A program made the position numbers and the translations under genes. From assembly GCF_023498005.1 (NCBI RefSeq), contig NZ_CP097289.1, positions 1,364,001-1,428,000 on the forward strand: a stretch of 64,000 bases of DNA. Reading direction: 5' to 3'. Positions 1 to 64,000 of the stretch are shown piece by piece; within the stretch, counting starts at the first letter, position 1; the number at the start of each line of letters is the position of its first letter. The notes under the pieces were generated by a model. The model searched no databases. It was not told the origin of the DNA and saw only the letters and a list, made by a program, of their open reading frames with translations. This stretch comes from Streptomyces durmitorensis (GTDB lineage Bacteria > Actinomycetota > Actinomycetes > Streptomycetales > Streptomycetaceae).

Positions 1-641
1 CACCTCCCCGACTTCCCTTCCTGCTGCGCCCGTTGGCCCGTTTCGACGGACGCGACCACTTCGGCGGCTCGGCCACCGGCATCAGGGCGGGGCTCGATGC
101 CTTTCTCGCCACGCGCGGGATCACGCTGGACGGCGGGCGCGTGCTGATGCTCGCCCATGCCCGGGTCCTCGGACACGTCTTCAATCCGCTGTCCCTGTAC
201 TGGTGTCACGGACCCGGCGGTGAGCTGCGCTGCGTCGTGGCCGAGGTGCACAACACCTACGGCGAGCGGCACTGCTACCTCCTGGGGCCCGACGCCGCGC
301 AGAGCGCGGACGCGCCCCAGGAGTTCGAGGTGGCCAAGGAGTTCTACGTCTCGCCGTTCTTCCCGGTCGACGGCGCGTACCGGATGCGGCTTCCCACGCC
401 GGGCGAACGCCTCGCCGTCACCTTGCACTTCGACCAGGGCGGCCACCGGAAGTTCACGGCGACCGTGCGCGGCGAGCGCCGCCCCGCGACCACCGGTGTG
501 CTGCTGCGGGCGGCCGTCCGCCACCCCTGGTCCACGGTCGCCGTCTCGGCGGCCATCCGGCGCCACGGCATCGCGCTGTGGCTGCGCGGTCTGCCCGTGC
601 AGAAGCGACCCCGACATCGTCCCCAGGAGGGCCTGAAGTGA
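1..641 (+). CDS. DUF1365 family protein, 5' end outside the window
   Basis: The reading frame is open from the first bases of the window, so the true start lies upstream. The visible protein begins with a PFLLRPLARFDGRDHFGG-like stretch, a region that normally sits some tens of residues into DUF1365 proteins, and continues through the family's HNTYGERHCYLL and KEFYVSPFF segments. The biochemical role of DUF1365 is not firmly known. It typically sits between an FAD-dependent amine-oxidase-like protein and a cyclopropane fatty acid synthase homologue, and the following genes fit that pattern. The stop overlaps the next GTG start (GTGA), so the genes are probably translationally coupled. Family assignment is confident; function is inferred only from context (membrane fatty-acid modification). 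Confidence 0.85.
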   Translation, partial: PPRLPFLLRPLARFDGRDHFGGSATGIRAGLDAFLATRGITLDGGRVLMLAHARVLGHVFNPLSLYWCHGPGGELRCVVAEVHNTYGERHCYLLGPDAAQSADAPQEFEVAKEFYVSPFFPVDGAYRMRLPTPGERLAVTLHFDQGGHRKFTATVRGERRPATTGVLLRAAVRHPWSTVAVSAAIRRHGIALWLRGLPVQKRPRHRPQEGLK

Positions 642-1939
642 GTACGTCCACAACCGGTGTATCCAGTGCGTCCGGCCCGTCCGGTGTGTCCGGCGACGCC
701 CGTGCGCGGGTCGCGGTCGACGCCGAGCGGTGGCCCGATGTCGTGGCCGTTCCGCGGTGTTCCGCGGCGCGGCAGGCACTGGCCCGGACCGTCGTGCGCC
801 GTGCGCTGAACGGGCTGCCGCTCCAGGTGGCGATGGGCGGCGCTGAACTCCTGGGCAGGGGCGGCCCGTTGCTGGAGGTGCGCGATCCCGACAGCTTCCT
901 GCGGCGCGTCGCGACGCACGGGCTCGTCGGCTTCGGCGAGTCGTACATGGCGCACGAGTGGGACGCGCGGGAGCTGGTCGCGGTGCTCACCGTGCTCGCC
1001 GAGCACACGGCCACGCTGGTACCGCCCTCGCTGCAGCGGCTGCGCACCCTCTGGGCCCCCAGGCAGCCGGCCGAGCAGCGCAACACCCCCAGTGGCGCGC
1101 AGGCCAACATCCGGCACCACTACGACCTGTCGAACGACCTGTTCGCCCTGTTCCTCGACGACTCCCTGAGTTACTCCTCCGCTCTCTTCGACGGCTTGCC
1201 CGCGGCCTGGTCCGATCTGGAGACAGGCCAGCACCGCAAGATCGACCGCATGCTCGACCTGTGCGGTGCGGGACCCGGTACGCGGCTGCTTGAGATCGGC
1301 ACGGGCTGGGGCGCCCTGGCCATCCGCGCGGCGGCGCGGGGAGCGAGCGTCCACTCGGTCACCCTCTCGGCCCAGCAGCGCGACCTGGCCCGGGAACGGG
1401 TGCGTGCGGCGGGCCACGAGGACCGGGTCCGCATCGAGCTGTGCGACTACCGCCAGGTGCGCGGCAGATACGACGCGATCGCGAGCGTGGAGATGATCGA
1501 GGCGGTCGGGGCGGAGTACTGGCCCACGTTCTTCCGCACCCTGGACTCCTTGCTGGCGCCGGGCGGCTCGGTGGCGCTCCAGGCGATCACCATGCCGCAC
1601 GACCGGATGCTCGCGAGCCGGAGCACCTACACCTGGGTGCAGAAGTACATCTTCCCCGGCGGTCAACTGCCCTCCGTCCGCGCCGTCGAGGAGACCGCAC
1701 GCGCCCACACCGGGCTGCGGGTCACCGCGTGCGACGGATTCGGCGCGCACTACGCGCAGACGCTGGCGCTGTGGCGCGAGCGCTTCGCCCAACAGGACGA
1801 CGCCGTGGGCGACTTGGGCTTCGATGCCACCTTCCGTCGCATGTGGGACTTCTACCTCGCCTACTCCGAGGCGGGCTTCCGCTCCGGCTACCTCGACGTG
1901 CACCAGATCCAGCTGACCGGACAGGGAGCAGGACAGTGA
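638..1939 (+). CDS. Cyclopropane-fatty-acyl-phospholipid synthase family methyltransferase (copy 1)
   Basis: A 433-residue SAM-dependent methyltransferase of the CFA synthase family. The N-terminal third is the family's substrate/lipid-binding region. An RHHYDLSNDLFALFLDDS segment, diagnostic of CFA synthases, is followed by the SAM-binding motif LLEIGTGWGALAIRAA. The family transfers a methylene or methyl group from SAM to unsaturated phospholipid acyl chains at the membrane. The GTG start at 638 overlaps the preceding stop and is preceded by AGGAGG; longer in-frame readings would run through the upstream gene. It is followed with a 4-nt overlap by a second, divergent family member. Whether it makes cyclopropane, methyl-branched or furan fatty acids cannot be read from the sequence. 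Confidence 0.9.
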   Translation: MSTSTTGVSSASGPSGVSGDARARVAVDAERWPDVVAVPRCSAARQALARTVVRRALNGLPLQVAMGGAELLGRGGPLLEVRDPDSFLRRVATHGLVGFGESYMAHEWDARELVAVLTVLAEHTATLVPPSLQRLRTLWAPRQPAEQRNTPSGAQANIRHHYDLSNDLFALFLDDSLSYSSALFDGLPAAWSDLETGQHRKIDRMLDLCGAGPGTRLLEIGTGWGALAIRAAARGASVHSVTLSAQQRDLARERVRAAGHEDRVRIELCDYRQVRGRYDAIASVEMIEAVGAEYWPTFFRTLDSLLAPGGSVALQAITMPHDRMLASRSTYTWVQKYIFPGGQLPSVRAVEETARAHTGLRVTACDGFGAHYAQTLALWRERFAQQDDAVGDLGFDATFRRMWDFYLAYSEAGFRSGYLDVHQIQLTGQGAGQ

Positions 1940-3225
1940 CCTCGACCGCCGAACGACTCAACGGACTTCTCTGCGACGCGCTGGGCGGACCCGTGCCGCT
2001 CCGGCTGCGCGCCTGGGACGGCAGCGAGTGCGGACCGCCGGACGCCCCGGTCGTGATCGTCCGCTCCCGCCGGGCGCTGCGCCGTCTGCTGTGGCAGCCG
2101 GGCGAACTCGGCCTGGCCGAGGCGTACATCACCGGTGACCTCGACATCGAGGGCGACCTCGCCGACGGGCTGCGGGCCATGTGGGCCGGAGCCCGGGAGC
2201 AGCGGCTCGCACCCGCACGGCCCGGCGCGGGGCAGCTGGCGTCCGCCCTTGCGGCCGCGGTCCGGCTCGGCGCCGTGGGGCCGCCCCCGAAGGCGCCCGC
2301 GGGCCGGGCCCGGCTGCGGGGCGTGCGGCACAGCACCGCCCGGGACCGTGCGGCCATCAGCCACCACTACGACGTCTCCCACCGCTTCTACGAGCTGCTG
2401 CTCGACCCCTCGATGGCGTACTCCTGCGCCTACTGGGAGAGCGAGGAGCCGCGCCACGGCCTCGCGCGGGCCCAGCGCGCCAAGCTGGAACTGGTCTGCC
2501 GGAAGCTGGGCCTCGCCCCCGGCTCCCGGCTGCTCGACGTCGGCTGCGGCTGGGGAGCGCTCGCCCTGTACGCGGCACAGGAGCACAAGGCGCAGGTCAC
2601 GGCCGTGACGCTGTCGCGCGAGCAGCGGGACGTCGTCCGGGCGCGGGTGCGCGAGCTCGGCCTCGGCGACCAGGTCGACGTACAGCTTCGGCACTACCGC
2701 ACCATCGAGAGCGGACAGTACGAGGCGATCAGCGTGATCGAGATGGGCGAGCACGTCGGGGACGCGGAGTATCCGGGGTTCGCGGCCCAACTGCACGGCC
2801 TGCTGCGGCCGCAGGGCCGGATACTCGTCCAGCAGATGTCCCGCGGGTCCACGGCACCCGGCGGGGGCGCCTTCATCGAGTCGTACATCGCGCCGGACAT
2901 GCACATGCGTCCCCTCGGCGAGACGATCGGCCTGTGGGAGGGGGCGGGCTTCGAGGTGCGTTCGGCCGAGTCGATGCGCGAGCACTACGTGCGCACCGTC
3001 TCCGCCTGGCGTGCCACGCTGGAGGAGCGCTGGGAGGAGTTCGTCGGTCTTGTCGGCGTGGAGGCGGCCAGGACCTGGCGGCTGTACCTGGTGGGCGGGT
3101 CGCTCGCGTTCGAGGAGCGGCGGATGGGCGTCGACCAGATTCTCGCCGTACGCACCAGTGACCTGGGCTGGTCGGGTATGCCGGTCACGACGGCCGCCCT
3201 GTACCGCGGGGAGGGCGTGTCGTGA
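1936..3225 (+). CDS. Cyclopropane-fatty-acyl-phospholipid synthase family methyltransferase (copy 2)
   Basis: A 429-residue second CFA-synthase-family enzyme. It has an N-terminal region of about 130 residues, the SHHYDVSHRFYELLLDPSM signature, and a canonical SAM site LLDVGCGWGALALYA. It differs clearly from the preceding copy (for example DVGCGWG against EIGTGWG), so the pair is not a recent duplication and probably performs different methyl-transfer steps on the same lipid. The start is GTG at 1936, inside a GTGA overlap with copy 1. The whole DUF1365-CFA-CFA-DUF1295 series is one transcription unit. Family members near DUF1365 and DUF1295 genes in other bacteria are linked to oxidative-stress-responsive fatty-acid modification; that link is inference here. 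Confidence 0.9.
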   Translation: MTSTAERLNGLLCDALGGPVPLRLRAWDGSECGPPDAPVVIVRSRRALRRLLWQPGELGLAEAYITGDLDIEGDLADGLRAMWAGAREQRLAPARPGAGQLASALAAAVRLGAVGPPPKAPAGRARLRGVRHSTARDRAAISHHYDVSHRFYELLLDPSMAYSCAYWESEEPRHGLARAQRAKLELVCRKLGLAPGSRLLDVGCGWGALALYAAQEHKAQVTAVTLSREQRDVVRARVRELGLGDQVDVQLRHYRTIESGQYEAISVIEMGEHVGDAEYPGFAAQLHGLLRPQGRILVQQMSRGSTAPGGGAFIESYIAPDMHMRPLGETIGLWEGAGFEVRSAESMREHYVRTVSAWRATLEERWEEFVGLVGVEAARTWRLYLVGGSLAFEERRMGVDQILAVRTSDLGWSGMPVTTAALYRGEGVS

Positions 3226-4025
3226 ACGGCTTCGCGTGGGGCGCGTTCGGCGTCAATCTCGCCTTCGCCGCGCTCACCGCCCTCGCCGTGCTCCTTGCCA
3301 CCTTCGCGCTCGCGCTGCGCCGTGGGCTGCACCGCGTGGTGGACATCGCCTGGGGGATCGCCTTCGCGGCCGTCGCTCTCATGACGTACGCCCTCTCGTC
3401 CGGGCACGGCGACGAGGGGCGACGGCTCCTCGTGACGGCCCTGACGGTGGTGTGGGGCCTGCGGCTCGCGGGGCACATCGCCTGGCGCGCCCGGGGCCAC
3501 GGCGAGGATCCGCGTTACGAGCGGCTGCTGTCCAAGGCTCCGGGCAGCAAGGACGCGTACGCCCTGCGCATGGTCTATCTGTTGCAGGGCGGTCTGGTCT
3601 GGCTGGTGTCCCTGCCCGTGCAGGCCGCCGCCTACATCTCCGGACCGGTGGGTGTGCTCGCCGCCGCCGGAGTACTCCTGTGGCTGGTCGGTCTGGTCTT
3701 CGAGTCGGTCGGGGACTTCCAACTCGCCCGGTTCAAGGCGGACCCGGCCAACAAGGGCCGTCTCATGGACCGCGGCCTGTGGTCCTGGACGCGCCATCCG
3801 AACTATTTCGGTGACTTCTGTGTCTGGTGGGGCCTCTTCCTCCTCACCTGCGAGGCACCCGCGGCGGCCGCCGCCACGATCATCGGCCCGCTGGCGATGA
3901 CGTACCTGCTGACGCGGGGCAGCGGCAAGGCGCTCCTCGAACGGCACATGGCCGACCGGCCCGGTTACGCCGCCTACCGGAAGCGCACCAGCGGATTCTT
4001 TCCGAGGCCACCACGGGCACCGTAA
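3222..4025 (+). CDS. DUF1295 / steroid 5-alpha-reductase-like membrane protein
   Basis: A 267-residue polytopic membrane protein with about six hydrophobic segments. It contains the family hallmarks FQLARFKADPANKG and the C-terminal GLWSWTRHPNYFGDFCVWWG motif, shared with isoprenylcysteine methyltransferase and 5-alpha-reductase-like proteins. Members act at the membrane and are thought to bind a nicotinamide cofactor or SAM. The GTG start forms a 4-nt overlap with the second CFA-like enzyme. Its place as last gene of the lipid operon suggests a reduction or methylation step on the modified acyl chain. Function is inferred; family membership is clear. Confidence 0.85.
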   Translation: MNGFAWGAFGVNLAFAALTALAVLLATFALALRRGLHRVVDIAWGIAFAAVALMTYALSSGHGDEGRRLLVTALTVVWGLRLAGHIAWRARGHGEDPRYERLLSKAPGSKDAYALRMVYLLQGGLVWLVSLPVQAAAYISGPVGVLAAAGVLLWLVGLVFESVGDFQLARFKADPANKGRLMDRGLWSWTRHPNYFGDFCVWWGLFLLTCEAPAAAAATIIGPLAMTYLLTRGSGKALLERHMADRPGYAAYRKRTSGFFPRPPRAP

Positions 4026-4058
4026 AGAAAGGGGCCGCGGCGAGGAGCGGGAGTTGAC

Positions 4059-4072
4059 AGGATTTCAATCCT
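4059..4072. repeat. Perfect 14-bp palindrome (AGGATT-TC-AATCCT)
   Basis: Six-base arms around a 2-nt centre, overlapping the last base of a TTGACA hexamer at 4054-4059. It lies in the roughly 230-bp gap between the lipid operon and the GAF-ANTAR gene. It could be an operator, but no matching -10 element is seen at 17-18 nt. Confidence 0.4.
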
Positions 4073-4151
4073 GCTTTCAACCGAGGGGAAGAGCGGGTGT
4101 CGGCCAATTGCGATCCTTGCCATAAAACGACCACATTGGATCGTGCCGTGT

Positions 4152-4181
4152 CCGACATGCGACGACCGATCGCGGTAGCGT
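4152..4181 (+). promoter_or_regulatory. Candidate promoter of the GAF-ANTAR gene
   Basis: CCGACA at 4152-4157 is followed after 18 nt by TAGCGT at 4176-4181, which fits the Streptomyces TTGACN / TAGNNT housekeeping pattern reasonably well. It would start transcription about 70 nt upstream of the ATG at 4259. No experimental support. Confidence 0.4.
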
Positions 4182-4258
4182 GGAGTGGATTCCGTGAATT
4201 CCTCAACTGGAGCATGAACTCAGCTCTGTTGCCTGCATCGGGCGAAGGGAGAAGCGGC

Positions 4259-5020
4259 ATGACCGCCATGTCCGAGAGGCAGCACGAGAGGCAGCACGAG
4301 AAGCGGCTCGCGTCCGCCTTCACGGATCTCACCGGCCCGCTGGTACGGGACGTGAACGTGACCGACGTCCTGCACACCCTGTCCCAGCACTGCGTGGACC
4401 TCCTCGACGTCTCGGCGGCCGGGGTCCTCCTTGACGTTCCGCACGGCCCGGGTGTGGACGTCGTGGCCTCCGACGAGTACACCCGCGCACTGGAGCTGTT
4501 CGGCATCGAATGGGACGAGGGCCCGAGCCTGGACTGCCGCCGCTCCCCGGCGCACGTCTCGGAGACCCGGCTGGACGCCGACGACGCCTGTCCACGGTGG
4601 CCGCGCTTCACACCACGCGCCCTGCTCCTCGGCTTCACCTCGGTCGCGACGGTACCGCTGCGCTGCCAGGACACGGTGGTCGGCGCCCTGAGCCTCCTCC
4701 ACGACCGGCCGAGACCGCTGGACGACGTCCAGCTGCGGCTGGCCAAGGCGCTGGCGGACACCGCCGCCATGTGCGTGATCCAGCAGCAGGTGCTGCAAGG
4801 ACAGAAGACGCAGATCGCGCGGCTCCAGGACTCCCTGGAATCCCAGATCGTCATAGAGCAGGCCAAGGGATTCCTCTCCAACTCCCGCGGCTGCACCGCG
4901 GATCAGGCCTTGATCCGCATGCGGACGTATGCCCGCAACCGGCAGCTCAAGCTCTCCGATGTGGCCCGCCAGGTCCTGGACGGCGCCGTCGCACACACCC
5001 TGCTCGCCCCCGAACGCTGA
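4259..5020 (+). CDS. GAF and ANTAR domain transcription antitermination regulator
   Basis: A 253-residue soluble regulator. Residues about 20-165 form a GAF sensor domain. Residues about 185-245 form an ANTAR RNA-binding domain, with the characteristic IVIEQAKGFLSNSRG and MRTYARNRQLKLSDVA segments. ANTAR proteins bind paired stem-loops in nascent RNA and prevent termination; the GAF domain would sense a small ligand or redox state. ATG 4259 was chosen because AAGGGAG lies at a proper distance and the GAF domain begins soon after; the reading frame extends further upstream without conserved features. The RNA target is unknown. The gene is apparently monocistronic between the lipid operon and the GntR gene. 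Confidence 0.88.
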   Translation: MTAMSERQHERQHEKRLASAFTDLTGPLVRDVNVTDVLHTLSQHCVDLLDVSAAGVLLDVPHGPGVDVVASDEYTRALELFGIEWDEGPSLDCRRSPAHVSETRLDADDACPRWPRFTPRALLLGFTSVATVPLRCQDTVVGALSLLHDRPRPLDDVQLRLAKALADTAAMCVIQQQVLQGQKTQIARLQDSLESQIVIEQAKGFLSNSRGCTADQALIRMRTYARNRQLKLSDVARQVLDGAVAHTLLAPER

Positions 5021-5211
5021 GCTCTCCCGCACCGCGGCGGGCGCCGGGCATCAGCAGCTGCCGCTCGACGGTGCACAATCCAGGGCTCCCCCTGGCAGAT
5101 CTCCCCGAAAGCCTCGCGAACACGCAGGTCAGAGGCGGTGCGCGTGGTGCGTTGAGTGGCGCAATACTCCGGCAACACCACGGCCGTGAACACGTCGGTA
5201 TGGTCCCTCGC

Positions 5212-5982
5212 ATGCCAGCCGAACGTATCCGCGAGCACACCGTGCCGGTCGCCGCCGCACGACGGCGCCGGCTGCGCGCGGACCAGGCGCGGCAGCTCGC
5301 CGACCTGCTGCGCCACCAGGTGCGCACCGGGGGCTTCCCCAGCGGCGTCCTTCCGCTCGAGGGCGCGATCGGCAGCGACTACCACGTCTCCCGGAACACC
5401 GTCCGGCAGGCGCTGGACCTCCTCCGTACGGAAGGGCTGCTCGAACGGCAGCCCGGCGTCGGCACGGTCGTGGTGTCCGAGAAGTATCCGCACGGCCTCG
5501 ACCGGCTCCAGGGCCTGGCCGAGACCCTGCACGAACACGGCGACGTCACCAACGAAGTCCGTACGGTCGGTCCCGTCCCGGCGCCCGCACCCGTGGCCCG
5601 GCGTCTCGGCCTGGTGGAGCACACCGACGTGCTCTACATCGAGCGGCTGCGCCGGCTGGGCGGCCTGCCGCTCTCCCTCGACCTCACCTACATCCCGATG
5701 GACATCGGCGCCGGTCTCATCGGCTGCGACCTGGAGAACACCGATGTGTTCCGGCTCCTGGAGACCCTGACCGGGCAGCCGCTCGGCACGGCCGAGATCA
5801 CCCTGGAGGCCGTCAACGCCGACGTGCACTCCGCCGCCGTTCTCGAGGCCCCGCGCGGTGTCGCCGTCCTCATGCTCGAACGCCTCACCTCGTTGTCCGA
5901 CGGGCGCCCCGTGGACCTGGAGTTCATCCGCTTCCGCGGTGACCGCATCTCCATGAGCGGGCTGCTCCACCGCGCCCTCTGA
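5212..5982 (+). CDS. GntR-family transcriptional regulator with UTRA domain
   Basis: A 256-residue HutC-type regulator. An N-terminal winged helix (about residues 20-85, with VSRNTVRQALDLLRTEGLLER) is followed by a UTRA ligand-binding domain (about 95-250, with YIERLRRLGGLPLSLDLTYI). Proteins of this type bind operators next to their own operon and respond to a small effector. It sits directly upstream of, and co-directional with, the ferredoxin-ABC-flavoprotein genes, so it probably controls them. ATG 5212 was chosen because TATGGT at 5199-5204 followed by exactly 7 nt looks like a leaderless -10 element. An in-frame ATG at 5200 is the alternative. Confidence 0.88.
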   Translation: MPAERIREHTVPVAAARRRRLRADQARQLADLLRHQVRTGGFPSGVLPLEGAIGSDYHVSRNTVRQALDLLRTEGLLERQPGVGTVVVSEKYPHGLDRLQGLAETLHEHGDVTNEVRTVGPVPAPAPVARRLGLVEHTDVLYIERLRRLGGLPLSLDLTYIPMDIGAGLIGCDLENTDVFRLLETLTGQPLGTAEITLEAVNADVHSAAVLEAPRGVAVLMLERLTSLSDGRPVDLEFIRFRGDRISMSGLLHRAL

Positions 5983-6016
5983 TTCCTCACCCGCCACCTC
6001 TTCCCGGGAGACAGCC

Positions 6017-6244
6017 ATGCCTCTGGCCCCCCAGCGCGCCGACGTGCCCGTGACCATCGACGAGTCGAAGTGCATCGACGGCTGCACCCTCTGCGTCGAC
6101 ATGTGTCCGCTCGACTCGCTCGCGATCAACCCGGAGAGCGGCAAGGCCTTCATGCACGTCGACGAGTGCTGGTACTGCGGCCCGTGCGCGGCCCGCTGTC
6201 CCACGGGTGCGGTCACGGTCAACATGCCCTATCTGCTCCGGTGA
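6017..6244 (+). CDS. Small 2[4Fe-4S] ferredoxin, AprB-like
   Basis: A 75-residue iron-sulfur protein with two cysteine sets: C19-x3-C23-x2-C26-x3-C30P and C51-x2-C54-x2-C57-x3-C61P. The second, ECWYCGPCAARCPTGAV, resembles the di-cluster subunit of adenylylsulfate reductase. It should carry electrons in the cytoplasm for the flavoprotein encoded at 9381. GGGAGA precedes the ATG. It lies 34 bp after the GntR gene and 40 bp before the importer genes, so it is probably the first structural gene of the operon. Fold and cofactor are clear; its role as partner of the AprA-like flavoprotein is inference from context. Confidence 0.88.
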   Translation: MPLAPQRADVPVTIDESKCIDGCTLCVDMCPLDSLAINPESGKAFMHVDECWYCGPCAARCPTGAVTVNMPYLLR

Positions 6245-6284
6245 AGCCGGCAAAGTCGGCGAAGGTCGAGAGGTTCCCACTCCC

Positions 6285-7634
6285 ATGAAACGCACGGCAC
6301 TCGGCGCCGCCCTGGCCGCCCTCCTTGCCTTCCCCCTGGCGGGCTGCGGCGGGGCGAGCGCGGACGACTCCGGCACGGTCACCGTCACCATCGGCTACCA
6401 GTCCAAGACCATCAACACCGTCACCGCGGGCACGCTGTTGCGGTCGCTCGGCTACTTCGAGCGCGAGCTCGCCGAGCGCGGCAAGCGTGAGGGCGTCACC
6501 TACAAGGTGAAGTGGCAGGACTACGCCACCGGTGCGCCGATCACCGCGCAGATGACCGCAGGGAAGATCGACATCGGTTCGATGGGCGACTTCCCCCTCC
6601 TGATCAACGCCGCCCGCGGCGCACAGCTGAACCGGCCCACGAAACTGGTCTCCGTCACCGGCTACAACCTCCGGGGCGGCCTCAACACCGTGGTCACCGG
6701 CACCGGTTCGAAGCTTTCGTCGATCAAGGACCTGCGCGGCAAGAAGGTCTCGACGAGCGTCGGATCGGCCGCCGACGGCACTCTCGTACGGGCGCTGCGA
6801 CAGGCGGGCATCGACCCCGAGGACGACATCCGCAAGCTCAACCAGCAGCCCGCGGTGGGTGCTTCGGCGCTCCAGGCGGGCAGCGCGGACGCGCTGTCGC
6901 AGTTCGTCGCGTGGCCCGGTCTGCTCGCCTTCCAAGGCCGGGCCCGGGCGCTGTACGACGGCGCGGAGCTGAATCTGCCGACCTTCCACGGGGTCACCGC
7001 ACGCGAGGACTTCGCGCAGAAGAGGCCAGGGGTCCTGGAGGACTTCCTGCGCGCCCAGGCCAAGGCGACCGACCATCTCAACAAGCGTCCTGTCGCCGCC
7101 GCCGAGTCGGTGGCGAAGGCCACCGGTCTTCCGCCCGAGGTCGTCTACCTCTACAACGGCGCGCACGGCATCGCCACGTTCGACACCACGGTCAAACCCG
7201 CGCTGGTGGCCGCGTTGAAGAAGGACGTGCCCGTGCTGAAGTCGGCGAAGCTGGTGGGCGACGTGGACGTGGACGGTTTCGTCGACGAGCGGTACGTGAA
7301 GAAGGCGTACGGCGACGGATACGCGACCGCGCGGGCCGCCACCCCCAAGCCGCCGCGCAGCGAACTCTGGCTGAAGGGCGAGGACCGGACCCGGTCGTTC
7401 GCCACGCCGGCCGAGCTGTTGCGCCAGGCAGCCACCCGGGAGGGCAGGGTGCGTGCCGCGTACGTCCCCGACACCACCACCGGGACGCCCTGGTTCGCCG
7501 ACAAGGCCGTGTGGGTGGCCGACGGCGCGAAACTGCTGCCCTTCGTCACTCCCGCCACCGCCGCCTCCTACACCGCCGCGCATCCGGGCGCTCGCACCAT
7601 CTCGTACAACCAGGCCCTGAAGCAGGCATCATGA
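6285..7634 (+). CDS. ABC importer substrate-binding lipoprotein with NosL-like C-terminal domain
   Basis: A 449-residue lipoprotein. Residues 1-21 are a signal ending in PLAGC, so Cys21 is the lipidated residue. Residues about 30-340 resemble taurine/nitrate/sulfonate-type binding proteins: GKIDIGSMGDFPLL, then KDLRGKKVSTSVGSAADG. Family members are usually about 330 residues long. The extra C-terminal ~100 residues, around AYVPDTTTGTPWFADKAVWV and AASYTAAHPG, look like the second half of NosL, a copper-handling lipoprotein. No CxxC/CGM metal site is visible. The protein would capture substrate outside the membrane for the permease and ATPase encoded next. The substrate is unknown. The binding-protein call is firm; the NosL relation is moderate. 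Confidence 0.85.
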   Translation: MKRTALGAALAALLAFPLAGCGGASADDSGTVTVTIGYQSKTINTVTAGTLLRSLGYFERELAERGKREGVTYKVKWQDYATGAPITAQMTAGKIDIGSMGDFPLLINAARGAQLNRPTKLVSVTGYNLRGGLNTVVTGTGSKLSSIKDLRGKKVSTSVGSAADGTLVRALRQAGIDPEDDIRKLNQQPAVGASALQAGSADALSQFVAWPGLLAFQGRARALYDGAELNLPTFHGVTAREDFAQKRPGVLEDFLRAQAKATDHLNKRPVAAAESVAKATGLPPEVVYLYNGAHGIATFDTTVKPALVAALKKDVPVLKSAKLVGDVDVDGFVDERYVKKAYGDGYATARAATPKPPRSELWLKGEDRTRSFATPAELLRQAATREGRVRAAYVPDTTTGTPWFADKAVWVADGAKLLPFVTPATAASYTAAHPGARTISYNQALKQAS

Positions 7635-8533
7635 CGGTGCGTCACCTACTGCGCCTCCTGTCACTGGCCGGAGCGCTCGGCCTGTGGCAGCTCCTCACCG
7701 CGCTCGACGTCAATCTGTGGCTGCGCTTCGAGCAGTTCCCGACGGTCGTCGACGTGACGCGGGAGTTCGGGCGGCGCATCGGCAGCGAGGCGTACTGGCA
7801 GGACCTCACCGACAGTCTCAGCCGCATCGTCACCGGCTTCGCGCTCGCGGCGGCCGCGGGGGTGGCCGTCGGCACGGCGATCGCCCGCTCGCGCCTGGCC
7901 GCCGACCTGCTCGGGCCCGTCCTCGAAGTGCTGCGGCCCATACCGGCGATCGCCCTGGTGCCGGTGGCGATCCTGCTCTTCCCCAGCAACGAGCAGGGCA
8001 TCGTCTTCATCACCTTCACCGCGGCGTTCTTCCCCGTCATGGTCTCCACCCGGCACGCGGTGCGCGCCCTGACCCCGGTCTGGGAGGAGGCCGTCCTCAC
8101 GCTGGGCGGCGGCCGGTGGCGTGTGCTCGGCTCGGTGGTCCTGCCGGGGGCGCTGCCCGGCATCCTCGGCGGGCTCTCCGTGGGCATCGGCGTCTCGTGG
8201 ATCTGTGTGATCTCGGCGGAGATGATCTCCGGCGAGTACGGGGTGGGCTACCGCACCTGGCAGGACTACACGGTGGTCGACTACCCCGGCGTCTTCGTCG
8301 GCATGGTGACGATCGGCGCACTCGGGTGGCTGACGTCGACGGCGGTGGAGGTGCTCGGCCGCCGTGTCACGCGGTGGCTGCCGCGGACGGAGTTCCGCAG
8401 CGAGGCTCCGGTGCCGTCGCGCCGGTACCAGCGGGCGGCTCCGCACCCCGGCTCTCCCACGTCGAAGGCCGACGAGGCCGTGCCCCGAGTGTCCGCGTCA
8501 CGCACGCCGGACCGCGTCCACAAGGAGGCGTGA
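7631..8533 (+). CDS. ABC importer permease (taurine/nitrate/sulfonate type)
   Basis: A 300-residue inner-membrane permease with about six transmembrane segments. The cytoplasmic coupling loop EEAVLTLGGGRWRVLGSVVL matches the EAA motif that contacts the ATPase. The N-terminal LWQLLTALDVNLWLRFEQFP and the core ILRPIPAIALVPVAI-like segment are typical of SsuC/TauC/NrtB proteins. The C-terminal ~45 residues are a polar, proline-rich tail with no recognised domain. ATG 7631 overlaps the binding-protein stop (ATGA), which implies translational coupling. The transporter type is confident, the ligand is not. Confidence 0.9.
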   Translation: MTVRHLLRLLSLAGALGLWQLLTALDVNLWLRFEQFPTVVDVTREFGRRIGSEAYWQDLTDSLSRIVTGFALAAAAGVAVGTAIARSRLAADLLGPVLEVLRPIPAIALVPVAILLFPSNEQGIVFITFTAAFFPVMVSTRHAVRALTPVWEEAVLTLGGGRWRVLGSVVLPGALPGILGGLSVGIGVSWICVISAEMISGEYGVGYRTWQDYTVVDYPGVFVGMVTIGALGWLTSTAVEVLGRRVTRWLPRTEFRSEAPVPSRRYQRAAPHPGSPTSKADEAVPRVSASRTPDRVHKEA

Positions 8534-8537
8534 CCCC

Positions 8538-9338
8538 ATGACCACACCCCCCGAGACCACCGTCGGCCCCGCCCCCGTCCTCACCCCGCCGCGCGGCACC
8601 CGGCTCACGCTGCGCGACGCGTCGATCGGGCGGCAGGGCGCCGTCGTCCTCGACGGGCTCGAACTGGACGTCGCGCCGGGCGAGATCCTCACCGTCGTCG
8701 GCCCTTCCGGGTGCGGGAAGTCCACCCTGCTTCGCACCCTCGCCGGGCTGCTGCCCCCGCTGGGCGGGGAGGTCGAGCAGGACGGGAGGCCCATCACCGC
8801 GCCGCACGCCGAACGCGCGCTGATCTTCCAGGACGACGCGCTGCTGCCCTGGCGGACGCTGCGGGCCAATGTCGAACTGCCTCTGGCCATCCAGGGGTTG
8901 AGGCGAAGGGAGCGTCGCGCGCAGGCCGAAGGCTGGCTGGAGCGTGTCGGCCTCGGCGGGCACGGCGCCAAGCTGCCGCACCGCGTTTCGGGTGGGCAGC
9001 GGCAGCGTGTGCAGCTCGCCCGTGCCCTCGCGGGCGAGCCACGTGCCGTGCTCATGGACGAGCCGTTCGGCGCCCTTGACGCGCAGACCAGGGCCGGGAT
9101 GCAGCAGTTGCTTGCCGATGTGCTGCGCGGCACGGGCGCGACCGTCGTCTTCGTCACCCACGACGTGGACGAGGCGCTCTTCCTCGGCGACCGCGTCGCC
9201 CTGCTCGGCACCGGGACCGGCACCGGCACCGGCACCGGCCGCGTCCTCGACGTACCGCGCCCGCGTGATCGCACGTCCCACGGCGACCCCGCCACCGTCG
9301 AGCTGCGCCGCACCGTACTGACGTCCCTCGGCGCCTGA
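8538..9338 (+). CDS. ABC importer ATPase (SsuB/TauB/NrtD-like)
   Basis: A 266-residue cytoplasmic ATPase. Walker A is GPSGCGKST, the Q-loop region is IFQDDALLPWRTL, the signature is RVSGGQRQRVQLARAL, Walker B is RAVLMDEPFGALD, and the switch histidine lies in VTHDVDEALFLGDR. AAGGAGG precedes the ATG, 4 bp after the permease stop. A run of Gly-Thr dipeptides near the C-terminus comes from a hexanucleotide repeat and is probably a flexible linker. With the two preceding genes it completes a type I importer. Confidence 0.92.
   Translation: MTTPPETTVGPAPVLTPPRGTRLTLRDASIGRQGAVVLDGLELDVAPGEILTVVGPSGCGKSTLLRTLAGLLPPLGGEVEQDGRPITAPHAERALIFQDDALLPWRTLRANVELPLAIQGLRRRERRAQAEGWLERVGLGGHGAKLPHRVSGGQRQRVQLARALAGEPRAVLMDEPFGALDAQTRAGMQQLLADVLRGTGATVVFVTHDVDEALFLGDRVALLGTGTGTGTGTGRVLDVPRPRDRTSHGDPATVELRRTVLTSLGA
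9207..9236 (+). repeat. GGCACC hexanucleotide tandem repeat inside the ABC ATPase gene
   Basis: Five consecutive 6-bp units (one variant, GGGACC) encode alternating Gly-Thr. Such runs can change length by slippage without shifting frame. They lie after all catalytic motifs. Confidence 0.75.
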
Positions 9339-9380
9339 TCCCATCGGCGCCTGATCCCTCTGCGCCTGAGAGGCCCTTCC

Positions 9381-12086
9381 ATGCAGATCCCCGCAGTCAC
9401 CGACGCCCAGGAGCTCTCCTGCGACGTCCTCGTCATCGGCGGCGGAACGGCCGGCACGATGGCGGCGCTCACCGCGGCCGAGCAGGGCCGGGACGTCCTG
9501 CTCCTGGAGAAGGCGCACGTCCGCCACTCCGGCGCCCTCGCCATGGGCATGGACGGCGTCAACAACGCCGTGATCCCCGGCCGCGCCGAACCCGACGACT
9601 ACGTCGCCGAGATCACCCGCGCCAACGACGGCATCGTCGACCAGTCCACCGTCCGCCAGACGGCGACCCGCGGCTTCTCGATGGTGCAGCGCCTGGAGTC
9701 GTACGGCGTGAAGTTCGAGAAGGACGAGCACGGTGAGTACGCGGTGCGCCAGGTGCACCGCTCCGGTTCGTACGTCCTGCCCATGCCCGAGGGCAAGGAC
9801 GTGAAGAAGGTCCTCTACCGGCAGCTGCGCCGCCGCGAGATGCGCGAGCGCATCCGCATCGAGAACCGCGTGATGCCGGTCCGGGTGCTCACGGCGGACG
9901 GCAGGGCCGTCGGCGCCGCCGGATTCAACACGCGTACGGGCGAGTTCGTGACCGTTCGCGCCGGAGCGGTGATCCTCGCGACGGGCGCGTGCGGCCGCCT
10001 CGGCCTCCCGGCGAGCGGCTACCTCTACGGCACGTACGAGAACCCCACCAACGCGGGCGACGGCTACGCGATGGCCTACCACGCGGGCGCCGAGCTCACC
10101 GGCATCGAGTGCTTCCAGATCAACCCGCTGATGAAGGACTACAACGGCCCGGCCTGCGCCTATGTCGCCAACCCCTTCGGCGGCTACCAGGTCAACCGGC
10201 ACGGCGAGCGCTTCGTCGACTCCGACTACTGGTCGGGGCAGATGATGGCGGAGTTCGCCGCCGAACTCGCCTCCGACCGCGGGCCGGTGTATCTCAAGCT
10301 CAGCCATCTCCCGGAAGAGTCCATCAGCTCGCTCGAGAACATCCTGCACTCCACCGAGCGCCCGACGCGGGGGACCTTCCACGCGAACCGCGGCCACGAC
10401 TACCGCACCCACGACATCGAGATGCACATCTCCGAGATCGGCCTGTGCGGCGGCCACTCGGCATCGGGCGTCCGCGTGGACGACCACGCCCGCACGACCG
10501 TGCCCGGTCTGTACGCCGCCGGGGACCTGGCCTGCGTACCCCACAACTACATGATCGGCGCATTCGTCTTCGGCGACCTGGCGGGCGCGGACGCCGCTCA
10601 ATTCACCGCGTACGAGGGCGAGTTGCCGCAGCAACAAGTGGTGGACGCCCACGAACTGATCTACCGTCCGCTGCGCAACCCGGACGGACCGCCGCAACCG
10701 CAGGTCGAGTACAAACTGCGCCGCTTCGTGAACGACTACGTCGCCCCGCCCAAGTCGGGCGCCCGGCTCTCCCTGGCCGTGGACCACTTCGAGCGGATGC
10801 GCGGCGAGATCGACGAGATGGGCGCGCAGACCCCGCACGAGCTGATGCGCTGCGCCGAGGTGCACTTCATCCGGGACTGCGCCGAGATGGCGGCCCGGTC
10901 GTCACTGGCCCGCACGGAGTCGCGCTGGGGGCTCTACCACGAACGCACGGATCATCCGAAGCGCGACGACGACGGCTGGCTGCACCATCTGGACCTGCGC
11001 AAGTCCCCTTCCGGGGCCATGGAGTTCACGGCACGGCCGGTGGAGCCCTACCTGGTCCCGGTCGCCGAGTTCACGCCGGGCGGCGGAGCCTCACGCCATC
11101 TGGGCGAGGTGCACCCGGAGCAGGTGGCCACCGCGGGGCAGCGCGACGTCGCCCCGGTCGGATCGGGCACCCGCAGCAGCGGCGCACCCGCACGGGAGAC
11201 CGCCGCCTCTCACTCCCCACGCATCCTGGAACTGCTGGCTCTCAGCGACACCGAGCCCGAACTCCCCCTACTGCGACCTTTCTTGACCGACCCGGACCCG
11301 GCCGTGCGCCGGGCGGCCGTGGCCGCGCTCACCGAGACCGTCCCCACGGGGACGGGCCCGGCGCTCGCCGAGACACTGTCGGACACGGATGCGGGGGTGC
11401 GCGGCGCCGCTGCCGCGTCCCTGCGCGAACTGGTCGAAGTCCTGCCCCCGGAGGAGGACTTGTCCCGGGGCCTGCTCAGCGCCCTCGGCCATGGGGACGC
11501 CGTGGTCCGGGCGACGGCGCTGGACGTCTTGCGCGCCCTACGCCTCGGTGAGGCCACCGCGTACGCCCCCGCGCTCGCCGATCCGGACATCGAGGTCCGC
11601 ATCGCGTCGGTGCGCGCCCTGGTCTCGGTCGGCGCCCTCGACACGGTCGCCCGCGCCGCCGTCGACCCGGCCCGCGAGGTGCGCGTCACGGTGGCACGCG
11701 GCCTCGACACCCCGGAGGCACTGGCTCCGCTGCTCGGCGACGTGGACATCCTGGTCCGCGCGGCAGCCTTCACCGCCCTGGCATCCGTGGGCTGCCCCAC
11801 TCCGTACGACGTCAGGGCGGTGGACGCACTGGCCGCCCCGTCCTGGCAGGTCCGCACGGGCGCGGCGGCGGCACTGGGCGCGGCCGACCCCCGAAGCGCC
11901 GTACCCGCCCTGTCCACGGCACTCGCCGACCCCAACGCCGACGTCCGCAAGGCCGCGGTCCTCGCCCTCCTCCGGCACGCGCCGCACGAGGCCGCCCGCA
12001 CGGCGCTCGCGTCGGCGGTCCTGGACCCGGACGCGGACGTCCGCGCCTACGCCGCCCGGGCGGCTGCGCCTGCCTCAGCCTCTTAG
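9381..12086 (+). CDS. AprA/succinate-dehydrogenase-like flavoprotein fused to HEAT repeats
   Basis: A 901-residue cytoplasmic FAD protein. Residues about 14-40 hold the dinucleotide site DVLVIGGGTAGTMAALTAAE. A HSGALAMGMDGVNNAVIPG segment and a C-terminal FAD motif (GLYAAGDLACVPHNYMIGAF) place the first ~560 residues in the adenylylsulfate reductase alpha / fumarate reductase group. From about residue 612 to the end there are about nine HEAT-type repeats, each marked by a D-P-D...V-R-x-x-A pattern. HEAT arrays usually mediate protein contacts. It follows the importer genes and probably pairs with the AprB-like ferredoxin at 6017. The substrate is unknown; true APS reduction is not implied by homology alone. 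TAG/TAA-free reading and length support one fused protein. Confidence 0.88.
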   Translation: MQIPAVTDAQELSCDVLVIGGGTAGTMAALTAAEQGRDVLLLEKAHVRHSGALAMGMDGVNNAVIPGRAEPDDYVAEITRANDGIVDQSTVRQTATRGFSMVQRLESYGVKFEKDEHGEYAVRQVHRSGSYVLPMPEGKDVKKVLYRQLRRREMRERIRIENRVMPVRVLTADGRAVGAAGFNTRTGEFVTVRAGAVILATGACGRLGLPASGYLYGTYENPTNAGDGYAMAYHAGAELTGIECFQINPLMKDYNGPACAYVANPFGGYQVNRHGERFVDSDYWSGQMMAEFAAELASDRGPVYLKLSHLPEESISSLENILHSTERPTRGTFHANRGHDYRTHDIEMHISEIGLCGGHSASGVRVDDHARTTVPGLYAAGDLACVPHNYMIGAFVFGDLAGADAAQFTAYEGELPQQQVVDAHELIYRPLRNPDGPPQPQVEYKLRRFVNDYVAPPKSGARLSLAVDHFERMRGEIDEMGAQTPHELMRCAEVHFIRDCAEMAARSSLARTESRWGLYHERTDHPKRDDDGWLHHLDLRKSPSGAMEFTARPVEPYLVPVAEFTPGGGASRHLGEVHPEQVATAGQRDVAPVGSGTRSSGAPARETAASHSPRILELLALSDTEPELPLLRPFLTDPDPAVRRAAVAALTETVPTGTGPALAETLSDTDAGVRGAAAASLRELVEVLPPEEDLSRGLLSALGHGDAVVRATALDVLRALRLGEATAYAPALADPDIEVRIASVRALVSVGALDTVARAAVDPAREVRVTVARGLDTPEALAPLLGDVDILVRAAAFTALASVGCPTPYDVRAVDALAAPSWQVRTGAAAALGAADPRSAVPALSTALADPNADVRKAAVLALLRHAPHEAARTALASAVLDPDADVRAYAARAAAPASAS

Positions 12087-12141
12087 CGTGGGCGAACTCT
12101 TGGCGTGCGCGAACAGGTCCGATCCACCGTGCCGTCAGCCG

Positions 12142-14223
12142 TCAGCCGTCGGCCGGGCAGAGGCGGCGCGGCCGGGGATCCGTCTTCAGCTCGGCATCCA
12201 CGCATCCGGCCGGCAGGCCGTCGTACGCCTTCGTTCCGAAGTTGGCCGTCACCGTCAGGGTGCCGTCGCCGAAGACCGAACGCTGGACCGTGTGGTCCTT
12301 GGTCAGCCGACGGAAGTCGGTCATCCGTTCCGTGCCGGCCGCCTTGTGCAGCGGGGCGAAGTACCGCTGGAGTCCGGCCATCTCCCTTCCCGTGGTGTCC
12401 AGATTCTCCTCGCCGAGAACGAAGTTGAGCGGAGTGTTGTAGAGCACGGACATCAGTGCGCGGTCCCGCTTCTGCGCGGGGAACTTGTCGTAGGGCATTT
12501 CCCAGCGGTCGGTGCTGATGAGGGAGTCGTGCAGCGCGGTCTGGTAGAGGGGCACGCGGTAGGCGGGGTCGTACATCGACTTGGCCAGCGCGTGGGGAAG
12601 TGTCGTGGGCCTGAAGAAGAATCCGGGAGCGTCGTCGGGATAGTAGGCACCCCATTCCTTGTCCTTCTGGAACGGCCACAGGCCGTCGTTCACCGGCGTC
12701 TGGGACCCGTGGTTGAACGCGAGCGCCGGAGCCGACCAGGAGACGGCGGACTCCGATCCCAGGACGAAGCCGTCCCGGTCCGCGAGCGTGCGCATGCGTT
12801 CCATGCGGTTGGCCCGGTCCTGCTTCTTGGTCATCGGGTGGTTCTCGGAGAAGTCCGCGAAGAGCTCTCCCGCCGCGTCGACGTCGAGAAAGACGCTGTT
12901 GACGCCGTTCTTGGTCATTTCCTTCACGTGCCGGGCAAGATAGCGCTTGGCGGGTTCGGACTCGGCGAACGCCTCCGAGCTGAGATAGCAGCCGCGGTCC
13001 CCGAATCCCGTCTTGATCCGGCCCTTCCAGTCCCGCACGCAGAAGTCGGGGTAGACCTTGTCCGGCCACTTCGCCACAGGTGTGTCGGCGGATTCCGGGT
13101 CCTGGCCGTTGGCGTAGGTGTCGTACGGGCCGACGAGATAGCCCTGCTTCTTGGCGGTCGCCACCGCTTCCTTGCTCATGGGGCTGCCATCGGCGTCATA
13201 GCCGAGCCACAGCCGGGTGTTGCCCTGCTCGCGCAGCTTCTCGACGGCCTTGGCCTCGCGCGCGCCGCCCCACAGATACGCGTGCTCGGCCCCGAGCAGT
13301 TTCCTGGTCTCGGGGTTCTTCGCGATCTTCTGCTTGAGGGTGCGCAGTTCGCCGTGCTGACGCAGCCATCGGCGGTAGTCGCCGCCCGGCGCGACGGGGG
13401 AACCAGAGGTGAGAGCGAAGGTGACGGTGTAGCCGAGGGTCTTTTCCCGCCGGGAGAACTCATGCTTCGCCGTCGCGTTCAGTCGCCCGCCCGTCGAGGC
13501 GAAGGCCAGCGACGTGCCGATGCTCTCCGGCACGAGGTAGCTGACGCCGTGTCCGCCCGAGCTGTATCCCCACAGCGGCAGGGTCAGGGAGCCGGTGGCC
13601 AGTTCCGCCTCGGTGCCGGCCAGACCCGCTGCCTTCGTGTTCCAGAACCGGTCCGCGGTCGGGACGGAGAGACCCTCGCCCCGTGGCACCTGCAGCGAGG
13701 CGTTCGCGGTGTCGGTGCCCGGTCCCTTGCCGGAGACGGGCCAAGCGAGGGTGCCGTCCTTCTCGGCCCGGACCGTCATCCGCAGCCGCCCCGCCTCACT
13801 GGCGGCGGTGACCCGCAGGCCCTTGGCGGCATACGACCACCGGGCACGGGAACCGTCCACCTCGACCCGGCTCGGCCTGCCCAGGTCGTCGGCCGCGGCA
13901 GCGGAGACGGGGACTGCTCCCCCGCCTTCCGTGCGTCCCGTGATCCGCAGCGTGGAGGTGTCGACCGTGGTGCTGCCGCCTGCCACCGCGAAGTCGACGG
14001 AACTGCCGTGCACCTTGGGGGGCGCGGCCTGCGAGGACTTGGCATCGGCGTCCACGACGACGGCGTAGCCCGCCGATGCGGTGGTCCCGGTGACGACCAG
14101 CGCGAGGGCCACCCCGAGACCGCGGTTGCGCCGCTTGCGCGCGACTCCCGCGGCGTCTCGGTGTCGTACGCGGTCCGGAGATCCGTCGCTCTCCCCCTGC
14201 GGGGCGTTCTTGGCCTGTTCCAT
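12142..14223 (-). CDS. Secreted glycoside-hydrolase-like protein
   Basis: A 693-residue exported protein. A twin-basic region (ARKRRNRGLG) is followed by a hydrophobic helix (about residues 34-55) that acts as signal or anchor. About 200 residues of beta-rich domain (RITGRTEGGGAVPVSAAAAD and following) precede a TIM-barrel-like region with NTRLWLGYDADGSP, NSVFLDVDAAGELFADF and FVLGSESAVSWSAPALAF, where aspartate and glutamate residues could be catalytic. A beta-sheet tail (GTLTVTANFGTKAYDGLPAG) closes the protein. The pattern resembles large bacterial glycosidases acting on polysaccharide, but the exact GH family was not established. ATG 14223 was preferred because upstream in-frame sequence looks non-coding. 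It converges on the flavoprotein gene and diverges from the cyclodipeptide synthase gene. Confidence 0.75.
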   Translation of the reverse strand: MEQAKNAPQGESDGSPDRVRHRDAAGVARKRRNRGLGVALALVVTGTTASAGYAVVVDADAKSSQAAPPKVHGSSVDFAVAGGSTTVDTSTLRITGRTEGGGAVPVSAAAADDLGRPSRVEVDGSRARWSYAAKGLRVTAASEAGRLRMTVRAEKDGTLAWPVSGKGPGTDTANASLQVPRGEGLSVPTADRFWNTKAAGLAGTEAELATGSLTLPLWGYSSGGHGVSYLVPESIGTSLAFASTGGRLNATAKHEFSRREKTLGYTVTFALTSGSPVAPGGDYRRWLRQHGELRTLKQKIAKNPETRKLLGAEHAYLWGGAREAKAVEKLREQGNTRLWLGYDADGSPMSKEAVATAKKQGYLVGPYDTYANGQDPESADTPVAKWPDKVYPDFCVRDWKGRIKTGFGDRGCYLSSEAFAESEPAKRYLARHVKEMTKNGVNSVFLDVDAAGELFADFSENHPMTKKQDRANRMERMRTLADRDGFVLGSESAVSWSAPALAFNHGSQTPVNDGLWPFQKDKEWGAYYPDDAPGFFFRPTTLPHALAKSMYDPAYRVPLYQTALHDSLISTDRWEMPYDKFPAQKRDRALMSVLYNTPLNFVLGEENLDTTGREMAGLQRYFAPLHKAAGTERMTDFRRLTKDHTVQRSVFGDGTLTVTANFGTKAYDGLPAGCVDAELKTDPRPRRLCPADG

Positions 14224-14472
14224 GATCGCGAGTATCCGAGGGGCTTTTAAGAGATTCCTAAGAGGCTCCCTTCCGCCGTGACTACCTCGCACCGCAGCGG
14301 TGTTCGACGGCCGCGATGAGGCATCGTTCCTGCTCGTCCCTAAGATCGAACTGCGCCCCCGCACGCGCCGAACTGATCCCTACGCGCCCTGTTTCCCAAG
14401 GTCAGGGCCACATTTCTGTAGCTCCGCATGGAAACGGTCCCGGTAGCCGAAGGACCGACAGAGAGACATCAC

Positions 14473-15168
14473 ATGAGTGCAGCGGCCATCGCCGTGGAAG
14501 CCGTACCGTTCGGATCGCGGAGCGCGGCGATCTTGGGGCAGGGGGACCACGCCCTCTTCGGAATCAGCACGGGCAACAGCTACTTCAGCCGTCGACGCCT
14601 GGCCCACGCGATCTCCTGGGCGGTGGAGCGCTTCGCCGAGGTCGACGTCATCCACGCGGATCTGCACGTGGAAGGGATGTACCAAGCCCTCGGATACGAG
14701 CACGCCGATGCGCGAAGGAGCGCGACCAAGCAGCTCCGAGGCGTCCGGCGGCGGATTCAGGGTGCGCTGGAGGACGTCGGGCACGCGGCGGAGCGGGTGC
14801 GGTCCAGGCCGCTGTCCGCGTTCGTGGAGGAGCCCGCGTACCAGGAGGTCCGCATGCGGACGCGGGACGCGCTCCGCGTCGACATGGAGTTACGCGCGGC
14901 CCGGGACGGGATGGCCTACCAGTTCCTTTCCAAGCGGCTAACCCCCGGAGCGTCCCCCACCGCCGCGCAGATGCAGACGGCGCTGGACTACGTCAACGCC
15001 GAACTGCCCTTCTTCGTGGACAGCCCGAGCATCCTGGGCGTCGACTCCTCCGTCCACTGCTATCACTCCGTCCTGGCCCTGGGACGCCTGTTGTTCGGCG
15101 GCCGTGAGGCGGGACTGCGACCGAACGACAACCAGGGCTACGCCGTCGTCGTCGCCTGCCGGGACTGA
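14473..15168 (+). CDS. tRNA-dependent cyclodipeptide synthase (NYH-type)
   Basis: A 231-residue enzyme of the AlbC family, which joins two aminoacyl-tRNAs into a diketopiperazine. HALFGISTGNSYFS contains the presumed nucleophile Ser32 and Asn35. The region LDYVNAELPFFVDSP has the conserved Tyr and Glu, and SSVHCYH supplies the Tyr-His pair. Asn/Tyr/His places it in the NYH subfamily. ATG 14473 follows GAGAGAC. A TTA leucine codon at 14890-14892 makes its translation potentially dependent on the bldA tRNA. A P450 gene follows 53 bp downstream, forming a minimal cyclodipeptide-tailoring operon. The amino-acid pair cannot be read from the sequence with confidence. Confidence 0.93.
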   Translation: MSAAAIAVEAVPFGSRSAAILGQGDHALFGISTGNSYFSRRRLAHAISWAVERFAEVDVIHADLHVEGMYQALGYEHADARRSATKQLRGVRRRIQGALEDVGHAAERVRSRPLSAFVEEPAYQEVRMRTRDALRVDMELRAARDGMAYQFLSKRLTPGASPTAAQMQTALDYVNAELPFFVDSPSILGVDSSVHCYHSVLALGRLLFGGREAGLRPNDNQGYAVVVACRD

Positions 15169-15221
15169 TCACCCGCGTCACTCATGGCACACGGCACCAC
15201 TTCGAGAAGAGAGCAGCTCCC

Positions 15222-16454
15222 ATGTCGACCCATGCCACCGGATCCTCCAAGAACGCCACCGACTACGCCTCGGTGGAGTGGCCGCTGTCCCGGCGAGGCG
15301 ATGTCGTGCCCGCCGAGTGCACACGGCTGCGTGCGGAAAGCCCGATCGCCCGGGTGCGCACGCTCACGGGCGACGACGCGTGGCTGATCACCAACTACGC
15401 GCTCGCCCGGCAGGTCCTGGAGGACGAACGCTTCAGCCTGCGCGAGACGGCCGCTCCCGGAGTGCCCCGCCAGTACGCGTTGACGATCCCGCCCGAGGTC
15501 GTCAACACGATGGGGAACATCAACAGCGCCGGACTCCACCAGGAGGTACTGCGTGCCTTCGGTCCCAAGTCCGGCCCCGCATCGGCCGATTGGCTGCGCG
15601 AGCGGGCGCACGAGTTGATCGACGCCATGGTCGAGGAAGGGCCACCGGTCGATCTGCGCGGGCGGTTCGCGGAGCCGTACTCCGCCGCGATGGTCTGTGA
15701 AGTGCTCGGCCTGCCGGGGAAGGACTGGCGGCGGCTCACATCGGGCCTGGACCTCGGCTTCGTCACCAGTCCCGCCGTGTTCGACGGATGCACCGCCAAC
15801 TGGGACAAGGACTTCGCCTATGTGCTCGCGCACGTGCGGGCCGACCGGGATTCCCGGTCGGGGCTGATCCGCAGGCTGTGCGAGCTGCGGGACGATCCGG
15901 CGCGCGACGGCGGGGCCCTGACCGACGAGATGCTGGCGGCCGTGGTGACCTCCCTGTTCGGGGCCGGCGTCATGAGCACGTACGTGTTCCTCCTGCACGC
16001 CGTGCTGACCCTTGTGCGGCACCCGGAGGCGATGCGGCGGCTGCGGGAGCAGCCGGAGCTCATGCCGGGCGCGGTGGAGGAGCTGATGCGCTGCACGCTG
16101 TCGATCGGTGACGGGCTGCCCCGGATCGCCCTCGACGACGTGCGGGTCGGGGACGTGACGGTCCGTGCCGGGGAGCTGGTCCTGGTCTGCGTCGAGGGCG
16201 CCAACTTCGACCCGGAGCACTTCGACGACCCCGAGCGGTTCGACATCGACCGTGCGTCCAACCCGCACCTGGCCTTCGGGGCCGGCCGTCACTTCTGCCC
16301 GGCGTCGGCGATCTCCCGGGTCCACGCGGCCGTGGCGCTCGGCGTGCTGCTCGAGCGCCTGCCGGAGCTGCGGTTGGCCCTGCCCGTGGACCAGTTGGTG
16401 TGGCGGACGGGGAACATCAAACGGGTGCCGGAACGGCTCCACGTGCTGTGGTGA
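15222..16454 (+). CDS. Cytochrome P450 tailoring a cyclodipeptide
   Basis: A 410-residue soluble class I-type P450. The heme loop is FGAGRHFCPAS, with Cys359 as thiolate ligand; the usual CxG is CPA here. The ExxR helix is represented by EELMRCTL-type sequence. In the I-helix, AGVMST (residues 248-253) replaces the usual AGxET, so the acidic residue is Met and the catalytic threonine position holds Ser followed by Thr. This is seen in P450s doing unusual chemistry such as coupling. It lies directly behind the cyclodipeptide synthase, so oxidation, aromatic coupling or nucleobase attachment of a diketopiperazine is likely. No redox partner is encoded nearby. Confidence 0.9.
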   Translation: MSTHATGSSKNATDYASVEWPLSRRGDVVPAECTRLRAESPIARVRTLTGDDAWLITNYALARQVLEDERFSLRETAAPGVPRQYALTIPPEVVNTMGNINSAGLHQEVLRAFGPKSGPASADWLRERAHELIDAMVEEGPPVDLRGRFAEPYSAAMVCEVLGLPGKDWRRLTSGLDLGFVTSPAVFDGCTANWDKDFAYVLAHVRADRDSRSGLIRRLCELRDDPARDGGALTDEMLAAVVTSLFGAGVMSTYVFLLHAVLTLVRHPEAMRRLREQPELMPGAVEELMRCTLSIGDGLPRIALDDVRVGDVTVRAGELVLVCVEGANFDPEHFDDPERFDIDRASNPHLAFGAGRHFCPASAISRVHAAVALGVLLERLPELRLALPVDQLVWRTGNIKRVPERLHVLW

Positions 16455-16488
16455 GCCCGCCGTCCTGTCGGGCTGAGCCCGCCGTCCT
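16452..16488. repeat. 15-bp direct repeat, 22-bp period
   Basis: TGAGCCCGCCGTCCT occurs at 16452-16466 and again at 16474-16488. The first copy begins at the P450 stop codon. The second provides one arm of the terminator hairpin at 16477-16504, so a local duplication may have built the terminator region. Confidence 0.7.
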
Positions 16489-16504
16489 CCATGGTTCGGC
16501 GGGC
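16477..16504. terminator. Bidirectional terminator-like hairpin
   Basis: GCCCGCCG at 16477-16484 pairs with CGGCGGGC at 16497-16504 around a 12-nt loop. It lies between the convergent P450 and reductase genes. No T-run follows, which is common in Streptomyces. Confidence 0.5.
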
Positions 16505-16511
16505 GAGCCGG

Positions 16512-17075
16512 CTAACGCGCCACGCGGTGGCGGAGATAGACGACGTTCGAGCCGAAGGTGCGGGTCTCGACGAGTTCGAGGTCCACCCGGCGCTCGTTCC
16601 GGGGAAAGAACGGAATGCCACCTCCGACCATCACCGGGTAGACCATGGTCCGGTACTCGTCGATCAGTCCCGCCGCGGCCGCCTCGGCGGCGAGGGTCGC
16701 GCCGCCGATCGCGATCTCGCCCTCCCCCGGCTCGGACCGCAACCGCTCGATCTCCTCCGCCAGACCGCCGGAGGCCAGGCGGGCGTGGCCCTGCACCTCC
16801 GACAGCGTCCTGGAGAACACGACCTTCGGGAGCGGGTTCCACAGGGCGATCCACTCGAGCGTCGCCGCGTCGAGCGAGGAATCCTGCTCGGCGGTCTCCC
16901 AGTACAGCATCGTCTCGTACAGCCGTCGTCCGAGCAGGTGGACGCCGACCTCTCGGATGTCGTCGATCCAGAAGCGAAAGACCTCCGGGTCGGGCCCCGT
17001 CCAGTCGAAGCCGCCGTCCGGTCCGACGATGTAGCCGTCGAGTGAGACGTTCATCGAATAGGTCACGCTGCGCAT
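16512..17075 (-). CDS. RibD/dihydrofolate reductase-like family protein
   Basis: A 187-residue single-domain protein of the RibD C-terminal fold. It begins VTYSMNVSLDGYIVGPDGGF, has the LLGRRLYETM and VVFSRTL segments, and ends with EIAIGGATLAAEAAAAGLID and MVYPVMVGGGIPFF, all family hallmarks for NADPH binding. Members are usually labelled dihydrofolate reductase family proteins but rarely reduce dihydrofolate. ATG 17075 has GAGGAGG at good spacing. It converges on the cyclodipeptide operon and is probably unrelated to it. Confidence 0.88.
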   Translation of the reverse strand: MRSVTYSMNVSLDGYIVGPDGGFDWTGPDPEVFRFWIDDIREVGVHLLGRRLYETMLYWETAEQDSSLDAATLEWIALWNPLPKVVFSRTLSEVQGHARLASGGLAEEIERLRSEPGEGEIAIGGATLAAEAAAAGLIDEYRTMVYPVMVGGGIPFFPRNERRVDLELVETRTFGSNVVYLRHRVAR

Positions 17076-17712
17076 CAGAAGTCCTCCTCGGTGACGGGGT
17101 TCGACAGTACGACCGCCGGACACCACGGGACTCATCGCGACGCGCGGGATCCCCGGGGCCGAATTCTCCCGGCCTTTGGCGGATTCGCAGCAAGTTCCCG
17201 GAATTCTGGATGGTGTTCCACGAGCGCGCAGAACGCGACCCGGGTAACCCGCTACAACACAGAGGCGAAATCCCGCCAATGCCGAGTCCGCCGGCGGGTC
17301 CGTCGCGGCGCGCCGATCGCTGCCGCGTAGAAGCCTGTCCGGGCCGGGCGAGCGCCTGGAGCCGCGCGGGCCTTGCGGGCGCGGGCAGTTCAGGGACCCC
17401 GTTGCCACAGGTCGAGGCGCACCCTCTTCGTCACCGCACCCAAAGGTCGTGACCGACAGATGGAGCCAGTTTCAAAGCTTGAGCACAAATTGCACACATC
17501 CCCCTCTCCAACCCGGTCCCGATGGTCTAGATTGACCGTGCTTCAGCTGTTCGTCACGAGGCGACCAATTAATGATCTTTGGATCCGGCGCTACGGAAAG
17601 CCACCAGCCTCGTCCCCTGCACCGAACGCGGGGATGATCAATTTCTTGGAGCCCGCCGAAAGGGGGCCTTGGGTGCGGGGAGCATCCGGGGTTTCGACGG
17701 GTTCGGGTGGGT

Positions 17713-17736
17713 TGTTCAACTGGCTGTTCAACTGGC
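17713..17736 (+). repeat. Perfect 12-bp tandem duplication
   Basis: TGTTCAACTGGC occurs twice head to tail (17713-17724 and 17725-17736), about 150 bp upstream of the first exopolysaccharide gene. Candidate binding site for a dimeric or cooperative regulator. Confidence 0.75.
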
Positions 17737-17760
17737 GCTGACACAACAGGCACGTCATGC

Positions 17761-17836
17761 GTGGGAGGCGGGGGTCTCCTGCGGCAAGGAACAGTGCGGC
17801 GCGGGAGGCGGGGGCCTCCCGGGGGGAGGAACAGTG
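17761..17836 (+). repeat. Imperfect tandem repeat, 40-bp period, two copies
   Basis: Two 36-bp segments starting at 17761 and 17801 match at 30 of 36 positions. Each has a GGGAGGCGGGGG core and ends in AGGAACAGTG. They sit immediately upstream of the sugar-transferase start, in the presumed 5' leader. The AGGA cores resemble ribosome-binding sites. Confidence 0.7.
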
Positions 17837-17881
17837 TGTTGGGCGAACACGTCGAACCGCTGGTGACCTGTGGGGGGTTCT

Positions 17882-19360
17882 GTGCGGCAGGGGGGATTAG
17901 TCAGCCCGTTTCCGTCGGCGCGCGGGCGTCTGGCGAACGGGGCAATCAACAGGCCCGCGATCGACTGGGAGCAGCGGTACCGCCGTACCGTGATCACCAG
18001 CGATACTCTGGCCACCGCCTTCGTGGTGGCGGCGATCGGCAACTTCTTCGGGGCCCGGGACGCTGCCAACTGGCACGAGAAGTGGGTCATCCTCGCCTTC
18101 GGCACCGAGCTGTTGGTGCTGGGTGCGCTCGCGATGAGCCGGGCATGGGCACCGGCCGTGCTCGGCCAGGGCGCCGAGGAATTCCGCCGGCTCGGACGCT
18201 CACTGTTCACGGCAGCCGTCGTACTGGCGCTCGGCGGCATCGCACTCACCTCGCGCAACATCAAGTTATGGATCTTCGTCGCGATCCCGGCGATCGCGCT
18301 GGTCACCATGACCGCGCGCTATCTGCTGCGCCTCTGGCTGCACAAACAGCGTAAGGAAGGACGGTGCCTGCGACCGGTGCTCGCTGCCGGGAGCCTGGCC
18401 ACCGTGCTCGACCTGATCACGCGGGCCCGCAAATTGCCGCACCTCGGCTGGCGGGTCGAAGCGGTGTGCACGACGGACGGGCTCGGGCTCGACAGCGACC
18501 ACGTGGACGGAGTTCCGGTCGTCGGCCGGCTTGAGGACGTGGCCAACCACGTCCGCCGCGACGGCTACCGCGTCGTCGCGGTCCTGCCGGACCCGCACTG
18601 GTCACCTGACCGCTTGCAGCGCCTTGCCTGGAACCTCGAGGGCAGCGACGCCGACATGATCGTGGCCCCCGTCCTGATGGAGGTCGCGGGACCGCGGCTG
18701 CACGTCGACGCGGTGCTCGGGATCCCGCTCCTGCGGGTCAGCATGCCGACCTTCACCGGGGGCCGCAGGGCGGTCAAAGGGGTCGTCGACCGGATGGGCG
18801 CGGCGATCCTGCTGCTGCTGTTGGCGCCGCTGATGGTGCTCGTCGGGCTGCTCGTGCTCGCGGACAGCCGGGGTGGGGCGCTGTACCGCCAGCGCAGAGT
18901 CGGCAAGGACGGCCGCGAGTTCACCATTTTCAAGTTCCGCACCATGGTCACCGGGGCGGACGGGGCACGTGCCGAGCTGGCCGACCTCAACGAAGGCGCG
19001 GGGCTGTTGTTCAAGCTCCGCCGGGATCCGCGGGTGACCCGGGTGGGAGCGGTCCTGCGCCGGTACTCGCTCGACGAACTCCCGCAGCTCTTCAACGTAC
19101 TCACCGGCTCGATGTCGCTCGTCGGGCCGCGGCCTCCGCTGCCGGAGGAGTCCGCCGCGTACGGCCCGGACATCCGGCGGCGGCTCCTCGTCAAACCCGG
19201 GCTCACCGGCCTGTGGCAGATCAGCGGGCGCAGCGACCTGCCGTGGGAAGAGGCGGTCCGCCTCGACCTGCGGTACGTGGAGGACTGGTCGCTCGCCCTG
19301 GACACAGTGATCTTGTGGAAGACGCTGCGCGCGGTGCTGTATGGGCAAGGGGCCTACTGA
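17882..19360 (+). CDS. Initiating phosphoglycosyltransferase (WcaJ/exopolysaccharide type)
   Basis: A 492-residue membrane protein. Several N-terminal transmembrane helices and a nucleotide-fold-like middle segment precede a C-terminal bacterial sugar-transferase domain (about residues 300-490): YRQRRVGKDGREFTIFKFRT, then GLTGLWQISGRSDLPWEEA. It transfers a sugar-1-phosphate from a nucleotide sugar to undecaprenyl phosphate, starting repeat-unit assembly. It is the first gene of the polysaccharide locus. GTG 17882 follows a G-run; an in-frame GTG at 17870 is the alternative. TTA codons at 17897-17899 and 18266-18268 point to bldA-dependent translation. The second lies well inside the gene and does not depend on start choice. 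Confidence 0.9.
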   Translation: MRQGGLVSPFPSARGRLANGAINRPAIDWEQRYRRTVITSDTLATAFVVAAIGNFFGARDAANWHEKWVILAFGTELLVLGALAMSRAWAPAVLGQGAEEFRRLGRSLFTAAVVLALGGIALTSRNIKLWIFVAIPAIALVTMTARYLLRLWLHKQRKEGRCLRPVLAAGSLATVLDLITRARKLPHLGWRVEAVCTTDGLGLDSDHVDGVPVVGRLEDVANHVRRDGYRVVAVLPDPHWSPDRLQRLAWNLEGSDADMIVAPVLMEVAGPRLHVDAVLGIPLLRVSMPTFTGGRRAVKGVVDRMGAAILLLLLAPLMVLVGLLVLADSRGGALYRQRRVGKDGREFTIFKFRTMVTGADGARAELADLNEGAGLLFKLRRDPRVTRVGAVLRRYSLDELPQLFNVLTGSMSLVGPRPPLPEESAAYGPDIRRRLLVKPGLTGLWQISGRSDLPWEEAVRLDLRYVEDWSLALDTVILWKTLRAVLYGQGAY

Positions 19361-19433
19361 TGCGCGGGGTTCGTCGTCCGGACGGCGCGCGGAACGCAGG
19401 CCCTCAGGGCCTGCCTGGGGGGATGGACAGGTC

Positions 19434-20750
<1,317 letters not shown>

Positions 20751-22010
20751 CACATCGTTCGATGACACAACCGGCGGCGGCCGGCCGAAGCGGCGCGCGC
20801 TGATCCTCGTGGAGAACCTGTCGGTGCCGTTCGACCGGCGGGTGTGGCAGGAATGCACGACACTGCGCGACGCGGGCTGGGAAGTGCACGTCATCTGCCC
20901 CCGAGGGAGCAAGCGGGACACGGAACCGGAAGCGGTGATCGACGGGGTGCGGATCCACCGCTACCCGTTGCGCGCGGCCACCGGAGGTCCCGCCGGCTAT
21001 CTGCAGGAGTACGGATCGGCGTTGTGGCACACGGCCCGGCTCGTCCGCAAGGTCGGCCCGGTCCACGTGGTCCACGCCTGTAACCCGCCCGACCTGCTCT
21101 TCCTGGCGGCACGGTGGCTCAGACGGCGCGGCGCGCGGTTCGTCTTCGACCAGCACGACCTGGTGCCCGAGCTGTACCTCTCCCGGTTCGACCGGGGCGA
21201 AGACCTGCTCTACCGCGCCGTGTGCGCGCTGGAACGGCGGACCTACCGGGCCGCGGACGTCGTGCTCGCCACGAACGAGAGCTACCGGGACGTCGCGGTG
21301 CGCCGCGGCGGCCGGCGGCCGGAGGATGTCTTCGTGGTGCGCAGCGCGCCCGCGGTCGACCGCTTCCAACCGGTGCCGCCCGAGCCGGAGTTGAAGCGCG
21401 GCAAGCCTCATCTGCTGTGCTACCTCGGTGTCATGGGCCCCCAGGACGGCGTCGACTACGCCTTGCGGGCCCTGGCGAAGCTGCGCGACGAGCTCGGGCG
21501 GAGCGACTGGCACGCGGTGTTCGTCGGCTCCGGCGACGCCTTCGACGCGATGGTGGAGCTGTCCCGGCGGCTCGGGCTGAGTGAGCAGGTGCAGTTCACC
21601 GGGCGCATACCGGACGCCGACCTGGTGCGCTACCTGTCCACCGCGGACGTGTGCCTCTCCCCCGACCCGCGCAATCCGCTCAACGACGTGTCGACCATGA
21701 ACAAGGTCCTGGAGTACATGGCGATGGGCCGGCCGATCGTCTCGTTCGACCTCCGGGAGGCACGCGTCTCCGCCGGTGACGCCGCCGTGTACGCGCCCGC
21801 CAACGACGAGACCGAATTCGCCGAACTCATCGCGCTGTTGCTCGACGATCCGGAGAAGCGGGCCCACATGGGCAAGATCGGCCAGGAGCGGATCAGCGGG
21901 CAGCTCTCCTGGCGGAACTCGCAGGCCTCGCTGCTCGCGGCCTACGACGCTGCCTGCCGTGACGCTCCGGTGTCGGCGGCCCCGGTCCGTGCAGGGAGGA
22001 GGCCCCGCCG

Positions 22011-23378
22011 GTGAGCGAAGACACGATACGCCTGGTCACGATCGGGCGGATTCTCCGTCGGCGCTGGCGGCTCCTCGCCGCCCTCGCCGTGGTGGGCGCC
22101 CTCGTGGGCTACGGCACCTCGGTGCTGTTCCCGCCGCGCTACACGACGTCGGCATCAGTAGTCCTCGCGGGGCAGTGGGAGGAGCGCGAGCTGCTCACCC
22201 AGGCGGAGATCGCCGCCAGTTCGGCGGTCGTCGACCGCGCGGCAGGCACGCTCGGCTGGAGCGGCGTCAGCGGCAGCGAGCTGCGGGACCAGGTCAGTGC
22301 CAAGGCCGCCGACGGGAACATCATCAAGATCTCGGGTACGGCCGAGACCCCGGAGCGCGCACAGCGGCTCTCCGACCAAGTGGCCAAGCGGTTCGTCACC
22401 TTCGCCGCGCGGCTCGCGGGCGGCAGCTCCGAACCCGCAGCGGATTCGGGGCCCGAGGCGCTGCGCAAGCAGGTGGAGGAGACCAACCGCCGCATCACCG
22501 ACCTGGCCAAAGCCGCCGATCCGGGGCAGACCGTGGAAGGCGTGCAGGCCCGCACCGCGCTCGAGAAGCTGCGCACCTCGCTGGAGGAGGCCATGAAGAA
22601 GCTCGACCAGGCCGACCCCGCGACCAACAAGGCCGGCATGGTCGTCATGGGTCCCGCGGCCCGGCCGACCGGCGAGGCACCGCCGACGAGGACGCAACTC
22701 GTCGTCGGCGGGGCGCTGCTGTTCCTCCTGCTCGCGGTCATCGGCCATCTCACCGCCGCGCGGATGAATCGTCGGCTGCGCACCGAACCGGAGATCGCCG
22801 CGGCGCTCGGCTCGGCGCTCATCGGCACCGTCGAGGTGCCCGGTGAACGGTCCGCGCAGCGGCCAGGGGGCGGTGGCCCGCGGACCTGGATCCGCCGGCT
22901 CCTCGGCATCGACACCCGGTGGGACGTACCGACCCCCCGGACGTCCGGCGACGAGGCCGGCAGACGGATCCGCTACCGGCGGGTGTGCACGCGCCTGCGG
23001 GTCCAACTGCCGGGCGCCCGGCGGCTGCTGGCCGTCGTACCGGAGGGCGACGAGATCGCCCTGCGGGCCGCCGGGCAGCTCGTCGCCGAGGCCAAGAGCG
23101 ATCCGCTGCTGCGGGTGGTGGAGGTCTCGGTGTCCCAGCCGATGGTGCCGGACCGCGACACCGAGTCCGGCGCCCTGGTCGTGCTCAGCGCGGGCAGCTG
23201 GACCGCGGGGGAGCTCGCAGGCATCGCCGAGGCGTGTGCGGACGGCAGGCACGAGGTCGTCGGCGTCGTCGTCGCCGGCGCCGTCCGGGCCCGTCCTGCG
23301 CGATCCGCCGCCCATCATCCGGACAACGCCACTCCGGCGCTCGCGGCTCGCGGCCACGGGACGGGAGGTTCAGTGTGA
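22011..23378 (+). CDS. Wzz-like polysaccharide co-polymerase (first copy)
   Basis: A 455-residue membrane protein. TM1 lies near residues 18-40 and is followed by PPRYTTSASVVLAG, a coiled-coil-rich extracytoplasmic region (about 50-220), and TM2 near 227-247. The C-terminal ~200 cytoplasmic residues resemble the position of a BY-kinase domain but have no Walker A glycine loop. Such proteins set chain length in Wzx/Wzy systems. The GTG start overlaps the glycosyltransferase stop (GTGA). It pairs with a second Wzz-like gene directly downstream. Confidence 0.82.
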   Translation: MSEDTIRLVTIGRILRRRWRLLAALAVVGALVGYGTSVLFPPRYTTSASVVLAGQWEERELLTQAEIAASSAVVDRAAGTLGWSGVSGSELRDQVSAKAADGNIIKISGTAETPERAQRLSDQVAKRFVTFAARLAGGSSEPAADSGPEALRKQVEETNRRITDLAKAADPGQTVEGVQARTALEKLRTSLEEAMKKLDQADPATNKAGMVVMGPAARPTGEAPPTRTQLVVGGALLFLLLAVIGHLTAARMNRRLRTEPEIAAALGSALIGTVEVPGERSAQRPGGGGPRTWIRRLLGIDTRWDVPTPRTSGDEAGRRIRYRRVCTRLRVQLPGARRLLAVVPEGDEIALRAAGQLVAEAKSDPLLRVVEVSVSQPMVPDRDTESGALVVLSAGSWTAGELAGIAEACADGRHEVVGVVVAGAVRARPARSAAHHPDNATPALAARGHGTGGSV

Positions 23379-24880
23379 CGACGAGCACGACTTCGGAGTC
23401 GTCGGCAGCCGCTCCGCTGCTGAACCTTCAGGCGCTGGTGGTGGCGGTGCGCAGACGCCGCCGCCTCTGGTGCTCCCTGGCTCTGGTGGGGCTGCTGATC
23501 GGCGCGGCGGTGGCGGTCCTGCGGCCGCCGCCGCCGACCGCGGTGACCAAGGTCCTCGTCGCGCACAAGGAGGACCAGGCGAACGACACCGGGACGCTGA
23601 TCCGCACCGACGTGGAGCTGCTGCGGACCACGCGGATCGCCGACAAGGCCCTGGAGTCCCTCAAGTCCCCCCAGCTCCCGGAAGACTTCATGCAGGACTA
23701 CCGGGGAACCGGCCTGACCAACAACGTGCTGCAGATCGATGTGACGGCCGAGAGCGACGCGCAGGCCGTGGCGCGCGCCAAGGCGTTGGCGGACGCGTTT
23801 ATCGCGGACCACGTGCGGCGGATGCAGCAGGCCGCGAAGGCCGAGGCCAAGGCCCTGCGCGACCAGCGTGACCGCATGCGGGTCGAACTCGCCCAGGTCA
23901 ACGAGGCGATCGGGGACAGGTCGCCGGAGAGCGACCCGAGCGCGTCGGCGAGCATCGAGTCGCTCTTCGCCCGCCGGGCCGAACTCACCTCGCGGATCGC
24001 CGACTTCGACCTGCGCGCCGAGGAGGCGCGCATGGGCACGCCCCATCTCGTCGCCGGCACGCAGATCGTGGACGCCCCGCGCGCGGTGCAGCACTCCCTG
24101 CCCAAGTCCGCGCTCACCAACGGCGCGATCGGGCTCGTCCTCGGGCTCGTCCTCGGGCTCGCGGTGGCCGCGGTCGGCTCGGTGGTGGCGGACCGCCCCG
24201 TGCTGCGCCGGGACATCGCGGCGAACCTGGGCGCCTCGGTCATCGCGGAGCTGCGCCGCGCGCCCCGCAGGCCGGTCAAACTGTGGCAGCGCCGGCGGAC
24301 CCGGGCGGAACGCGAACGGCTCACCGCGACCCTGGCCCGCGCCGTGCGTGGCTCCGGGGAACCGGTGTCGCTGCTCGAACTGGGCTGTGCGCACACCACG
24401 AGCGTGATCGCCCTGGACCTGGCCAACGCGCTGGCGGCGGACGGGCCGGTGGTCATCGTCGACGGTCTGCCACGCCTGCCGCTCGCGGGCCGCGGCCAGG
24501 AGCCCGGAGAGCCGGCCGTGGTCAGCGGCGAGCGTGCCACGGACGTGCCGCATCACGTGCGCAGGATCGGCGTCGGCTCGCTCGCGCCCGGCACGGCGTG
24601 GACCGGCCTCCAGGACCTCGGCAACCAGACCGTGCTCGTCGTACGCGCCGGGCACGGCAGCGCCGCATGGCTGCACACCGTGGCGCGGCAGCTCGCGGAC
24701 CTGCTCATTCCGGTGATCGGTGTGGTGCTGATCGACCCCGACCCGCGGGACCGGACCGACGGCACCCTGTGGGACGGGCTGCACACCGCGCTGCGCGGCC
24801 GGCAGAACGGGACGGGCCAGTTGCCGACGGAACGGCCGTCATGGGCACGAGTCCCGGACATCGACCAGGAAGCGCGGTAG
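23375..24880 (+). CDS. Wzz-like polysaccharide co-polymerase with degenerate kinase-like domain (second copy)
   Basis: A 501-residue protein with the Wzz layout: TM1 about residues 30-52, a periplasm-like coiled-coil region with many Arg/Glu/Ala, and TM2 about 245-270 encoded by a repetitive sequence. A ~200-residue cytoplasmic tail follows. The tail reads LLELGCAHTTSVIALDLANA where a Wzc/CpsD kinase would have its P-loop; the GxxGxGKS/T residues are missing. It is probably a non-catalytic partner. The GTG start overlaps the first copy (GTGA). There is no separate tyrosine kinase gene in the locus. Confidence 0.8.
   Translation: MTTSTTSESSAAAPLLNLQALVVAVRRRRRLWCSLALVGLLIGAAVAVLRPPPPTAVTKVLVAHKEDQANDTGTLIRTDVELLRTTRIADKALESLKSPQLPEDFMQDYRGTGLTNNVLQIDVTAESDAQAVARAKALADAFIADHVRRMQQAAKAEAKALRDQRDRMRVELAQVNEAIGDRSPESDPSASASIESLFARRAELTSRIADFDLRAEEARMGTPHLVAGTQIVDAPRAVQHSLPKSALTNGAIGLVLGLVLGLAVAAVGSVVADRPVLRRDIAANLGASVIAELRRAPRRPVKLWQRRRTRAERERLTATLARAVRGSGEPVSLLELGCAHTTSVIALDLANALAADGPVVIVDGLPRLPLAGRGQEPGEPAVVSGERATDVPHHVRRIGVGSLAPGTAWTGLQDLGNQTVLVVRAGHGSAAWLHTVARQLADLLIPVIGVVLIDPDPRDRTDGTLWDGLHTALRGRQNGTGQLPTERPSWARVPDIDQEAR
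24131..24161 (+). repeat. 12-bp tandem repeat encoding part of a transmembrane helix
   Basis: GGGCTCGTCCTC occurs at 24131-24142 and 24143-24154, with a partial third copy to 24161. It encodes the Gly-Leu-Val-Leu repeats of the second membrane helix in the Wzz-like protein. Confidence 0.75.
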
Positions 24881-24883
24881 GAC

Positions 24884-26809
24884 ATGTGTGGCATAGCAGG
24901 CACCTACCGATGGCCGGACGGGAAGGCAGTGACCGACCGGCTCACCGATACCCTCGCCCACCGCGGTCCGGACGGGGCGGGCCGGTACGGCCATCCCGTC
25001 GGTGACGGCGAAGTGCAGCTCGGGCACCGGCGGTTGGCCATCATCGACCTGTCCGAGACCGGCGCCCAGCCGATGGTCTCGGACGGCCTCGCCCTGACGT
25101 ACAACGGCGAGCTGTACAACGCGCCCGAGCTGCGTGCCGAACTGGCGGCGGCCGGGGTGCGCTTCCGCGGTACCTCCGACACCGAGGTGCTTCTCGAGGC
25201 CTGGCGGCGCTGGGGCACCGACTGCCTGCCCCGGCTGCGCGGCATGTTCGCGTTCGGGATCTTCGACGAGCGAACCGGTGACCTGGTGCTCGCCCGCGAC
25301 CAGCTCGGCATCAAGCCGCTGTTCCTGCTCCGGCGCGGTGGGGGCCTGGTGTTCGCCTCCGAGCTCAAGGCGCTGGCCGCCGCCACCGGCGGGTCGCTTG
25401 AGGTGGACGAGGCGGCGCTGGTGGCCTCACTGCTGTACTACTGGGTGCCGGATTCACGGTGCGCGTTCCGCGAGGCGGAGAAGCTGCCGCCGGGCAGCTG
25501 GCTCCGGTGCCGCCCCGACGGCCGGGTGGACCGCGGCCAGTTCTGGAGCCTGAGGGACGTCGCCGCCGAGGGCCAGGAGCGGGCCCGGAGCGGCGAGTTG
25601 CCGGACATCGCCGCCGTCGTCGAGGAGTCGACGCGGCGCCATCTGCTCTCCGACGTCCCCGTGGCGACCTTCCTCTCCGGCGGTCTCGACTCCAGCTACC
25701 TGACCGCGCTCGCGGCCCGCGACCGACCCGGGATCTCCGCCTACACGATCGGGTTCCGCGCCGAGGACGCCAAGTTCGAGGCGATGCCGGACGACCTGCG
25801 CTATGCCCGGCAGGTGGCCGAGCAGTTCGGCGTCGACCTGCACGAGATCGAGATCGCCCCGAACGTGCTCGATCTGCTGCCGCAGATGACCTACACCCTG
25901 GACGAACCGATCGGCGACCCCGCCGCGATCAACACCTTCCTGATCTGCGAGGCCGCCCGGGAGGCCGGGGTCAAGGTGATGCTCTCGGGGATGGGTGCCG
26001 ACGAACTGTTCGCCGGGTACCGCAAGCACCTGGCCAACCTGCTCGCGCTGCGCTACCAGCGCGTCCCGCGGCCGCTGCGGCGCGGCCTGTCCAGGGCCGT
26101 GGACCGGCTGCCGGTCGCCACGGCCCGCCGGGGGTACCGGTCGGTGCGGTTCGCGAAGCGGTTCCTCTCCTTCGCCGATCTGCCGGAGGAGACCGCGTTC
26201 CGGCGCAGCTACACCATGTACGACCAGGACGAACTGCTCGCCCTGGTCAATCCCGACCTGGCCGGGACGGTCGACGACGTGCTGACCGAGCACGCGGACG
26301 TCTACCAGGACAACGACCTCGACGACTTCGTCAACCGCATGTGCCTGGGCGACGCCCGGATGTTCCTGCCGGGCCTGAACCTCGCGTACACGGACCGCTC
26401 CAGCATGGCCGCGTCGACCGAGGTGCGCGTGCCGTACGTGGACGTCGATGTGGTCAAGGCGGCCTTCTCCGTGCCCGGTGATCGCAAGATCGTCGGACGG
26501 CAGGGCAAGGCCGTCCTCAAGGAGGCGGCCGCCTCGGTCCTGCCCCGGGAGATCGTGTACCGGCCCAAGGGCCTGTTCAGCGCCCCGCTGCGCGCCTGGA
26601 TGAGCCGGGATCTGGCACCGCTGGTGCGCGAGGTGGTCAACGACGGCGTGCTCGTCAACTCCGGGATCCTGCGCCGCGACGCGCTGGCACGGATGGTGGC
26701 CGAGGACGCCGCCGGGCAGCGGGACTTCTCCAAGCATCTCTGGCATGTGCTGACCCTCGAGTACTGGTACCGCGGCGCGACCTCCGGGTCCGGCCAGAAC
26801 GCTCGCTAG
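24884..26809 (+). CDS. asnB: Asparagine synthetase (glutamine-hydrolysing) family
   Basis: A 641-residue two-domain enzyme. Cys2 is the glutaminase nucleophile (MCGIAGTYRWPDG, then LAHRGPDGAG). The C-terminal half holds the ATP pyrophosphatase loop TFLSGGLDSSYLTALAAR and the MLSGMGADELFAGYRKH segment. It uses glutamine nitrogen to form an amide from an adenylated carboxylate. Inside a polysaccharide locus the likely acceptor is a uronic acid or an attached carboxylate rather than free aspartate. That fits the UDP-glucose dehydrogenase gene but is inference. ATG 24884 is 3 bp after the Wzz-like gene. Confidence 0.9.
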   Translation: MCGIAGTYRWPDGKAVTDRLTDTLAHRGPDGAGRYGHPVGDGEVQLGHRRLAIIDLSETGAQPMVSDGLALTYNGELYNAPELRAELAAAGVRFRGTSDTEVLLEAWRRWGTDCLPRLRGMFAFGIFDERTGDLVLARDQLGIKPLFLLRRGGGLVFASELKALAAATGGSLEVDEAALVASLLYYWVPDSRCAFREAEKLPPGSWLRCRPDGRVDRGQFWSLRDVAAEGQERARSGELPDIAAVVEESTRRHLLSDVPVATFLSGGLDSSYLTALAARDRPGISAYTIGFRAEDAKFEAMPDDLRYARQVAEQFGVDLHEIEIAPNVLDLLPQMTYTLDEPIGDPAAINTFLICEAAREAGVKVMLSGMGADELFAGYRKHLANLLALRYQRVPRPLRRGLSRAVDRLPVATARRGYRSVRFAKRFLSFADLPEETAFRRSYTMYDQDELLALVNPDLAGTVDDVLTEHADVYQDNDLDDFVNRMCLGDARMFLPGLNLAYTDRSSMAASTEVRVPYVDVDVVKAAFSVPGDRKIVGRQGKAVLKEAAASVLPREIVYRPKGLFSAPLRAWMSRDLAPLVREVVNDGVLVNSGILRRDALARMVAEDAAGQRDFSKHLWHVLTLEYWYRGATSGSGQNAR

Positions 26810-26834
26810 ACGGCGTAGAAACAAGGGGACTTCG

Positions 26835-29048
26835 GTGAAACAGGTTGTACAGAACTACAAGAGTGGCGAGCTGGCGGTACTCGACGTACCGGTGCCGGGA
26901 TGCAAGCCGGGCGGTGTGCTGGTCCGCAGCGCCTACTCGCTGATATCCACCGGGACCGAACTCATGAAGGTGTCCGAGGCCGGCATGTCGATGCTGGGCA
27001 AGGCCCGCTCCCGTCCTGACCAGGTGGCCAAGGTCGTGCAGAGCGTGGCCACCAACGGGGTGCCCGCCACGTACCGCAAGGTGATGGGCAAGCTGGACTC
27101 CTACACGCCGCTCGGCTACTCGCTGTGCGGGGTGGTCGAGCAGGTCGGCCCCGGGATCGACGACGTGAAGGTCGGCGACCTCGTGGCCTGCGCCGGCAAC
27201 GAGCACGCGCTGCACGCCGAGCTGAACTGGGTGCCGAAGAACCTCTACGCCCCGGTGCCTCAGGGCCTCGCGCCGCGGCACGCGGCCTTCGGCACCGTCG
27301 GGTCGATCGCGATGCAGGGCGTCCGCCGCGGCGAGTCGCAGCTCGGCGACGTGGCGCTGGTGATCGGCCTCGGTCTGATCGGGCAGCTGGTGGTGCAGCT
27401 CCTCACCGCGTCGGGGGTCCGCGTCGTCGGGGTCGACCCCGACCCGGCGCGCTGCGAGCTCGCCGAGCGCCTTGGCGCCGCGGCCTGCGGCGATCCCGCG
27501 TCCGCGGCCGTGGAGGCCGCCGTCGCCGAACTCACCGACGGTCACGGCGTGGACCAGGTGTATCTGGCCGCGGGCGGTGGCAGCAACCAGCCCGTCGAGC
27601 TGGCCGCCCGGCTCTGCCGGGACCGCGGCCGGGTCGTCGACATCGGCAAGTGCCGCCTTGACCTGCCGTGGAACGCGTACTACGAGAAGGAGCTCGACGT
27701 CCGGTTCTCCCGCAGTTACGGCCCCGGGCGCTACGACCCGGAGTACGAGCTGGAGGGGCGCGACTACCCGATCGGCTACGTGCGCTGGACCGAGCGCCGC
27801 AACCTGGCGTGCTTCCTCGATCTCGTCGCCCGCGGCCGCGTCGACGTGGAGCCTCTGGTCTCGCACACCGCCGACTTCGATGACGCCGTCGAGACGTACC
27901 AGCGCCTGAAGGACGGTGACCTGAAGGCCGTGGCCGTGCTGTTCCGGTACCCCGAACTCGCAGGGGACGCGGGGGAAGCGGGACAAGCGCAAGCCCCGGA
28001 GGTGGCGGTCCCCGCGGTGCGACGCGGCGGCGGATCCTCCGTCCCTGCCCGGTCCGCCAAGGCGCCGGTGCGCCTCGCGTTCGTCGGCGCGGGAAACTAC
28101 GCGACGTCGATGCTGCTGCCGCACCTCGCACAGCGCGAGGGCGTCAAGCTGTCGACCGTGGTCACCACGACCGCGCTGTCCGCGGCCAACGCGCAGCGGA
28201 AGTTCGGCTTCGACGAGGCGACCACCGATCTCGACGCCGTGCTCGGTGACAAGTCCATCGACGCGGTGTTCGTGGTCACGCGGCACAGCTCGCACGCCGA
28301 GTTGACCCGAAGGGCGCTGCTCGCCGGCAAGAGCGTGTTCGTGGAGAAGCCGCTGGCGCTCACCGAGGACGAGCTGGCCGGGGTCCTCGCCGCGGTGGAG
28401 GAGTCCGGCAACGACCGGCTGCAAGTGGGCTTCAACCGCCGGTTCGCACCGCTCCTCCAGGAGGCCAGGAAGCGGTTCGGCGCCCGGACCGGCCCGGCGA
28501 GCCTGCGCTACCTGGTCAACGCGGGCCGGCTCCAGCACGGCAGCTGGTACCTCCAACAGGGCAGCGAGGGCTCGCGGTTCGCCGGCGAGGGCGGACACTT
28601 CATCGACACGGCGAGCTGGCTGCTCGATGCCGATCCGGTGTCGGTGTACGCGGTCGCCACGTCCGGCAACGAGGACCTCCAGGTCGTGCTTCGCTACCCG
28701 GACGGGTCCACCGCCACCATCAGCTACGTCACCACGGGGGCGGCAGGCTTCCCCAAGGAGACGCTCGACCTTCTCGCGGACGGCCGTGTGCTGCGGCTCG
28801 ACGACTTCGTCCGTGCCTCGGTGTTCGCTGACGGCGCGGTCGGCCGCAAGCGGTGGGTCAGTTCGCGGCTGCCCAAGGCCCGGGACAAGGGCCAGAACGC
28901 CGAACTGGCCGCGTTCGTCAAGGCCGTGCGGACCGGCGGGCCGATGCCGGTGCCGCTGGAGTCGCTCGTCGCCACCACGGCGGCCACCCTCGCCGTGCAG
29001 GCAGGCCTTGTCGGCGGTGCGCCGGTGACGTTGGCGAGGCCGCGATGA
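26835..29048 (+). CDS. Bi-domain oxidoreductase: zinc-dehydrogenase-like plus Gfo/Idh/MocA
   Basis: A 737-residue fusion. Residues 1-375 are a medium-chain alcohol-dehydrogenase-like domain, with the nucleotide motif VALVIGLGLIGQLVVQLL. A variable linker (about 378-415) leads to a Gfo/Idh/MocA domain starting VRLAFVGAGNYATSMLLPHL and containing the VFVEKPLALTEDEL motif with its catalytic Lys region. Such fusions recur in polysaccharide clusters next to heparinase-like genes, as here. The two domains probably act in sequence on a sugar or uronate. The GTG start follows AAGGGG; the stop overlaps the next ATG (ATGA). Substrate not known. Confidence 0.88.
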   Translation: MKQVVQNYKSGELAVLDVPVPGCKPGGVLVRSAYSLISTGTELMKVSEAGMSMLGKARSRPDQVAKVVQSVATNGVPATYRKVMGKLDSYTPLGYSLCGVVEQVGPGIDDVKVGDLVACAGNEHALHAELNWVPKNLYAPVPQGLAPRHAAFGTVGSIAMQGVRRGESQLGDVALVIGLGLIGQLVVQLLTASGVRVVGVDPDPARCELAERLGAAACGDPASAAVEAAVAELTDGHGVDQVYLAAGGGSNQPVELAARLCRDRGRVVDIGKCRLDLPWNAYYEKELDVRFSRSYGPGRYDPEYELEGRDYPIGYVRWTERRNLACFLDLVARGRVDVEPLVSHTADFDDAVETYQRLKDGDLKAVAVLFRYPELAGDAGEAGQAQAPEVAVPAVRRGGGSSVPARSAKAPVRLAFVGAGNYATSMLLPHLAQREGVKLSTVVTTTALSAANAQRKFGFDEATTDLDAVLGDKSIDAVFVVTRHSSHAELTRRALLAGKSVFVEKPLALTEDELAGVLAAVEESGNDRLQVGFNRRFAPLLQEARKRFGARTGPASLRYLVNAGRLQHGSWYLQQGSEGSRFAGEGGHFIDTASWLLDADPVSVYAVATSGNEDLQVVLRYPDGSTATISYVTTGAAGFPKETLDLLADGRVLRLDDFVRASVFADGAVGRKRWVSSRLPKARDKGQNAELAAFVKAVRTGGPMPVPLESLVATTAATLAVQAGLVGGAPVTLARPR

Positions 29049-31015
29049 CCATGAGCGCGGGCTGGTACTTACGGCGCCTGTCCCGGATGGGACCGCGGGA
29101 GGTCGGCGGCCGGGCGGGCGACGCGGTGCGCAGGCGGCGGTGGCGCTCCGCGCGGCCGGACTGCCCGAGCGTGACCGGCGCCCGGTTCACCGCGGTACTG
29201 CCCGCGGGGACGATCGCCGCGATACCCCCGGACGCCGCGAAACGTCTCGTCGCCGAGGCGGACCGGCTGATGTACGGGCACGCCGAGTACTTCGGGGTGG
29301 TCCGCGACGACCTGACCGACCCGGACTGGTGGTGCGACCCGAAGACCGGGCGCCGGGCTCCCTGGGGCTACGCCTTCGACGTGCCGTACCGGAACGAGGA
29401 CGCGGTCGGGGACATCAAGCAGATCTGGGAGCTGTCCCGGCACCAGTACCTCACCGTGCTCGCCGCCGCCTACGCGATCACCGGGAACGAGCGGTACGCC
29501 GAGCGGGTGGCCGAGCACCTACGGTCGTGGTGGACGGCCAACCCGCCGCTGCGCGGTGTGCACTGGATCAGCGGCATCGAGCTGGGCATCAGGCTCCTGT
29601 CCTGGGTGTGGATCCGCAGGCTGCTCGACGGCTGGCCGGGCGCGGCCGGTCTCTTCGAGGACAACCCGGTGGCGCTGAACCAGATCTGGCACCACCAGCG
29701 CTGGCTGGCCGCCTTCCCCAGCCGGGGTTCCTCGGCGAACAACCACGTCATCGCCGAGACCGCGGGGCAGTTCGCGGCGGCGTGCGCGTTCGGGTGGTTC
29801 CCCTCGTCGCCGCGCTGGCGGGCCGGCGCGCTGCGGTCCCTCGAGCGGCATCTGCGGAGCAACACCTTCGGCTCCGGCCTCAACCGCGAGTCGGCGACCG
29901 AGTACCACGGACTCGTCCTTGAACTCGGCCTGGCCGCGCTGGCCGAGGCGGACGCCGCCGACGTGCCGGTCCCCGCGTCGATCCGCCTCGTGCTGCTGCG
30001 GATGACCGACGCGCTCGCGGCCGTCGTGGACGGCCGGCTGCGGCCGCCGCGTCAGGGGGACGCGGACGACGGGCACGGTCTGGTCGTGGACGGCGCGGGC
30101 ACCGACCGCTGGGCCTCGCTCCTCGCCACCGGGGACGCCGTGTTCGGCCGGCTCGCCTGGTGGCCGGAGGTGACCGGCACCGATGTGCGCACCCCGCTCC
30201 TTGCCGCGCTCATCCGCCCGTACGCGGAGAAGGCAACCGCACCGGCGGTGACCCGCCCGGCAGTTCGGCCGGCTCACTTCGCCGACGCGGGCATGACCAT
30301 CCTGCGCGGCCCGGAGGAAATCTGGTGCCGCTGCGACGGCGGTCCGCACGGATTCCTGTCCATCGCCGCGCACGCCCACGCGGACGCGCTGTCCGTGGAG
30401 GTCAGGCACGACGGGGTCGACGTGCTCGCCGACCCGGGGACGTTCTGCTACCACGGGCAGCCCGAGTGGCGGCAGTACTTCCGCTCGACCCTCGGCCACA
30501 ACACCCTCCAGCTGGACGGCGGTGACCAGTCCGTGTCCGGCGGCCCGTTCCTGTGGACCCGGCATGCCCGCAGCCGCGTCCTGGTCGCGGACACATCCGG
30601 CGCCTCCGAGGGCGGGACGGCCCGTTGGTGCGCCGAGCACGACGGCTACCAGCGCTCCGTGCACCACCGCCGGGTGGAACTGAACGCAGCGGCCAAGGAG
30701 TTGCGGGTGGTCGACCAGGTGCGCGGTCCGCGCCGCCCGGCCGTGCGCCTGGCGTTCCACCTCGGCCCGGCGATCGCCGCGGACCTGGTGGCGAACTGGG
30801 CGGTGCTCACCTGGACACGGGACGGCGAGGACCGCTCCGCGGTGCTCGACCTGCCCGGGCAGCTGTCCTGGCAGGCGCATCGCGGCGAGAGCGACCCGCC
30901 GCTCGGCTGGTACTCCGCCGGCTTCGGGCGCAAGGAACCCTCCACCACGCTGATCGGCACCGGCTTCGCCGACAGCGCCGAGGGGTTCACCACCGTACTC
31001 AGGTTCAGCGACTAA
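29045..31015 (+). CDS. Heparinase II/III-like protein
   Basis: A 656-residue protein. An alpha/alpha-toroid-like N-terminal region (about residues 60-380, with NRESATEYHGLVLELGLAAL) is followed by the heparinase II/III beta-sandwich: HGFLSIAAHAHADALSVEV and STLGHNTLQLDGGDQ. The family eliminates uronate linkages or remodels uronate-containing chains. No signal peptide is obvious, so secretion is uncertain. Such genes occur in polysaccharide biosynthesis loci where they may edit the polymer rather than degrade it. A TTA codon at 29069-29071 is codon 9. The ATG overlaps the upstream stop. Confidence 0.87.
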   Translation: MTMSAGWYLRRLSRMGPREVGGRAGDAVRRRRWRSARPDCPSVTGARFTAVLPAGTIAAIPPDAAKRLVAEADRLMYGHAEYFGVVRDDLTDPDWWCDPKTGRRAPWGYAFDVPYRNEDAVGDIKQIWELSRHQYLTVLAAAYAITGNERYAERVAEHLRSWWTANPPLRGVHWISGIELGIRLLSWVWIRRLLDGWPGAAGLFEDNPVALNQIWHHQRWLAAFPSRGSSANNHVIAETAGQFAAACAFGWFPSSPRWRAGALRSLERHLRSNTFGSGLNRESATEYHGLVLELGLAALAEADAADVPVPASIRLVLLRMTDALAAVVDGRLRPPRQGDADDGHGLVVDGAGTDRWASLLATGDAVFGRLAWWPEVTGTDVRTPLLAALIRPYAEKATAPAVTRPAVRPAHFADAGMTILRGPEEIWCRCDGGPHGFLSIAAHAHADALSVEVRHDGVDVLADPGTFCYHGQPEWRQYFRSTLGHNTLQLDGGDQSVSGGPFLWTRHARSRVLVADTSGASEGGTARWCAEHDGYQRSVHHRRVELNAAAKELRVVDQVRGPRRPAVRLAFHLGPAIAADLVANWAVLTWTRDGEDRSAVLDLPGQLSWQAHRGESDPPLGWYSAGFGRKEPSTTLIGTGFADSAEGFTTVLRFSD

Positions 31016-31024
31016 GGAGGACGC

Positions 31025-32557
31025 GTGGGGATCAAGTGGCGGCACTGGGCGCTGCCGGCGGCACCGCTGGCGCTGGCCCTGCTCGCGACCGGCTGTACGA
31101 GCACGCCGGACGCCGGGGCGGAGCCGACCCGTTCGCCGACCACGTCCGGTGCGTCGTCCAAGTCGGTGGCCCGGGTGTGCGCCAAGCCCGCGGCCGGTCC
31201 CGCGAAGGCGCCGGCGGGCGCGGTGACGGTAGATCCCGGGGTGACCGGTGATCTGGCCGCGAAGACCAAGAGCAACCCGCCGAACACCACGTTCTGGCTT
31301 CGGCCCGGCAAGCACAAGCTCGATCCGGACCGCTTCGCCCAGGTCATCCCCAAGAAGGGGAACCGCTATGTCGGCGCACCGGGCGCGGTGTTCGACGGCG
31401 GCAAGACCAACCAGTACGCGTTCGGCGGCACCGCCCGCGACGTCTCCGTCCGCCACCTGACCGTGCAGCGGTTCGTGGCGCCGCCGGACGAGGGCGTGGT
31501 CAACCACGACTCGGCCGACGGGTGGCTGATCGAGCACTCCAAGATCCAGAACAACTCCGGTGCCGGGCTGATGGCCGGTGCCCGCCAGCGGGTGCGCGCC
31601 AACTGCCTGCGCGACAACGGCCAGTACGGCATGAACGCGTACAAGGCAGGCGGCCGCATCAGTGGTCTGGTGGTCGAGGGCAACGAGATCGTGGGCAACA
31701 ACACCGGCGACTGGGAGCGGCGGCGCAAGGGCTGCGGCTGCACCGGAGGCATCAAGTTCTGGGCCGTCAACGGCGCCGACGTGCGCGGGAACTGGGTGCA
31801 CGACAACCGCGGGACCGGGTTGTGGGCGGACACCAACAACAACGACTTCCGCATCGAGGACAACGTCCTTGAGGCCAACGACGGGGCCGCGCTGATCTAC
31901 GAGACCAGCTACAACGCGGTCATCCGCAAGAACACGGTCCGGCGGAACAACTGGGTCGAGGGCCGCAAGAACGCCCGCGGCGACAACTTCCCGTTCGCGA
32001 CCATCTACGTGTCCGAGTCCGGCGGCGAACCACGGGTCCGGGCGCGCACGGACAAGATCGAGATCTACCGGAACGTGCTGGAGAACAACTGGTCGGGGAT
32101 CACCCTGTGGGAGAACGCCGACCGGTTCTGCAACAGCCCGGCCAACACCTCGTCCGGCGACTGCACGTTGCTGGTGAAGGACACCGACAGCTGTGCGCGG
32201 CCGAAGATCGCCACCGCACCGCTGTACGCCGACTGCCGGTGGAAGACACAGCGGGTGGACATCCACGACAACCGCTTCGTCCTCGACAAGTCCGTCGTCA
32301 AGTGCACGGACAAGTGCGACCGCATGGCGGTCCTCGCCAACTACGGCACCTATCCGGACTGGTCGCCGTACAAGGGCGAGCGGGTGGCCGAGGCGATCAC
32401 CCGCAAGCAGCACAACCGCTGGTACGACAACGTCTACCTCGGACCGTGGCGGTTCGTCGCCCACGAACCGAGCCGGGTGCTCGACTCCGGGGAGTGGCAG
32501 GGCACGCCGTACGAGCAGGACAAGGGCAGCACCTTCGGCCCACGGGCCGGTGGTTGA
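31025..32557 (+). CDS. Right-handed parallel beta-helix lipoprotein
   Basis: A 510-residue secreted lipoprotein. The signal ends LALALLATGC, giving Cys24 as the lipidation site. After a short Ser/Thr/Pro linker, repeated Asn-rich turns such as HNRWYDNVYL, NNTGDW and NVLEANDGAALIYETS form a right-handed beta-helix fold, as in polysaccharide lyases and epimerases. It probably binds or modifies the extracellular polymer. GTG 31025 has AAGGAGG. It is the only clearly exported enzyme-like protein of the locus and directly follows the heparinase-like gene. Confidence 0.85.
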   Translation: MGIKWRHWALPAAPLALALLATGCTSTPDAGAEPTRSPTTSGASSKSVARVCAKPAAGPAKAPAGAVTVDPGVTGDLAAKTKSNPPNTTFWLRPGKHKLDPDRFAQVIPKKGNRYVGAPGAVFDGGKTNQYAFGGTARDVSVRHLTVQRFVAPPDEGVVNHDSADGWLIEHSKIQNNSGAGLMAGARQRVRANCLRDNGQYGMNAYKAGGRISGLVVEGNEIVGNNTGDWERRRKGCGCTGGIKFWAVNGADVRGNWVHDNRGTGLWADTNNNDFRIEDNVLEANDGAALIYETSYNAVIRKNTVRRNNWVEGRKNARGDNFPFATIYVSESGGEPRVRARTDKIEIYRNVLENNWSGITLWENADRFCNSPANTSSGDCTLLVKDTDSCARPKIATAPLYADCRWKTQRVDIHDNRFVLDKSVVKCTDKCDRMAVLANYGTYPDWSPYKGERVAEAITRKQHNRWYDNVYLGPWRFVAHEPSRVLDSGEWQGTPYEQDKGSTFGPRAGG

Positions 32558-33863
32558 GGTGGGCGGGTACCTGAGGCACGACGGGCTGCCGGGCGGAGTC
32601 GACACGGCGGACACCCGGCCCGGTGTCGAACCGCGCCCTGCCGGCACACCGAGGATCGTCGGGATCGTGTGGGGACTGCTGATCCTCAACACGCTCGGCT
32701 CCGCCGGGGCGGAGACCATCATTCCGCTGCCCCGCTCCCTCATCCAGATGGTCACCATGGGGGCGCTGGTCGCCGCGTTCGCGCTCGCGCTCACGGTCAA
32801 CCTCCGGCTGCGCTTCCGGGCCAGCGCCTTCTTGTTCCTGCTGACCCTGCTGCTCGTGCCGAGCCTGATCTCCAGCGCGCACCTGGAGTCCGGGTTCGGC
32901 GCGCTGTTCCGCTGCGGCCGGTTCGCTCTCTTCGTCGGCACGCTGTGGCTGCTCAGCCGCTGGTGGGACGGCGGCCTGACGTTCGTCAGGCACCACATCC
33001 GGATGTACTTCGCGGTGCTCGGGTCGGTGGCCGTGGGCGCGGTCATCTCACCGGGCGCGGCCCTGCCCGAGATCTACGGCGGCCGTCTCGTCGGCGCGCT
33101 GTGGCCGCTCACCCCGCCGCAGATCGGACAGTACGCCGCGGTGATCATCGGGCTCACCGTGCTGCTCGTGCTGGGCCGCCGGACCGACAGGACCAGCGCG
33201 GCGGTGGTCATCGTGCCCTCACTCGTCCTGCTCGCGCTGACCCATACCAGAACGGCCACGCTCGGCATGCTCATCGGCCTCGCGGTGGCGATCGGCTCGC
33301 TCATCCTGACCAGCGCCGCCGCCCGCCGCTTCTTCACCTGGGCGGTGCTGTGCGCCGTCGTGGCCGTGGCGGGGTTCAGCTCCGCGATGCAGGCGTGGTA
33401 CATGCGCGGACAGACCCAGGAGTACTTCTCGAGCCTCAACGGCCGGGCCAAGGTCTGGGACGCCCTGCTGGCAGCGCCGCGGACGACCTCGGAGCAGGTG
33501 TTCGGCGTGGGCCTCGGCGACAAGTCGTTCGGCGGGCTGCCGATCGACAACAGCTGGCTGGCCGTCTACCACGAACAGGGTCTGACCGGCGCCGCCATCG
33601 TGGTGGCGATCATCGTCGTCCTCGCCGGTGTCGCGTTGCTGCGGCCGCCGTCGCTGTCCAGGGCCTGCGCGATCTTCCTGATCACTTACTGCGCGATCGC
33701 GTCGTACACCGAGGCCGGTCTCGGGGACGCCTCGCCGTATCTGCTGCATCTGGCCCTGGCCGCCTCGCTGCTCGCGGCGCCCGCCGCGGCCGCGCACCTG
33801 CCGACGCCCGCAGTCCCGCGACGACGCGTCCCGCGCTGGGCCCGCAGATCGGAGGTGAGCTGA
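32550..33863 (+). CDS. O-antigen-ligase/Wzy-like polysaccharide polymerase
   Basis: A 437-residue integral membrane protein with about ten hydrophobic helices, starting near residue 30 (IVGIVWGLLILNTLG). It has a larger external loop with the SSLNGRAKVWDALLAAP and FGVGLGDKSFGG segments, typical of the Wzy_C/O-antigen ligase group. It would polymerise lipid-linked repeat units outside the membrane. GTG 32550 overlaps the upstream stop by 8 nt; GTG 32559 is an alternative. Sequence conservation in this family is low, so the call rests on topology, the conserved loop and context. Confidence 0.78.
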   Translation: MVEVGGYLRHDGLPGGVDTADTRPGVEPRPAGTPRIVGIVWGLLILNTLGSAGAETIIPLPRSLIQMVTMGALVAAFALALTVNLRLRFRASAFLFLLTLLLVPSLISSAHLESGFGALFRCGRFALFVGTLWLLSRWWDGGLTFVRHHIRMYFAVLGSVAVGAVISPGAALPEIYGGRLVGALWPLTPPQIGQYAAVIIGLTVLLVLGRRTDRTSAAVVIVPSLVLLALTHTRTATLGMLIGLAVAIGSLILTSAAARRFFTWAVLCAVVAVAGFSSAMQAWYMRGQTQEYFSSLNGRAKVWDALLAAPRTTSEQVFGVGLGDKSFGGLPIDNSWLAVYHEQGLTGAAIVVAIIVVLAGVALLRPPSLSRACAIFLITYCAIASYTEAGLGDASPYLLHLALAASLLAAPAAAAHLPTPAVPRRRVPRWARRSEVS

Positions 33864-33865
33864 GC

Positions 33866-35143
33866 ATGCACATCCTCGTGGTGCACAACCGCTACAACTC
33901 GGCGCAGCCGAGCGGCGAGAACACGGTCGTCGACCAGGAGACGGCGCTGCTGCGCGCGGCCGGCCACCGGGTCGAGGTGTTCGAGCGGCGCAGCGACGAC
34001 ATCGCCGCGCTGTCCCTGCTCGCCAAGGCCGCGGTGCCGCTGCTCGTGCCGTGGAACCCGGCGGTCCGCAAGGAGCTCGCCGCCCGACTGCGCGCCGAAC
34101 GCCCTGACGTGGTGCACGTCCACAACGTCTTCCCGCTCCTGTCGCCCGCGGTCATCGCCGCCTGCGCCGACGCGGGCGTGCCAGCCGTTGCCACGCTGCA
34201 CAACTACACCCAGGTCTGCCCGCCCGGCACGCTCCAGCGGGACGGCAGGCCGTGCACCGAGTGCGTCGGCGGGTCTCCGCTGCCCGCCGTCCGGCACGGC
34301 TGCTACCGCGGCTCCCGCCTCGCGACGGTGCCGCTCGCCGTCAGCCTGTCGGCCAACCGGCGGCGCTGGTGGTCCGGCGTGGAGAGGTTCCTGTGCATCT
34401 CCGCGGCGCAGCGCGACGTCCTGGTGCGGTCCGGCATGCCATCCGAACGCCTCGCGGTGAAGCACAACTTCGTGCCGGAGCCGGACGCCCGCCGAGTCGG
34501 CGAAGGCGAGCATCTGCTCTATCTCGGCCGCCTCGCGGAGGCCAAGGGCGTGCGGCTGCTCATGGCCGCGTGGGACGAGATCGCAGCCAGCGGCGGTGTG
34601 GGCGTGCCCCTGGTGATCGCCGGCGCGGGGCCGCTGGAACGCGAGGTGACCGACTGGGCTGCGGGCCGGCCCGACGTGCGGTACGTCGGCCTGTACGACC
34701 CTGCGGAGTGCCGCAAGGCCGTCGCGCGGTCGGTCGCCGTGGTGGCCCCCTCGACGTGGCTCGAGGCGTTCGGCCTGGTGGTCGTGGAGGCGATGGCGGC
34801 GGGGGTTCCGGCCGTCGCCGCCGGTCACGGCGCCTTCGTCGAACTCGTCGACGACGGGGTGACCGGGCTGCTGCACCGGCCGGGCGACGCCGCATCGCTG
34901 GCGTCCTGCATACGCCGGGTCGCGGCCGAACAGGGCCGCAACCGGGAGATGGGCCAGGCGGCCAGGCGCCGATACGAGCAGGGCTTCAGCCCGGCCGTCG
35001 GCCTTGAGCGCCTGGTGGATGAGTACCGCACCGCGATCGCGGGTCGGTCCGGCGGCGGGGACAGCCCGCCGCCGTTGGGGGACGGAAACACCGGCTCGCG
35101 ACGGGGTACCCGCGCGAGCAGGGGGGATGGGGACAGCACATGA
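33866..35143 (+). CDS. Glycosyltransferase family 4 (second)
   Basis: A 425-residue GT-B glycosyltransferase. N-terminal VVHNRYNSAQPSGENTVVDQ and PDVVHVHNVFPLLSPAV lead to the C-terminal LLYLGRLAEAKGVRLLMAAW and STWLEAFGLVVVEAMAAGVP motifs with the E-x7-E pair. A cysteine-containing loop (CPPGTLQRDGRPCTECVGG) is typical of one GT4 subgroup. The C-terminal ~35 residues are a low-complexity Gly/Arg/Asp tail. ATG 33866 follows GGAGGTGAG. The stop overlaps the methyltransferase start (ATGA). Confidence 0.88.
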   Translation: MHILVVHNRYNSAQPSGENTVVDQETALLRAAGHRVEVFERRSDDIAALSLLAKAAVPLLVPWNPAVRKELAARLRAERPDVVHVHNVFPLLSPAVIAACADAGVPAVATLHNYTQVCPPGTLQRDGRPCTECVGGSPLPAVRHGCYRGSRLATVPLAVSLSANRRRWWSGVERFLCISAAQRDVLVRSGMPSERLAVKHNFVPEPDARRVGEGEHLLYLGRLAEAKGVRLLMAAWDEIAASGGVGVPLVIAGAGPLEREVTDWAAGRPDVRYVGLYDPAECRKAVARSVAVVAPSTWLEAFGLVVVEAMAAGVPAVAAGHGAFVELVDDGVTGLLHRPGDAASLASCIRRVAAEQGRNREMGQAARRRYEQGFSPAVGLERLVDEYRTAIAGRSGGGDSPPPLGDGNTGSRRGTRASRGDGDST

Positions 35144-36375
35144 CACGATGCCGACTCTGCGGCTCGGCGACGCTGGCAAGCGTCGTCGATCTGGGGGCGA
35201 CCCCGCCGTGCGAGAGCTTTCTCGCCGCGGAGCAACTGGACGAGCCGGAGCCTGCGTACCCGCTGCATCTGCGGGTCTGCACCGACTGCTGGCTCGCGCA
35301 GATACCGCCGCTGATCACGCCGGAGGACACGTTCACGCACTACGCGTACTTCTCCTCCTTCTCGACCTCCTGGGTGGAGCACGCGCGCACGTTCGTCGAC
35401 GACGCCGCGGCGCGCGTGGGCCTTCGCCCCGACGCCTTCGTGGTGGAAGTCGCCAGCAACGACGGTTACTTGCTGAAGCACGTGGTGGACCGGGGGATCC
35501 GCTGCCTGGGCGTCGAGCCGTCGGTGAACGTCGGCGCCGCGGCGCGCGAGGCGGGTGTGCCCACGCTCACGGCGTTCCTCGACCCGGCCACCGGCGCGGC
35601 CGTCCGCGCCGAGCACGGCCCGGCGAACCTGGTCGTGGCCAACAACGTGTACGCGCACATCCCCGACGTGGTCGGGTTCACCAAGGGTCTGCGCGGCCTG
35701 GTCGCCGACGACGGCTGGGTCTCCATCGAGGTGCAGCACCTGCTGACCCTGATCGAGGACAACCAGTACGACACGATCTACCACGAGCACTTCCAGTACT
35801 ACACGGTCGCGTCCGCGATCCGCGCCCTCGCCAGCGGTGGACTCGCCCTCGTGGACGTCGAGTTGCTGCCCACGCACGGCGGCTCCATCCGGCTGTGGGC
35901 CAGGCCCGCCGAGGTGGCAGGCGAGCCGACCCAGCGAGTGTCCGAGGTCCTTGACCGGGAGAAGGCGGCCGGGCTTCAGGAGCTGTCCGGGTACGCCGAG
36001 TTCGCCGCCCGGGTGGCCAAGGTGCGCCGCGACCTCCTGCGGTTCCTCATCGACGCCGCCGAGCGCGGCGAGACGGTCGTCGGCTACGGCGCACCGGGCA
36101 AGGGCAACACCCTGCTCAACCACTGCGGCATCCGGCCCGACCTGCTCCCGTACACGGTCGACCGCAACCCCTACAAGCACGGCAGGTTCACCCCCGGCAC
36201 CCGCATCCCGATCCTGGCGCCCGAGCAGATAGCCGCCGACCGGCCGGACTACGTACTCGTCCTGCCGTGGAACCTGCGGGCCGAGCTGGTCGAGCAGCTG
36301 TCCTTCGTACACGACTGGGGCGGCCGCCTCGTCTTTCCCATCCCGGAACTGAGCATTGTCGAGGGGACATCATGA
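35140..36375 (+). CDS. Sugar C-methyltransferase-like SAM enzyme
   Basis: A 411-residue three-part protein. An N-terminal zinc-binding region (CRLCGSATLASVVDLG, then VCTDCWLAQ), a central SAM fold (FVVEVASNDGYLLKHVVDRG) and a C-terminal domain (VVGYGAPGKGNTLLNHCGI) match NDP-sugar C-methyltransferases of the NovU/TylCIII type. These add a methyl branch to a keto-deoxysugar. It begins the nucleotide-sugar cassette that includes cytidylyltransferase, deacetylase and SDR genes. Methyl donor and fold are clear; the exact sugar is unknown. Confidence 0.88.
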   Translation: MTRCRLCGSATLASVVDLGATPPCESFLAAEQLDEPEPAYPLHLRVCTDCWLAQIPPLITPEDTFTHYAYFSSFSTSWVEHARTFVDDAAARVGLRPDAFVVEVASNDGYLLKHVVDRGIRCLGVEPSVNVGAAAREAGVPTLTAFLDPATGAAVRAEHGPANLVVANNVYAHIPDVVGFTKGLRGLVADDGWVSIEVQHLLTLIEDNQYDTIYHEHFQYYTVASAIRALASGGLALVDVELLPTHGGSIRLWARPAEVAGEPTQRVSEVLDREKAAGLQELSGYAEFAARVAKVRRDLLRFLIDAAERGETVVGYGAPGKGNTLLNHCGIRPDLLPYTVDRNPYKHGRFTPGTRIPILAPEQIAADRPDYVLVLPWNLRAELVEQLSFVHDWGGRLVFPIPELSIVEGTS

Positions 36376-37166
36376 AGGTCGTACTCTTCTGCGGCGGTTA
36401 CGGAATGCGGATGCGCAGCGGCGCCGCCGACGACGTGCCCAAGCCGATGGCGATGGTCGGCCCTCGACCGCTGATCTGGCATGTCATGCGCTACTACGCG
36501 CACTTCGGGCACACGGAGTTCATCCTGTGCCTCGGATACGGGGCCCACCACATCAAGAACTTCTTCCTCAACTACGAGGAGACGACGTCCAACGACTTCA
36601 TCCTGCGGGGCGGGCGGACCGAGCTGCTCTCCACCGACATCTCGGACTGGACGATCACGTTCGCGCAGACCGGCATCGAGTCGCCTATCGGGGAGCGGCT
36701 GCGCCGGGTGCGCCACCACCTGGACGGCGACGAGATGTTCCTCGCCAACTACGCCGACGTACTGACCGACGCCCCGCTGCCGGAGATGATCGAGAAGTTC
36801 GCCCTGCGTGATGCCGGGGCGTCGATGATGGTGGTGCCTCCGCAGTCCTCCTTCCACTGTGTGGAGCTGGGCGAGGACGGCCTCGTGGGGGGCATCACCC
36901 CGGTGAGCGAACTGCCGATGTGGGAGAACGGCGGCTACTTCGTGCTCCGCCAGGAGGTCTTCGACCACATACCGGAGAACGGGGACCTGGTCGCCGACGG
37001 CTGCGCCCAACTGGCCAAGCAGGGACGCCTGGTGGCGCACCAGCACCGCGGCTTCTGGAAGCCGACCGACACCGTGAAGGAGCGGGCCTCGCTCGACGCG
37101 GGCTACGCCAGGGGCGAGCGCCCCTGGGCCGTGTGGGAACGGGACGGCGCGGGGGCGAGGGCGTGA
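36372..37166 (+). CDS. Glucose-1-phosphate cytidylyltransferase-like nucleotidyltransferase
   Basis: A 264-residue nucleotidyltransferase. FCGGYGMRMRSG with DVPKPMAMVG replaces the usual L-A-G-G-x-G-T-R loop, and the LIWHVMRYYAHFGHTEFILC and GYGAHHIKNFFLNY segments match RfbF-type cytidylyltransferases. It would activate a sugar-1-phosphate with CTP. No CDP-glucose 4,6-dehydratase is present in the window, so the activated sugar may be unusual or the dehydratase may be elsewhere. ATG 36372 overlaps the upstream stop; the stop overlaps the next GTG. Confidence 0.85.
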   Translation: MKVVLFCGGYGMRMRSGAADDVPKPMAMVGPRPLIWHVMRYYAHFGHTEFILCLGYGAHHIKNFFLNYEETTSNDFILRGGRTELLSTDISDWTITFAQTGIESPIGERLRRVRHHLDGDEMFLANYADVLTDAPLPEMIEKFALRDAGASMMVVPPQSSFHCVELGEDGLVGGITPVSELPMWENGGYFVLRQEVFDHIPENGDLVADGCAQLAKQGRLVAHQHRGFWKPTDTVKERASLDAGYARGERPWAVWERDGAGARA

Positions 37167-37810
37167 TCCGGCTCGGGACCCGCGGCCTTGACCGGGTCGT
37201 CGCGGTGGGCGCGCACTGCGACGACATCGCCATCGGTGCCGGTGGCACGCTCCTCGCCATGTGCCTCGCGCGGCCAGGCATCCGCATCGACGCACTGGTG
37301 CTCTCCGGCGGCGGCACCGAGCGCGAGCAGGAGGAGCGGGCCGCGCTCGCCGCGTTCTGTCCGGGGGCCGAACTGCACCTCACCGTACTGAAGTTGCCGG
37401 ACGGCCGGATGCCCGTGCACTGGGACGAGGCCAAGGCCGCGATCGAGGAGCTGCGGGCGCGGAGCGATCCGGATCTGGTGCTCGCGCCGCGTACCGACGA
37501 CGCGCACCAGGATCACCGCGGCCTTGCGCAGCTGGTGCCCACCGCGTTCCGCGACCACCTCGTGCTCGGCTACGAGATCGTCAAGTGGGACGGCGATCTC
37601 GGCCGTATGGCGGCCTACCAGCCGCTGTCGCCGGAGATCGCCGAACAGAAGGTGCGGCTGCTGGAGGAGCACTACCCCTCGCAGCACCGCCGGGCCTGGT
37701 ACGACCGGGAGGCCTTCCTCGGCCTCGCACGGATCCGCGGCATCGAATGCAACGCGCGTTACGCCGAGGCGTTCGCCGTCACCAAACTCACTCTCAACCT
37801 GGGGGAATGA
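37163..37810 (+). CDS. PIG-L/LmbE-type deacetylase
   Basis: A 215-residue zinc hydrolase. VAVGAHCDDIAIGAGGTL carries the His-x-Asp-Asp metal motif, and DDAHQDHRGLAQLV carries the second histidine pair. The family removes N-acetyl groups from amino-sugar substrates. GTG 37163 overlaps the cytidylyltransferase stop. Its place between the cytidylyltransferase and the SDR suggests action on the nucleotide sugar or a lipid-linked sugar. A deacetylation step together with the class III aminotransferase downstream hints at an amino sugar. Confidence 0.87.
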   Translation: MIRLGTRGLDRVVAVGAHCDDIAIGAGGTLLAMCLARPGIRIDALVLSGGGTEREQEERAALAAFCPGAELHLTVLKLPDGRMPVHWDEAKAAIEELRARSDPDLVLAPRTDDAHQDHRGLAQLVPTAFRDHLVLGYEIVKWDGDLGRMAAYQPLSPEIAEQKVRLLEEHYPSQHRRAWYDREAFLGLARIRGIECNARYAEAFAVTKLTLNLGE

Positions 37811-37813
37811 ACC

Positions 37814-38839
37814 TTGCGCGTACTGCTCACCGGACATCAGGGCTACCTGGGAACCGTGATGACCCCGGTCCTCGCGGCCGCCGGACACGAGGTCGTCGGG
37901 CTCGACTCCGGCCTGTTCGCCGACTGCGTCCTCGGTCCGCCGCCCGCGGACCCGCCGGGGCACCGGGTGGACCTGCGTGACGTCACGGCCGAACACCTGG
38001 CCGGGGTGGACGCCGTGATCCACCTGGCCGCGCTGTCCAACGACCCGCTGGGCTCACTGGCGCCCGACCTGACCTACGACATCAACCACCACGCGTCCGT
38101 ACGCCTGGCCCGGCTCGCCCACGACGCCGGCGTGCGGCGCTTCCTGTACGCGTCCACCTGCTCGGTCTACGGCGCCGCAGGGGGCAGCGACCTGGTGACC
38201 GAGGACGCCCCGCTGCGCCCCGTGACGCCGTACGCGGAGTCCAAGGTGCGGGTGGAGGACGACCTGCACGCCCTGGCCGACGGCGACTTCAGCCCGGTGT
38301 TCATGCGCAACGCCACGGCCTTCGGCTACTCGCCCCGGCTGCGCGCCGACATCGTCCTGAACAACCTGGTGGGCCACGCGCTCCTGTCCGGCGAGGTCCT
38401 TGTGCTCTCCGACGGCACCCCCTGGCGCCCGCTGGTGCACGCCGCCGACATCGCGCGGGCCTTCGCGGCCGCGCTCACCGCGCCGCGCGAAGCGGTGCAC
38501 GACCGGGCGTTCAACATCGGCAGCGAGATCAACAACGTCACGGTCGCCGAGATCGCCGAGCAGGTCGCCGACGCGGTGTCCGGCTCGAAGGTGGTGATCA
38601 CCGGGGAGACCGGTGCCGATCCGCGGTCGTACCGCGTGGACTTCTCCCGGTTCCGCGCCGCGATACCCGGCTTCGACTGCGAGTGGACGGTGAAGCAGGG
38701 AGCGACCGAACTCGCCGACGCCTACCGCAAGTTCGGGCTCACCCGCGAGGACTTCGAGCAGCGCTTCACCCGCCTGGCCGTGCTGCGCGCGGCGTCCGAG
38801 GCCGGCACCGTCGACGACACCCTGCGGCGGCGCGGATGA
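37814..38839 (+). CDS. NAD-dependent epimerase/dehydratase (extended SDR)
   Basis: A 341-residue extended short-chain dehydrogenase. The nucleotide-binding motif is LLTGHQGYLGTVMTPVL, the catalytic Ser/Tyr region is ASTCSVYG, and the YxxxK motif is YAESK. It would oxidise, epimerise or dehydrate the activated sugar. The TTG start at 37814 follows a GGGGGA ribosome site and is more plausible than later codons because the Rossmann motif begins at residue 3. Coupled by overlap to the following gene (ATGA). Confidence 0.87.
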   Translation: MRVLLTGHQGYLGTVMTPVLAAAGHEVVGLDSGLFADCVLGPPPADPPGHRVDLRDVTAEHLAGVDAVIHLAALSNDPLGSLAPDLTYDINHHASVRLARLAHDAGVRRFLYASTCSVYGAAGGSDLVTEDAPLRPVTPYAESKVRVEDDLHALADGDFSPVFMRNATAFGYSPRLRADIVLNNLVGHALLSGEVLVLSDGTPWRPLVHAADIARAFAAALTAPREAVHDRAFNIGSEINNVTVAEIAEQVADAVSGSKVVITGETGADPRSYRVDFSRFRAAIPGFDCEWTVKQGATELADAYRKFGLTREDFEQRFTRLAVLRAASEAGTVDDTLRRRG

Positions 38840-40110
38840 CAGCCGCCGGTGAGGAAATGCACGCGCTGGTGGAGCGGTTGTACCCGCTGTGCCGGAGCAT
38901 CACCGGCGACGGCGTGCGCGCCACCCTGGACATCGTCGGCGAGTACGTCCCGCTGAAGGTGCACGAGGTGCCGACCGGGACGCAGGTGCTCGACTGGACG
39001 GTGCCGCAGGAGTGGAACATCCGGGACGCGTACGTCGCCGACACCGCGGGCCACCGCGTCGTCGACTTCGCCGCGTCCAGCCTGCACGTGCTCGGCTACA
39101 GCGTGCCGGTGGCGCGGACCATGCCGCTCGCCGAGCTGCGTGAACACCTGCACACCCTGCCGGACCACCCGAGCTGGGTGCCGTACCGCACCAGCTACTA
39201 CAAGCCGGAATGGGGATTCTGCCTGGCGCAGGAGACCTTGGACGCGCTCCCGGACGGCGACTACGAGGTGTGCGTCGACTCCACGCTCGCCGACGGCCAC
39301 CTCACCTACGCCGAGCACGTGATCCCCGGGCAGGTCTCCGACGAGGTGATCGTCTCCTGCCACGTCTGCCACCCGTCCCTTGCCAACGACAACCTGGCGG
39401 GCATCGCGGTGGCGACGTTCCTGGCGCGGGCGCTTGCGGAGCAGACGCCGTACTACACCTACCGGTTCATCTTCGCGCCCGGCACCATCGGGGCCATCAC
39501 CTGGCTGGCGCGCAACGCGGAGCGCATCGAGCGGGTCAAGCACGGTCTCGTGCTGGCCTGCGCGGGCGACCGGGGCCAACTGACGTACAAGCAGAGCAGG
39601 CGCGGCGACGCGGAGATCGACCAGGTGATGCGGCACATGCTGGCCGCGTCCGAACGCCCGCACCGCGTCGCCGAGTTCACTCCGTACGGCTATGACGAGC
39701 GGCAGTACTGCTCCCCCGGGTTCGATCTCGGCGTGGGCTCGCTCAGCCGGACCCCGTACGCGGGCTACCCCGAGTACCACACCTCGGCGGACAACCCGGA
39801 CTTCGTCTCCCCGGACGCGATGGAGGACACGCTCGCCCTCTGCCGTGAGGCGTTCGCCGTGCTCGACCGGAACCGGCGGTACGTCAATCTCAGCCCCTAC
39901 GGCGAACCACAGCTCGGCCGACGGGGGTTGTACGAATCGCTCGGCGGCCGCAGCGACGCGAAGCAGGCCCAGATGGCCATGCTCTGGGTGCTGAGCCTCT
40001 CCGACGGCGGGCACAGTCTCCTTGACGTCGCCGAGCGGGCGGGCCTTCCGTTCGACACGGTCGCCGCCGCGGCCGATGCCCTGCACGGCGCCGGGCTGAT
40101 CAAGGCGTGA
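38836..40110 (+). CDS. DUF4910 aminopeptidase-like protein with C-terminal winged helix
   Basis: A 424-residue protein. Its metallopeptidase-like core contains VSCHVCHPSLANDNLAGIAV and PEYHTSADNPDFVSP, resembling M28-type metal sites; the C-terminal ~65 residues (SLLDVAERAGLPFDTVAAAA) form a winged-helix-like tail. Members are repeatedly found beside sugar methyltransferase, cytidylyltransferase and PIG-L genes in polysaccharide clusters. No peptidase substrate is obvious here, so an amide-forming or amide-cleaving sugar reaction is possible. ATG 38836 overlaps the SDR stop. Confidence 0.82.
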   Translation: MTAAGEEMHALVERLYPLCRSITGDGVRATLDIVGEYVPLKVHEVPTGTQVLDWTVPQEWNIRDAYVADTAGHRVVDFAASSLHVLGYSVPVARTMPLAELREHLHTLPDHPSWVPYRTSYYKPEWGFCLAQETLDALPDGDYEVCVDSTLADGHLTYAEHVIPGQVSDEVIVSCHVCHPSLANDNLAGIAVATFLARALAEQTPYYTYRFIFAPGTIGAITWLARNAERIERVKHGLVLACAGDRGQLTYKQSRRGDAEIDQVMRHMLAASERPHRVAEFTPYGYDERQYCSPGFDLGVGSLSRTPYAGYPEYHTSADNPDFVSPDAMEDTLALCREAFAVLDRNRRYVNLSPYGEPQLGRRGLYESLGGRSDAKQAQMAMLWVLSLSDGGHSLLDVAERAGLPFDTVAAAADALHGAGLIKA

Positions 40111-41405
40111 CACGGATGACCACCGAGGGGGAGAAGACGAGGCCGACCGTGGTGACCGCCAAGCGGGCCATGGTCGGCAGGCTGTCCTGGGGGCTTGCCG
40201 ACCAGGCGGCCTCCAGCATGACCAACTTCGCGGTGGGGATCTACGTGGCACGCTCGCTGGGCGTGACCGCGTTCGGCGTGTTCAGCCTGGCCTGGGTGAC
40301 CTACGGCGTGGTGCTCAGCGTCTCCCGCGGTCTTGCCACCGACCCGCTCGTGGTGCGCTTCAGCGGTGTGCCGGAAGCGTCCTGGCGCGGGGCGGTGGCC
40401 CGGTCGTCGGGTACCGCGCTCGGCGTCGGTGCGGCCATCGGCGCGGTGTCCCTGGGTGTCGGCCTCGCTCTCGGCGGCAGCGTGGGGCCCGCGTTCGCCT
40501 GCCTCGGCGTCATGCTGCCGGGGCTGCTCCTTCAGGACGCCTGGCGGTACTCGTTCTTCGCCGCGGGCACCGGGCGCAAGGCCTTCGTCAACGACCTCGT
40601 GTGGGGCGTCGCGCTCGTCCCGGCCCTGGTGGTGGCGGCCCGCGTGGGCACCGTGGCCGCCTTCGTGCTCGCCTGGGGCGCGGCCGCCTCGGTGGCCGCG
40701 GTGTACGGCTGCCTCCAGTCCGGCATCCGGCCCCGGATGACCGGGGCGCGCGCGTGGCTGCGCGAGCAGCGCGATCTCAGCTACCGGTATCTGGTCGAGA
40801 ACGTCGGCGTCAGCGGCGCGAGCCAGCTGCGGGCGTACGGGCTCGGCGCGATCGTCGGGGTCGGCGCGGTGGGTGCGGTCCGGGGCGCGGAGCTGCTGCT
40901 CGGCCCGTTCCTCGCCGTGCTGATGGGGCTGTCCCTGGTCACCGTCGCGGAGGCGGCACGGGTGCTGCGGCGGGCCCCGCACCGCCTTGCCAGGTTCTGC
41001 CTCCTGCTCGGCGCCGGGCAGGCCGTCGCCGCGCTGCTGTGGGGCACGGCGCTGGTCCTGATGCCGGACCGGCTCGGTGAGGCCGTGCTCGGCGACGTCT
41101 GGAGCTCCGCGGCGCAGCTCATCGTGCCTGCCGCACTCGGCGTCGCGGGCGCCGGCCTCGGCACCGGCGCGGCGGCGGGGCTGCGCGCACTCGGCGCGGC
41201 CCGGCGCAGCCTGCGCAGCCAACTGATCGCCTCCACCTGTTATGTCGGCGGCGGGCTCGGCGGGGCGGCCGTGGCCGGCACGGTCGGCTCGGCCTGGGGC
41301 GTCGCCGCCGCGACCGTCTGCAGCTCGGCCGTGTGGTGGCTGCAGCTGCGGTCCGCTCTGCGTGAGCGCCACCAGAACCCCATTCCCGAAGTGAGGACCT
41401 CATGA
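40107..41405 (+). CDS. Wzx-like polysaccharide flippase (MATE/MOP superfamily)
   Basis: A 432-residue membrane protein with about twelve hydrophobic segments. The N-terminal region SWGLADQAASSMTNFAVGIY, followed by ARSLGVTAFGVFSLAW, is the familiar start of polysaccharide exporters. It should flip undecaprenyl-linked repeat units to the outside. With the initiating transferase, Wzy-like polymerase and Wzz-like proteins it completes a Wzx/Wzy assembly system. GTG 40107 overlaps the upstream stop; ATG 40116 is an alternative. Confidence 0.87.
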   Translation: MTRMTTEGEKTRPTVVTAKRAMVGRLSWGLADQAASSMTNFAVGIYVARSLGVTAFGVFSLAWVTYGVVLSVSRGLATDPLVVRFSGVPEASWRGAVARSSGTALGVGAAIGAVSLGVGLALGGSVGPAFACLGVMLPGLLLQDAWRYSFFAAGTGRKAFVNDLVWGVALVPALVVAARVGTVAAFVLAWGAAASVAAVYGCLQSGIRPRMTGARAWLREQRDLSYRYLVENVGVSGASQLRAYGLGAIVGVGAVGAVRGAELLLGPFLAVLMGLSLVTVAEAARVLRRAPHRLARFCLLLGAGQAVAALLWGTALVLMPDRLGEAVLGDVWSSAAQLIVPAALGVAGAGLGTGAAAGLRALGAARRSLRSQLIASTCYVGGGLGGAAVAGTVGSAWGVAAATVCSSAVWWLQLRSALRERHQNPIPEVRTS

Positions 41406-42367
41406 CCGCGCAACCCAGGCTGAGCATCGGCCTGCCCGTCTACAACGGCGAGGAGTATCTCGCCGAGGCGCTCGACGCCCTGCTCGGCCAGACCTACGAG
41501 GACTTCGAGCTGGTCATCACCGACAACGCGTCGACCGACGGAACCCAGGACATCTGCGGCAAGTACGCCGCGCAGGACTCGCGCATCCGGTACATCCGGC
41601 TGCTCCGGAACATCGGCGCCGCGCCGAACCACAACTACGTGTTCACCCAGTGCCGCGGCGAGTTGTTCAAGTGGGCCTCGCACGACGACCTGTACGCCAG
41701 GGACCTGCTGCGGCGCTGCGTGGAGGCTCTCGACGAGCGGCCCGACGTGGTCCTCGCGCACTCCGGCCAGGCGGTCATCGACGAGGAGGGACAGGTGAAG
41801 GTCCCCTACGAGTACGGGATCGCCACCGACCTGCCGAGCGCGCCGGAGCGCTTCCGCAGTTTCCTCTTCGAGCCCGGGGGCGACGACTTCTACGGGGTGA
41901 TGCGGGCCGACGTGCTGCGCCGCGTGAAGCCGCACGACAGCTACCACCACGCGGACCGCACGTTCGTCGCCGAGATCGTCCTGCACGGGCCCTTCCACCA
42001 GGTGCCCGAGCTGCTGTACTTCCGCCGCGACCACCCCACCCGCGCCGAGCGCGCGAACCCTTCCAAGCGCTCCCGGTGCGTCAACCTGGACCCGCGCCGA
42101 GCGGGCCCGCTGCACCCGACGCCCCGGCTGCTCGCCGAGTACGTCTGGGGCTTCGCCTCGGCGATCCGGCGGGCGCCTCTGTCCTCCGCCGACCGCCGTG
42201 CGTGCTACCGCCACCTGGCCACGTGGATGACCAGCCGGGCCCGGCCGGGCGCGGGCGAGCGCGTCGAGGACCGCGCCCCGGTCGACCCGGCCGAGCTCAC
42301 GGTCTCCGTCGACGCCCTCGTCGCGGGCCGTGAAGGCCGTGAAGGTCTTGAGGGGCGGCAGGCATGA
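41402..42367 (+). CDS. Glycosyltransferase family 2
   Basis: A 321-residue GT-A-fold enzyme. SIGLPVYNGEEYLAEALDAL and FELVITDNASTDGTQDIC form the nucleotide-binding start, and KWASHDDLYARDLLRRC holds the Asp-Asp metal motif. It adds a further sugar to the lipid-linked repeat unit. A polar C-terminal tail (EGREGLEGRQA) has no recognised role. ATG 41402 overlaps the flippase stop (ATGA) and the stop overlaps the pyruvyltransferase start. Confidence 0.9.
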   Translation: MTAQPRLSIGLPVYNGEEYLAEALDALLGQTYEDFELVITDNASTDGTQDICGKYAAQDSRIRYIRLLRNIGAAPNHNYVFTQCRGELFKWASHDDLYARDLLRRCVEALDERPDVVLAHSGQAVIDEEGQVKVPYEYGIATDLPSAPERFRSFLFEPGGDDFYGVMRADVLRRVKPHDSYHHADRTFVAEIVLHGPFHQVPELLYFRRDHPTRAERANPSKRSRCVNLDPRRAGPLHPTPRLLAEYVWGFASAIRRAPLSSADRRACYRHLATWMTSRARPGAGERVEDRAPVDPAELTVSVDALVAGREGREGLEGRQA

Positions 42368-43596
42368 TCGTCGCCTCCGAAACCCCGGTGCGCGTAGGGG
42401 TGTTCGGCCTGCTCGGCTCCGGCAACCTCGGCAACGACGGGTCGCTCGAGGCCGTGCTCGGGTACCTCCGCGCCGAGCACCCGGAGGCGGTCGTGGACGC
42501 GCTGTGCGGCGGACCCGAGGTCGTCGCGGCCCGGTACCGGATCCCCGCGACGCGGCTGCACTGGTACCGAGGCGAGTACCGGACCGCGTCGCGTGCGGGC
42601 GCGATCGCGGGCAAGGGTCTTGGCAAGCTCGTCGACGTCGTCCGCACCGCTGCCTGGGTACGCCAGCACGACGTGGTGATCGTGCCGGGCATGGGCGTCC
42701 TGGAGGCCACGCTGCCGCTGCGGCCGTGGGGCTTCCCGTACTCACTGTTCCTGCTCTGCGCGAGCGGCCGGCTGGTCGGCACCCGGGTCGCGCTGGTCGG
42801 CGTCGGCGCCGCCGCGATCGGCAACCGGTCGACCCGGGCCCTGGTGCGCTGGTCGGCGCGGCTCGCCACCTACCGGTCGTACCGCGACGCCCTGTCCCGC
42901 GACGCGATGCGGGCGATGGGCGTGGACACCGCGCGCGACGAGGTCTACCCGGACCTCGCCTTCGCCCTGCCGGCACCACCGGCGGGCACGCCATCGGGTC
43001 AGCCTGGTCCGGTCTGCGTCGGCGTCATGGCCTTCCACGGCGGCGACGACGACCGCGCGCGGGCCGAGGAGATCCACCGTCGCTACCTCGAAGGGACAAC
43101 TCGGTTCGTCCGTACGCTGGTCGAGGACGGCAGGCCGGTCCGGCTGGTCACCGGCGACGCGTGCGACGCGCCGGTGGTCGCCGCGATCCTCGACGCGGTG
43201 AACTCGCCGCTGGTCACCGCCTCCGAGGCAGCCTCGCTCGCCGACCTCATGAAGGAGATGGCGGCCGTCGACACCGTGGTGGCGACCCGGTACCACAACC
43301 TGATCTGCGCGCTGAAGGCCGGCACGCCGACGCTCGCGGTCAGCTACGCGGCGAAGAGCGACGCGCTCATGGAGCGGATGGGTCTTGAGGCGTACTGCCA
43401 CCCGGCCCGCGAGGTCGACGCCGACTCGCTGCTCAAGCAGTTCCGGGCCCTTGAGGAGCGATCGGCGGAGCTGCGCCGGACCCTCGCCGAGCGGAACCTG
43501 GTCGTCGCCCGGCAGCTCGAACACCAATTCACCGCCTTGACCAAGGCCTTGTTCCCGGCAACCGACCACCCCCACGCCTTGCGGGAGGCCTCATGA
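42364..43596 (+). CDS. Polysaccharide pyruvyl transferase family protein
   Basis: A 410-residue enzyme of the CsaB/WcaK family. The start is VGVFGLLGSGNLGNDGSLEA, and the C-terminal VVATRYHNLICALKAGTPTL contains the conserved R-x-H region and the glycine-rich segment. The family moves pyruvate from phosphoenolpyruvate onto a sugar hydroxyl as a ketal, giving the polymer a negative charge. It overlaps both neighbours by 4 nt. The target residue is unknown. Confidence 0.9.
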   Translation: MIVASETPVRVGVFGLLGSGNLGNDGSLEAVLGYLRAEHPEAVVDALCGGPEVVAARYRIPATRLHWYRGEYRTASRAGAIAGKGLGKLVDVVRTAAWVRQHDVVIVPGMGVLEATLPLRPWGFPYSLFLLCASGRLVGTRVALVGVGAAAIGNRSTRALVRWSARLATYRSYRDALSRDAMRAMGVDTARDEVYPDLAFALPAPPAGTPSGQPGPVCVGVMAFHGGDDDRARAEEIHRRYLEGTTRFVRTLVEDGRPVRLVTGDACDAPVVAAILDAVNSPLVTASEAASLADLMKEMAAVDTVVATRYHNLICALKAGTPTLAVSYAAKSDALMERMGLEAYCHPAREVDADSLLKQFRALEERSAELRRTLAERNLVVARQLEHQFTALTKALFPATDHPHALREAS

Positions 43597-44156
43597 AGGC
43601 GACCGAAGTCCCGGCGATCGCCGGCGCGTACCTGTTCGAGCCGACGCCCTACACCGACGAACGCGGCTTCTTCTGCCGCACCTTCGACGCCGACGTGGTC
43701 CGCTCGGTGGGCCTCGACCCGGGCGCCTTCATCCAGGACAGCCTGTCCCGCTCGGCGCGAGGCGTGCTGCGCGGCCTGCACCTGCGCTCCGGAGCGGGCG
43801 AGGCCAAGCTGGTGCGGTGCTCGTACGGCAGGATCTTCGACGTCGTCGTGGACCTGCGGCCGGACTCGCCGACCTACCGCAACCGGGCCTCCTTCGAGCT
43901 GTCCGACGAGACGCAGGCGACCCTGTACATCCCGGCGGGGTGCGCGCACGGCTTCCAGGCGCTGACCGAGACCGCCGACACCTCGTACCGGATCGACCGC
44001 CCGCACGATCCGGCCGAGGACGTGACGATCGCCTTCGACGACCCTGAGCTCGCCATCGACTGGCCGCTGCCGGTCACATCGATGTCCGAGCGGGACCGGA
44101 AGGCACCGGGCCTCGCCGAGGCCCTGGAGCATGTTCTGAAGCGGAAAGAGAGCTGA
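43593..44156 (+). CDS. rfbC: dTDP-4-dehydrorhamnose 3,5-epimerase family protein
   Basis: A 187-residue cupin-fold epimerase. The catalytic histidine lies in RGVLRGLHLRS, the base region in VRCSYGRIFDVVVDLRP, and the usual YIPAGCAHGFQALTE block is present. It inverts C3 and C5 (or C3 only) of a 4-keto-6-deoxy nucleotide sugar. The rmlA, rmlB and rmlD genes are not in this locus, so it may epimerise the sugar made by the local cytidylyltransferase route. 7 bp separate it from the aminotransferase gene. Confidence 0.88.
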   Translation: MKATEVPAIAGAYLFEPTPYTDERGFFCRTFDADVVRSVGLDPGAFIQDSLSRSARGVLRGLHLRSGAGEAKLVRCSYGRIFDVVVDLRPDSPTYRNRASFELSDETQATLYIPAGCAHGFQALTETADTSYRIDRPHDPAEDVTIAFDDPELAIDWPLPVTSMSERDRKAPGLAEALEHVLKRKES

Positions 44157-44163
44157 AGTCAGC

Positions 44164-45489
44164 GTGGACACCGAAGAGTTCCTGCTGCCCCGGTCGCGGC
44201 AGGCGAACGAGCGGCTGCACGCCATGGTCCCCGGGGGCGCGCACACCTACGCCAAGGGCGACGACCAGTACCCCGAGAACCTCGCCCCGGTCATCAGCCA
44301 CGGCCGCGGTGCCCACGTGTGGGACGTCGACGGCAACCGCTACATCGAGTACGGCTCCGGCCTTCGGTCGGTCAGCCTCGGCCACGCCCACCCACGCGTG
44401 CTCGAGGCGGTACGGCGTGAACTCGACCGCGGCAGCAACTTCGTCCGGCCGTCCATCGTGGAGGTCGAGGCCGCGGAGCGCTTCCTGGCCACGGTGCCGA
44501 CCGCCGAGATGGTGAAGTTCACGAAGAACGGCTCCGACGCCACCACCGCCGCGGTGCGCCTCGCCCGCGCCGTCACGGGACGCCCGCGGGTGGCCATCTG
44601 CGGCGACCATCCGTTCTTCTCCGTCGACGACTGGTTCATCGGCACCACGCCGATGTCGGCCGGGATCCCGGCGGCGACCACCGAGCTCACCGTGGCGTTC
44701 CCTTACGGGGACCTGGCCGCCACGGAGGAGCTCCTGACCAGGTACCAGGACGAGGTCGCCTGCCTGATCCTCGAACCGGCCGGGCACAGCGAGCCGCCGC
44801 CGGGATACCTCGCAGGCCTGCGCGAGCTTGCCGACCGGCACGGCTGCGTACTGATCTTCGACGAGATGATCACCGGCTTCCGCTGGTCCGAGGCGGGCGC
44901 CCAGGGGCTGTACGGCGTCGTCCCCGACCTCTCGACGTTCGGCAAGGCGCTGGGCAACGGCTTCGCCGTCTCGGCGCTCGCCGGGCGCCGCGCGCTGATG
45001 GAGCGGGGCGGCCTTCGCCACTCCGGCGACCGGGTGTTCCTGCTGTCCACCACGCACGGCGCGGAAACGCACTCGCTGGCCGCCGCGATGGCCGTGCAGA
45101 CCACCTACGTCGAGGAGGGCGTCACCGCGCGACTGCACGCCATCGGCGAGCGGCTGGCCGCCGGGGTCCGCGACGCCGCGGCCTCCATGGGCGTCGGGGA
45201 CCACATCGTCGTCCGGGGCCGGGCCAGCAACCTGGTGTTCGCCACCCTCGACGAGAACCGGCAGCCGTCGCAGGAGTACCGCACGCTGTTCCTGCGCCGG
45301 CTCCTCGCGGGCGGGGTCCTTGCCCCGTCGTTCGTGGTGAGCAGCGCGCTCGACGACGCGGACATCGACCACACCGTCGACGTGGTGGCCCAGGCATGTG
45401 CGGTGTACCGCAAGGCACTTGACGCCGCCGACCCCACGCCCTGGCTGGGCGGGCGGCCGGTGAAGCCCGTGTTCCGGCGCCTTGCGTGA
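44164..45489 (+). CDS. Class III aminotransferase / glutamate-1-semialdehyde aminomutase-like
   Basis: A 441-residue PLP enzyme. VPGGAHTYAKGDDQYPENLA near the start and IFDEMITGFRWSEAGAQGLY (PLP aspartate) are followed by the lysine motif STFGKALGNGFAVSALAGRR. In polysaccharide loci such proteins act on keto sugars or other small metabolites rather than in tetrapyrrole synthesis. GTG 44164 follows an AGAGAG region. It is the last gene of the co-directional locus and converges on a phosphatase gene. Confidence 0.85.
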   Translation: MDTEEFLLPRSRQANERLHAMVPGGAHTYAKGDDQYPENLAPVISHGRGAHVWDVDGNRYIEYGSGLRSVSLGHAHPRVLEAVRRELDRGSNFVRPSIVEVEAAERFLATVPTAEMVKFTKNGSDATTAAVRLARAVTGRPRVAICGDHPFFSVDDWFIGTTPMSAGIPAATTELTVAFPYGDLAATEELLTRYQDEVACLILEPAGHSEPPPGYLAGLRELADRHGCVLIFDEMITGFRWSEAGAQGLYGVVPDLSTFGKALGNGFAVSALAGRRALMERGGLRHSGDRVFLLSTTHGAETHSLAAAMAVQTTYVEEGVTARLHAIGERLAAGVRDAAASMGVGDHIVVRGRASNLVFATLDENRQPSQEYRTLFLRRLLAGGVLAPSFVVSSALDDADIDHTVDVVAQACAVYRKALDAADPTPWLGGRPVKPVFRRLA

Positions 45490-45518
45490 GGTGACGTGGC
45501 GCCGCTCGGCGTGACGTC

Positions 45519-45547
45519 CGCTGACATCACATGACGGCACGTCAGCG
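45519..45547. terminator. Weak terminator-like inverted repeat
   Basis: CGCTGAC at 45519-45525 pairs with GTCAGCG at 45541-45547 around a 15-nt loop. It lies between the convergent aminotransferase and PAP2 genes. A stem of only 7 bp makes this tentative. Confidence 0.3.
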
Positions 45548-46246
45548 ACGTTCTCGCCGATCGGCGTCGGCCGTTCGGTCGGCCAGCCGGTCGGCCGTAC
45601 GGTCGACCAGCCACGCCGTCGCCGGTACCACCGCCAGCGCGGTGCACCAGCCGCCGAGGACGTCGGTCGGGTAGTGCGCGCCCAGGGCGACCTGCGCCCA
45701 GCCCATGGCGGCGCCGAAGACCAGCGCCGCGGCGAGCACGAGCGACGTACCGGCCGACCTGCCGAGGCCGAGCCGGCCGGTCGCGAGCAGCGCCACCACG
45801 AGGGCGAGCGCGGTGACGAAGGCGGCGTGCCCGCTCGGGTAGGACAGGTTCCCTGCGCCGTGGATGGTGCGGCCCACCACCTGCTTGATCAGCGTCGCCG
45901 TCCCCACGGTCAGTCCTGCGCCGGCAACGACGAGCACCGCCGCACGTGGCCACCGAAGCAGCAGGCAGACCGTCACGGCGGCCACGACGAGCGCCGCCGC
46001 TCCGGCCGGCTCCCCCAGGAAGTCCGTGGCCAGAGCGACGTTCCGCCACGGCGGCCGTACGCTGTCCGCCGTCGGGTCGACGAACCACCTGTCCACCCTG
46101 CCGGGCTCGCCGTGACCGGCGTAAAGGACCCCGAGCACGGCGACCACCAGCGTGCCGAGGACCGAGGTCAGCCCCAGCCACGCGCGCAGCGCCGGGGGGA
46201 GCACCCCGGGCGCCGGGTTCTCCGCGTACAGACAGGCACGGAACAA
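45542..46246 (-). CDS. PAP2 superfamily membrane phosphatase
   Basis: A 234-residue membrane protein with about six helices. The three phosphatase motifs are KQVVGRT (usually K-x6-RP), NLSYPSGHAAF, and GAHYPTDVLGG. Such enzymes dephosphorylate lipid pyrophosphates such as undecaprenyl pyrophosphate or phosphatidic acid at the outer membrane face. The TTG start at 46246 is supported by GGGGGAG six nucleotides upstream. It could recycle carrier lipid for the adjacent polysaccharide locus, but it is oppositely oriented and such genes are common. Confidence 0.85.
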   Translation of the reverse strand: MFRACLYAENPAPGVLPPALRAWLGLTSVLGTLVVAVLGVLYAGHGEPGRVDRWFVDPTADSVRPPWRNVALATDFLGEPAGAAALVVAAVTVCLLLRWPRAAVLVVAGAGLTVGTATLIKQVVGRTIHGAGNLSYPSGHAAFVTALALVVALLATGRLGLGRSAGTSLVLAAALVFGAAMGWAQVALGAHYPTDVLGGWCTALAVVPATAWLVDRTADRLADRTADADRRERR

Positions 46247-46314
46247 CGACGTCTCCCCCGAGCGATGAGGCCCTGCGCCCCGAAGGACCCGGGCAGTTGC
46301 GACCGTCTCAAGTC

Positions 46315-46992
46315 CTACCCCACGCGTTCGATCCGCGCCTTGCGGATCAGGAACTTACCGGCCTCGCGCACATCCTCGAACGCCGCGTTGTTCAGCAGCA
46401 CGCAGCTGCCCGACGTCGAAGTGACCTCCACCGTGGTGGACTTGGAGTTGTCCAGGTTCGTCACCTTCAGCTGCGTACCGACGGGAAACTCGTTGCTGGA
46501 CGCGGCCGGCGCACCGCCCTCGCCGGACAGCGTGACGGTGGAGCCTGCGCAGACGACCTCACCTTCCGCCCCCGCGTCTCCGCCGTCCCCGGGCGGGGCC
46601 GTGACCGTGGCCGTGGCATCGCCACCCGGCTCCTCCGTCGGCGGCTGGGCGGCGTCCCCACCGGCGCCCTCACCGGCCCCGGCCTCCGCCCCCTCTCCCG
46701 CCCCCGCATCCGCGTCCTCACCCGCAGCACAGTCCGACGCCGCCTGCTTTCGTTTGATCTCCTCGATCACCGCTTCCCGATTGGCGATCCGAGCCGCGGA
46801 CTGCGCGTCCGGTTTCGCTCGCTGGCCCGCGATGAACTCCTCGTTGTTGCTCAGCGCGGTGGCCAGTCCGTCACACGCCACCGAGGCCTGGCTCGTGCCG
46901 GTCATCACCACCGCGGTTCCCGCCACCAGCGCGGCGGCGCCCACCATGAGGGCGACCTTCTTCTTGCGGCTGAGAGTCTTCCTGCGCGACAC
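46315..46992 (-). CDS. Secreted hypothetical protein with barrel-like C-terminal domain
   Basis: A 225-residue protein. A basic N-terminus (SRRKTLSRKKK) and a hydrophobic helix (about residues 12-35) ending near SQASVAC serve as an export signal. A charged helical segment and an Ala/Gly/Glu/Asp-rich linker (about 80-130) follow. The C-terminal ~95 residues (SNEFPVGTQLKVTNLDNSKS, then SGSCVLLNNAAFEDV and KARIERVG) resemble a double-psi beta-barrel like RlpA/expansin. Members may bind cell-wall glycan. GTG 46992 has AGGAG at good spacing. The barrel is inferred from pattern only; no catalytic Asp pair is evident. Confidence 0.7.
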   Translation of the reverse strand: MSRRKTLSRKKKVALMVGAAALVAGTAVVMTGTSQASVACDGLATALSNNEEFIAGQRAKPDAQSAARIANREAVIEEIKRKQAASDCAAGEDADAGAGEGAEAGAGEGAGGDAAQPPTEEPGGDATATVTAPPGDGGDAGAEGEVVCAGSTVTLSGEGGAPAASSNEFPVGTQLKVTNLDNSKSTTVEVTSTSGSCVLLNNAAFEDVREAGKFLIRKARIERVG

Positions 46993-47125
46993 GTGCGACT
47001 CCTGTCCCCGACGGTGCACACCACCGCCGGATGGGTTTCCGTGTGCCGTCACGTACGCGCACCAATCCCGTTCGTCTCAACCGCCCCACCAACAACTTCC
47101 GTACCAGGGAGGCCAATCCGCGCGC

Positions 47126-48775
47126 TCAGTGTCCGCGGAACGCCTCTTCGAGCCACCAAGCCCCTTGCTCCCGCACCACCTTGGCGTCGACGAGCAGCGG
47201 TGCGGCCCGCGGGCCCGCGACCCAGTCCTGTACGCCCTTCAGGTCGGCCGGTGTGCGCACGGTCACCGCGTCGAAGCCGTAGCCGCGGGCCACGGCGGCG
47301 ATGTCGGTGGGCGGGAACTCGACCGTGCCGAGCGGGAGTCCGTGTGGGCCGAAGTGGTGCACCTCCGCTCCGTACGCGTCATCGTTGTGGACGACGATCA
47401 CCATGGGCAGCCTGAGCCTGCGCACCGTGTCGAGTTCGACGGCGCTCATCAGCGCCCCTCCGTCGCCGAGCGCGGCCACCGCGAGGCGGTCCGGGCGGGC
47501 CAGCGCCGCGCCGATCGTGGTGGCCAGGCCGAGGCCGATGGACTGGAAGGCCTGGGTGAAGCACAGGCCGTGTTCGTCGGGGACGGACAGGTACATCGTC
47601 GGGTAGCCCATGAAGTTGCCCGAGTCGACGCCGATCACGCGCTGCGCGGGGAGGATGTCGTCGAGGGCGATGCACAGCGTGCGCGGGTCGATGCGGTCCC
47701 GGGTGCCGGTGTCCTCGTAGGGGGCGTCGCGCCAGCTCAGCCGCGCGGCGAGCGCGTCGGCGGTTGCGGAGGTGCGGTAGCCAGGGCCGCCCCTGTCCCC
47801 CAGCACGGTGTGCGTCTTCTCCGCCGTCAGGAGCACGTCGCCGGTGACCCCGAGATGGACGGGGCGGTGCGCGCCGAGCGCCGCGGGGTCGTCGTCGACC
47901 TGGACCAGGGTCGTCTCCGGGCCGATGAGCCTGCCGTGCCGCGTCGTCCACATGGTGAGGGAACAGCCCAGGGCCACGATCACGTCGGCGCCCTGGATCA
48001 ACTCGGCGGCGAGCGGCGACGAGAACCCGCCCGCGACATCGAGCGACCACGGGTTGCCCTGGAAGAGGCCGCGGGCCACCGCCGACGTCGCGAGCAGCGC
48101 ACCGCAGCGCTCGGCGAGCGCCTCAAGGGCCTGGCGGCAGCCGGGGCCGCGCGCGCCGCGTCCGGCGACGAGCACCGGGCGCTCGGCGTGCGCGAGGATC
48201 TCGGCGAGGGCCGCGATGCCGTCGTCGGCGGGTACGACGGCGGGGCGCGGGGGCGGCGGCACCACGGCGGCCAGGGCCAGGTCCGCATCCGGAACCTCCA
48301 GCGCCTGTACGTCGAGCGGAAGATTGAGCACGACCGTGCACCGGTCATCGACGGCGAGGCGCACGGCGGCGTACGACTGCGCGACGGCGTCGGCCGCCGA
48401 CGTCACGCGAGCACTCCGCGCGCCGACCGCCTCCGCCAACGCCCCTTGATCGACATGGAAGTTGGAGCTCGGGTTGGACGCCTCCGCCGCCAGCACCACG
48501 AGGGGCGTACGGCTCTTGGCGGCCTCGCCGATCCCGGTGAGGGCGTTGGTGAACCCGCACCCCTGGTGCACGCTGACCACCGTCACGGCCCCCCGCACGC
48601 GGGCGTACGCGTCGGCCATGGTGGCGGCGCCGCCCTCGTGGCGCGCCGCGACGTACTTCGCGCCCGCCGCCACCATCGCGTTCGTGACGTGGAAATTGCC
48701 GGAGCCCACCACGCCGAAGACCTGACCGACCCCCGCCGCGACCAGGGCTCGTCCGACCGCTTCGGCGACCTTCAC
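47126..48775 (-). CDS. Thiamine-pyrophosphate enzyme, acetolactate-synthase-like
   Basis: A 549-residue three-domain TPP enzyme. N-terminal AAGVGQVFGVVGSGNFHVTN and ARHEGGAATMADAYARV carry the catalytic Glu. A central domain holds the VIVALGCSLTMWTTRHG segment. The C-terminal TPP site is ALGDGGALMSAVELDTVRR followed by HNDDAYG. The family decarboxylates 2-keto acids and condenses or oxidises the product; the specific substrate is not evident. The GTG start overlaps the stop of the cyclase-family gene upstream, so the two are one operon and probably act on related metabolites. Confidence 0.87.
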   Translation of the reverse strand: MKVAEAVGRALVAAGVGQVFGVVGSGNFHVTNAMVAAGAKYVAARHEGGAATMADAYARVRGAVTVVSVHQGCGFTNALTGIGEAAKSRTPLVVLAAEASNPSSNFHVDQGALAEAVGARSARVTSAADAVAQSYAAVRLAVDDRCTVVLNLPLDVQALEVPDADLALAAVVPPPPRPAVVPADDGIAALAEILAHAERPVLVAGRGARGPGCRQALEALAERCGALLATSAVARGLFQGNPWSLDVAGGFSSPLAAELIQGADVIVALGCSLTMWTTRHGRLIGPETTLVQVDDDPAALGAHRPVHLGVTGDVLLTAEKTHTVLGDRGGPGYRTSATADALAARLSWRDAPYEDTGTRDRIDPRTLCIALDDILPAQRVIGVDSGNFMGYPTMYLSVPDEHGLCFTQAFQSIGLGLATTIGAALARPDRLAVAALGDGGALMSAVELDTVRRLRLPMVIVVHNDDAYGAEVHHFGPHGLPLGTVEFPPTDIAAVARGYGFDAVTVRTPADLKGVQDWVAGPRAAPLLVDAKVVREQGAWWLEEAFRGH

Positions 48776-49644
48776 GACGGCCGCCCCGCGCGTTCGACGA
48801 GGGCGAGGACCCGCGCGGGCGCCCCGGAGCCGGAGACGATGGGCAGCGGCCCCGCGACGACGACGGCCCCGGTCGGTGGCAGCTTCGCGAGGTTCTGCAG
48901 CTGCGTCAGGCCGTACTTGCCGCTGCCCATGAGGTACGAGTGACAGGGGAACGCGGGCTCGAACGCGTGCGCCCGGCCCGCGTCGGTGCCCACCGTCTCC
49001 ACGCCGAGCCCGACCACCGGCGACTGCTCGGCCACCCAGCGGGCGCACGCGGCGGACAGGCCCGGCGTATGAGGCCCGTTCTCGTCCGCGTTGAGGAACG
49101 GCTCCTGCGCGTACGACCTGCTGCTCCACCCGGTCCGCACCAGGAGCCATCCGCCGTCGGGCAGCGCCCCGTACCGGTTCTTCCACGCCTGTATGTGCTC
49201 CACCTCGATGAGGAAATCGGGGTCCTTGGAGACCTCGTCGGTGAAGTCGAGCACCACCGCGGGAGCCACCAGCTGGTGGGCGGGCACCGAGGCGACGTCG
49301 GCGAGGTCCTTGCCGGTGACCCAGTGGTTGGGTGCGTCGAAGTGGGTGCCGGTGTGCTCGCCGGTGCGGAAGTTGTTCCAGTACCAGGCGGGCCCCCGTT
49401 CGTCGTACCGGCTGATCTCCTCCAGCTCGAACACCTTGGTCTGGCCGAACTCGGGCGGCAGTTCAAGGACCGGCGTGGTGGACGACAACGGCGCGGTGAG
49501 ATCGACGACTTCGATCGCGCCACCACGCAACCCCGCCACCAGGGCGGCGAGAACGGAGGGCGAGGAGGAACCGGACGCGGCTGCGGCTGCGGTTTCGGCT
49601 TCGACTTCGGCTTCGGCTTCCGCTGCTGACGTTGACTCAGACAT
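48772..49644 (-). CDS. Cyclase-family (kynurenine-formamidase-like) hydrolase
   Basis: A 290-residue metal hydrolase of the cyclase family. The core motif GEHTGTHFDAPNHW (H-x-G-T-H-x-D-x3-H) and the GLGVETVGTDAGRAHAFEP segment bind a divalent metal. Members hydrolyse amides or lactones such as N-formylkynurenine, or isatin. The first ~25 residues are a Glu/Ala-rich low-complexity stretch from a hexanucleotide repeat. ATG 49644 has AGGA upstream. Coupling with the TPP enzyme (GTGA) suggests a short catabolic pathway. Confidence 0.87.
   Translation of the reverse strand: MSESTSAAEAEAEVEAETAAAAASGSSSPSVLAALVAGLRGGAIEVVDLTAPLSSTTPVLELPPEFGQTKVFELEEISRYDERGPAWYWNNFRTGEHTGTHFDAPNHWVTGKDLADVASVPAHQLVAPAVVLDFTDEVSKDPDFLIEVEHIQAWKNRYGALPDGGWLLVRTGWSSRSYAQEPFLNADENGPHTPGLSAACARWVAEQSPVVGLGVETVGTDAGRAHAFEPAFPCHSYLMGSGKYGLTQLQNLAKLPPTGAVVVAGPLPIVSGSGAPARVLALVERAGRPS
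49579..49621. repeat. Hexanucleotide repeat encoding Glu-Ala in the cyclase-family protein
   Basis: Runs related to GGCTTC (and GGCTGC) encode alternating acidic and Ala residues at the N-terminus, before the conserved domain. They are prone to length variation without frame loss. Boundaries are approximate. Confidence 0.6.
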
Positions 49645-49846
49645 GCCTGCATCCTGAAGCCACCGACAGGGCGGCACAAGCGTCCGGTGCCGGGCGTCCT
49701 GGGTCGGGCGTCCGGGGTCCGGCGTCCGACGCCCGCCCCTGGCACGACGTCCTGGCCGACACGCCCTTTCCCCCTGCCGCTTCAGTGCTCGGGCCGGGCG
49801 CCGGGCTGCGTAGCCTTCGTCACAGGAAGAGGGAAGGGAGTCCCCC

Positions 49847-50392
49847 ATGACGCCGAAGCAGCCCCAGACCGAGCTCGACGCCCGCTACAGCGCCGCGCTC
49901 AACCCGCGCCCGGGAGCGGAGAACGTCACCGCCACCGACTGGGCCGAGGCCCAGCGCGAGCTGCGGGCCGCGGAGGTCTTCTGGATCACCACGGTCCGGC
50001 CGGACGGCCGACTGCACGTCACGCCGCTGCTCGCCGCCTGGCACGACGGGGCACTGCACTTCAGCACCGGTCAGGGCGAGCAGAAGGCGAAGAACCTGGC
50101 CGGCAATGCCCACTGCGCACTCACCACGGGGCACAACTCACTCTCCGAAGGCCTCGACATCGTGGTCGAGGGCACGGCGGAGCGGGTGACGGATCCGGCA
50201 CGGCAGAACGAGGTCATCGCCGCGTTCGAGGCGCAGTACGGGGACCACATCACCTCGCCGGAGGGCCCGTTCCACGGCTTCGGCGACAGCATCCGCAAGG
50301 GCACCGACCTGCTCTTCGCGGTGGCACCGGGCACGGCGTACGGCTTCGGGCACGACGGCCAGGTGTTCAGCCACACGCGCTACACCTTCTAG
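49847..50392 (+). CDS. Pyridoxamine 5'-phosphate oxidase-fold flavin/F420-binding protein
   Basis: A 181-residue split-barrel protein. VFWITTVRPDGRLHVTPLLA and ALHFSTGQGEQKAKNLAGN are the hallmark segments for binding FMN or F420 phosphate. In Streptomyces many such proteins use F420. It may reduce a small molecule; the substrate is unknown. ATG 49847 follows GGGAAGGGAG. It is transcribed divergently from the cyclase gene and converges on the DoxX gene, the two ends overlapping by the four bases CTAG. Confidence 0.87.
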   Translation: MTPKQPQTELDARYSAALNPRPGAENVTATDWAEAQRELRAAEVFWITTVRPDGRLHVTPLLAAWHDGALHFSTGQGEQKAKNLAGNAHCALTTGHNSLSEGLDIVVEGTAERVTDPARQNEVIAAFEAQYGDHITSPEGPFHGFGDSIRKGTDLLFAVAPGTAYGFGHDGQVFSHTRYTF

Positions 50393-50859
50393 CGACGGGC
50401 TAGCTTCCGCGTGGCCACAGCCATGCAGGCCACCACCAGAACGATGTTCTTCAGGATGTACTGGCCCTCCATCGTCGGCACGAGCGGGGCGTGCAGCCAC
50501 ACCTCACCGGGCATGATCAGCAACGTGGCGAACACGCCTGCCATATGGACGAAGAACACCCCCATGGCCAGGCGGGGCAGCCTGCCCGTGACCAGGCCGA
50601 CGCCGATCAGCACCTCCATCAAGGCCAGCAATGGGCCCGACACCTGGCCGGGCACGGCGCCGAACGTCATGACCGACATGGCATGTGTGGCGATGTCCTG
50701 AGCCGGGCTCATGCTCGCGATGAACTTCAGTACCCCGAACCACAGGTACAGGAGGCCGACGCTGGCCCGCAGGAAGGTCAGGCTGTGGCGTTGGTACGCG
50801 GCTGCCCACGCGGCAAGGCGGGCCTTGTGCCGTCTTCGGATTCGTACGGCAGGGATCAT
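50389..50859 (-). CDS. DoxX-like membrane protein
   Basis: A 156-residue integral membrane protein with four predicted helices. FLRASVGLLYLWFGVLKFIA, then GPLLALMEVLIGVGLVTGRL and PTMEGQYILKNIVLVVACMA follow the DoxX pattern. Family members are linked to thiosulfate:quinone oxidoreduction or membrane redox stress, but the function of most is unknown. ATG 50859 has AAGGAGG. Monocistronic in appearance. Confidence 0.82.
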   Translation of the reverse strand: MIPAVRIRRRHKARLAAWAAAYQRHSLTFLRASVGLLYLWFGVLKFIASMSPAQDIATHAMSVMTFGAVPGQVSGPLLALMEVLIGVGLVTGRLPRLAMGVFFVHMAGVFATLLIMPGEVWLHAPLVPTMEGQYILKNIVLVVACMAVATRKLARR

Positions 50860-50937
50860 GTATTCCTCCTTCCAGTGGTGAGAAATGTCAGGTCGCGGCG
50901 GGGTGAGGAGCGAACAGCCCCCTGCGCGTCCTGAACG

Positions 50938-50972
50938 CGGCTGCCCGCCCGAGGTCTTCGGGCGGGCAGCCG
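50938..50972. terminator. Strong 15-bp perfect hairpin terminator
   Basis: A perfect 15-bp stem (50938-50952 with 50958-50972) closes a 5-nt loop GGTCT. It lies 11 bp beyond the stop of the minus-strand haloperoxidase-like gene. Stem length and GC content make it the clearest terminator in the window. Confidence 0.85.
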
Positions 50973-50983
50973 TACTCACGGGA

Positions 50984-52501
50984 TCAGGCGTCCGGGTGGG
51001 AGCCGTCGAAGTACTGCTCGGACTCGGCCCAGACGTCGCGGGCGAGCTCACGGCCCTGGGTGTCGGCCTCCGTGTGGTCGAACTCCCAGTGCACACCGCC
51101 CCACAGGCGCGACTCGCCCACCTCCTGGGCCGCGTCGGAGAACGTGCCCCACTTCAGCTTGACGTCCTTCGAGGGCATGTTGGTCTCGATGGTCGAGCTG
51201 CCCGCCTTGACGATGCCCGTCCCGCCGTACGCGTCGGACCCGGTGAACTGCTTGATGATCTCCGCCCCGGCCGCGGTGAACCCGGTGTGCCCCGAGCCGT
51301 AGGCCGCGAACGCGGGCGTCTTCAGGTACGGCTGCCACTTGGCGCCGTCGATCACCTTGGTGCCCTGGTCGGGTCCGGCGTAGCCAAGGATCTTCTTGCC
51401 GTCGTTCGCGTACCGGATCATGCTGATCGGGCGGCCATAGTCGAAGTGGACCTTGGTCTTCCAGTCGACGACCGCCTCGTCGCCCTCGGCGATGTTCAGG
51501 GCGAAGAACAGCTTCACGTCATCGTCGAGGTCGTGGCGGTCACGCTTGGAGACGAAGGCCGCCCACTCCTGCGGAATGGACGAGGACGAGGTGTCCCGGT
51601 ACTGCCAGTGCTCGGCAATCGCCTTCTGCCGCTCCGTCAGCCTCGCGTTGGTCCTCATCTGCTGGGCGATGGCTCGCTTGGAGGCCGCGCTGCCGTACTT
51701 CGGCGGCGCCGGCGGCAGGTAGCTGTCGACGTCGTCGATGACGAACGGCTTGGCATCGGCGAAGTGCGGGGTGAGGAAGTTGTGCGTCATGCCGTTCAGC
51801 GTCAGCGGCACCCAGCGGTTCGGGTCGACGATCTTGCTCTTGTCGAACTTGGCCACGTCCTGCGCCGGGTTGACCGGCTTGTAGTAGCCCTCCGGCGAGG
51901 AATACGCCGGGTCGCCCAGCTGGTTGGAGCCGTCCTGGTGGCGGACTTCGAGCAGCGTGTCGGTCGCCTTGACCGCCACGGCGGCCGGCGTACCCGCTGC
52001 GGCCCCGTCCGCCTCGGCCGCGTCGTAGCCGAGCTCCGCCAGCTTGGCGTCGAACGTCGCCTGCTGCTTGGGGAACAGGTCGCTCAGCGCACGGTGCGCC
52101 GCGAAGCTGACCGCCTTGCGCTTGTTGGCCTCGGTGCGCTCCGATGCGGGGCGGCGCAGCTCGCCGCCGAGCTGGGTGCCCACGGCCTTCGCGTCGTACG
52201 CGGCCCATGCGTCGTACATCGCGTTGTGCACGACCGCGAGCGTGCGACCGCCGACCGGCGGCGGAGTGGGGTGCATGGAGCCCTGATTGTTCACCTCCAT
52301 GGCCTTGCTGATCAGCTTGTTCCACTGCAGGACGACGTTCTCGCCGTCGGCGGGGGCTTGCGCCGTGGCCGGGTTCGCCGTGGCCTCGCTCGGCGCCGCG
52401 GACGCCGGGGCGGTGACCGCGGTGGCCAGGGTCATGGCGGTGAGGGAGCCGAAGACTGCCCAGCGCTTGAGCGGGTTCATCTGAGGGCGGATGGACGTCA
52501 T
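50984..52501 (-). CDS. Vanadium-dependent haloperoxidase/PAP2-type secreted protein
   Basis: A 505-residue exported protein. The Sec-type signal covers about residues 1-36 (SLTAMTLATAVTAPASAAP). A KTKVHFDYGRPISMIRYAN segment, the AYGSGHTGFTAAG motif near residue 400 and GGVHWEFDH near residue 474 correspond to the vanadate-binding Lys/Arg-Pro, Ser-Gly-His and His-x3-Asp sites of V-haloperoxidases. The same fold includes acid phosphatases, so halide oxidation is not proven. ATG 52501 was kept; internal ATG 52480 is possible. Four 11-bp repeats lie just upstream and a strong hairpin just downstream. Confidence 0.85.
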   Translation of the reverse strand: MTSIRPQMNPLKRWAVFGSLTAMTLATAVTAPASAAPSEATANPATAQAPADGENVVLQWNKLISKAMEVNNQGSMHPTPPPVGGRTLAVVHNAMYDAWAAYDAKAVGTQLGGELRRPASERTEANKRKAVSFAAHRALSDLFPKQQATFDAKLAELGYDAAEADGAAAGTPAAVAVKATDTLLEVRHQDGSNQLGDPAYSSPEGYYKPVNPAQDVAKFDKSKIVDPNRWVPLTLNGMTHNFLTPHFADAKPFVIDDVDSYLPPAPPKYGSAASKRAIAQQMRTNARLTERQKAIAEHWQYRDTSSSSIPQEWAAFVSKRDRHDLDDDVKLFFALNIAEGDEAVVDWKTKVHFDYGRPISMIRYANDGKKILGYAGPDQGTKVIDGAKWQPYLKTPAFAAYGSGHTGFTAAGAEIIKQFTGSDAYGGTGIVKAGSSTIETNMPSKDVKLKWGTFSDAAQEVGESRLWGGVHWEFDHTEADTQGRELARDVWAESEQYFDGSHPDA

Positions 52502-52524
52502 GACGGTGTCACGGAGCCTTTCTC

Positions 52525-52569
52525 AGTGGGTGATCAGTGAGTGATCAGTGGGTGAATCAGTGGGTGATC
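52525..52569. repeat. Four 11-bp tandem repeats upstream of the haloperoxidase-like gene
   Basis: AGTGGGTGATC-like units start at 52525, 52536, 52547 (12 bp, one inserted A) and 52559. They occupy half of the 96-bp gap between the HD-domain gene and the haloperoxidase-like gene. Possible regulator binding sites or slippage product. Confidence 0.8.
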
Positions 52570-52597
52570 GGACAGCCGGCGGGCCGTGGGCAGTGGG

Positions 52598-53230
52598 TCA
52601 CTCGGGCCAGCGCGAGCCGGTGATGATGTCGACGAAGTTCGGCCGCACATAGCCGTCGCTGTAGCGCGCGAGGACGTCGGCCTTGATGTTGCCGAAGGTC
52701 GTGTCGGGACGGTGCGCGATGCCGTCGTTGAAGGCCTGAAGAATCTGGCGCTTGAAGTCGGGGCGCGGGTGGGCCGCGATCACGGCGGCGCGCTGCTCAT
52801 CGGTGATGTCGTCGTAGCCGATGCCCAGGACGTCGAGTTCGACGCCGGCCGTGACCAGGGCGATCTCCGGGGCCATGTAGGTGGGGATCTCGGGGGTGGT
52901 GTGCAGGGCGATGGCCTCCCACACCACGCGGGCCGAGTCCTCGGCGACGCCGTGCGAGAGGAGGAACTCCTTGGCGTCCTCGGCACCGTCGATCTCGAAG
53001 CGCCGGGTGGAGGAGCGGTGCTTCTCGGCGAGCCCCAGGTCGTGGAACATCGCGCCCACGTAAAGCAGTTCGGGGTCGTACGACAGGCCGCGGCGGTCGC
53101 CCTGCAGGGCGCCGAAGAGGTACACGCGGCGGGAGTGATGGAAAATCAGTTCGTTGGCCGTGTCACGGACCAGCTGCGTGGCCTCCTTGGCCAGGACGCT
53201 GTCGGGCACCTTGATGTCGGCGATGGTCAC
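52598..53230 (-). CDS. HD-domain hydrolase, cyanamide-hydratase-like
   Basis: A 210-residue HD-superfamily protein. LIFHHSRRVYLFG supplies the first metal histidine, LLYVGAMFHDLGL the His63-Asp64 pair, and EAIALHTTPEI a further histidine at 110. The pattern and length match the cyanamide hydratase group of HD proteins rather than nucleotide phosphohydrolases. It might hydrate a nitrile or cyanamide-like compound; this is inference. GTG 53230 has AGGAG six nucleotides upstream. It is the first of two minus-strand genes with the haloperoxidase-like gene. Confidence 0.85.
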   Translation of the reverse strand: MTIADIKVPDSVLAKEATQLVRDTANELIFHHSRRVYLFGALQGDRRGLSYDPELLYVGAMFHDLGLAEKHRSSTRRFEIDGAEDAKEFLLSHGVAEDSARVVWEAIALHTTPEIPTYMAPEIALVTAGVELDVLGIGYDDITDEQRAAVIAAHPRPDFKRQILQAFNDGIAHRPDTTFGNIKADVLARYSDGYVRPNFVDIITGSRWPE

Positions 53231-53591
53231 GCATGCTCCTGAGGGCAGGTTTCAGCGGAATTTCAGCGGAAGGGGAAGGGAGACCGGGGCGGAGTGCCCG
53301 CGGGGGCGTTCGCGGTCCGGGGACGGCGAACGGGCCGTCCGGGCGGGACGGCGACGGATCGCAGCCTCCGTGCGGAACTGCCGCGATGGGACGTGCACTT
53401 GCGTTCGGCGCCGCACTCTCGTCGGCAACAGGCAAGACAGTAGGCACCCTTCAGGAGCGGCACAGGCCGTGACCGTCGACTTAGTCAACTAGCCGCCGAA
53501 TCCGCGAGGTTCTGCCCTGCTGCCCCGGAGACCTGACAGAGCCTGCGCCACCTGCTGTCCCTGCGGGGCGGCCCTTCCTAAGGTCCGCAGC
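53231..53591. other. Divergent intergenic region (HD gene / transaldolase-like gene)
   Basis: No gene supported. GAC-TTA-GTC at 53469-53477 region forms a small imperfect palindrome. TAAGGT at 53579-53584 sits 7 nt before the ATG at 53592, the arrangement of a leaderless Streptomyces -10 element, but no clear -35 is present. Confidence 0.4.
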
Positions 53592-54527
53592 ATGATGAGC
53601 CAAAAGGCTGTCGGCCTCGTGGAACAACTCGCTGCTGAGGGAGTCCAGTCGTGGCTGGCGGTGGAGGGCGCACCGCCCGTCGCCGCACCGGGCCGGCTCG
53701 CGCGTACGGGCCGGGCTCCTGCCGGTGTGTTGCTTCCCGCCCATGTGCCACCGGATCCGCGCGAGGTGCGGCGCCTGTGCGAGCGAGCGCGGGAGGCATC
53801 CATGTCCCCGGGCGGTGGGTCCGGGCTGGTGTCGGCTCCGGTCGACCCCGCCTTCGCCGATGATGCTCCGTCCCTCGTACGCGCCTCGTGGTCGCTCTGG
53901 GTGAACGTGGACCGGCCGAATCTGCTGGTCCAGATTCCCGCGACCGAGGCGGGCCTTGAGGCGATGAGCGAGTGCCTCGCCCTGGGCATGAGTGTGAACG
54001 CCACGTTGGTCTGCACGGTCGAGCAGGCCGACCGGGTCTTCGACGCGCTGCTCGGCGGCCTGGAACGCGCCCTGGCCGCGGGCTCCGCCTCGTCCGGGAT
54101 CAGGGTGTTCCTGACCTGCCCCGTGGGCCTCTTGGACAGCGTCGGCGTGCCGACCGCCGGCGTTCCGACCTCCGGCGTGGCAACGGCCCGCCTGCTGTAC
54201 GCGCTCCGTGAACGACGCCTGAGGAACACCTGGTGGCGGGTGCTGCGGGCAGGCAACGCCACGCCGCCGACCCTGCTGTGGGCCTCACTTCGGCCGCATC
54301 ACCTGGCCCGCCTGATCGGCTGGAACACAGGTGTCGCCTTCACCGCGCCGGATCTGGAAGCGGCGGCGACGGAAGCGGAGTTGGCGGGCGACGTGATGCC
54401 GGGACTGCGAGAAGGAGCAGAGTCACTCCGGTTCGACGCGGGCAGAGCGGCCCCCGGCGCAGCCTCGTATCTGCTCACGTCGGAGCTGACTCGGTGCCGG
54501 AACGCCTGGCACTCCGCTGCCCACTGA
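53592..54527 (+). CDS. Transaldolase-like protein lacking the Schiff-base lysine
   Basis: A 311-residue protein with the transaldolase barrel pattern: SLWVNVDRPNLLVQIPATEA and LGMSVNATLVCTVEQADRVF are close to the usual strand motifs. In active transaldolases the first motif is K-[IL]-x-[AS]-T with the catalytic lysine; here that position is Gln114. Other parts (VFLTCPVGLLDS, WWRVLRAGNATPPTLLWASL) keep the fold. It is therefore probably catalytically changed or inactive, perhaps regulatory or a scaffold. ATG 53592 is chosen over 53595. Its stop lies inside a terminator hairpin. Confidence 0.8.
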   Translation: MMSQKAVGLVEQLAAEGVQSWLAVEGAPPVAAPGRLARTGRAPAGVLLPAHVPPDPREVRRLCERAREASMSPGGGSGLVSAPVDPAFADDAPSLVRASWSLWVNVDRPNLLVQIPATEAGLEAMSECLALGMSVNATLVCTVEQADRVFDALLGGLERALAAGSASSGIRVFLTCPVGLLDSVGVPTAGVPTSGVATARLLYALRERRLRNTWWRVLRAGNATPPTLLWASLRPHHLARLIGWNTGVAFTAPDLEAAATEAELAGDVMPGLREGAESLRFDAGRAAPGAASYLLTSELTRCRNAWHSAAH

Positions 54528-54550
54528 CCGGTGAGGGGCAGTGGGCAGCG
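54515..54550 (+). terminator. 12-bp perfect hairpin overlapping the transaldolase-like stop codon
   Basis: CGCTGCCCACTG at 54515-54526 pairs with CAGTGGGCAGCG at 54539-54550 around a 12-nt loop. The gene's stop codon is within the hairpin. It separates this gene from the convergent aminodeoxychorismate synthase gene. Confidence 0.75.
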
Positions 54551-54607
54551 ACAGCACGCCAGTGGCAACGGCCGGTGGGCGGCAACATCCAGTGGGCGGC
54601 GGGGCTT

Positions 54608-56719
54608 TCAGCTGCCCGCTCGTCGGCTGTGCACCGGCGCGGTGCGCGCCGCGCCGGTCAAGGTCCGCAGCGGTGCGGCCTTCACCATCGTCTCCTCGAA
54701 CTCCTCGCCCGGGTCGGACAGCGTGACGATCGCACCGCCGACGCCATACGTGACCAGGTCGGAGGTGACCACGGCGGTGCGGATGACGACGCTCAGGTCG
54801 GCCGCTCCCGACAGTGAGAAGTAGCCGAGCGCGCCGGAGTAGACACCGCGCGCTCCGCCCTCGAGCCCGTCGAGGATGCGCATCGTGCGTACCTTCGGAG
54901 CCCCGGTCATGGACCCGGCAGGAAAGGCCGCCCGCACACACTCCACGGCGGAGCGGCCCGGGGCGATCTGCCCCTGCACGGTGCTCACGAGCTGGTGCAC
55001 GGTGGCGTACGTCTCCACCTCGAAGAGTCCCGTGACGCGCACGCTGCCGGGTTGCGCACAGCGCCCGATGTCGTTGCGCACCAGATCGACGATCATCAGG
55101 TTCTCGGCGCGGTCCTTCTCGCTGCCCAGCAACTCCGCGACGAGCGCGGCGTCCTGATCGGCGTTCTCGCCGCGTGGCCTGGTCCCCTTGATGGGTTTGG
55201 ACTCGATGAGACCGCTGCCCGAGACCGTGAGGAAGCGCTCGGGCGATGTGCTCAGAACCGAGACCCCGTCGAACTGGAGCAGGGCCCCGAACGGCGTGGG
55301 GTCGGTGCGGCGCAGCAGCCGGTACCCCTCCCACGGGTCGAAGGCTCCCCGCACCTGCGCGCGGTTGGTGAGACACACCTCGTACGTCTCCCCTGCGGCC
55401 AGTTCCTCCTGGCAGGCGTCGATCAGGTCCAGGTAGGTGTCGCGGGCGTGGCGGAGCTGGAGGTCACGCGCCGCGGCGGGCGTCGCGGGTGCGGCGAGCG
55501 GCGGGCCGGGAGCTCCCCCGAGCAGGGCCTCGGTGGCCGCGAGCCAGTCGACGGTCGATGCCGTCTGCTCGGCCGGCCCGTCCTCGTCGACCAGCGCGAG
55601 CAGATGGGTGAGGCCCGTCAGCTGGTCGAGCACCAGGGCACGGTCGGCGAAGACCATGACGGCGTCCGGCTGCGGGGAGCGGTGCACTGCCTCACCGCCG
55701 CACTCCGCCTTGAGTTCATAGCCGAGATATCCCACCCAGCCGAGCGCGAAGTCACCCGGCAGATCGGGCAGTTGGACGTGCATGCCGCGGAGGTCCTGGT
55801 CGAGCCAGTCGAGGAAGGGGCCGCCGGCCACCTCCGTCCCCGTGCGCGAGGTCACGGCGACCGTGCCGCTCCACACATCGGCCGTGGCCACCCGGGCCAG
55901 CGGCCCCGAGGCGTCCCCCATCACCGAGAACCGGCCGCGGTCCGGGTCGTAACTGCTGCTGTCGAGCCAGAAGGCATGCGTGTTCGGGCGGAAGAGACGG
56001 TCGTACGTCTCCTCCTCGCCCCAGCGGGTCGGCACCTGCCGGGTCAGCACCCGCAGCCTGCGCGGGGCCGGCGCGTCCGGCGCCGTGGGCGAAGATGCGG
56101 TGGCCACTGGCCCGGCGACCGCGGACGCGAGCCGCCTCGACCCGCGCTCACGCGTCAACTCCGCGAAGTTGCGGATGAGTTGGAGGCCGTACTCCGTACA
56201 GATGGACTCCGGATGGAACTGCACCCCCCACATCGGCCGGGTCCGGTGGCGCAGCCCCATCAGGACTCCGTCGGGCGTCCAGGCGGTGGCGGCGAGTTCC
56301 GCCGGCAGATCGGTCACCGCCAGGGAGTGGTAGCGGACCACCTGGAGCGGCGAGGGCAGCCCTCGGAACAGTTCTTCCCCGTCGTGCAGGACGGGGGAGA
56401 TCCGCCCGTGGCGTGGCTCCCGCGCCCGTCCCACGCGCGCGCCGTGGGCGAGACCGATGCCCTGGTGGCCGAGGCAGATGCCGAGCAGGGGCAGTTCGGC
56501 CCGCTCGACGATCTCCCGGCAGATCCCGAAGTCGCCTTGGCGGCCGGGGTTTCCGGGGCCGGGCGAGATGATGACGCCGTCGAAGCCGGACAGCATCCCG
56601 GTGCGCCAGGCGGGGTCGTCGTTGCGTACCACGACGGGCTCGCTGCCCGTCGCTTCGGTGACGTGGTGAAAGAGGTTGTACGTGAAGGAGTCGTAGTTGT
56701 CGACGAGCAGGGTACGCAC
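54608..56719 (-). CDS. pabAB: Fused aminodeoxychorismate synthase (PabA-PabB)
   Basis: A 703-residue fusion. Residues 1-200 form the glutamine amidotransferase: LLVDNYDSFTYNLFHHV, GICLGHQGIGLAHGA with the Cys nucleophile, and WGVQFHPES. Residues about 230-690 form the chorismate-using domain. ESKPIKGTRPRG carries Lys where anthranilate synthases have Ala, which identifies PabB; LVRNDIGRCAQPGSV and FPAGSMTGAPKVRTM complete the site. It makes 4-amino-4-deoxychorismate for PABA, used in folate or in PABA-derived antibiotics. GTG 56719 begins at the conserved VRTLLVD. A methyltransferase gene lies 19 bp upstream on the same strand, a possible two-gene unit. Confidence 0.92.
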   Translation of the reverse strand: MRTLLVDNYDSFTYNLFHHVTEATGSEPVVVRNDDPAWRTGMLSGFDGVIISPGPGNPGRQGDFGICREIVERAELPLLGICLGHQGIGLAHGARVGRAREPRHGRISPVLHDGEELFRGLPSPLQVVRYHSLAVTDLPAELAATAWTPDGVLMGLRHRTRPMWGVQFHPESICTEYGLQLIRNFAELTRERGSRRLASAVAGPVATASSPTAPDAPAPRRLRVLTRQVPTRWGEEETYDRLFRPNTHAFWLDSSSYDPDRGRFSVMGDASGPLARVATADVWSGTVAVTSRTGTEVAGGPFLDWLDQDLRGMHVQLPDLPGDFALGWVGYLGYELKAECGGEAVHRSPQPDAVMVFADRALVLDQLTGLTHLLALVDEDGPAEQTASTVDWLAATEALLGGAPGPPLAAPATPAAARDLQLRHARDTYLDLIDACQEELAAGETYEVCLTNRAQVRGAFDPWEGYRLLRRTDPTPFGALLQFDGVSVLSTSPERFLTVSGSGLIESKPIKGTRPRGENADQDAALVAELLGSEKDRAENLMIVDLVRNDIGRCAQPGSVRVTGLFEVETYATVHQLVSTVQGQIAPGRSAVECVRAAFPAGSMTGAPKVRTMRILDGLEGGARGVYSGALGYFSLSGAADLSVVIRTAVVTSDLVTYGVGGAIVTLSDPGEEFEETMVKAAPLRTLTGAARTAPVHSRRAGS

Positions 56720-56738
56720 AGGAGATCTGTTCCAGGAG

Positions 56739-57470
56739 TCAGCGGACGGCAGGGGCGGCGGGGACGACTTCGAGGAGCATGTGCTCGACCCGGTCGCTGC
56801 CGTACACGCCTTCGAGCACATCGACGGTGGCCACGGTGTGCAGCTCCCTGCCGCACTCGGCGGCGATCCTGTGCAGTGCGGCGAGATCCCCCCGGCTGCT
56901 GAAGTGGAGCAGGGCGCTGCCGTGCTCCGTCAGGCGCTCGGGAACCTCGGACAGAAAGCGGCGGTGGGCGCGGTAGCCGGCGTCGACGTAGGCGCACTCA
57001 TGGACCGAGCGGTACTCGTAACTCTCGGGTGCAAGGACATAGTTGGAGCTCCAGAAGACCGTGTCGAAGCGCTCGCCGGGGGCGAGTCCGTCGAACATGT
57101 CGCTGCGCACCGACCGCACCCGGTCCGCCACGCCGTGCCGACGGGCGTTCAGGTCCGCGTTGTGCACGGCCTTGGCGTTGATGTCCAGGGCGACGACGCG
57201 CTCGGCTCCGGCCAGCGCCGCCTGGATCGCGATGACTCCCGTGCCGGTCCCCACGTCGAGGAACGACCGCGCCGTGGCCACCGGGGCGCTTCCGGCGAGG
57301 CCGAGGAGGTCAAGGCCGACGCCGGTGGAGGGAGAGTAGACAGGGGCGAAGACCTCGTCCAGAAGGTCCCACTCACGATCGCACAGACGAAAGGTGCTCG
57401 GTCTGTCCTTCCGGGTCAGGGACATGCGACTGCGTTCGAGGGAGCGCTGGTAATTCTGGACATGCAGCAT
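56739..57470 (-). CDS. Class I SAM-dependent methyltransferase
   Basis: A 243-residue methyltransferase. The SAM motif is FLDVGTGTGVIAIQAALAGA, followed by VVALDINAKAVHNADLN. The catalytic-loop position has FWSSNYVLAP instead of the N-P-P-Y of HemK-like enzymes it resembles, so the target is probably not a glutamine side chain. ATG 57470 was chosen because TTTGGAGG lies 8 nt upstream; longer readings start in poorly conserved sequence. It directly precedes the PabAB gene and may modify a PABA-derived compound, but this is inference. Confidence 0.82.
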   Translation of the reverse strand: MLHVQNYQRSLERSRMSLTRKDRPSTFRLCDREWDLLDEVFAPVYSPSTGVGLDLLGLAGSAPVATARSFLDVGTGTGVIAIQAALAGAERVVALDINAKAVHNADLNARRHGVADRVRSVRSDMFDGLAPGERFDTVFWSSNYVLAPESYEYRSVHECAYVDAGYRAHRRFLSEVPERLTEHGSALLHFSSRGDLAALHRIAAECGRELHTVATVDVLEGVYGSDRVEHMLLEVVPAAPAVR

Positions 57471-57655
57471 CGTTGAACGCCTCCAAAGGGAACTGAGGTG
57501 ACTCTCCGACATAGCGTGAGCACCAGGTGTAGGCATTACCCTGCCGCCCGTGAGTTGCCGCGGGAAGGTGCCTCCGCGACAGGCCAAGCCGCCACGAGCG
57601 GTGAGTCAGCCACCGAACCCCAGCCCTGACCTGCGACTTCCACTTCAACAATCTG

Positions 57656-57684
57656 TTGACCTCAAGTTGACCTTTCTTTAGGGT
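57656..57684 (+). promoter_or_regulatory. Good housekeeping-type promoter for the PucR-type regulator
   Basis: TTGACC (57656-57661), 17-bp spacer, TAGGGT (57679-57684). A second TTGACC at 57667-57672 lies 11 bp further on, making a direct repeat that a regulator could use. The start codon is at 57748. Confidence 0.7.
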
Positions 57685-57702
57685 TCTGCGGTTGTGGGTG
57701 AA

Positions 57703-57722
57703 GGCCCGACACGAGTCGGGCC
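57703..57722 (+). other. 8-bp hairpin in the regulator's 5' leader
   Basis: GGCCCGAC pairs with GTCGGGCC around ACGA. It lies between the promoter and the ribosome site GGGGGAGGA, and could be an attenuator, an antitermination target or an mRNA stabiliser. Confidence 0.45.
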
Positions 57723-57747
57723 GGGAAGCCGCAACGGGGGAGGAACA

Positions 57748-59676
57748 ATGAACAGAGGCAATGCAACCGATGAAGTCGTGGAAATACTCGGTCTGTTGGC
57801 CTCAGGAGCAACGCCTGAACAGCTCGGGGAACCGTTGGACCGGGCACGCGAGCAGGGCGCGGACGCCGAGCGTCTGGCGCAGGTGGAGCGGGCCAGGACC
57901 CTTGCGCTGCGCGTGCAGGAACTGATGTCCCGGCAGCACAGCCGGCAGACCGGTCTCGCCGCGCTCATCGACACGGCGCGCGAGCTGACCCGCCCCTACG
58001 ACCTGGGCAGCCTGCTCAATGTCATCGCGCGCCGAGCCCGCTTTCTGCTCGGTCTCGACATGGCCTGGCTGTCGATCCACGCCCCTACGGGCGGTGAGTC
58101 GGTGGTGCATGCGGCCGACGGCCACGTCAGCATGGTCAGCGTGGGGATGAGGGTGCCCACTTCGGGCGGGCTCGGCAATCTGGTGACCGAGCGGGCCGCC
58201 CCCGTGTGGACCAGCGACTACCTCAACGAGGACGAGATCCCCCGCACCGACACCACCCACGGCGCGGTACGGGCGGAGGGGCTGCGGGCCGTCCTCGGTG
58301 TGCCCCTGCGCCGGGACGCCACCATCCTGGGTGTGCTCTACGTCGGGCACCGCCAAGTGCGCCCGTTCACAGCGGACGAGATCACCCTCATGTCGTCCCT
58401 CGGCGACCTGGCCGCGGTAGCGATCGAGAAGGCCCAACGGCTCGGCCAGGCACAGGAGGAGGTGAGCGAGCTCCGGCTCGACGCGTCCCGGGCCGAGGAC
58501 TCCTTCACCTCGGCGCAGCAGCTGAACCTCATCTCCACCAGGCTCATCGACCTGGTCCTGTGCGGCGGCGATCTCCACGCACTGATGAACGAGGCCGGCG
58601 AGCTGCTCAAGGGCACGCTCCTGGTCCGCGACCCGAGCGGGACGAATCTGACGGCCACGCACATCCCGGATCTCGATGAGGCCGAGCTCCGCAAGGCCGC
58701 CATGGGGACCCGCCCGGGGCGCAAGCCGGTGATGACGCCCAGCGGCACCTGGGTGTGCCCGATCTCGGCGGGCGAGGAACTGCTCGGCACGCTGATCCTC
58801 GCCACTGACGGGCCGCTCGACGAGCAGCAGACCCAGATCATCGCCCTGACGGCGCAAGTCGCCGCAGTGTCCCTGCTCTTGCAGCAGAGCACCAGCCTTG
58901 CCGAGCTCCAGGTGCGCAGCGAGGTGTTCCAGGACCTCATCCACGGCGAGCAGTTGTCCGCCAGGCAGCTGGACGACCGCGCCCGCAGACTCGCGGTCGA
59001 TCTCAGCGTGCCGCATGTCCTCGTGGTGGCCCGCCCTGAGAGCGATCCCCAGGGCAGGGGCGCTTTCTGGGCCTCCTCCTACGCTCATCAGCGCTCCGGC
59101 CTGAAGAGCGTGGAGTCGGACGGGATCGTGCTGCTGCTGCCCGGTGCCGACGCCGGGGCCACCGGCCGCACCGTGGCGACGGAGTTCACCGCGGCGCTCG
59201 GGCATCCGGTGACGGTGGGCTCCGCGGGACCCGTCACCTCTGCCAAGGCGCTCTCGGAGGCCTTTCAGGAGGCGCAGCGGTGCCTGGACGCGCTGACCGC
59301 GCTCGGCTCGACGGGCGGCGCCGCTTCCTCGCGTGAACTGGGCTTCCTGGGGCTGCTGTTGTCCGACGAGCCCAACGCGGGCGGTTTCGTCTCGGACACC
59401 GTCGGTCCGGTCCTCGAGTACGACGCCCAGCAGGGCACCGAACTCACCCGGACCCTGGAGACCTACTTCTCGCTCGGGGGCAGCGCCACCCGCACGGCCG
59501 ACGCCCTGCACGTCCATCCCAACACGGTGGCGCGCAGGCTGGAGCGGATCACCGAACTGCTCGGCGAGCGCTGGCAGGACTCGACGCAACGTCTCGAAGT
59601 GCAGATTGCGCTGCGGCTGAACCGGATCCGGCACACTGTGCGCGCACGGGGCGGCGGCCTGCCGGCGCGGCGCTGA
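57748..59676 (+). CDS. GAF-domain and PucR/CdaR-type HTH transcriptional regulator
   Basis: A 642-residue regulator. A helical N-terminus precedes a GAF domain (about residues 95-245, with LLNVIARRARFLLGLDMAWL and GVPLRRDATILGVLYVG). A second weaker sensor-like segment covers about 270-400. The C-terminal PucR helix-turn-helix (about 570-640) reads TLETYFSLGGSATRTADALH and HPNTVARRLERITELLG. Such proteins control catabolic or secondary-metabolic operons in response to a ligand. ATG 57748 has a strong GGGGGAGGA. It is transcribed divergently from the methyltransferase-PabAB unit and may control it. Confidence 0.88.
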   Translation: MNRGNATDEVVEILGLLASGATPEQLGEPLDRAREQGADAERLAQVERARTLALRVQELMSRQHSRQTGLAALIDTARELTRPYDLGSLLNVIARRARFLLGLDMAWLSIHAPTGGESVVHAADGHVSMVSVGMRVPTSGGLGNLVTERAAPVWTSDYLNEDEIPRTDTTHGAVRAEGLRAVLGVPLRRDATILGVLYVGHRQVRPFTADEITLMSSLGDLAAVAIEKAQRLGQAQEEVSELRLDASRAEDSFTSAQQLNLISTRLIDLVLCGGDLHALMNEAGELLKGTLLVRDPSGTNLTATHIPDLDEAELRKAAMGTRPGRKPVMTPSGTWVCPISAGEELLGTLILATDGPLDEQQTQIIALTAQVAAVSLLLQQSTSLAELQVRSEVFQDLIHGEQLSARQLDDRARRLAVDLSVPHVLVVARPESDPQGRGAFWASSYAHQRSGLKSVESDGIVLLLPGADAGATGRTVATEFTAALGHPVTVGSAGPVTSAKALSEAFQEAQRCLDALTALGSTGGAASSRELGFLGLLLSDEPNAGGFVSDTVGPVLEYDAQQGTELTRTLETYFSLGGSATRTADALHVHPNTVARRLERITELLGERWQDSTQRLEVQIALRLNRIRHTVRARGGGLPARR

Positions 59677-60901
59677 CCCGTCGTCCCAGGACGACGGACG
59701 TGGAGATCCTGGCCCTTGGCCGGGTCACCTCCGACAGCGCGGCCACGGCGTGCGCGACGGAGGCCAGCGTCATGTGGCGGTGCCAGCCGCCGAAGGACCG
59801 GCCTTCGAAGTCCCGCAGGCCGACCTCCGCTCCCACGCTCTCGGCTTCGTGCGCGACCCGGCCGCTCAGCTTGGTCAGGCGCAGCAGTTCGGGCACCGGG
59901 GTCCGGGTCAGGTCAGTGAGCCAGATGTGGGTCGGCGGCAGCAGCGGGTCCTCCCACTCGCCGACGAGGAGCAGGCGCGGCTGGTCCTGGAACCCTTGGC
60001 GCGCCGTGCCGCGCACGCGGCCGGGCAGGGTCACGGGGATCGCCATGGCCAGGGAGGTGTGCCGGCGCCCCGAGGCGTGGTCGGTCCACTCCGCCTCCCG
60101 CCGCAGTCCCTTGACCGACTCCAGGATCTGCCGGGCGGTGAGCGGCCCCGATCCGAATCCGGGCATGGCCGGTGCGGCCACTTCGCAGCCGGTCAGCGAG
60201 CCGGCCCTGGCGATCAGCGGGACCGAGATCGCGTCGAATCCGGTGACCAGGCGGCGCGCGTCGGCCCCCGGTACGTCGAAGACCACGGGCCGGGACGGCA
60301 TCTGCCAGCTGCGCAGGGGTTCGAGGACGGACGCGGCGGCACACTCCTCGGGGGTCGCACTGATCACTTCCGTGGGGATGCCGGCTCGGCGCCTGCGGGC
60401 CTGGTCCTCCGTCCACCGGTCCGACAGGAACAGGCGCCAGTTCACCGGGACGCTCAGCTCGTCCGACGCGGACCAAAGGCCGTAGGCGTACTGGCCGGTG
60501 GAAGGCGCGCCCGCCTGTCTGCCGCCCCAGGAGTCGACACCCACCGACCAGTCCCCCACCTTGGGGATGGCGTACGGCCGGACCACCCAGGCCCGGGGCG
60601 ATGCGCTTCGCTGAAGGTAGTGGGCGAGCGCCTCCCTGGCGGGCCGCCAGTCCCAGGTCGATGCGCTGATGAAGTGGTGCATGCTCTGCTCCGCGGCGCT
60701 GCCACCGACCAGGGCGGCGATGTTCCGCATGGTCTTGCGCCCCTCCGCCGCGAGCAGCCCGCCCACGTACTGCTCGCCCTTGCTGAGCTGGTCCCTGCGG
60801 TGCAGGGAGTGCGGCAGAACGTGCTCCATCATTTTCGTGGCCAAGGAAGGCACCCTCCCCCCGTGGCCGTCCGTCTGCCTCATGTGTCCGGTGGAAACCA
60901 C
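59549..60901 (-). CDS. IS701-type DDE transposase, 3' end probably truncated
   Basis: A 450-codon reading frame related to IS701 transposases: QLSKGEQYVGGLLAAEGRKT and GGSAAEQSMHHFISASTWDW near the start, SVGVDSWGGRQAG with the first acidic residue, VVFDVPGADARRLVTGF and FEGRSFGGWHRHMTLASVAH later. The GTG start at 60901 has AGGGGGATG upstream. Similarity stops near 59700; beyond that the frame reads backwards through the regulator's terminator and its last codons to a chance stop at 59549. So the element is probably a 3'-truncated remnant or one that inserted just after the regulator. Terminal inverted repeats were not identified. Confidence 0.75.
   Translation of the reverse strand: MVSTGHMRQTDGHGGRVPSLATKMMEHVLPHSLHRRDQLSKGEQYVGGLLAAEGRKTMRNIAALVGGSAAEQSMHHFISASTWDWRPAREALAHYLQRSASPRAWVVRPYAIPKVGDWSVGVDSWGGRQAGAPSTGQYAYGLWSASDELSVPVNWRLFLSDRWTEDQARRRRAGIPTEVISATPEECAAASVLEPLRSWQMPSRPVVFDVPGADARRLVTGFDAISVPLIARAGSLTGCEVAAPAMPGFGSGPLTARQILESVKGLRREAEWTDHASGRRHTSLAMAIPVTLPGRVRGTARQGFQDQPRLLLVGEWEDPLLPPTHIWLTDLTRTPVPELLRLTKLSGRVAHEAESVGAEVGLRDFEGRSFGGWHRHMTLASVAHAVAALSEVTRPRARISTSVVLGRRVSAAPAGRRPVRAQCAGSGSAAAQSALRDVASSPASARRAVR
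59678..59697. terminator. 9-bp hairpin terminator after the PucR-type regulator
   Basis: CCGTCGTCC pairs with GGACGACGG around a 2-nt loop, directly after the regulator's stop (59674-59676). It lies inside the antisense tail of the transposase frame, which marks where real transposase coding probably ends. Confidence 0.65.
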
Positions 60902-61128
60902 GACATCCCCCTGCTGTCTCGGCGTACTGCATTCGACTGGGCACAACAGTGGCCGTCGAACAGGGCGCGGACGATGTGGCGCCGGCACCCGGTTGGGGCG
61001 ACGACCGGTGGCTGCCACACCAGGGGGCCCGTCGCCGCGGGGCGGATCCGGCTCCGTACGCGGAACAGGGGGTGGGCGACCCACCATGGCCCGGCGCAGC
61101 GCCCCTCGGCCCCGCGCCGGGCCCCGCG
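60902..61128. other. 227-bp intergenic region between transposase and acyl-CoA ligase genes
   Basis: No gene or clear inverted terminal repeat seen. It may contain the outer end of the insertion element. Confidence 0.4.
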
Positions 61129-62820
61129 TCAGACCAGCTCGGCGCGGACCTCCTGGCTCCCGAGCGTCCCGGACGCCCGCAGTTCGGCGCGCCGCACCTT
61201 GCCCGACACCGTCATCGGCAGCCGTGCGGCGGTCTCGAGAACCCGGACGGCCTTCTCCGGCGGCAGTTCGGTGGCCGCGAAGTCGAGCAGCGCCCTGCCC
61301 ACCCCGTCCCGGTCGATCCAGTCGGGGGTGAGGACGACGAACGCCTTGGGCACCCACTGGCCCACCGGGTCCGGCACGGGGACCACGGCGGCCTGGGCCA
61401 CCGCCGGGTGCCGCAGCAGCACCCGTTCCAGCTCCAGCGGGGAGATGCGGTGGTCGAACGACTTGAACATGTCGTCGTCCCGGCCCGCGTAGCGCAGCGC
61501 CCCGTCCATGCCGAGGGTGACGAGGTCCCCCGTGTGATAGCGGCCTCCCGCGAACGCCCTCGCGGTCTTCTCCTCGTCGTCGAGATAGCCCGTCATCAGG
61601 CCCATGGGCCTGTTCGTCAGCTCCAGGCACAGTTCGCCGGTGGCGCCGGGCGCGGTGGGCAGACCCGAGGCCGGATCGACGACGACCACGTCGTACCCCG
61701 GCAGCGCGCTGCCCATCGTGCCGGGCACGGGGGGTGTGCCGGGGACGTGGCCGAGCTGCGCCGTGGTCTCGGTCTGGCCGTAGCCGTCCCGCACCTGGAC
61801 ACCCCAGGCCCCGGCGACCCTGGCGATGAGGGAGGCGTCGAGCGGCTCCCCCGCGCAGGTGGCCTCACGCAGCAGGGGCGGAGCCGCTCCGAGGCCCTCG
61901 GCCATCAGGCCGCGCCAAATGGTGGGCGGGGCGCAGAAACTGTGGATGTCCCGGGTGCGCACCGCGTCGAGGATGTCCCCGGCGGCGGGCCGCGGATCCG
62001 TGAGCGCGACCACCGTGGCCTCCGCGTTCCACGGCACGAAGAACGAACTCCAGGCGTGCTTGGCCCAGCCCGGCGCGGAGATGTTCAGATGGGCGTCACC
62101 GGGCCGGAGCCCGTTCCAGAACATCCCGGACAGATGGCCCACCGGATAGCTGCTGTGGGTGTGCGCCACCATCTTCGGCCGCGAGGTGGTGCCCGAGGTG
62201 AAGTAGAGGAACAGCGGATCGTCGGCGGGGGTGAGGACGTCCGGCAGGAATTGCTCACCGGACGCGGCCCATGAGTCCGCGTACGACAGCCAGCCCGGCA
62301 CCGGCGCACCGGTGGCGAGGCGAGTCCACTTCCCCGGCACGTCGGCGAACCGGTCGGTCAGCGAGGCGTCGGTGAGTACGTGCTTCACCTTCGCCCGCAG
62401 CAGGCGGTCGGCGAGGTCCGCCGGTGTCGCGGTGGCATAGGTGGGGACCACCACCGCGCCCAGCTTGATCGCCGCCAGCATGGTCTCCCACAGCGCCCGG
62501 CCATTGTGCAGAGCGATCAGGAGACGGTCACCGCGGCGTACTCCGATGTCGCGGAGCCAGTGCGCGACTTGGTCGGAGCGGAGGAACAACTCGTCGTAGG
62601 AGATGCGCTCGTCGTCGGCGGTCCTGGGTGCGACGAGGTGCAGCGCTGTCCTCGTATTCCCCTCGGCGATGACGTCGAACCAGTCGAACGCCCAGTTGAA
62701 ATGGGTGAGTCGGGGCCAGGAGAAGGCCTCCCGCGCGCCGTCGGGGTCGCCGTGATGATCGAGCAGTACGTCGCGGGCGGCGCGGAAGGCCAGGCTCGCC
62801 TCGGGGTGGTGCACGCTCAT
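61129..62820 (-). CDS. AMP-dependent acyl-CoA ligase (benzoate/medium-chain type)
   Basis: A 563-residue adenylate-forming enzyme. The P-loop is LYFTSGTTSRPKMVAH, followed by VRDGYGQTETTAQLGHVPG and the Asp-containing YHTGDLVTLGMDGALRYAGR. The hinge is FKSFDHRISPLELERVLLRH, where R-I-S replaces the usual R-I-G, and the C-terminal lysine motif is RLPMTVSGKVRRAELRA. It activates an organic acid as acyl-AMP and then as thioester. The acid is unknown; aromatic acids are typical for this subgroup. ATG 62820 overlaps the stop of the FAD protein gene (ATGA), so both are coupled. Confidence 0.9.
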   Translation of the reverse strand: MSVHHPEASLAFRAARDVLLDHHGDPDGAREAFSWPRLTHFNWAFDWFDVIAEGNTRTALHLVAPRTADDERISYDELFLRSDQVAHWLRDIGVRRGDRLLIALHNGRALWETMLAAIKLGAVVVPTYATATPADLADRLLRAKVKHVLTDASLTDRFADVPGKWTRLATGAPVPGWLSYADSWAASGEQFLPDVLTPADDPLFLYFTSGTTSRPKMVAHTHSSYPVGHLSGMFWNGLRPGDAHLNISAPGWAKHAWSSFFVPWNAEATVVALTDPRPAAGDILDAVRTRDIHSFCAPPTIWRGLMAEGLGAAPPLLREATCAGEPLDASLIARVAGAWGVQVRDGYGQTETTAQLGHVPGTPPVPGTMGSALPGYDVVVVDPASGLPTAPGATGELCLELTNRPMGLMTGYLDDEEKTARAFAGGRYHTGDLVTLGMDGALRYAGRDDDMFKSFDHRISPLELERVLLRHPAVAQAAVVPVPDPVGQWVPKAFVVLTPDWIDRDGVGRALLDFAATELPPEKAVRVLETAARLPMTVSGKVRRAELRASGTLGSQEVRAELV

Positions 62821-64000
62821 GACGCACGCCCCGCGCTGAGCGTGGCCAGCTCGGTCCGGGACGCGCCGCGTGCCGAGCGCAGCATGTCGAGGGCGATGGC
62901 GTCGGCATCCTGGCGGAACAGTGTGTTCAGCCCCGGCTTGCCGCTGCCCACCTGGGTGAACCAGCGGGCGTGCTCGGTCGGAATGCCCAGGGCGTAAAGG
63001 CCGTAGCGCACCGTCCCCTCGGCCGAGATGGCGTGGAAGGGCGCCATGGTCACGTTGAGACCGCCGGTGGCGCGGCTGCGGCCGGACAGCGGGTCCTCGT
63101 GGACGAACTCGCTGACCAGGCCCTCGGCGATCAGGGACCGGGTCAGTGGTGAGACGTCCCGGTGCAGGTTCGGGGTGGGGATCCGGGCGTCGATGAGCGT
63201 CTCGGCGCTGTGCTCGGACCCGGCCACCTGCGGCGAGCCGATCCGGAACCGCCCACCGGCCTCGTCCGCCGTGAACCGCGTGGCGGGCCCGGCGACTTCG
63301 ACCACACCGCTCTCGATGAGGGCGACCAGCTGCTCCACCCGCTCGATGGGCGGGCCGGCCGAGAGCAGCGCGTTGACCGGCACGAAGTCCCGCTGGAACT
63401 CGTCCGTGTGCGAGTCCGGGTGCAGTCCGCCGAAGTCCACGGCTTCCCTGACGACGTTGCGGATGTCGCGCAGTACGTCGAGCGCTGCTTTGAGCGGACC
63501 CTCTACGTTGCCCAGCGCGGCCTGCGCCAGGTCCTCGCGGATGACGTCCAGGAGCCGGTCCCGGAAGGCCGCCGGGGAGTCGAACCGGGCGTCCCTGAAG
63601 GGGCGGGCCAGCGCCCAGAGGTCGAGCGGCGGCAGCGGTTCCGTGCTGCCCGAGGCTGTGTGTGCGGCACGGTACACATCGTCGAGATCCTTCAGGAGCA
63701 GGGGCAGTACGTCCTCGTTGAAGCGCAGCCTGTCGGTTCCGGTGGCCGCGTACCGCCGTTCGCGCGCCGCGGCGACCGCCTCCTTGGTGAGGTGGCGCGG
63801 CGTGAAGGTGTGGTCGGGCAGCTTCTGGTTCCTGCCGCGGGCCGGGATCGGGAGCCCGCTGCGCGAACCGGTGACGATCTTGGGTTCGAGGCCGCTTGGC
63901 ACATACCGGAGCCGGCCGTCCCGGGTCCGCGAGAAGCCGCCGCCACGGCCCACGGTGAGCGAGAGCATCACGTCGTAGAAGGACAGGCCCATGCCGCGGA
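62817..64000 (-). CDS. FAD/NAD(P)-binding protein, N-terminal part outside the window
   Basis: The reading frame is open at the window edge, so only the C-terminal 390 or more residues are visible. GLSFYDVMLSLTVGRGGGFS followed by YVPSGLEPKIVTGSRSGLP are typical of the PF13454-type FAD/NAD(P)-binding family found in siderophore and natural-product loci. The missing upstream part should hold the GxGxxG dinucleotide motif. It overlaps the acyl-CoA ligase start by 4 nt. Probable flavin monooxygenase or dehydrogenase-like protein; the substrate is unknown. Confidence 0.8.
   Translation of the reverse strand, partial: RGMGLSFYDVMLSLTVGRGGGFSRTRDGRLRYVPSGLEPKIVTGSRSGLPIPARGRNQKLPDHTFTPRHLTKEAVAAARERRYAATGTDRLRFNEDVLPLLLKDLDDVYRAAHTASGSTEPLPPLDLWALARPFRDARFDSPAAFRDRLLDVIREDLAQAALGNVEGPLKAALDVLRDIRNVVREAVDFGGLHPDSHTDEFQRDFVPVNALLSAGPPIERVEQLVALIESGVVEVAGPATRFTADEAGGRFRIGSPQVAGSEHSAETLIDARIPTPNLHRDVSPLTRSLIAEGLVSEFVHEDPLSGRSRATGGLNVTMAPFHAISAEGTVRYGLYALGIPTEHARWFTQVGSGKPGLNTLFRQDADAIALDMLRSARGASRTELATLSAGRAS

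Follow-up and report, generated by a model that had tools for sequence, protein, structure and literature searches.

Sulfonates are a major form of organic sulfur in soil, and the asfRABC cluster of Pseudomonas putida S-313, which serves to obtain sulfur from them, combines a binding protein, an ABC transporter and a flavoprotein reductase/ferredoxin pair with a LysR-type regulator of its own, AsfR (Vermeij et al. 1999, as given in the available text of PMC4267179). According to the same text, asfA mutants lose the use of aromatic sulfonates while keeping that of aliphatic ones. A role in electron supply has been proposed for asfAB. A FAD subunit and a ferredoxin are likewise paired in AprBA and in the PAPS reductase of Methanothermococcus thermolithotrophicus, whose alpha subunit is joined by a two-cluster ferredoxin beta subunit (PMC10322725, available part).

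The window, a stretch of 64,000 nucleotides from Streptomyces durmitorensis, carries the asfRABC parts list in a run of six genes (Table 1), with a flavoprotein, a ferredoxin and a sulfonate-type substrate-binding protein (SBP) in one cluster. The asfRABC cluster is a described functional analogue of the operon, from which it differs in that the window regulator is of the GntR/UTRA type and the flavoprotein is fused to HEAT repeats, a HEAT protein being absent from the available description of asfRABC. The Pfam assignments are GntR with UTRA, a 4Fe-4S dicluster domain, an NMT1/SsuA-like SBP, a BPD permease, an ABC ATPase, and FAD_binding_2 with Succ_DH_flav_C. All the genes described in the original prediction are present, and the intergenic gaps measure, in order, only 34, 40, 4 and 42 bases, bearing out the compact, self-contained operon that it proposed.

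Table 1. Features of the operon and its upstream region (window coordinates; the six-gene run spans 5212-12086)
Feature	Position	Strand	Basis
Composite element CAGGTCAG-N23-GTGGCGCAAT, 5' of gntR; candidate operator or promoter element	5125..5165	+	conservation
GntR/HutC-type regulator with UTRA domain, 256 aa	5212..5982	+	Pfam GntR and UTRA
Ferredoxin, 75 aa, two 4Fe-4S cysteine motifs; like the ferredoxin part of AprB / PAPS reductase beta	6017..6244	+	Pfam, PDB matches
SsuA/TauA-like SBP, 449 aa	6285..7634	+	
Additional domain at the SBP C-terminus, with weak likeness to NosL	7347..7631	+	NosL 15.5 bits vs cut-off 24
ABC permease; its ATG, read from the sequence at 7631, overlaps the stop of the SBP	7631..8533	+	Pfam BPD_transp_1
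ABC ATPase, TauB/SsuB-like	8538..9338	+	best NCBIfam PRK11248, below cut-off
FAD domain of the fused flavoprotein (residues 1-575), like AprA / PAPS reductase alpha	9381..11105	+	
HEAT repeats of the fused flavoprotein (about residues 613-895), together with its end	11217..12086	+	Pfam HEAT_2

Of 575 confirmed places, the 80 best preserved actinobacterial loci were compared, and 75 of them show all six genes in this order, so that the arrangement is not due to chance. In three of the incomplete loci (L057, L070 and L087) the run ends at a contig end; another (L056) lacks matches to permease and ATPase, its flavoprotein match starting only at residue 174, and the last (L067) shows no gntR match. 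Ferredoxin and flavoprotein thus occur together in 75 of the 80 actinobacterial loci and in all 16 annotated non-actinobacterial loci read, so that the pair proposed in the original prediction cannot be said to co-occur rarely. The combination is not without precedent, as had been supposed: in addition to asfRABC, a metagenome-assembled genome placed in the same phylum (locus L128) carries an AprBA pair and an SsuABC-like importer, with ATP sulfurylase, TusA and a sulfite-reductase-like gene as neighbours. No characterised pathway with a known substrate was found that takes in all of the genes, and no published description of the operon was recognised in the open-licence literature; fumarate reductase, ferredoxin and GntR were not found in the available part of PMC7661421.

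The flavoprotein (901 residues) is a full-length member of NCBIfam NF010374 (PRK13800), scoring 1616.4 bits against a cut-off of 1196 over residues 1-895, with a model length of 898. This family and NF006131 (PRK08275) are named "fumarate reductase/succinate dehydrogenase flavoprotein subunit", a name which is misleading, because the nearest solved relative is a PAPS reductase and the operon contains no SDH/FRD partner subunits; a fumarate reductase or SDH function was rejected on the same grounds. The family is found across Actinomycetota, Pseudomonadota and Cyanobacteria, and among the entries from Streptomyces avermitilis, a laboratory species, is a close relative of the flavoprotein (91-92% over residues 1-575). 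More than 7,000 database proteins match at E <=0.001, part of which belong outside the subfamily, and among the entries listed with names most are labelled as a fumarate reductase/succinate dehydrogenase subunit. The original prediction described the flavoprotein as AprA-like, which holds for the FAD domain, yet it overlooked that the C-terminal third consists of HEAT repeats (Pfam HEAT_2), modelled by AF2 as helical repeats at high pLDDT. Each of the 16 proteobacterial and cyanobacterial plasmid loci that were read instead encodes the HEAT protein by a gene of its own within the cluster, and window residues 571-895 match such a separate gene of C. pinatubonensis at 37%.

Both by sequence and by fold, the best solved relative of the flavoprotein is the alpha subunit of the M. 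thermolithotrophicus PAPS reductase (8a8o), with 27% identity over 535 aligned positions. Chain 8a8o_A is the top Foldseek match (E 2.3e-23, TM 0.80 on the target), obtained with a query model that is poor (pLDDT under 50) over much of residues 203-360, and FRD, SDH and AprA follow close behind. Curated AprA models are missed, at 130.6 of 641.75 bits for TIGR02061 and 272.3 of 557 for NF005331. Two positions which we take to have a role in AprA substrate binding are replaced, Arg265 by Leu250 and Trp234 by Tyr219 (A. fulgidus numbering, via the 1jnr alignment), both in the window protein and in all 240 listed relatives, which are best matches and no random sample. The equivalent of Arg265 is kept in L128 and in 8a8o, where it stands opposite the window leucine. 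Trp206-Tyr207 of the PAPS reductase, named as FAD-binding in the available part of PMC10322725, correspond to Tyr-Glu in the window protein, which further differs from that enzyme by its HEAT domain and an extra loop, a family-specific insert (VH..G.YVLPMP) at the site of the PAPS reductase substrate loop. By sequence, then, the flavoprotein is AprA-like and not AprA, since the AprA cut-offs are missed and leucine occupies the Arg265 position, and with this arginine missing AprA-type chemistry cannot be assumed.

A similar relationship is seen in the ferredoxin. Its PDB matches include 3gyx_B, 8a8o_C and 1jnr_B, with polyferredoxins scoring above them, and it reaches 32.2 of the 135.65 bits set for AprB (TIGR02060); at 75 residues it compares with a chain length of 150 for A. 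fulgidus AprB. The AprBA-like pair of the original prediction therefore stands as a resemblance in architecture, a FAD subunit with an AprB-like ferredoxin, whereas identity with AprBA does not, given the missed cut-offs of both subunits and the replaced key positions.

The importer shares with SsuABC and TauABC the fold and sequence of its SBP as well as the permease and ATPase families. SsuA is the top match of the SBP by both sequence and fold, which upholds the sulfonate-type importer originally proposed, although the SBP and the ATPase miss the curated sulfonate/taurine cut-offs (136.4 of 163.5 bits for TIGR01728, SsuA; 218.8 of 357 for PRK11248). The SBP differs from those importers by an extra C-terminal domain of about 95 residues. 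Six of seven proteins compared match NosL in this region, only that of Leptolyngbya (L110, 29.2 bits) passing the cut-off of 24; a NosL-like fold is not among the SBP fold matches listed, which barely bear on this domain. Neither the extended SBP nor the existing NCBI family with its misleading name had been noticed in the original prediction.

On balance, we lean towards reading the operon as a dedicated organosulfur-acquisition unit, in which an importer feeds a ferredoxin-driven AprA-like reductase. To judge by its family, its fold and the neighbouring genes, the SsuA-like SBP with its permease and ATPase would import a sulfonate-like anion. The flavoprotein, two-cluster ferredoxin and HEAT scaffold would form a complex which transforms this anion, low-potential electrons passing from ferredoxin to FAD. 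The flavoprotein would probably release sulfite or ready the compound for a monooxygenase, and sulfite would pass to assimilatory sulfite reductase. The replacement of APS/PAPS-specific positions, together with an aligned active-site region that is almost invariant within the family, makes it most likely that the flavoprotein acts on a substrate of its own. A more specific proposal, which we regard as rather unlikely, makes it a reductive desulfonase driven by ferredoxin, or an enzyme that cleaves S-sulfonates, and has it release sulfite without oxygen; here the N5 of reduced FAD would attack the sulfonyl sulfur of the imported anion in the manner proposed for APS/PAPS reductases acting on nucleotides. 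If the flavoprotein acts on organic sulfur, the operon would add a missing route for sulfonate scavenging and exemplify a sulfate-reduction enzyme re-tooled to a new substrate. A true desulfonase would moreover offer an O2-independent alternative to SsuD/TauD-type desulfonation, distributed across cyanobacteria and soil bacteria as so-called fumarate reductase.

Alternatively, flavoprotein and ferredoxin may only supply electrons to a separate SsuD-type monooxygenase, as proposed for AsfAB, with the importer widening the substrate range. This is possible, though unlikely. It would agree with the shared parts list and the asfA mutant phenotype (PMC4267179, available text), with SsuD/SsuE/SfnB/SfnG-type genes next to some operon copies, and with three strong SsuD-like genes in the S. 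durmitorensis genome (419-467 bits against a cut-off of 518). Sulfonate/sulfone genes adjoin four Streptomyces copies of the operon; the flavoproteins of the four SsuD-bearing loci are 94-96% identical, so these loci may represent one event. An SsuD match is found in 39 of 50 Streptomyces with the operon compared to 51 of 100 without it (Fisher p 0.0015, 150 genomes), an association that was set aside, being not significant once the genomes are split into three size classes (p 0.07, 0.76 and 0.26). Against this reading, no SsuD-type match is found at E 1e-100, a threshold that leaves room for weaker matches, in eleven of the 50 Streptomyces with the operon, and the near-invariant active-site region is more in keeping with a substrate-specific enzyme than with a carrier. 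Also on this side stands the probable C. metallidurans AsfA, taken in place of that of S-313 and assigned with uncertainty, as the genes there carry no labels and a neighbouring LysR gene was not recognised: it is about 26% identical to the window flavoprotein, scores 56 bits against the cut-off of 587 of NF006131, and groups apart, though on a very long branch in a tree where the AsfA, NadB and SDH branches are all long to very long. The reading of the operon as the canonical asf cluster of C. metallidurans CH34 was rejected, since hits of the window flavoprotein on the replicon named as carrying asfRAB (PMC2864759, available part) are about 30% identical, except for a 49-residue FAD-motif match at 43%.

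It is improbable that the operon encodes a redox enzyme for an imported sulfur-free compound, such as an aromatic acid or heterocycle. The NMT1/SsuA-like fold is also used by importers of nitrate, bicarbonate, pyrimidines and aromatic acids, the SBP matches the folds of NrtA, CmpA, PqqT, TphC and Thi5 too, and the missed importer cut-offs would fit such a substrate. None of the queried sulfonate/sulfone genes occurs in the flanks of 70 of the 80 actinobacterial loci or in the 64 kb window, which also tells against the organosulfur-acquisition reading. However, SsuA tops the SBP matches, the flavoprotein is kin to sulfate-reduction enzymes, exporters are present in 5 of the 16 non-actinobacterial loci, and the flanks are enriched in sulfur genes: independent queries found 15 sulfonate/sulfone or related genes in the flanks of the 80 loci and none in 40 control stretches. 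A first query set gave 24 genes in 12 of the 80 loci and none in controls, but was partly taken from the flanks, for which reason the independent count is the one relied on. The ten flank-positive loci are all Streptomyces, six having only general family matches (24-42% identity). The possible sulfur context of the original prediction is in this way supported for some relatives.

That the pair is a genuine assimilatory or dissimilatory APS/PAPS reductase, incidentally linked to an importer, is highly improbable: AprA-like fold and sequence and the AprBA pair of L128, with its Sat and SsuABC-like importer, would fit, yet TIGR02061, NF005331 and TIGR02060 are all missed, both key positions are replaced, the insert occupies the substrate loop, and ATP sulfurylase is absent from the operon.

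A GBBH-like_N (DUF971) search of the S. durmitorensis genome returned no match, its positive controls being equally silent.

Within the organosulfur-acquisition reading, the UTRA-GntR regulator would control its own operon, perhaps through the element upstream of gntR. The conserved unit provides a compact, testable system of one importer, a redox complex, a regulator and a candidate operator. A match score of at least 14 over 18 positions is reached in 69 of 77 upstream regions (76 loci and the window, the same regions from which the consensus was derived) compared to 20 of 385 mononucleotide shuffles. A wider regulon through this element found no support, as the S. durmitorensis genome contains a single exact copy, and its 52 sites with at most three mismatches, the exact one included, are in little excess over the 35 of a reversed-pattern control. 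Across the upstream regions, the spacing between the two parts of the element is mostly 22-23.

The flavoprotein encoded in the window, a 901-residue fusion of an FAD domain and HEAT repeats, is a full-length member of NF010374 (1616 bits; cut-off 1196), which NCBIfam labels 'fumarate reductase/succinate dehydrogenase flavoprotein subunit'. Its top solved relative by sequence is the PAPS reductase alpha subunit of M. thermolithotrophicus (193 bits), with lower scores for A. fulgidus AprA (106 bits) and E. coli SDH (97); the same subunit (8a8o_A) is the top fold match of the flavoprotein model (E 2.3e-23), with FRD, SDH and AprA chains close behind. In a 19-row tree, the family groups with the PAPS reductase and the AprA of locus L128, from a MAG (support 97/95), and SDH, NadB and a probable AsfA fall outside, the outgroup branches being long to very long.

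The curated AprA cut-offs are not reached by the flavoprotein. Where A. fulgidus AprA has Trp234 and Arg265, the flavoprotein carries Tyr219 and Leu250, and all 240 relatives among the best hits listed likewise have Tyr and Leu; the equivalent of Asn74 is retained (Asn61). A family-specific insert, VH..G.YVLPMP, lies in the substrate-loop region, and the motifs YEN.TN, NPL.KDYNGP.CAYV, DYWSGQM and ISEIG.C.GHSASGV are near-invariant in the family. According to its published description, the M. thermolithotrophicus PAPS reductase, for which FAD N5 attack on the PAPS sulfur is proposed, retains the catalytic residues of APS reductases (PMC10322725), whereas the window flavoprotein keeps these only partly. 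Judged from its sequence, the flavoprotein is thus an AprA-type scaffold with altered active-site make-up.

The compact single operon claimed by the original prediction is borne out by six genes in one plus-strand run (5212-12086), with intergenic spacings of 34 and 40 bases, an SBP/permease overlap, and spacings of 4 and 42 bases. The substrate-binding protein (SBP) has an additional C-terminal domain of weak NosL similarity, also found in relatives' SBPs; in that of Leptolyngbya (L110) the NosL match exceeds the Pfam cut-off.

Coordinates of the operon, its flanks and features of related loci
Sequence	Feature	Coordinates	Strand	Content
Window	ORF 5' of operon, likely flanking gene	4097-5020	+	
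Window	gntR	5212-5982	+	Pfam GntR+UTRA
Window	ferredoxin	6017-6244	+	Pfam 4Fe-4S dicluster
Window	SBP	6285-7634	+	Pfam NMT1
Window	SBP C-terminal domain	7347-7631		
Window	permease	7631-8533	+	Pfam BPD_transp_1
Window	ATPase	8538-9338	+	Pfam ABC_tran
Window	flavoprotein	9381-12086	+	Pfam FAD_binding_2 + Succ_DH_flav_C + HEAT repeats
Window	ORF 3' of operon, likely flanking gene, convergent	12142-14364	minus	
L128 (G375:C65)	sulfur gene run	5461-14473		
L105 (C. metallidurans megaplasmid)	flavoprotein-ferredoxin pair and importer set	390-6863		
L092 (A. caldus plasmid pTcM1)	FAD-dependent oxidoreductase gene	10574-14035		

Upstream of gntR, an element of the form CAGGTCAG-N22/23-GTGGCGYAAY recurs, scoring at least 14 of 18 in 69 of 77 upstream regions, from which the consensus was itself derived, against 20 of 385 shuffles. 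The remaining eight regions score below 14, and in a number of loci, from Nocardia, Mycobacterium and others, the element is incomplete or falls inside the start of the gene. The S. durmitorensis genome holds one exact copy of this candidate operator or promoter.

Conservation was assessed in 80 loci from named genomes, all actinobacterial by record title; they are the top-ranked 80 of 575 confirmed places and thus not a sample. The pairing of ferredoxin and flavoprotein central to the original prediction holds in 75 of them, where all six genes keep order and strand. Three loci are cut by contig ends (L057, L070, L087), L056 lacks permease and ATPase matches and its flavoprotein match starts only at residue 174, and L067 lacks a gntR match. 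The operon is an accessory system; the NF010374 cut-off is passed in 50 of 150 Streptomyces genomes and that of NF006131, a further flavoprotein model, in 8 of 246 Actinomycetota. Five Streptomyces (G128, G125, G047, G104, G062) hold the flavoprotein-HEAT gene as fragments only, as if by operon decay or assembly split.

Sixteen annotated non-actinobacterial plasmid loci, chosen for diversity among 50 listed of 212 matching records, all contain, inside the cluster, the ferredoxin together with a free-standing HEAT-repeat gene (annotated in two pieces at L116); the L091 ferredoxin is set apart by five genes. SBP, permease and ATPase genes occur within about 9 kb in 14, the exceptions being L091 and L092; a GntR/UTRA regulator lies immediately upstream in six, and a Crp/Fnr regulator is in the cluster in six. 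The HEAT part of the window flavoprotein aligns at 37% with the product of the free-standing C. pinatubonensis HEAT gene, and the actinobacterial protein therefore appears to have fused two components of one unit.

The original prediction held that AprBA normally works with no dedicated importer, a premise that L128 speaks against, from a low-GC MAG (89% complete) placed, like the window, in Actinomycetota. One assimilatory-looking stretch there encodes a ThiS-like carrier, a sulfite-reductase-like protein, TusA, AprA, an AprB-like protein, ATP sulfurylase, an SsuABC-like importer and a JAB-domain protein, so AprBA does occur alongside a sulfonate-type importer. This AprA exceeds the NF005331 cut-off (812 of 557 bits) and does not reach that of TIGR02061 (511 of 642), and shares 57% identity with the PAPS reductase and 32% with the window flavoprotein; the AprB-like gene scores 76 of 136 bits and the importer SBP 175.8 of 163.5.

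A known system of similar composition is asfRABC, described as a binding protein, ABC transporter, reductase/ferredoxin and LysR regulator required for aromatic, not aliphatic, sulfonates (PMC4267179). In C. metallidurans, AsfA/AsfB are given as Rmet_4334/5, with asfRAB on the second replicon (PMC2864759). Among the places examined in that species, L105 alone has a flavoprotein gene followed directly by a two-cluster ferredoxin; the former is only the probable AsfA, since the record carries no gene labels and no LysR gene was recognised beside the pair. This pair, of another family, is convergent with a nearby set of genes that by eye are SBP, ATPase, permease and amidohydrolase, so that an importer accompanies a flavoprotein and ferredoxin here a second time, independently. 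The probable AsfA shares 26% identity with the window flavoprotein, its NF006131 score is 56 bits for a cut-off of 587, and its relatives are named merely FAD-dependent oxidoreductase and similar. Second-replicon matches to the window flavoprotein show about 30% identity, except a 49-residue FAD-motif match (43%). The two systems look like analogues from separate branches of one flavoprotein superfamily.

Sulfur genes adjoin some copies. In S. olindensis (L015) the operon is convergent with a group of genes encoding an SsuD-like enzyme and, over their respective cut-offs, SfnB, SsuE and SfnG. SsuD-like genes lie just 3' of four Streptomyces copies (L010, L015, L021, L063) and are 70-75% identical to one SsuD-like S. 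durmitorensis protein; SfnB- and SsuE-like matches accompany them at L010, L015 and L063, an SsuE-like one at L021, and an SfnG-type gene at L010 and L015. With queries chosen against circularity (three own-genome SsuD-like and two C. pinatubonensis proteins; threshold 1e-15), 15 genes were found in 10 of the 80 loci (854,854 bases), all Streptomyces, against none in 40 control regions (800,000 bases) drawn from 20 Streptomyces genomes, whether or not these hold the operon. The p values (binomial 5e-5 by gene, Fisher 0.03 by locus) are optimistic because related loci are not independent, and six loci (L017, L030, L032, L036, L039, L050) show general family matches only (24-42% identity). Counting against a sulfur context, the queried genes were absent at this threshold from the other 70 flanks, and also from the whole 64 kb of the window. 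Beside the C. pinatubonensis copy, an NtaA/DmoA monooxygenase gene scores over its cut-off, an SsuA-like gene falls just short of its own and an SfnB-like gene is below, and the Paraburkholderia copy (L118) neighbours a luciferase-like monooxygenase, 3-mercaptopropionate dioxygenase and a rhodanese-related gene. Five of the 16 plasmid loci have a TauE/SafE or TSUP exporter no more than 9 kb away, flank features not being counted individually; there is none among 177 annotated control features in 200 kb of four of the same records, which do include hpsN and hpsO.

Most likely, an organosulfur anion would be imported and converted by the ferredoxin-fed FAD enzyme, which the HEAT repeats may hold together, and the sulfite handed to assimilation, with the operon presumably regulated by its GntR protein. 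Gene layout, conservation, kinship, substituted positions and neighbouring genes are observed, whereas the class of substrate, the direction, the product, the role of the HEAT repeats as a scaffold and the regulation are inferred. The A. caldus cluster includes FdxA, and that of M. radiotolerans both FdxA and ferredoxin-NADP reductase, which suggests an electron supply to the enzyme. Plant HCF101 combines DUF971 and Mrp domains. A small DUF971 (GBBH-like_N) protein is encoded at nine of the 16 plasmid loci (L106, L107, L109, L112, L113, L115-L118), and an Mrp/NBP35 (NUBPL-type) protein at three, all cyanobacterial (L091, L110, L114), both by Pfam of examples; these may be Fe-S cluster carriers, possibly dedicated. 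In A. caldus (L092), the gene after those for FdxA and the HEAT protein encodes an FAD-dependent oxidoreductase of 1,153 residues.
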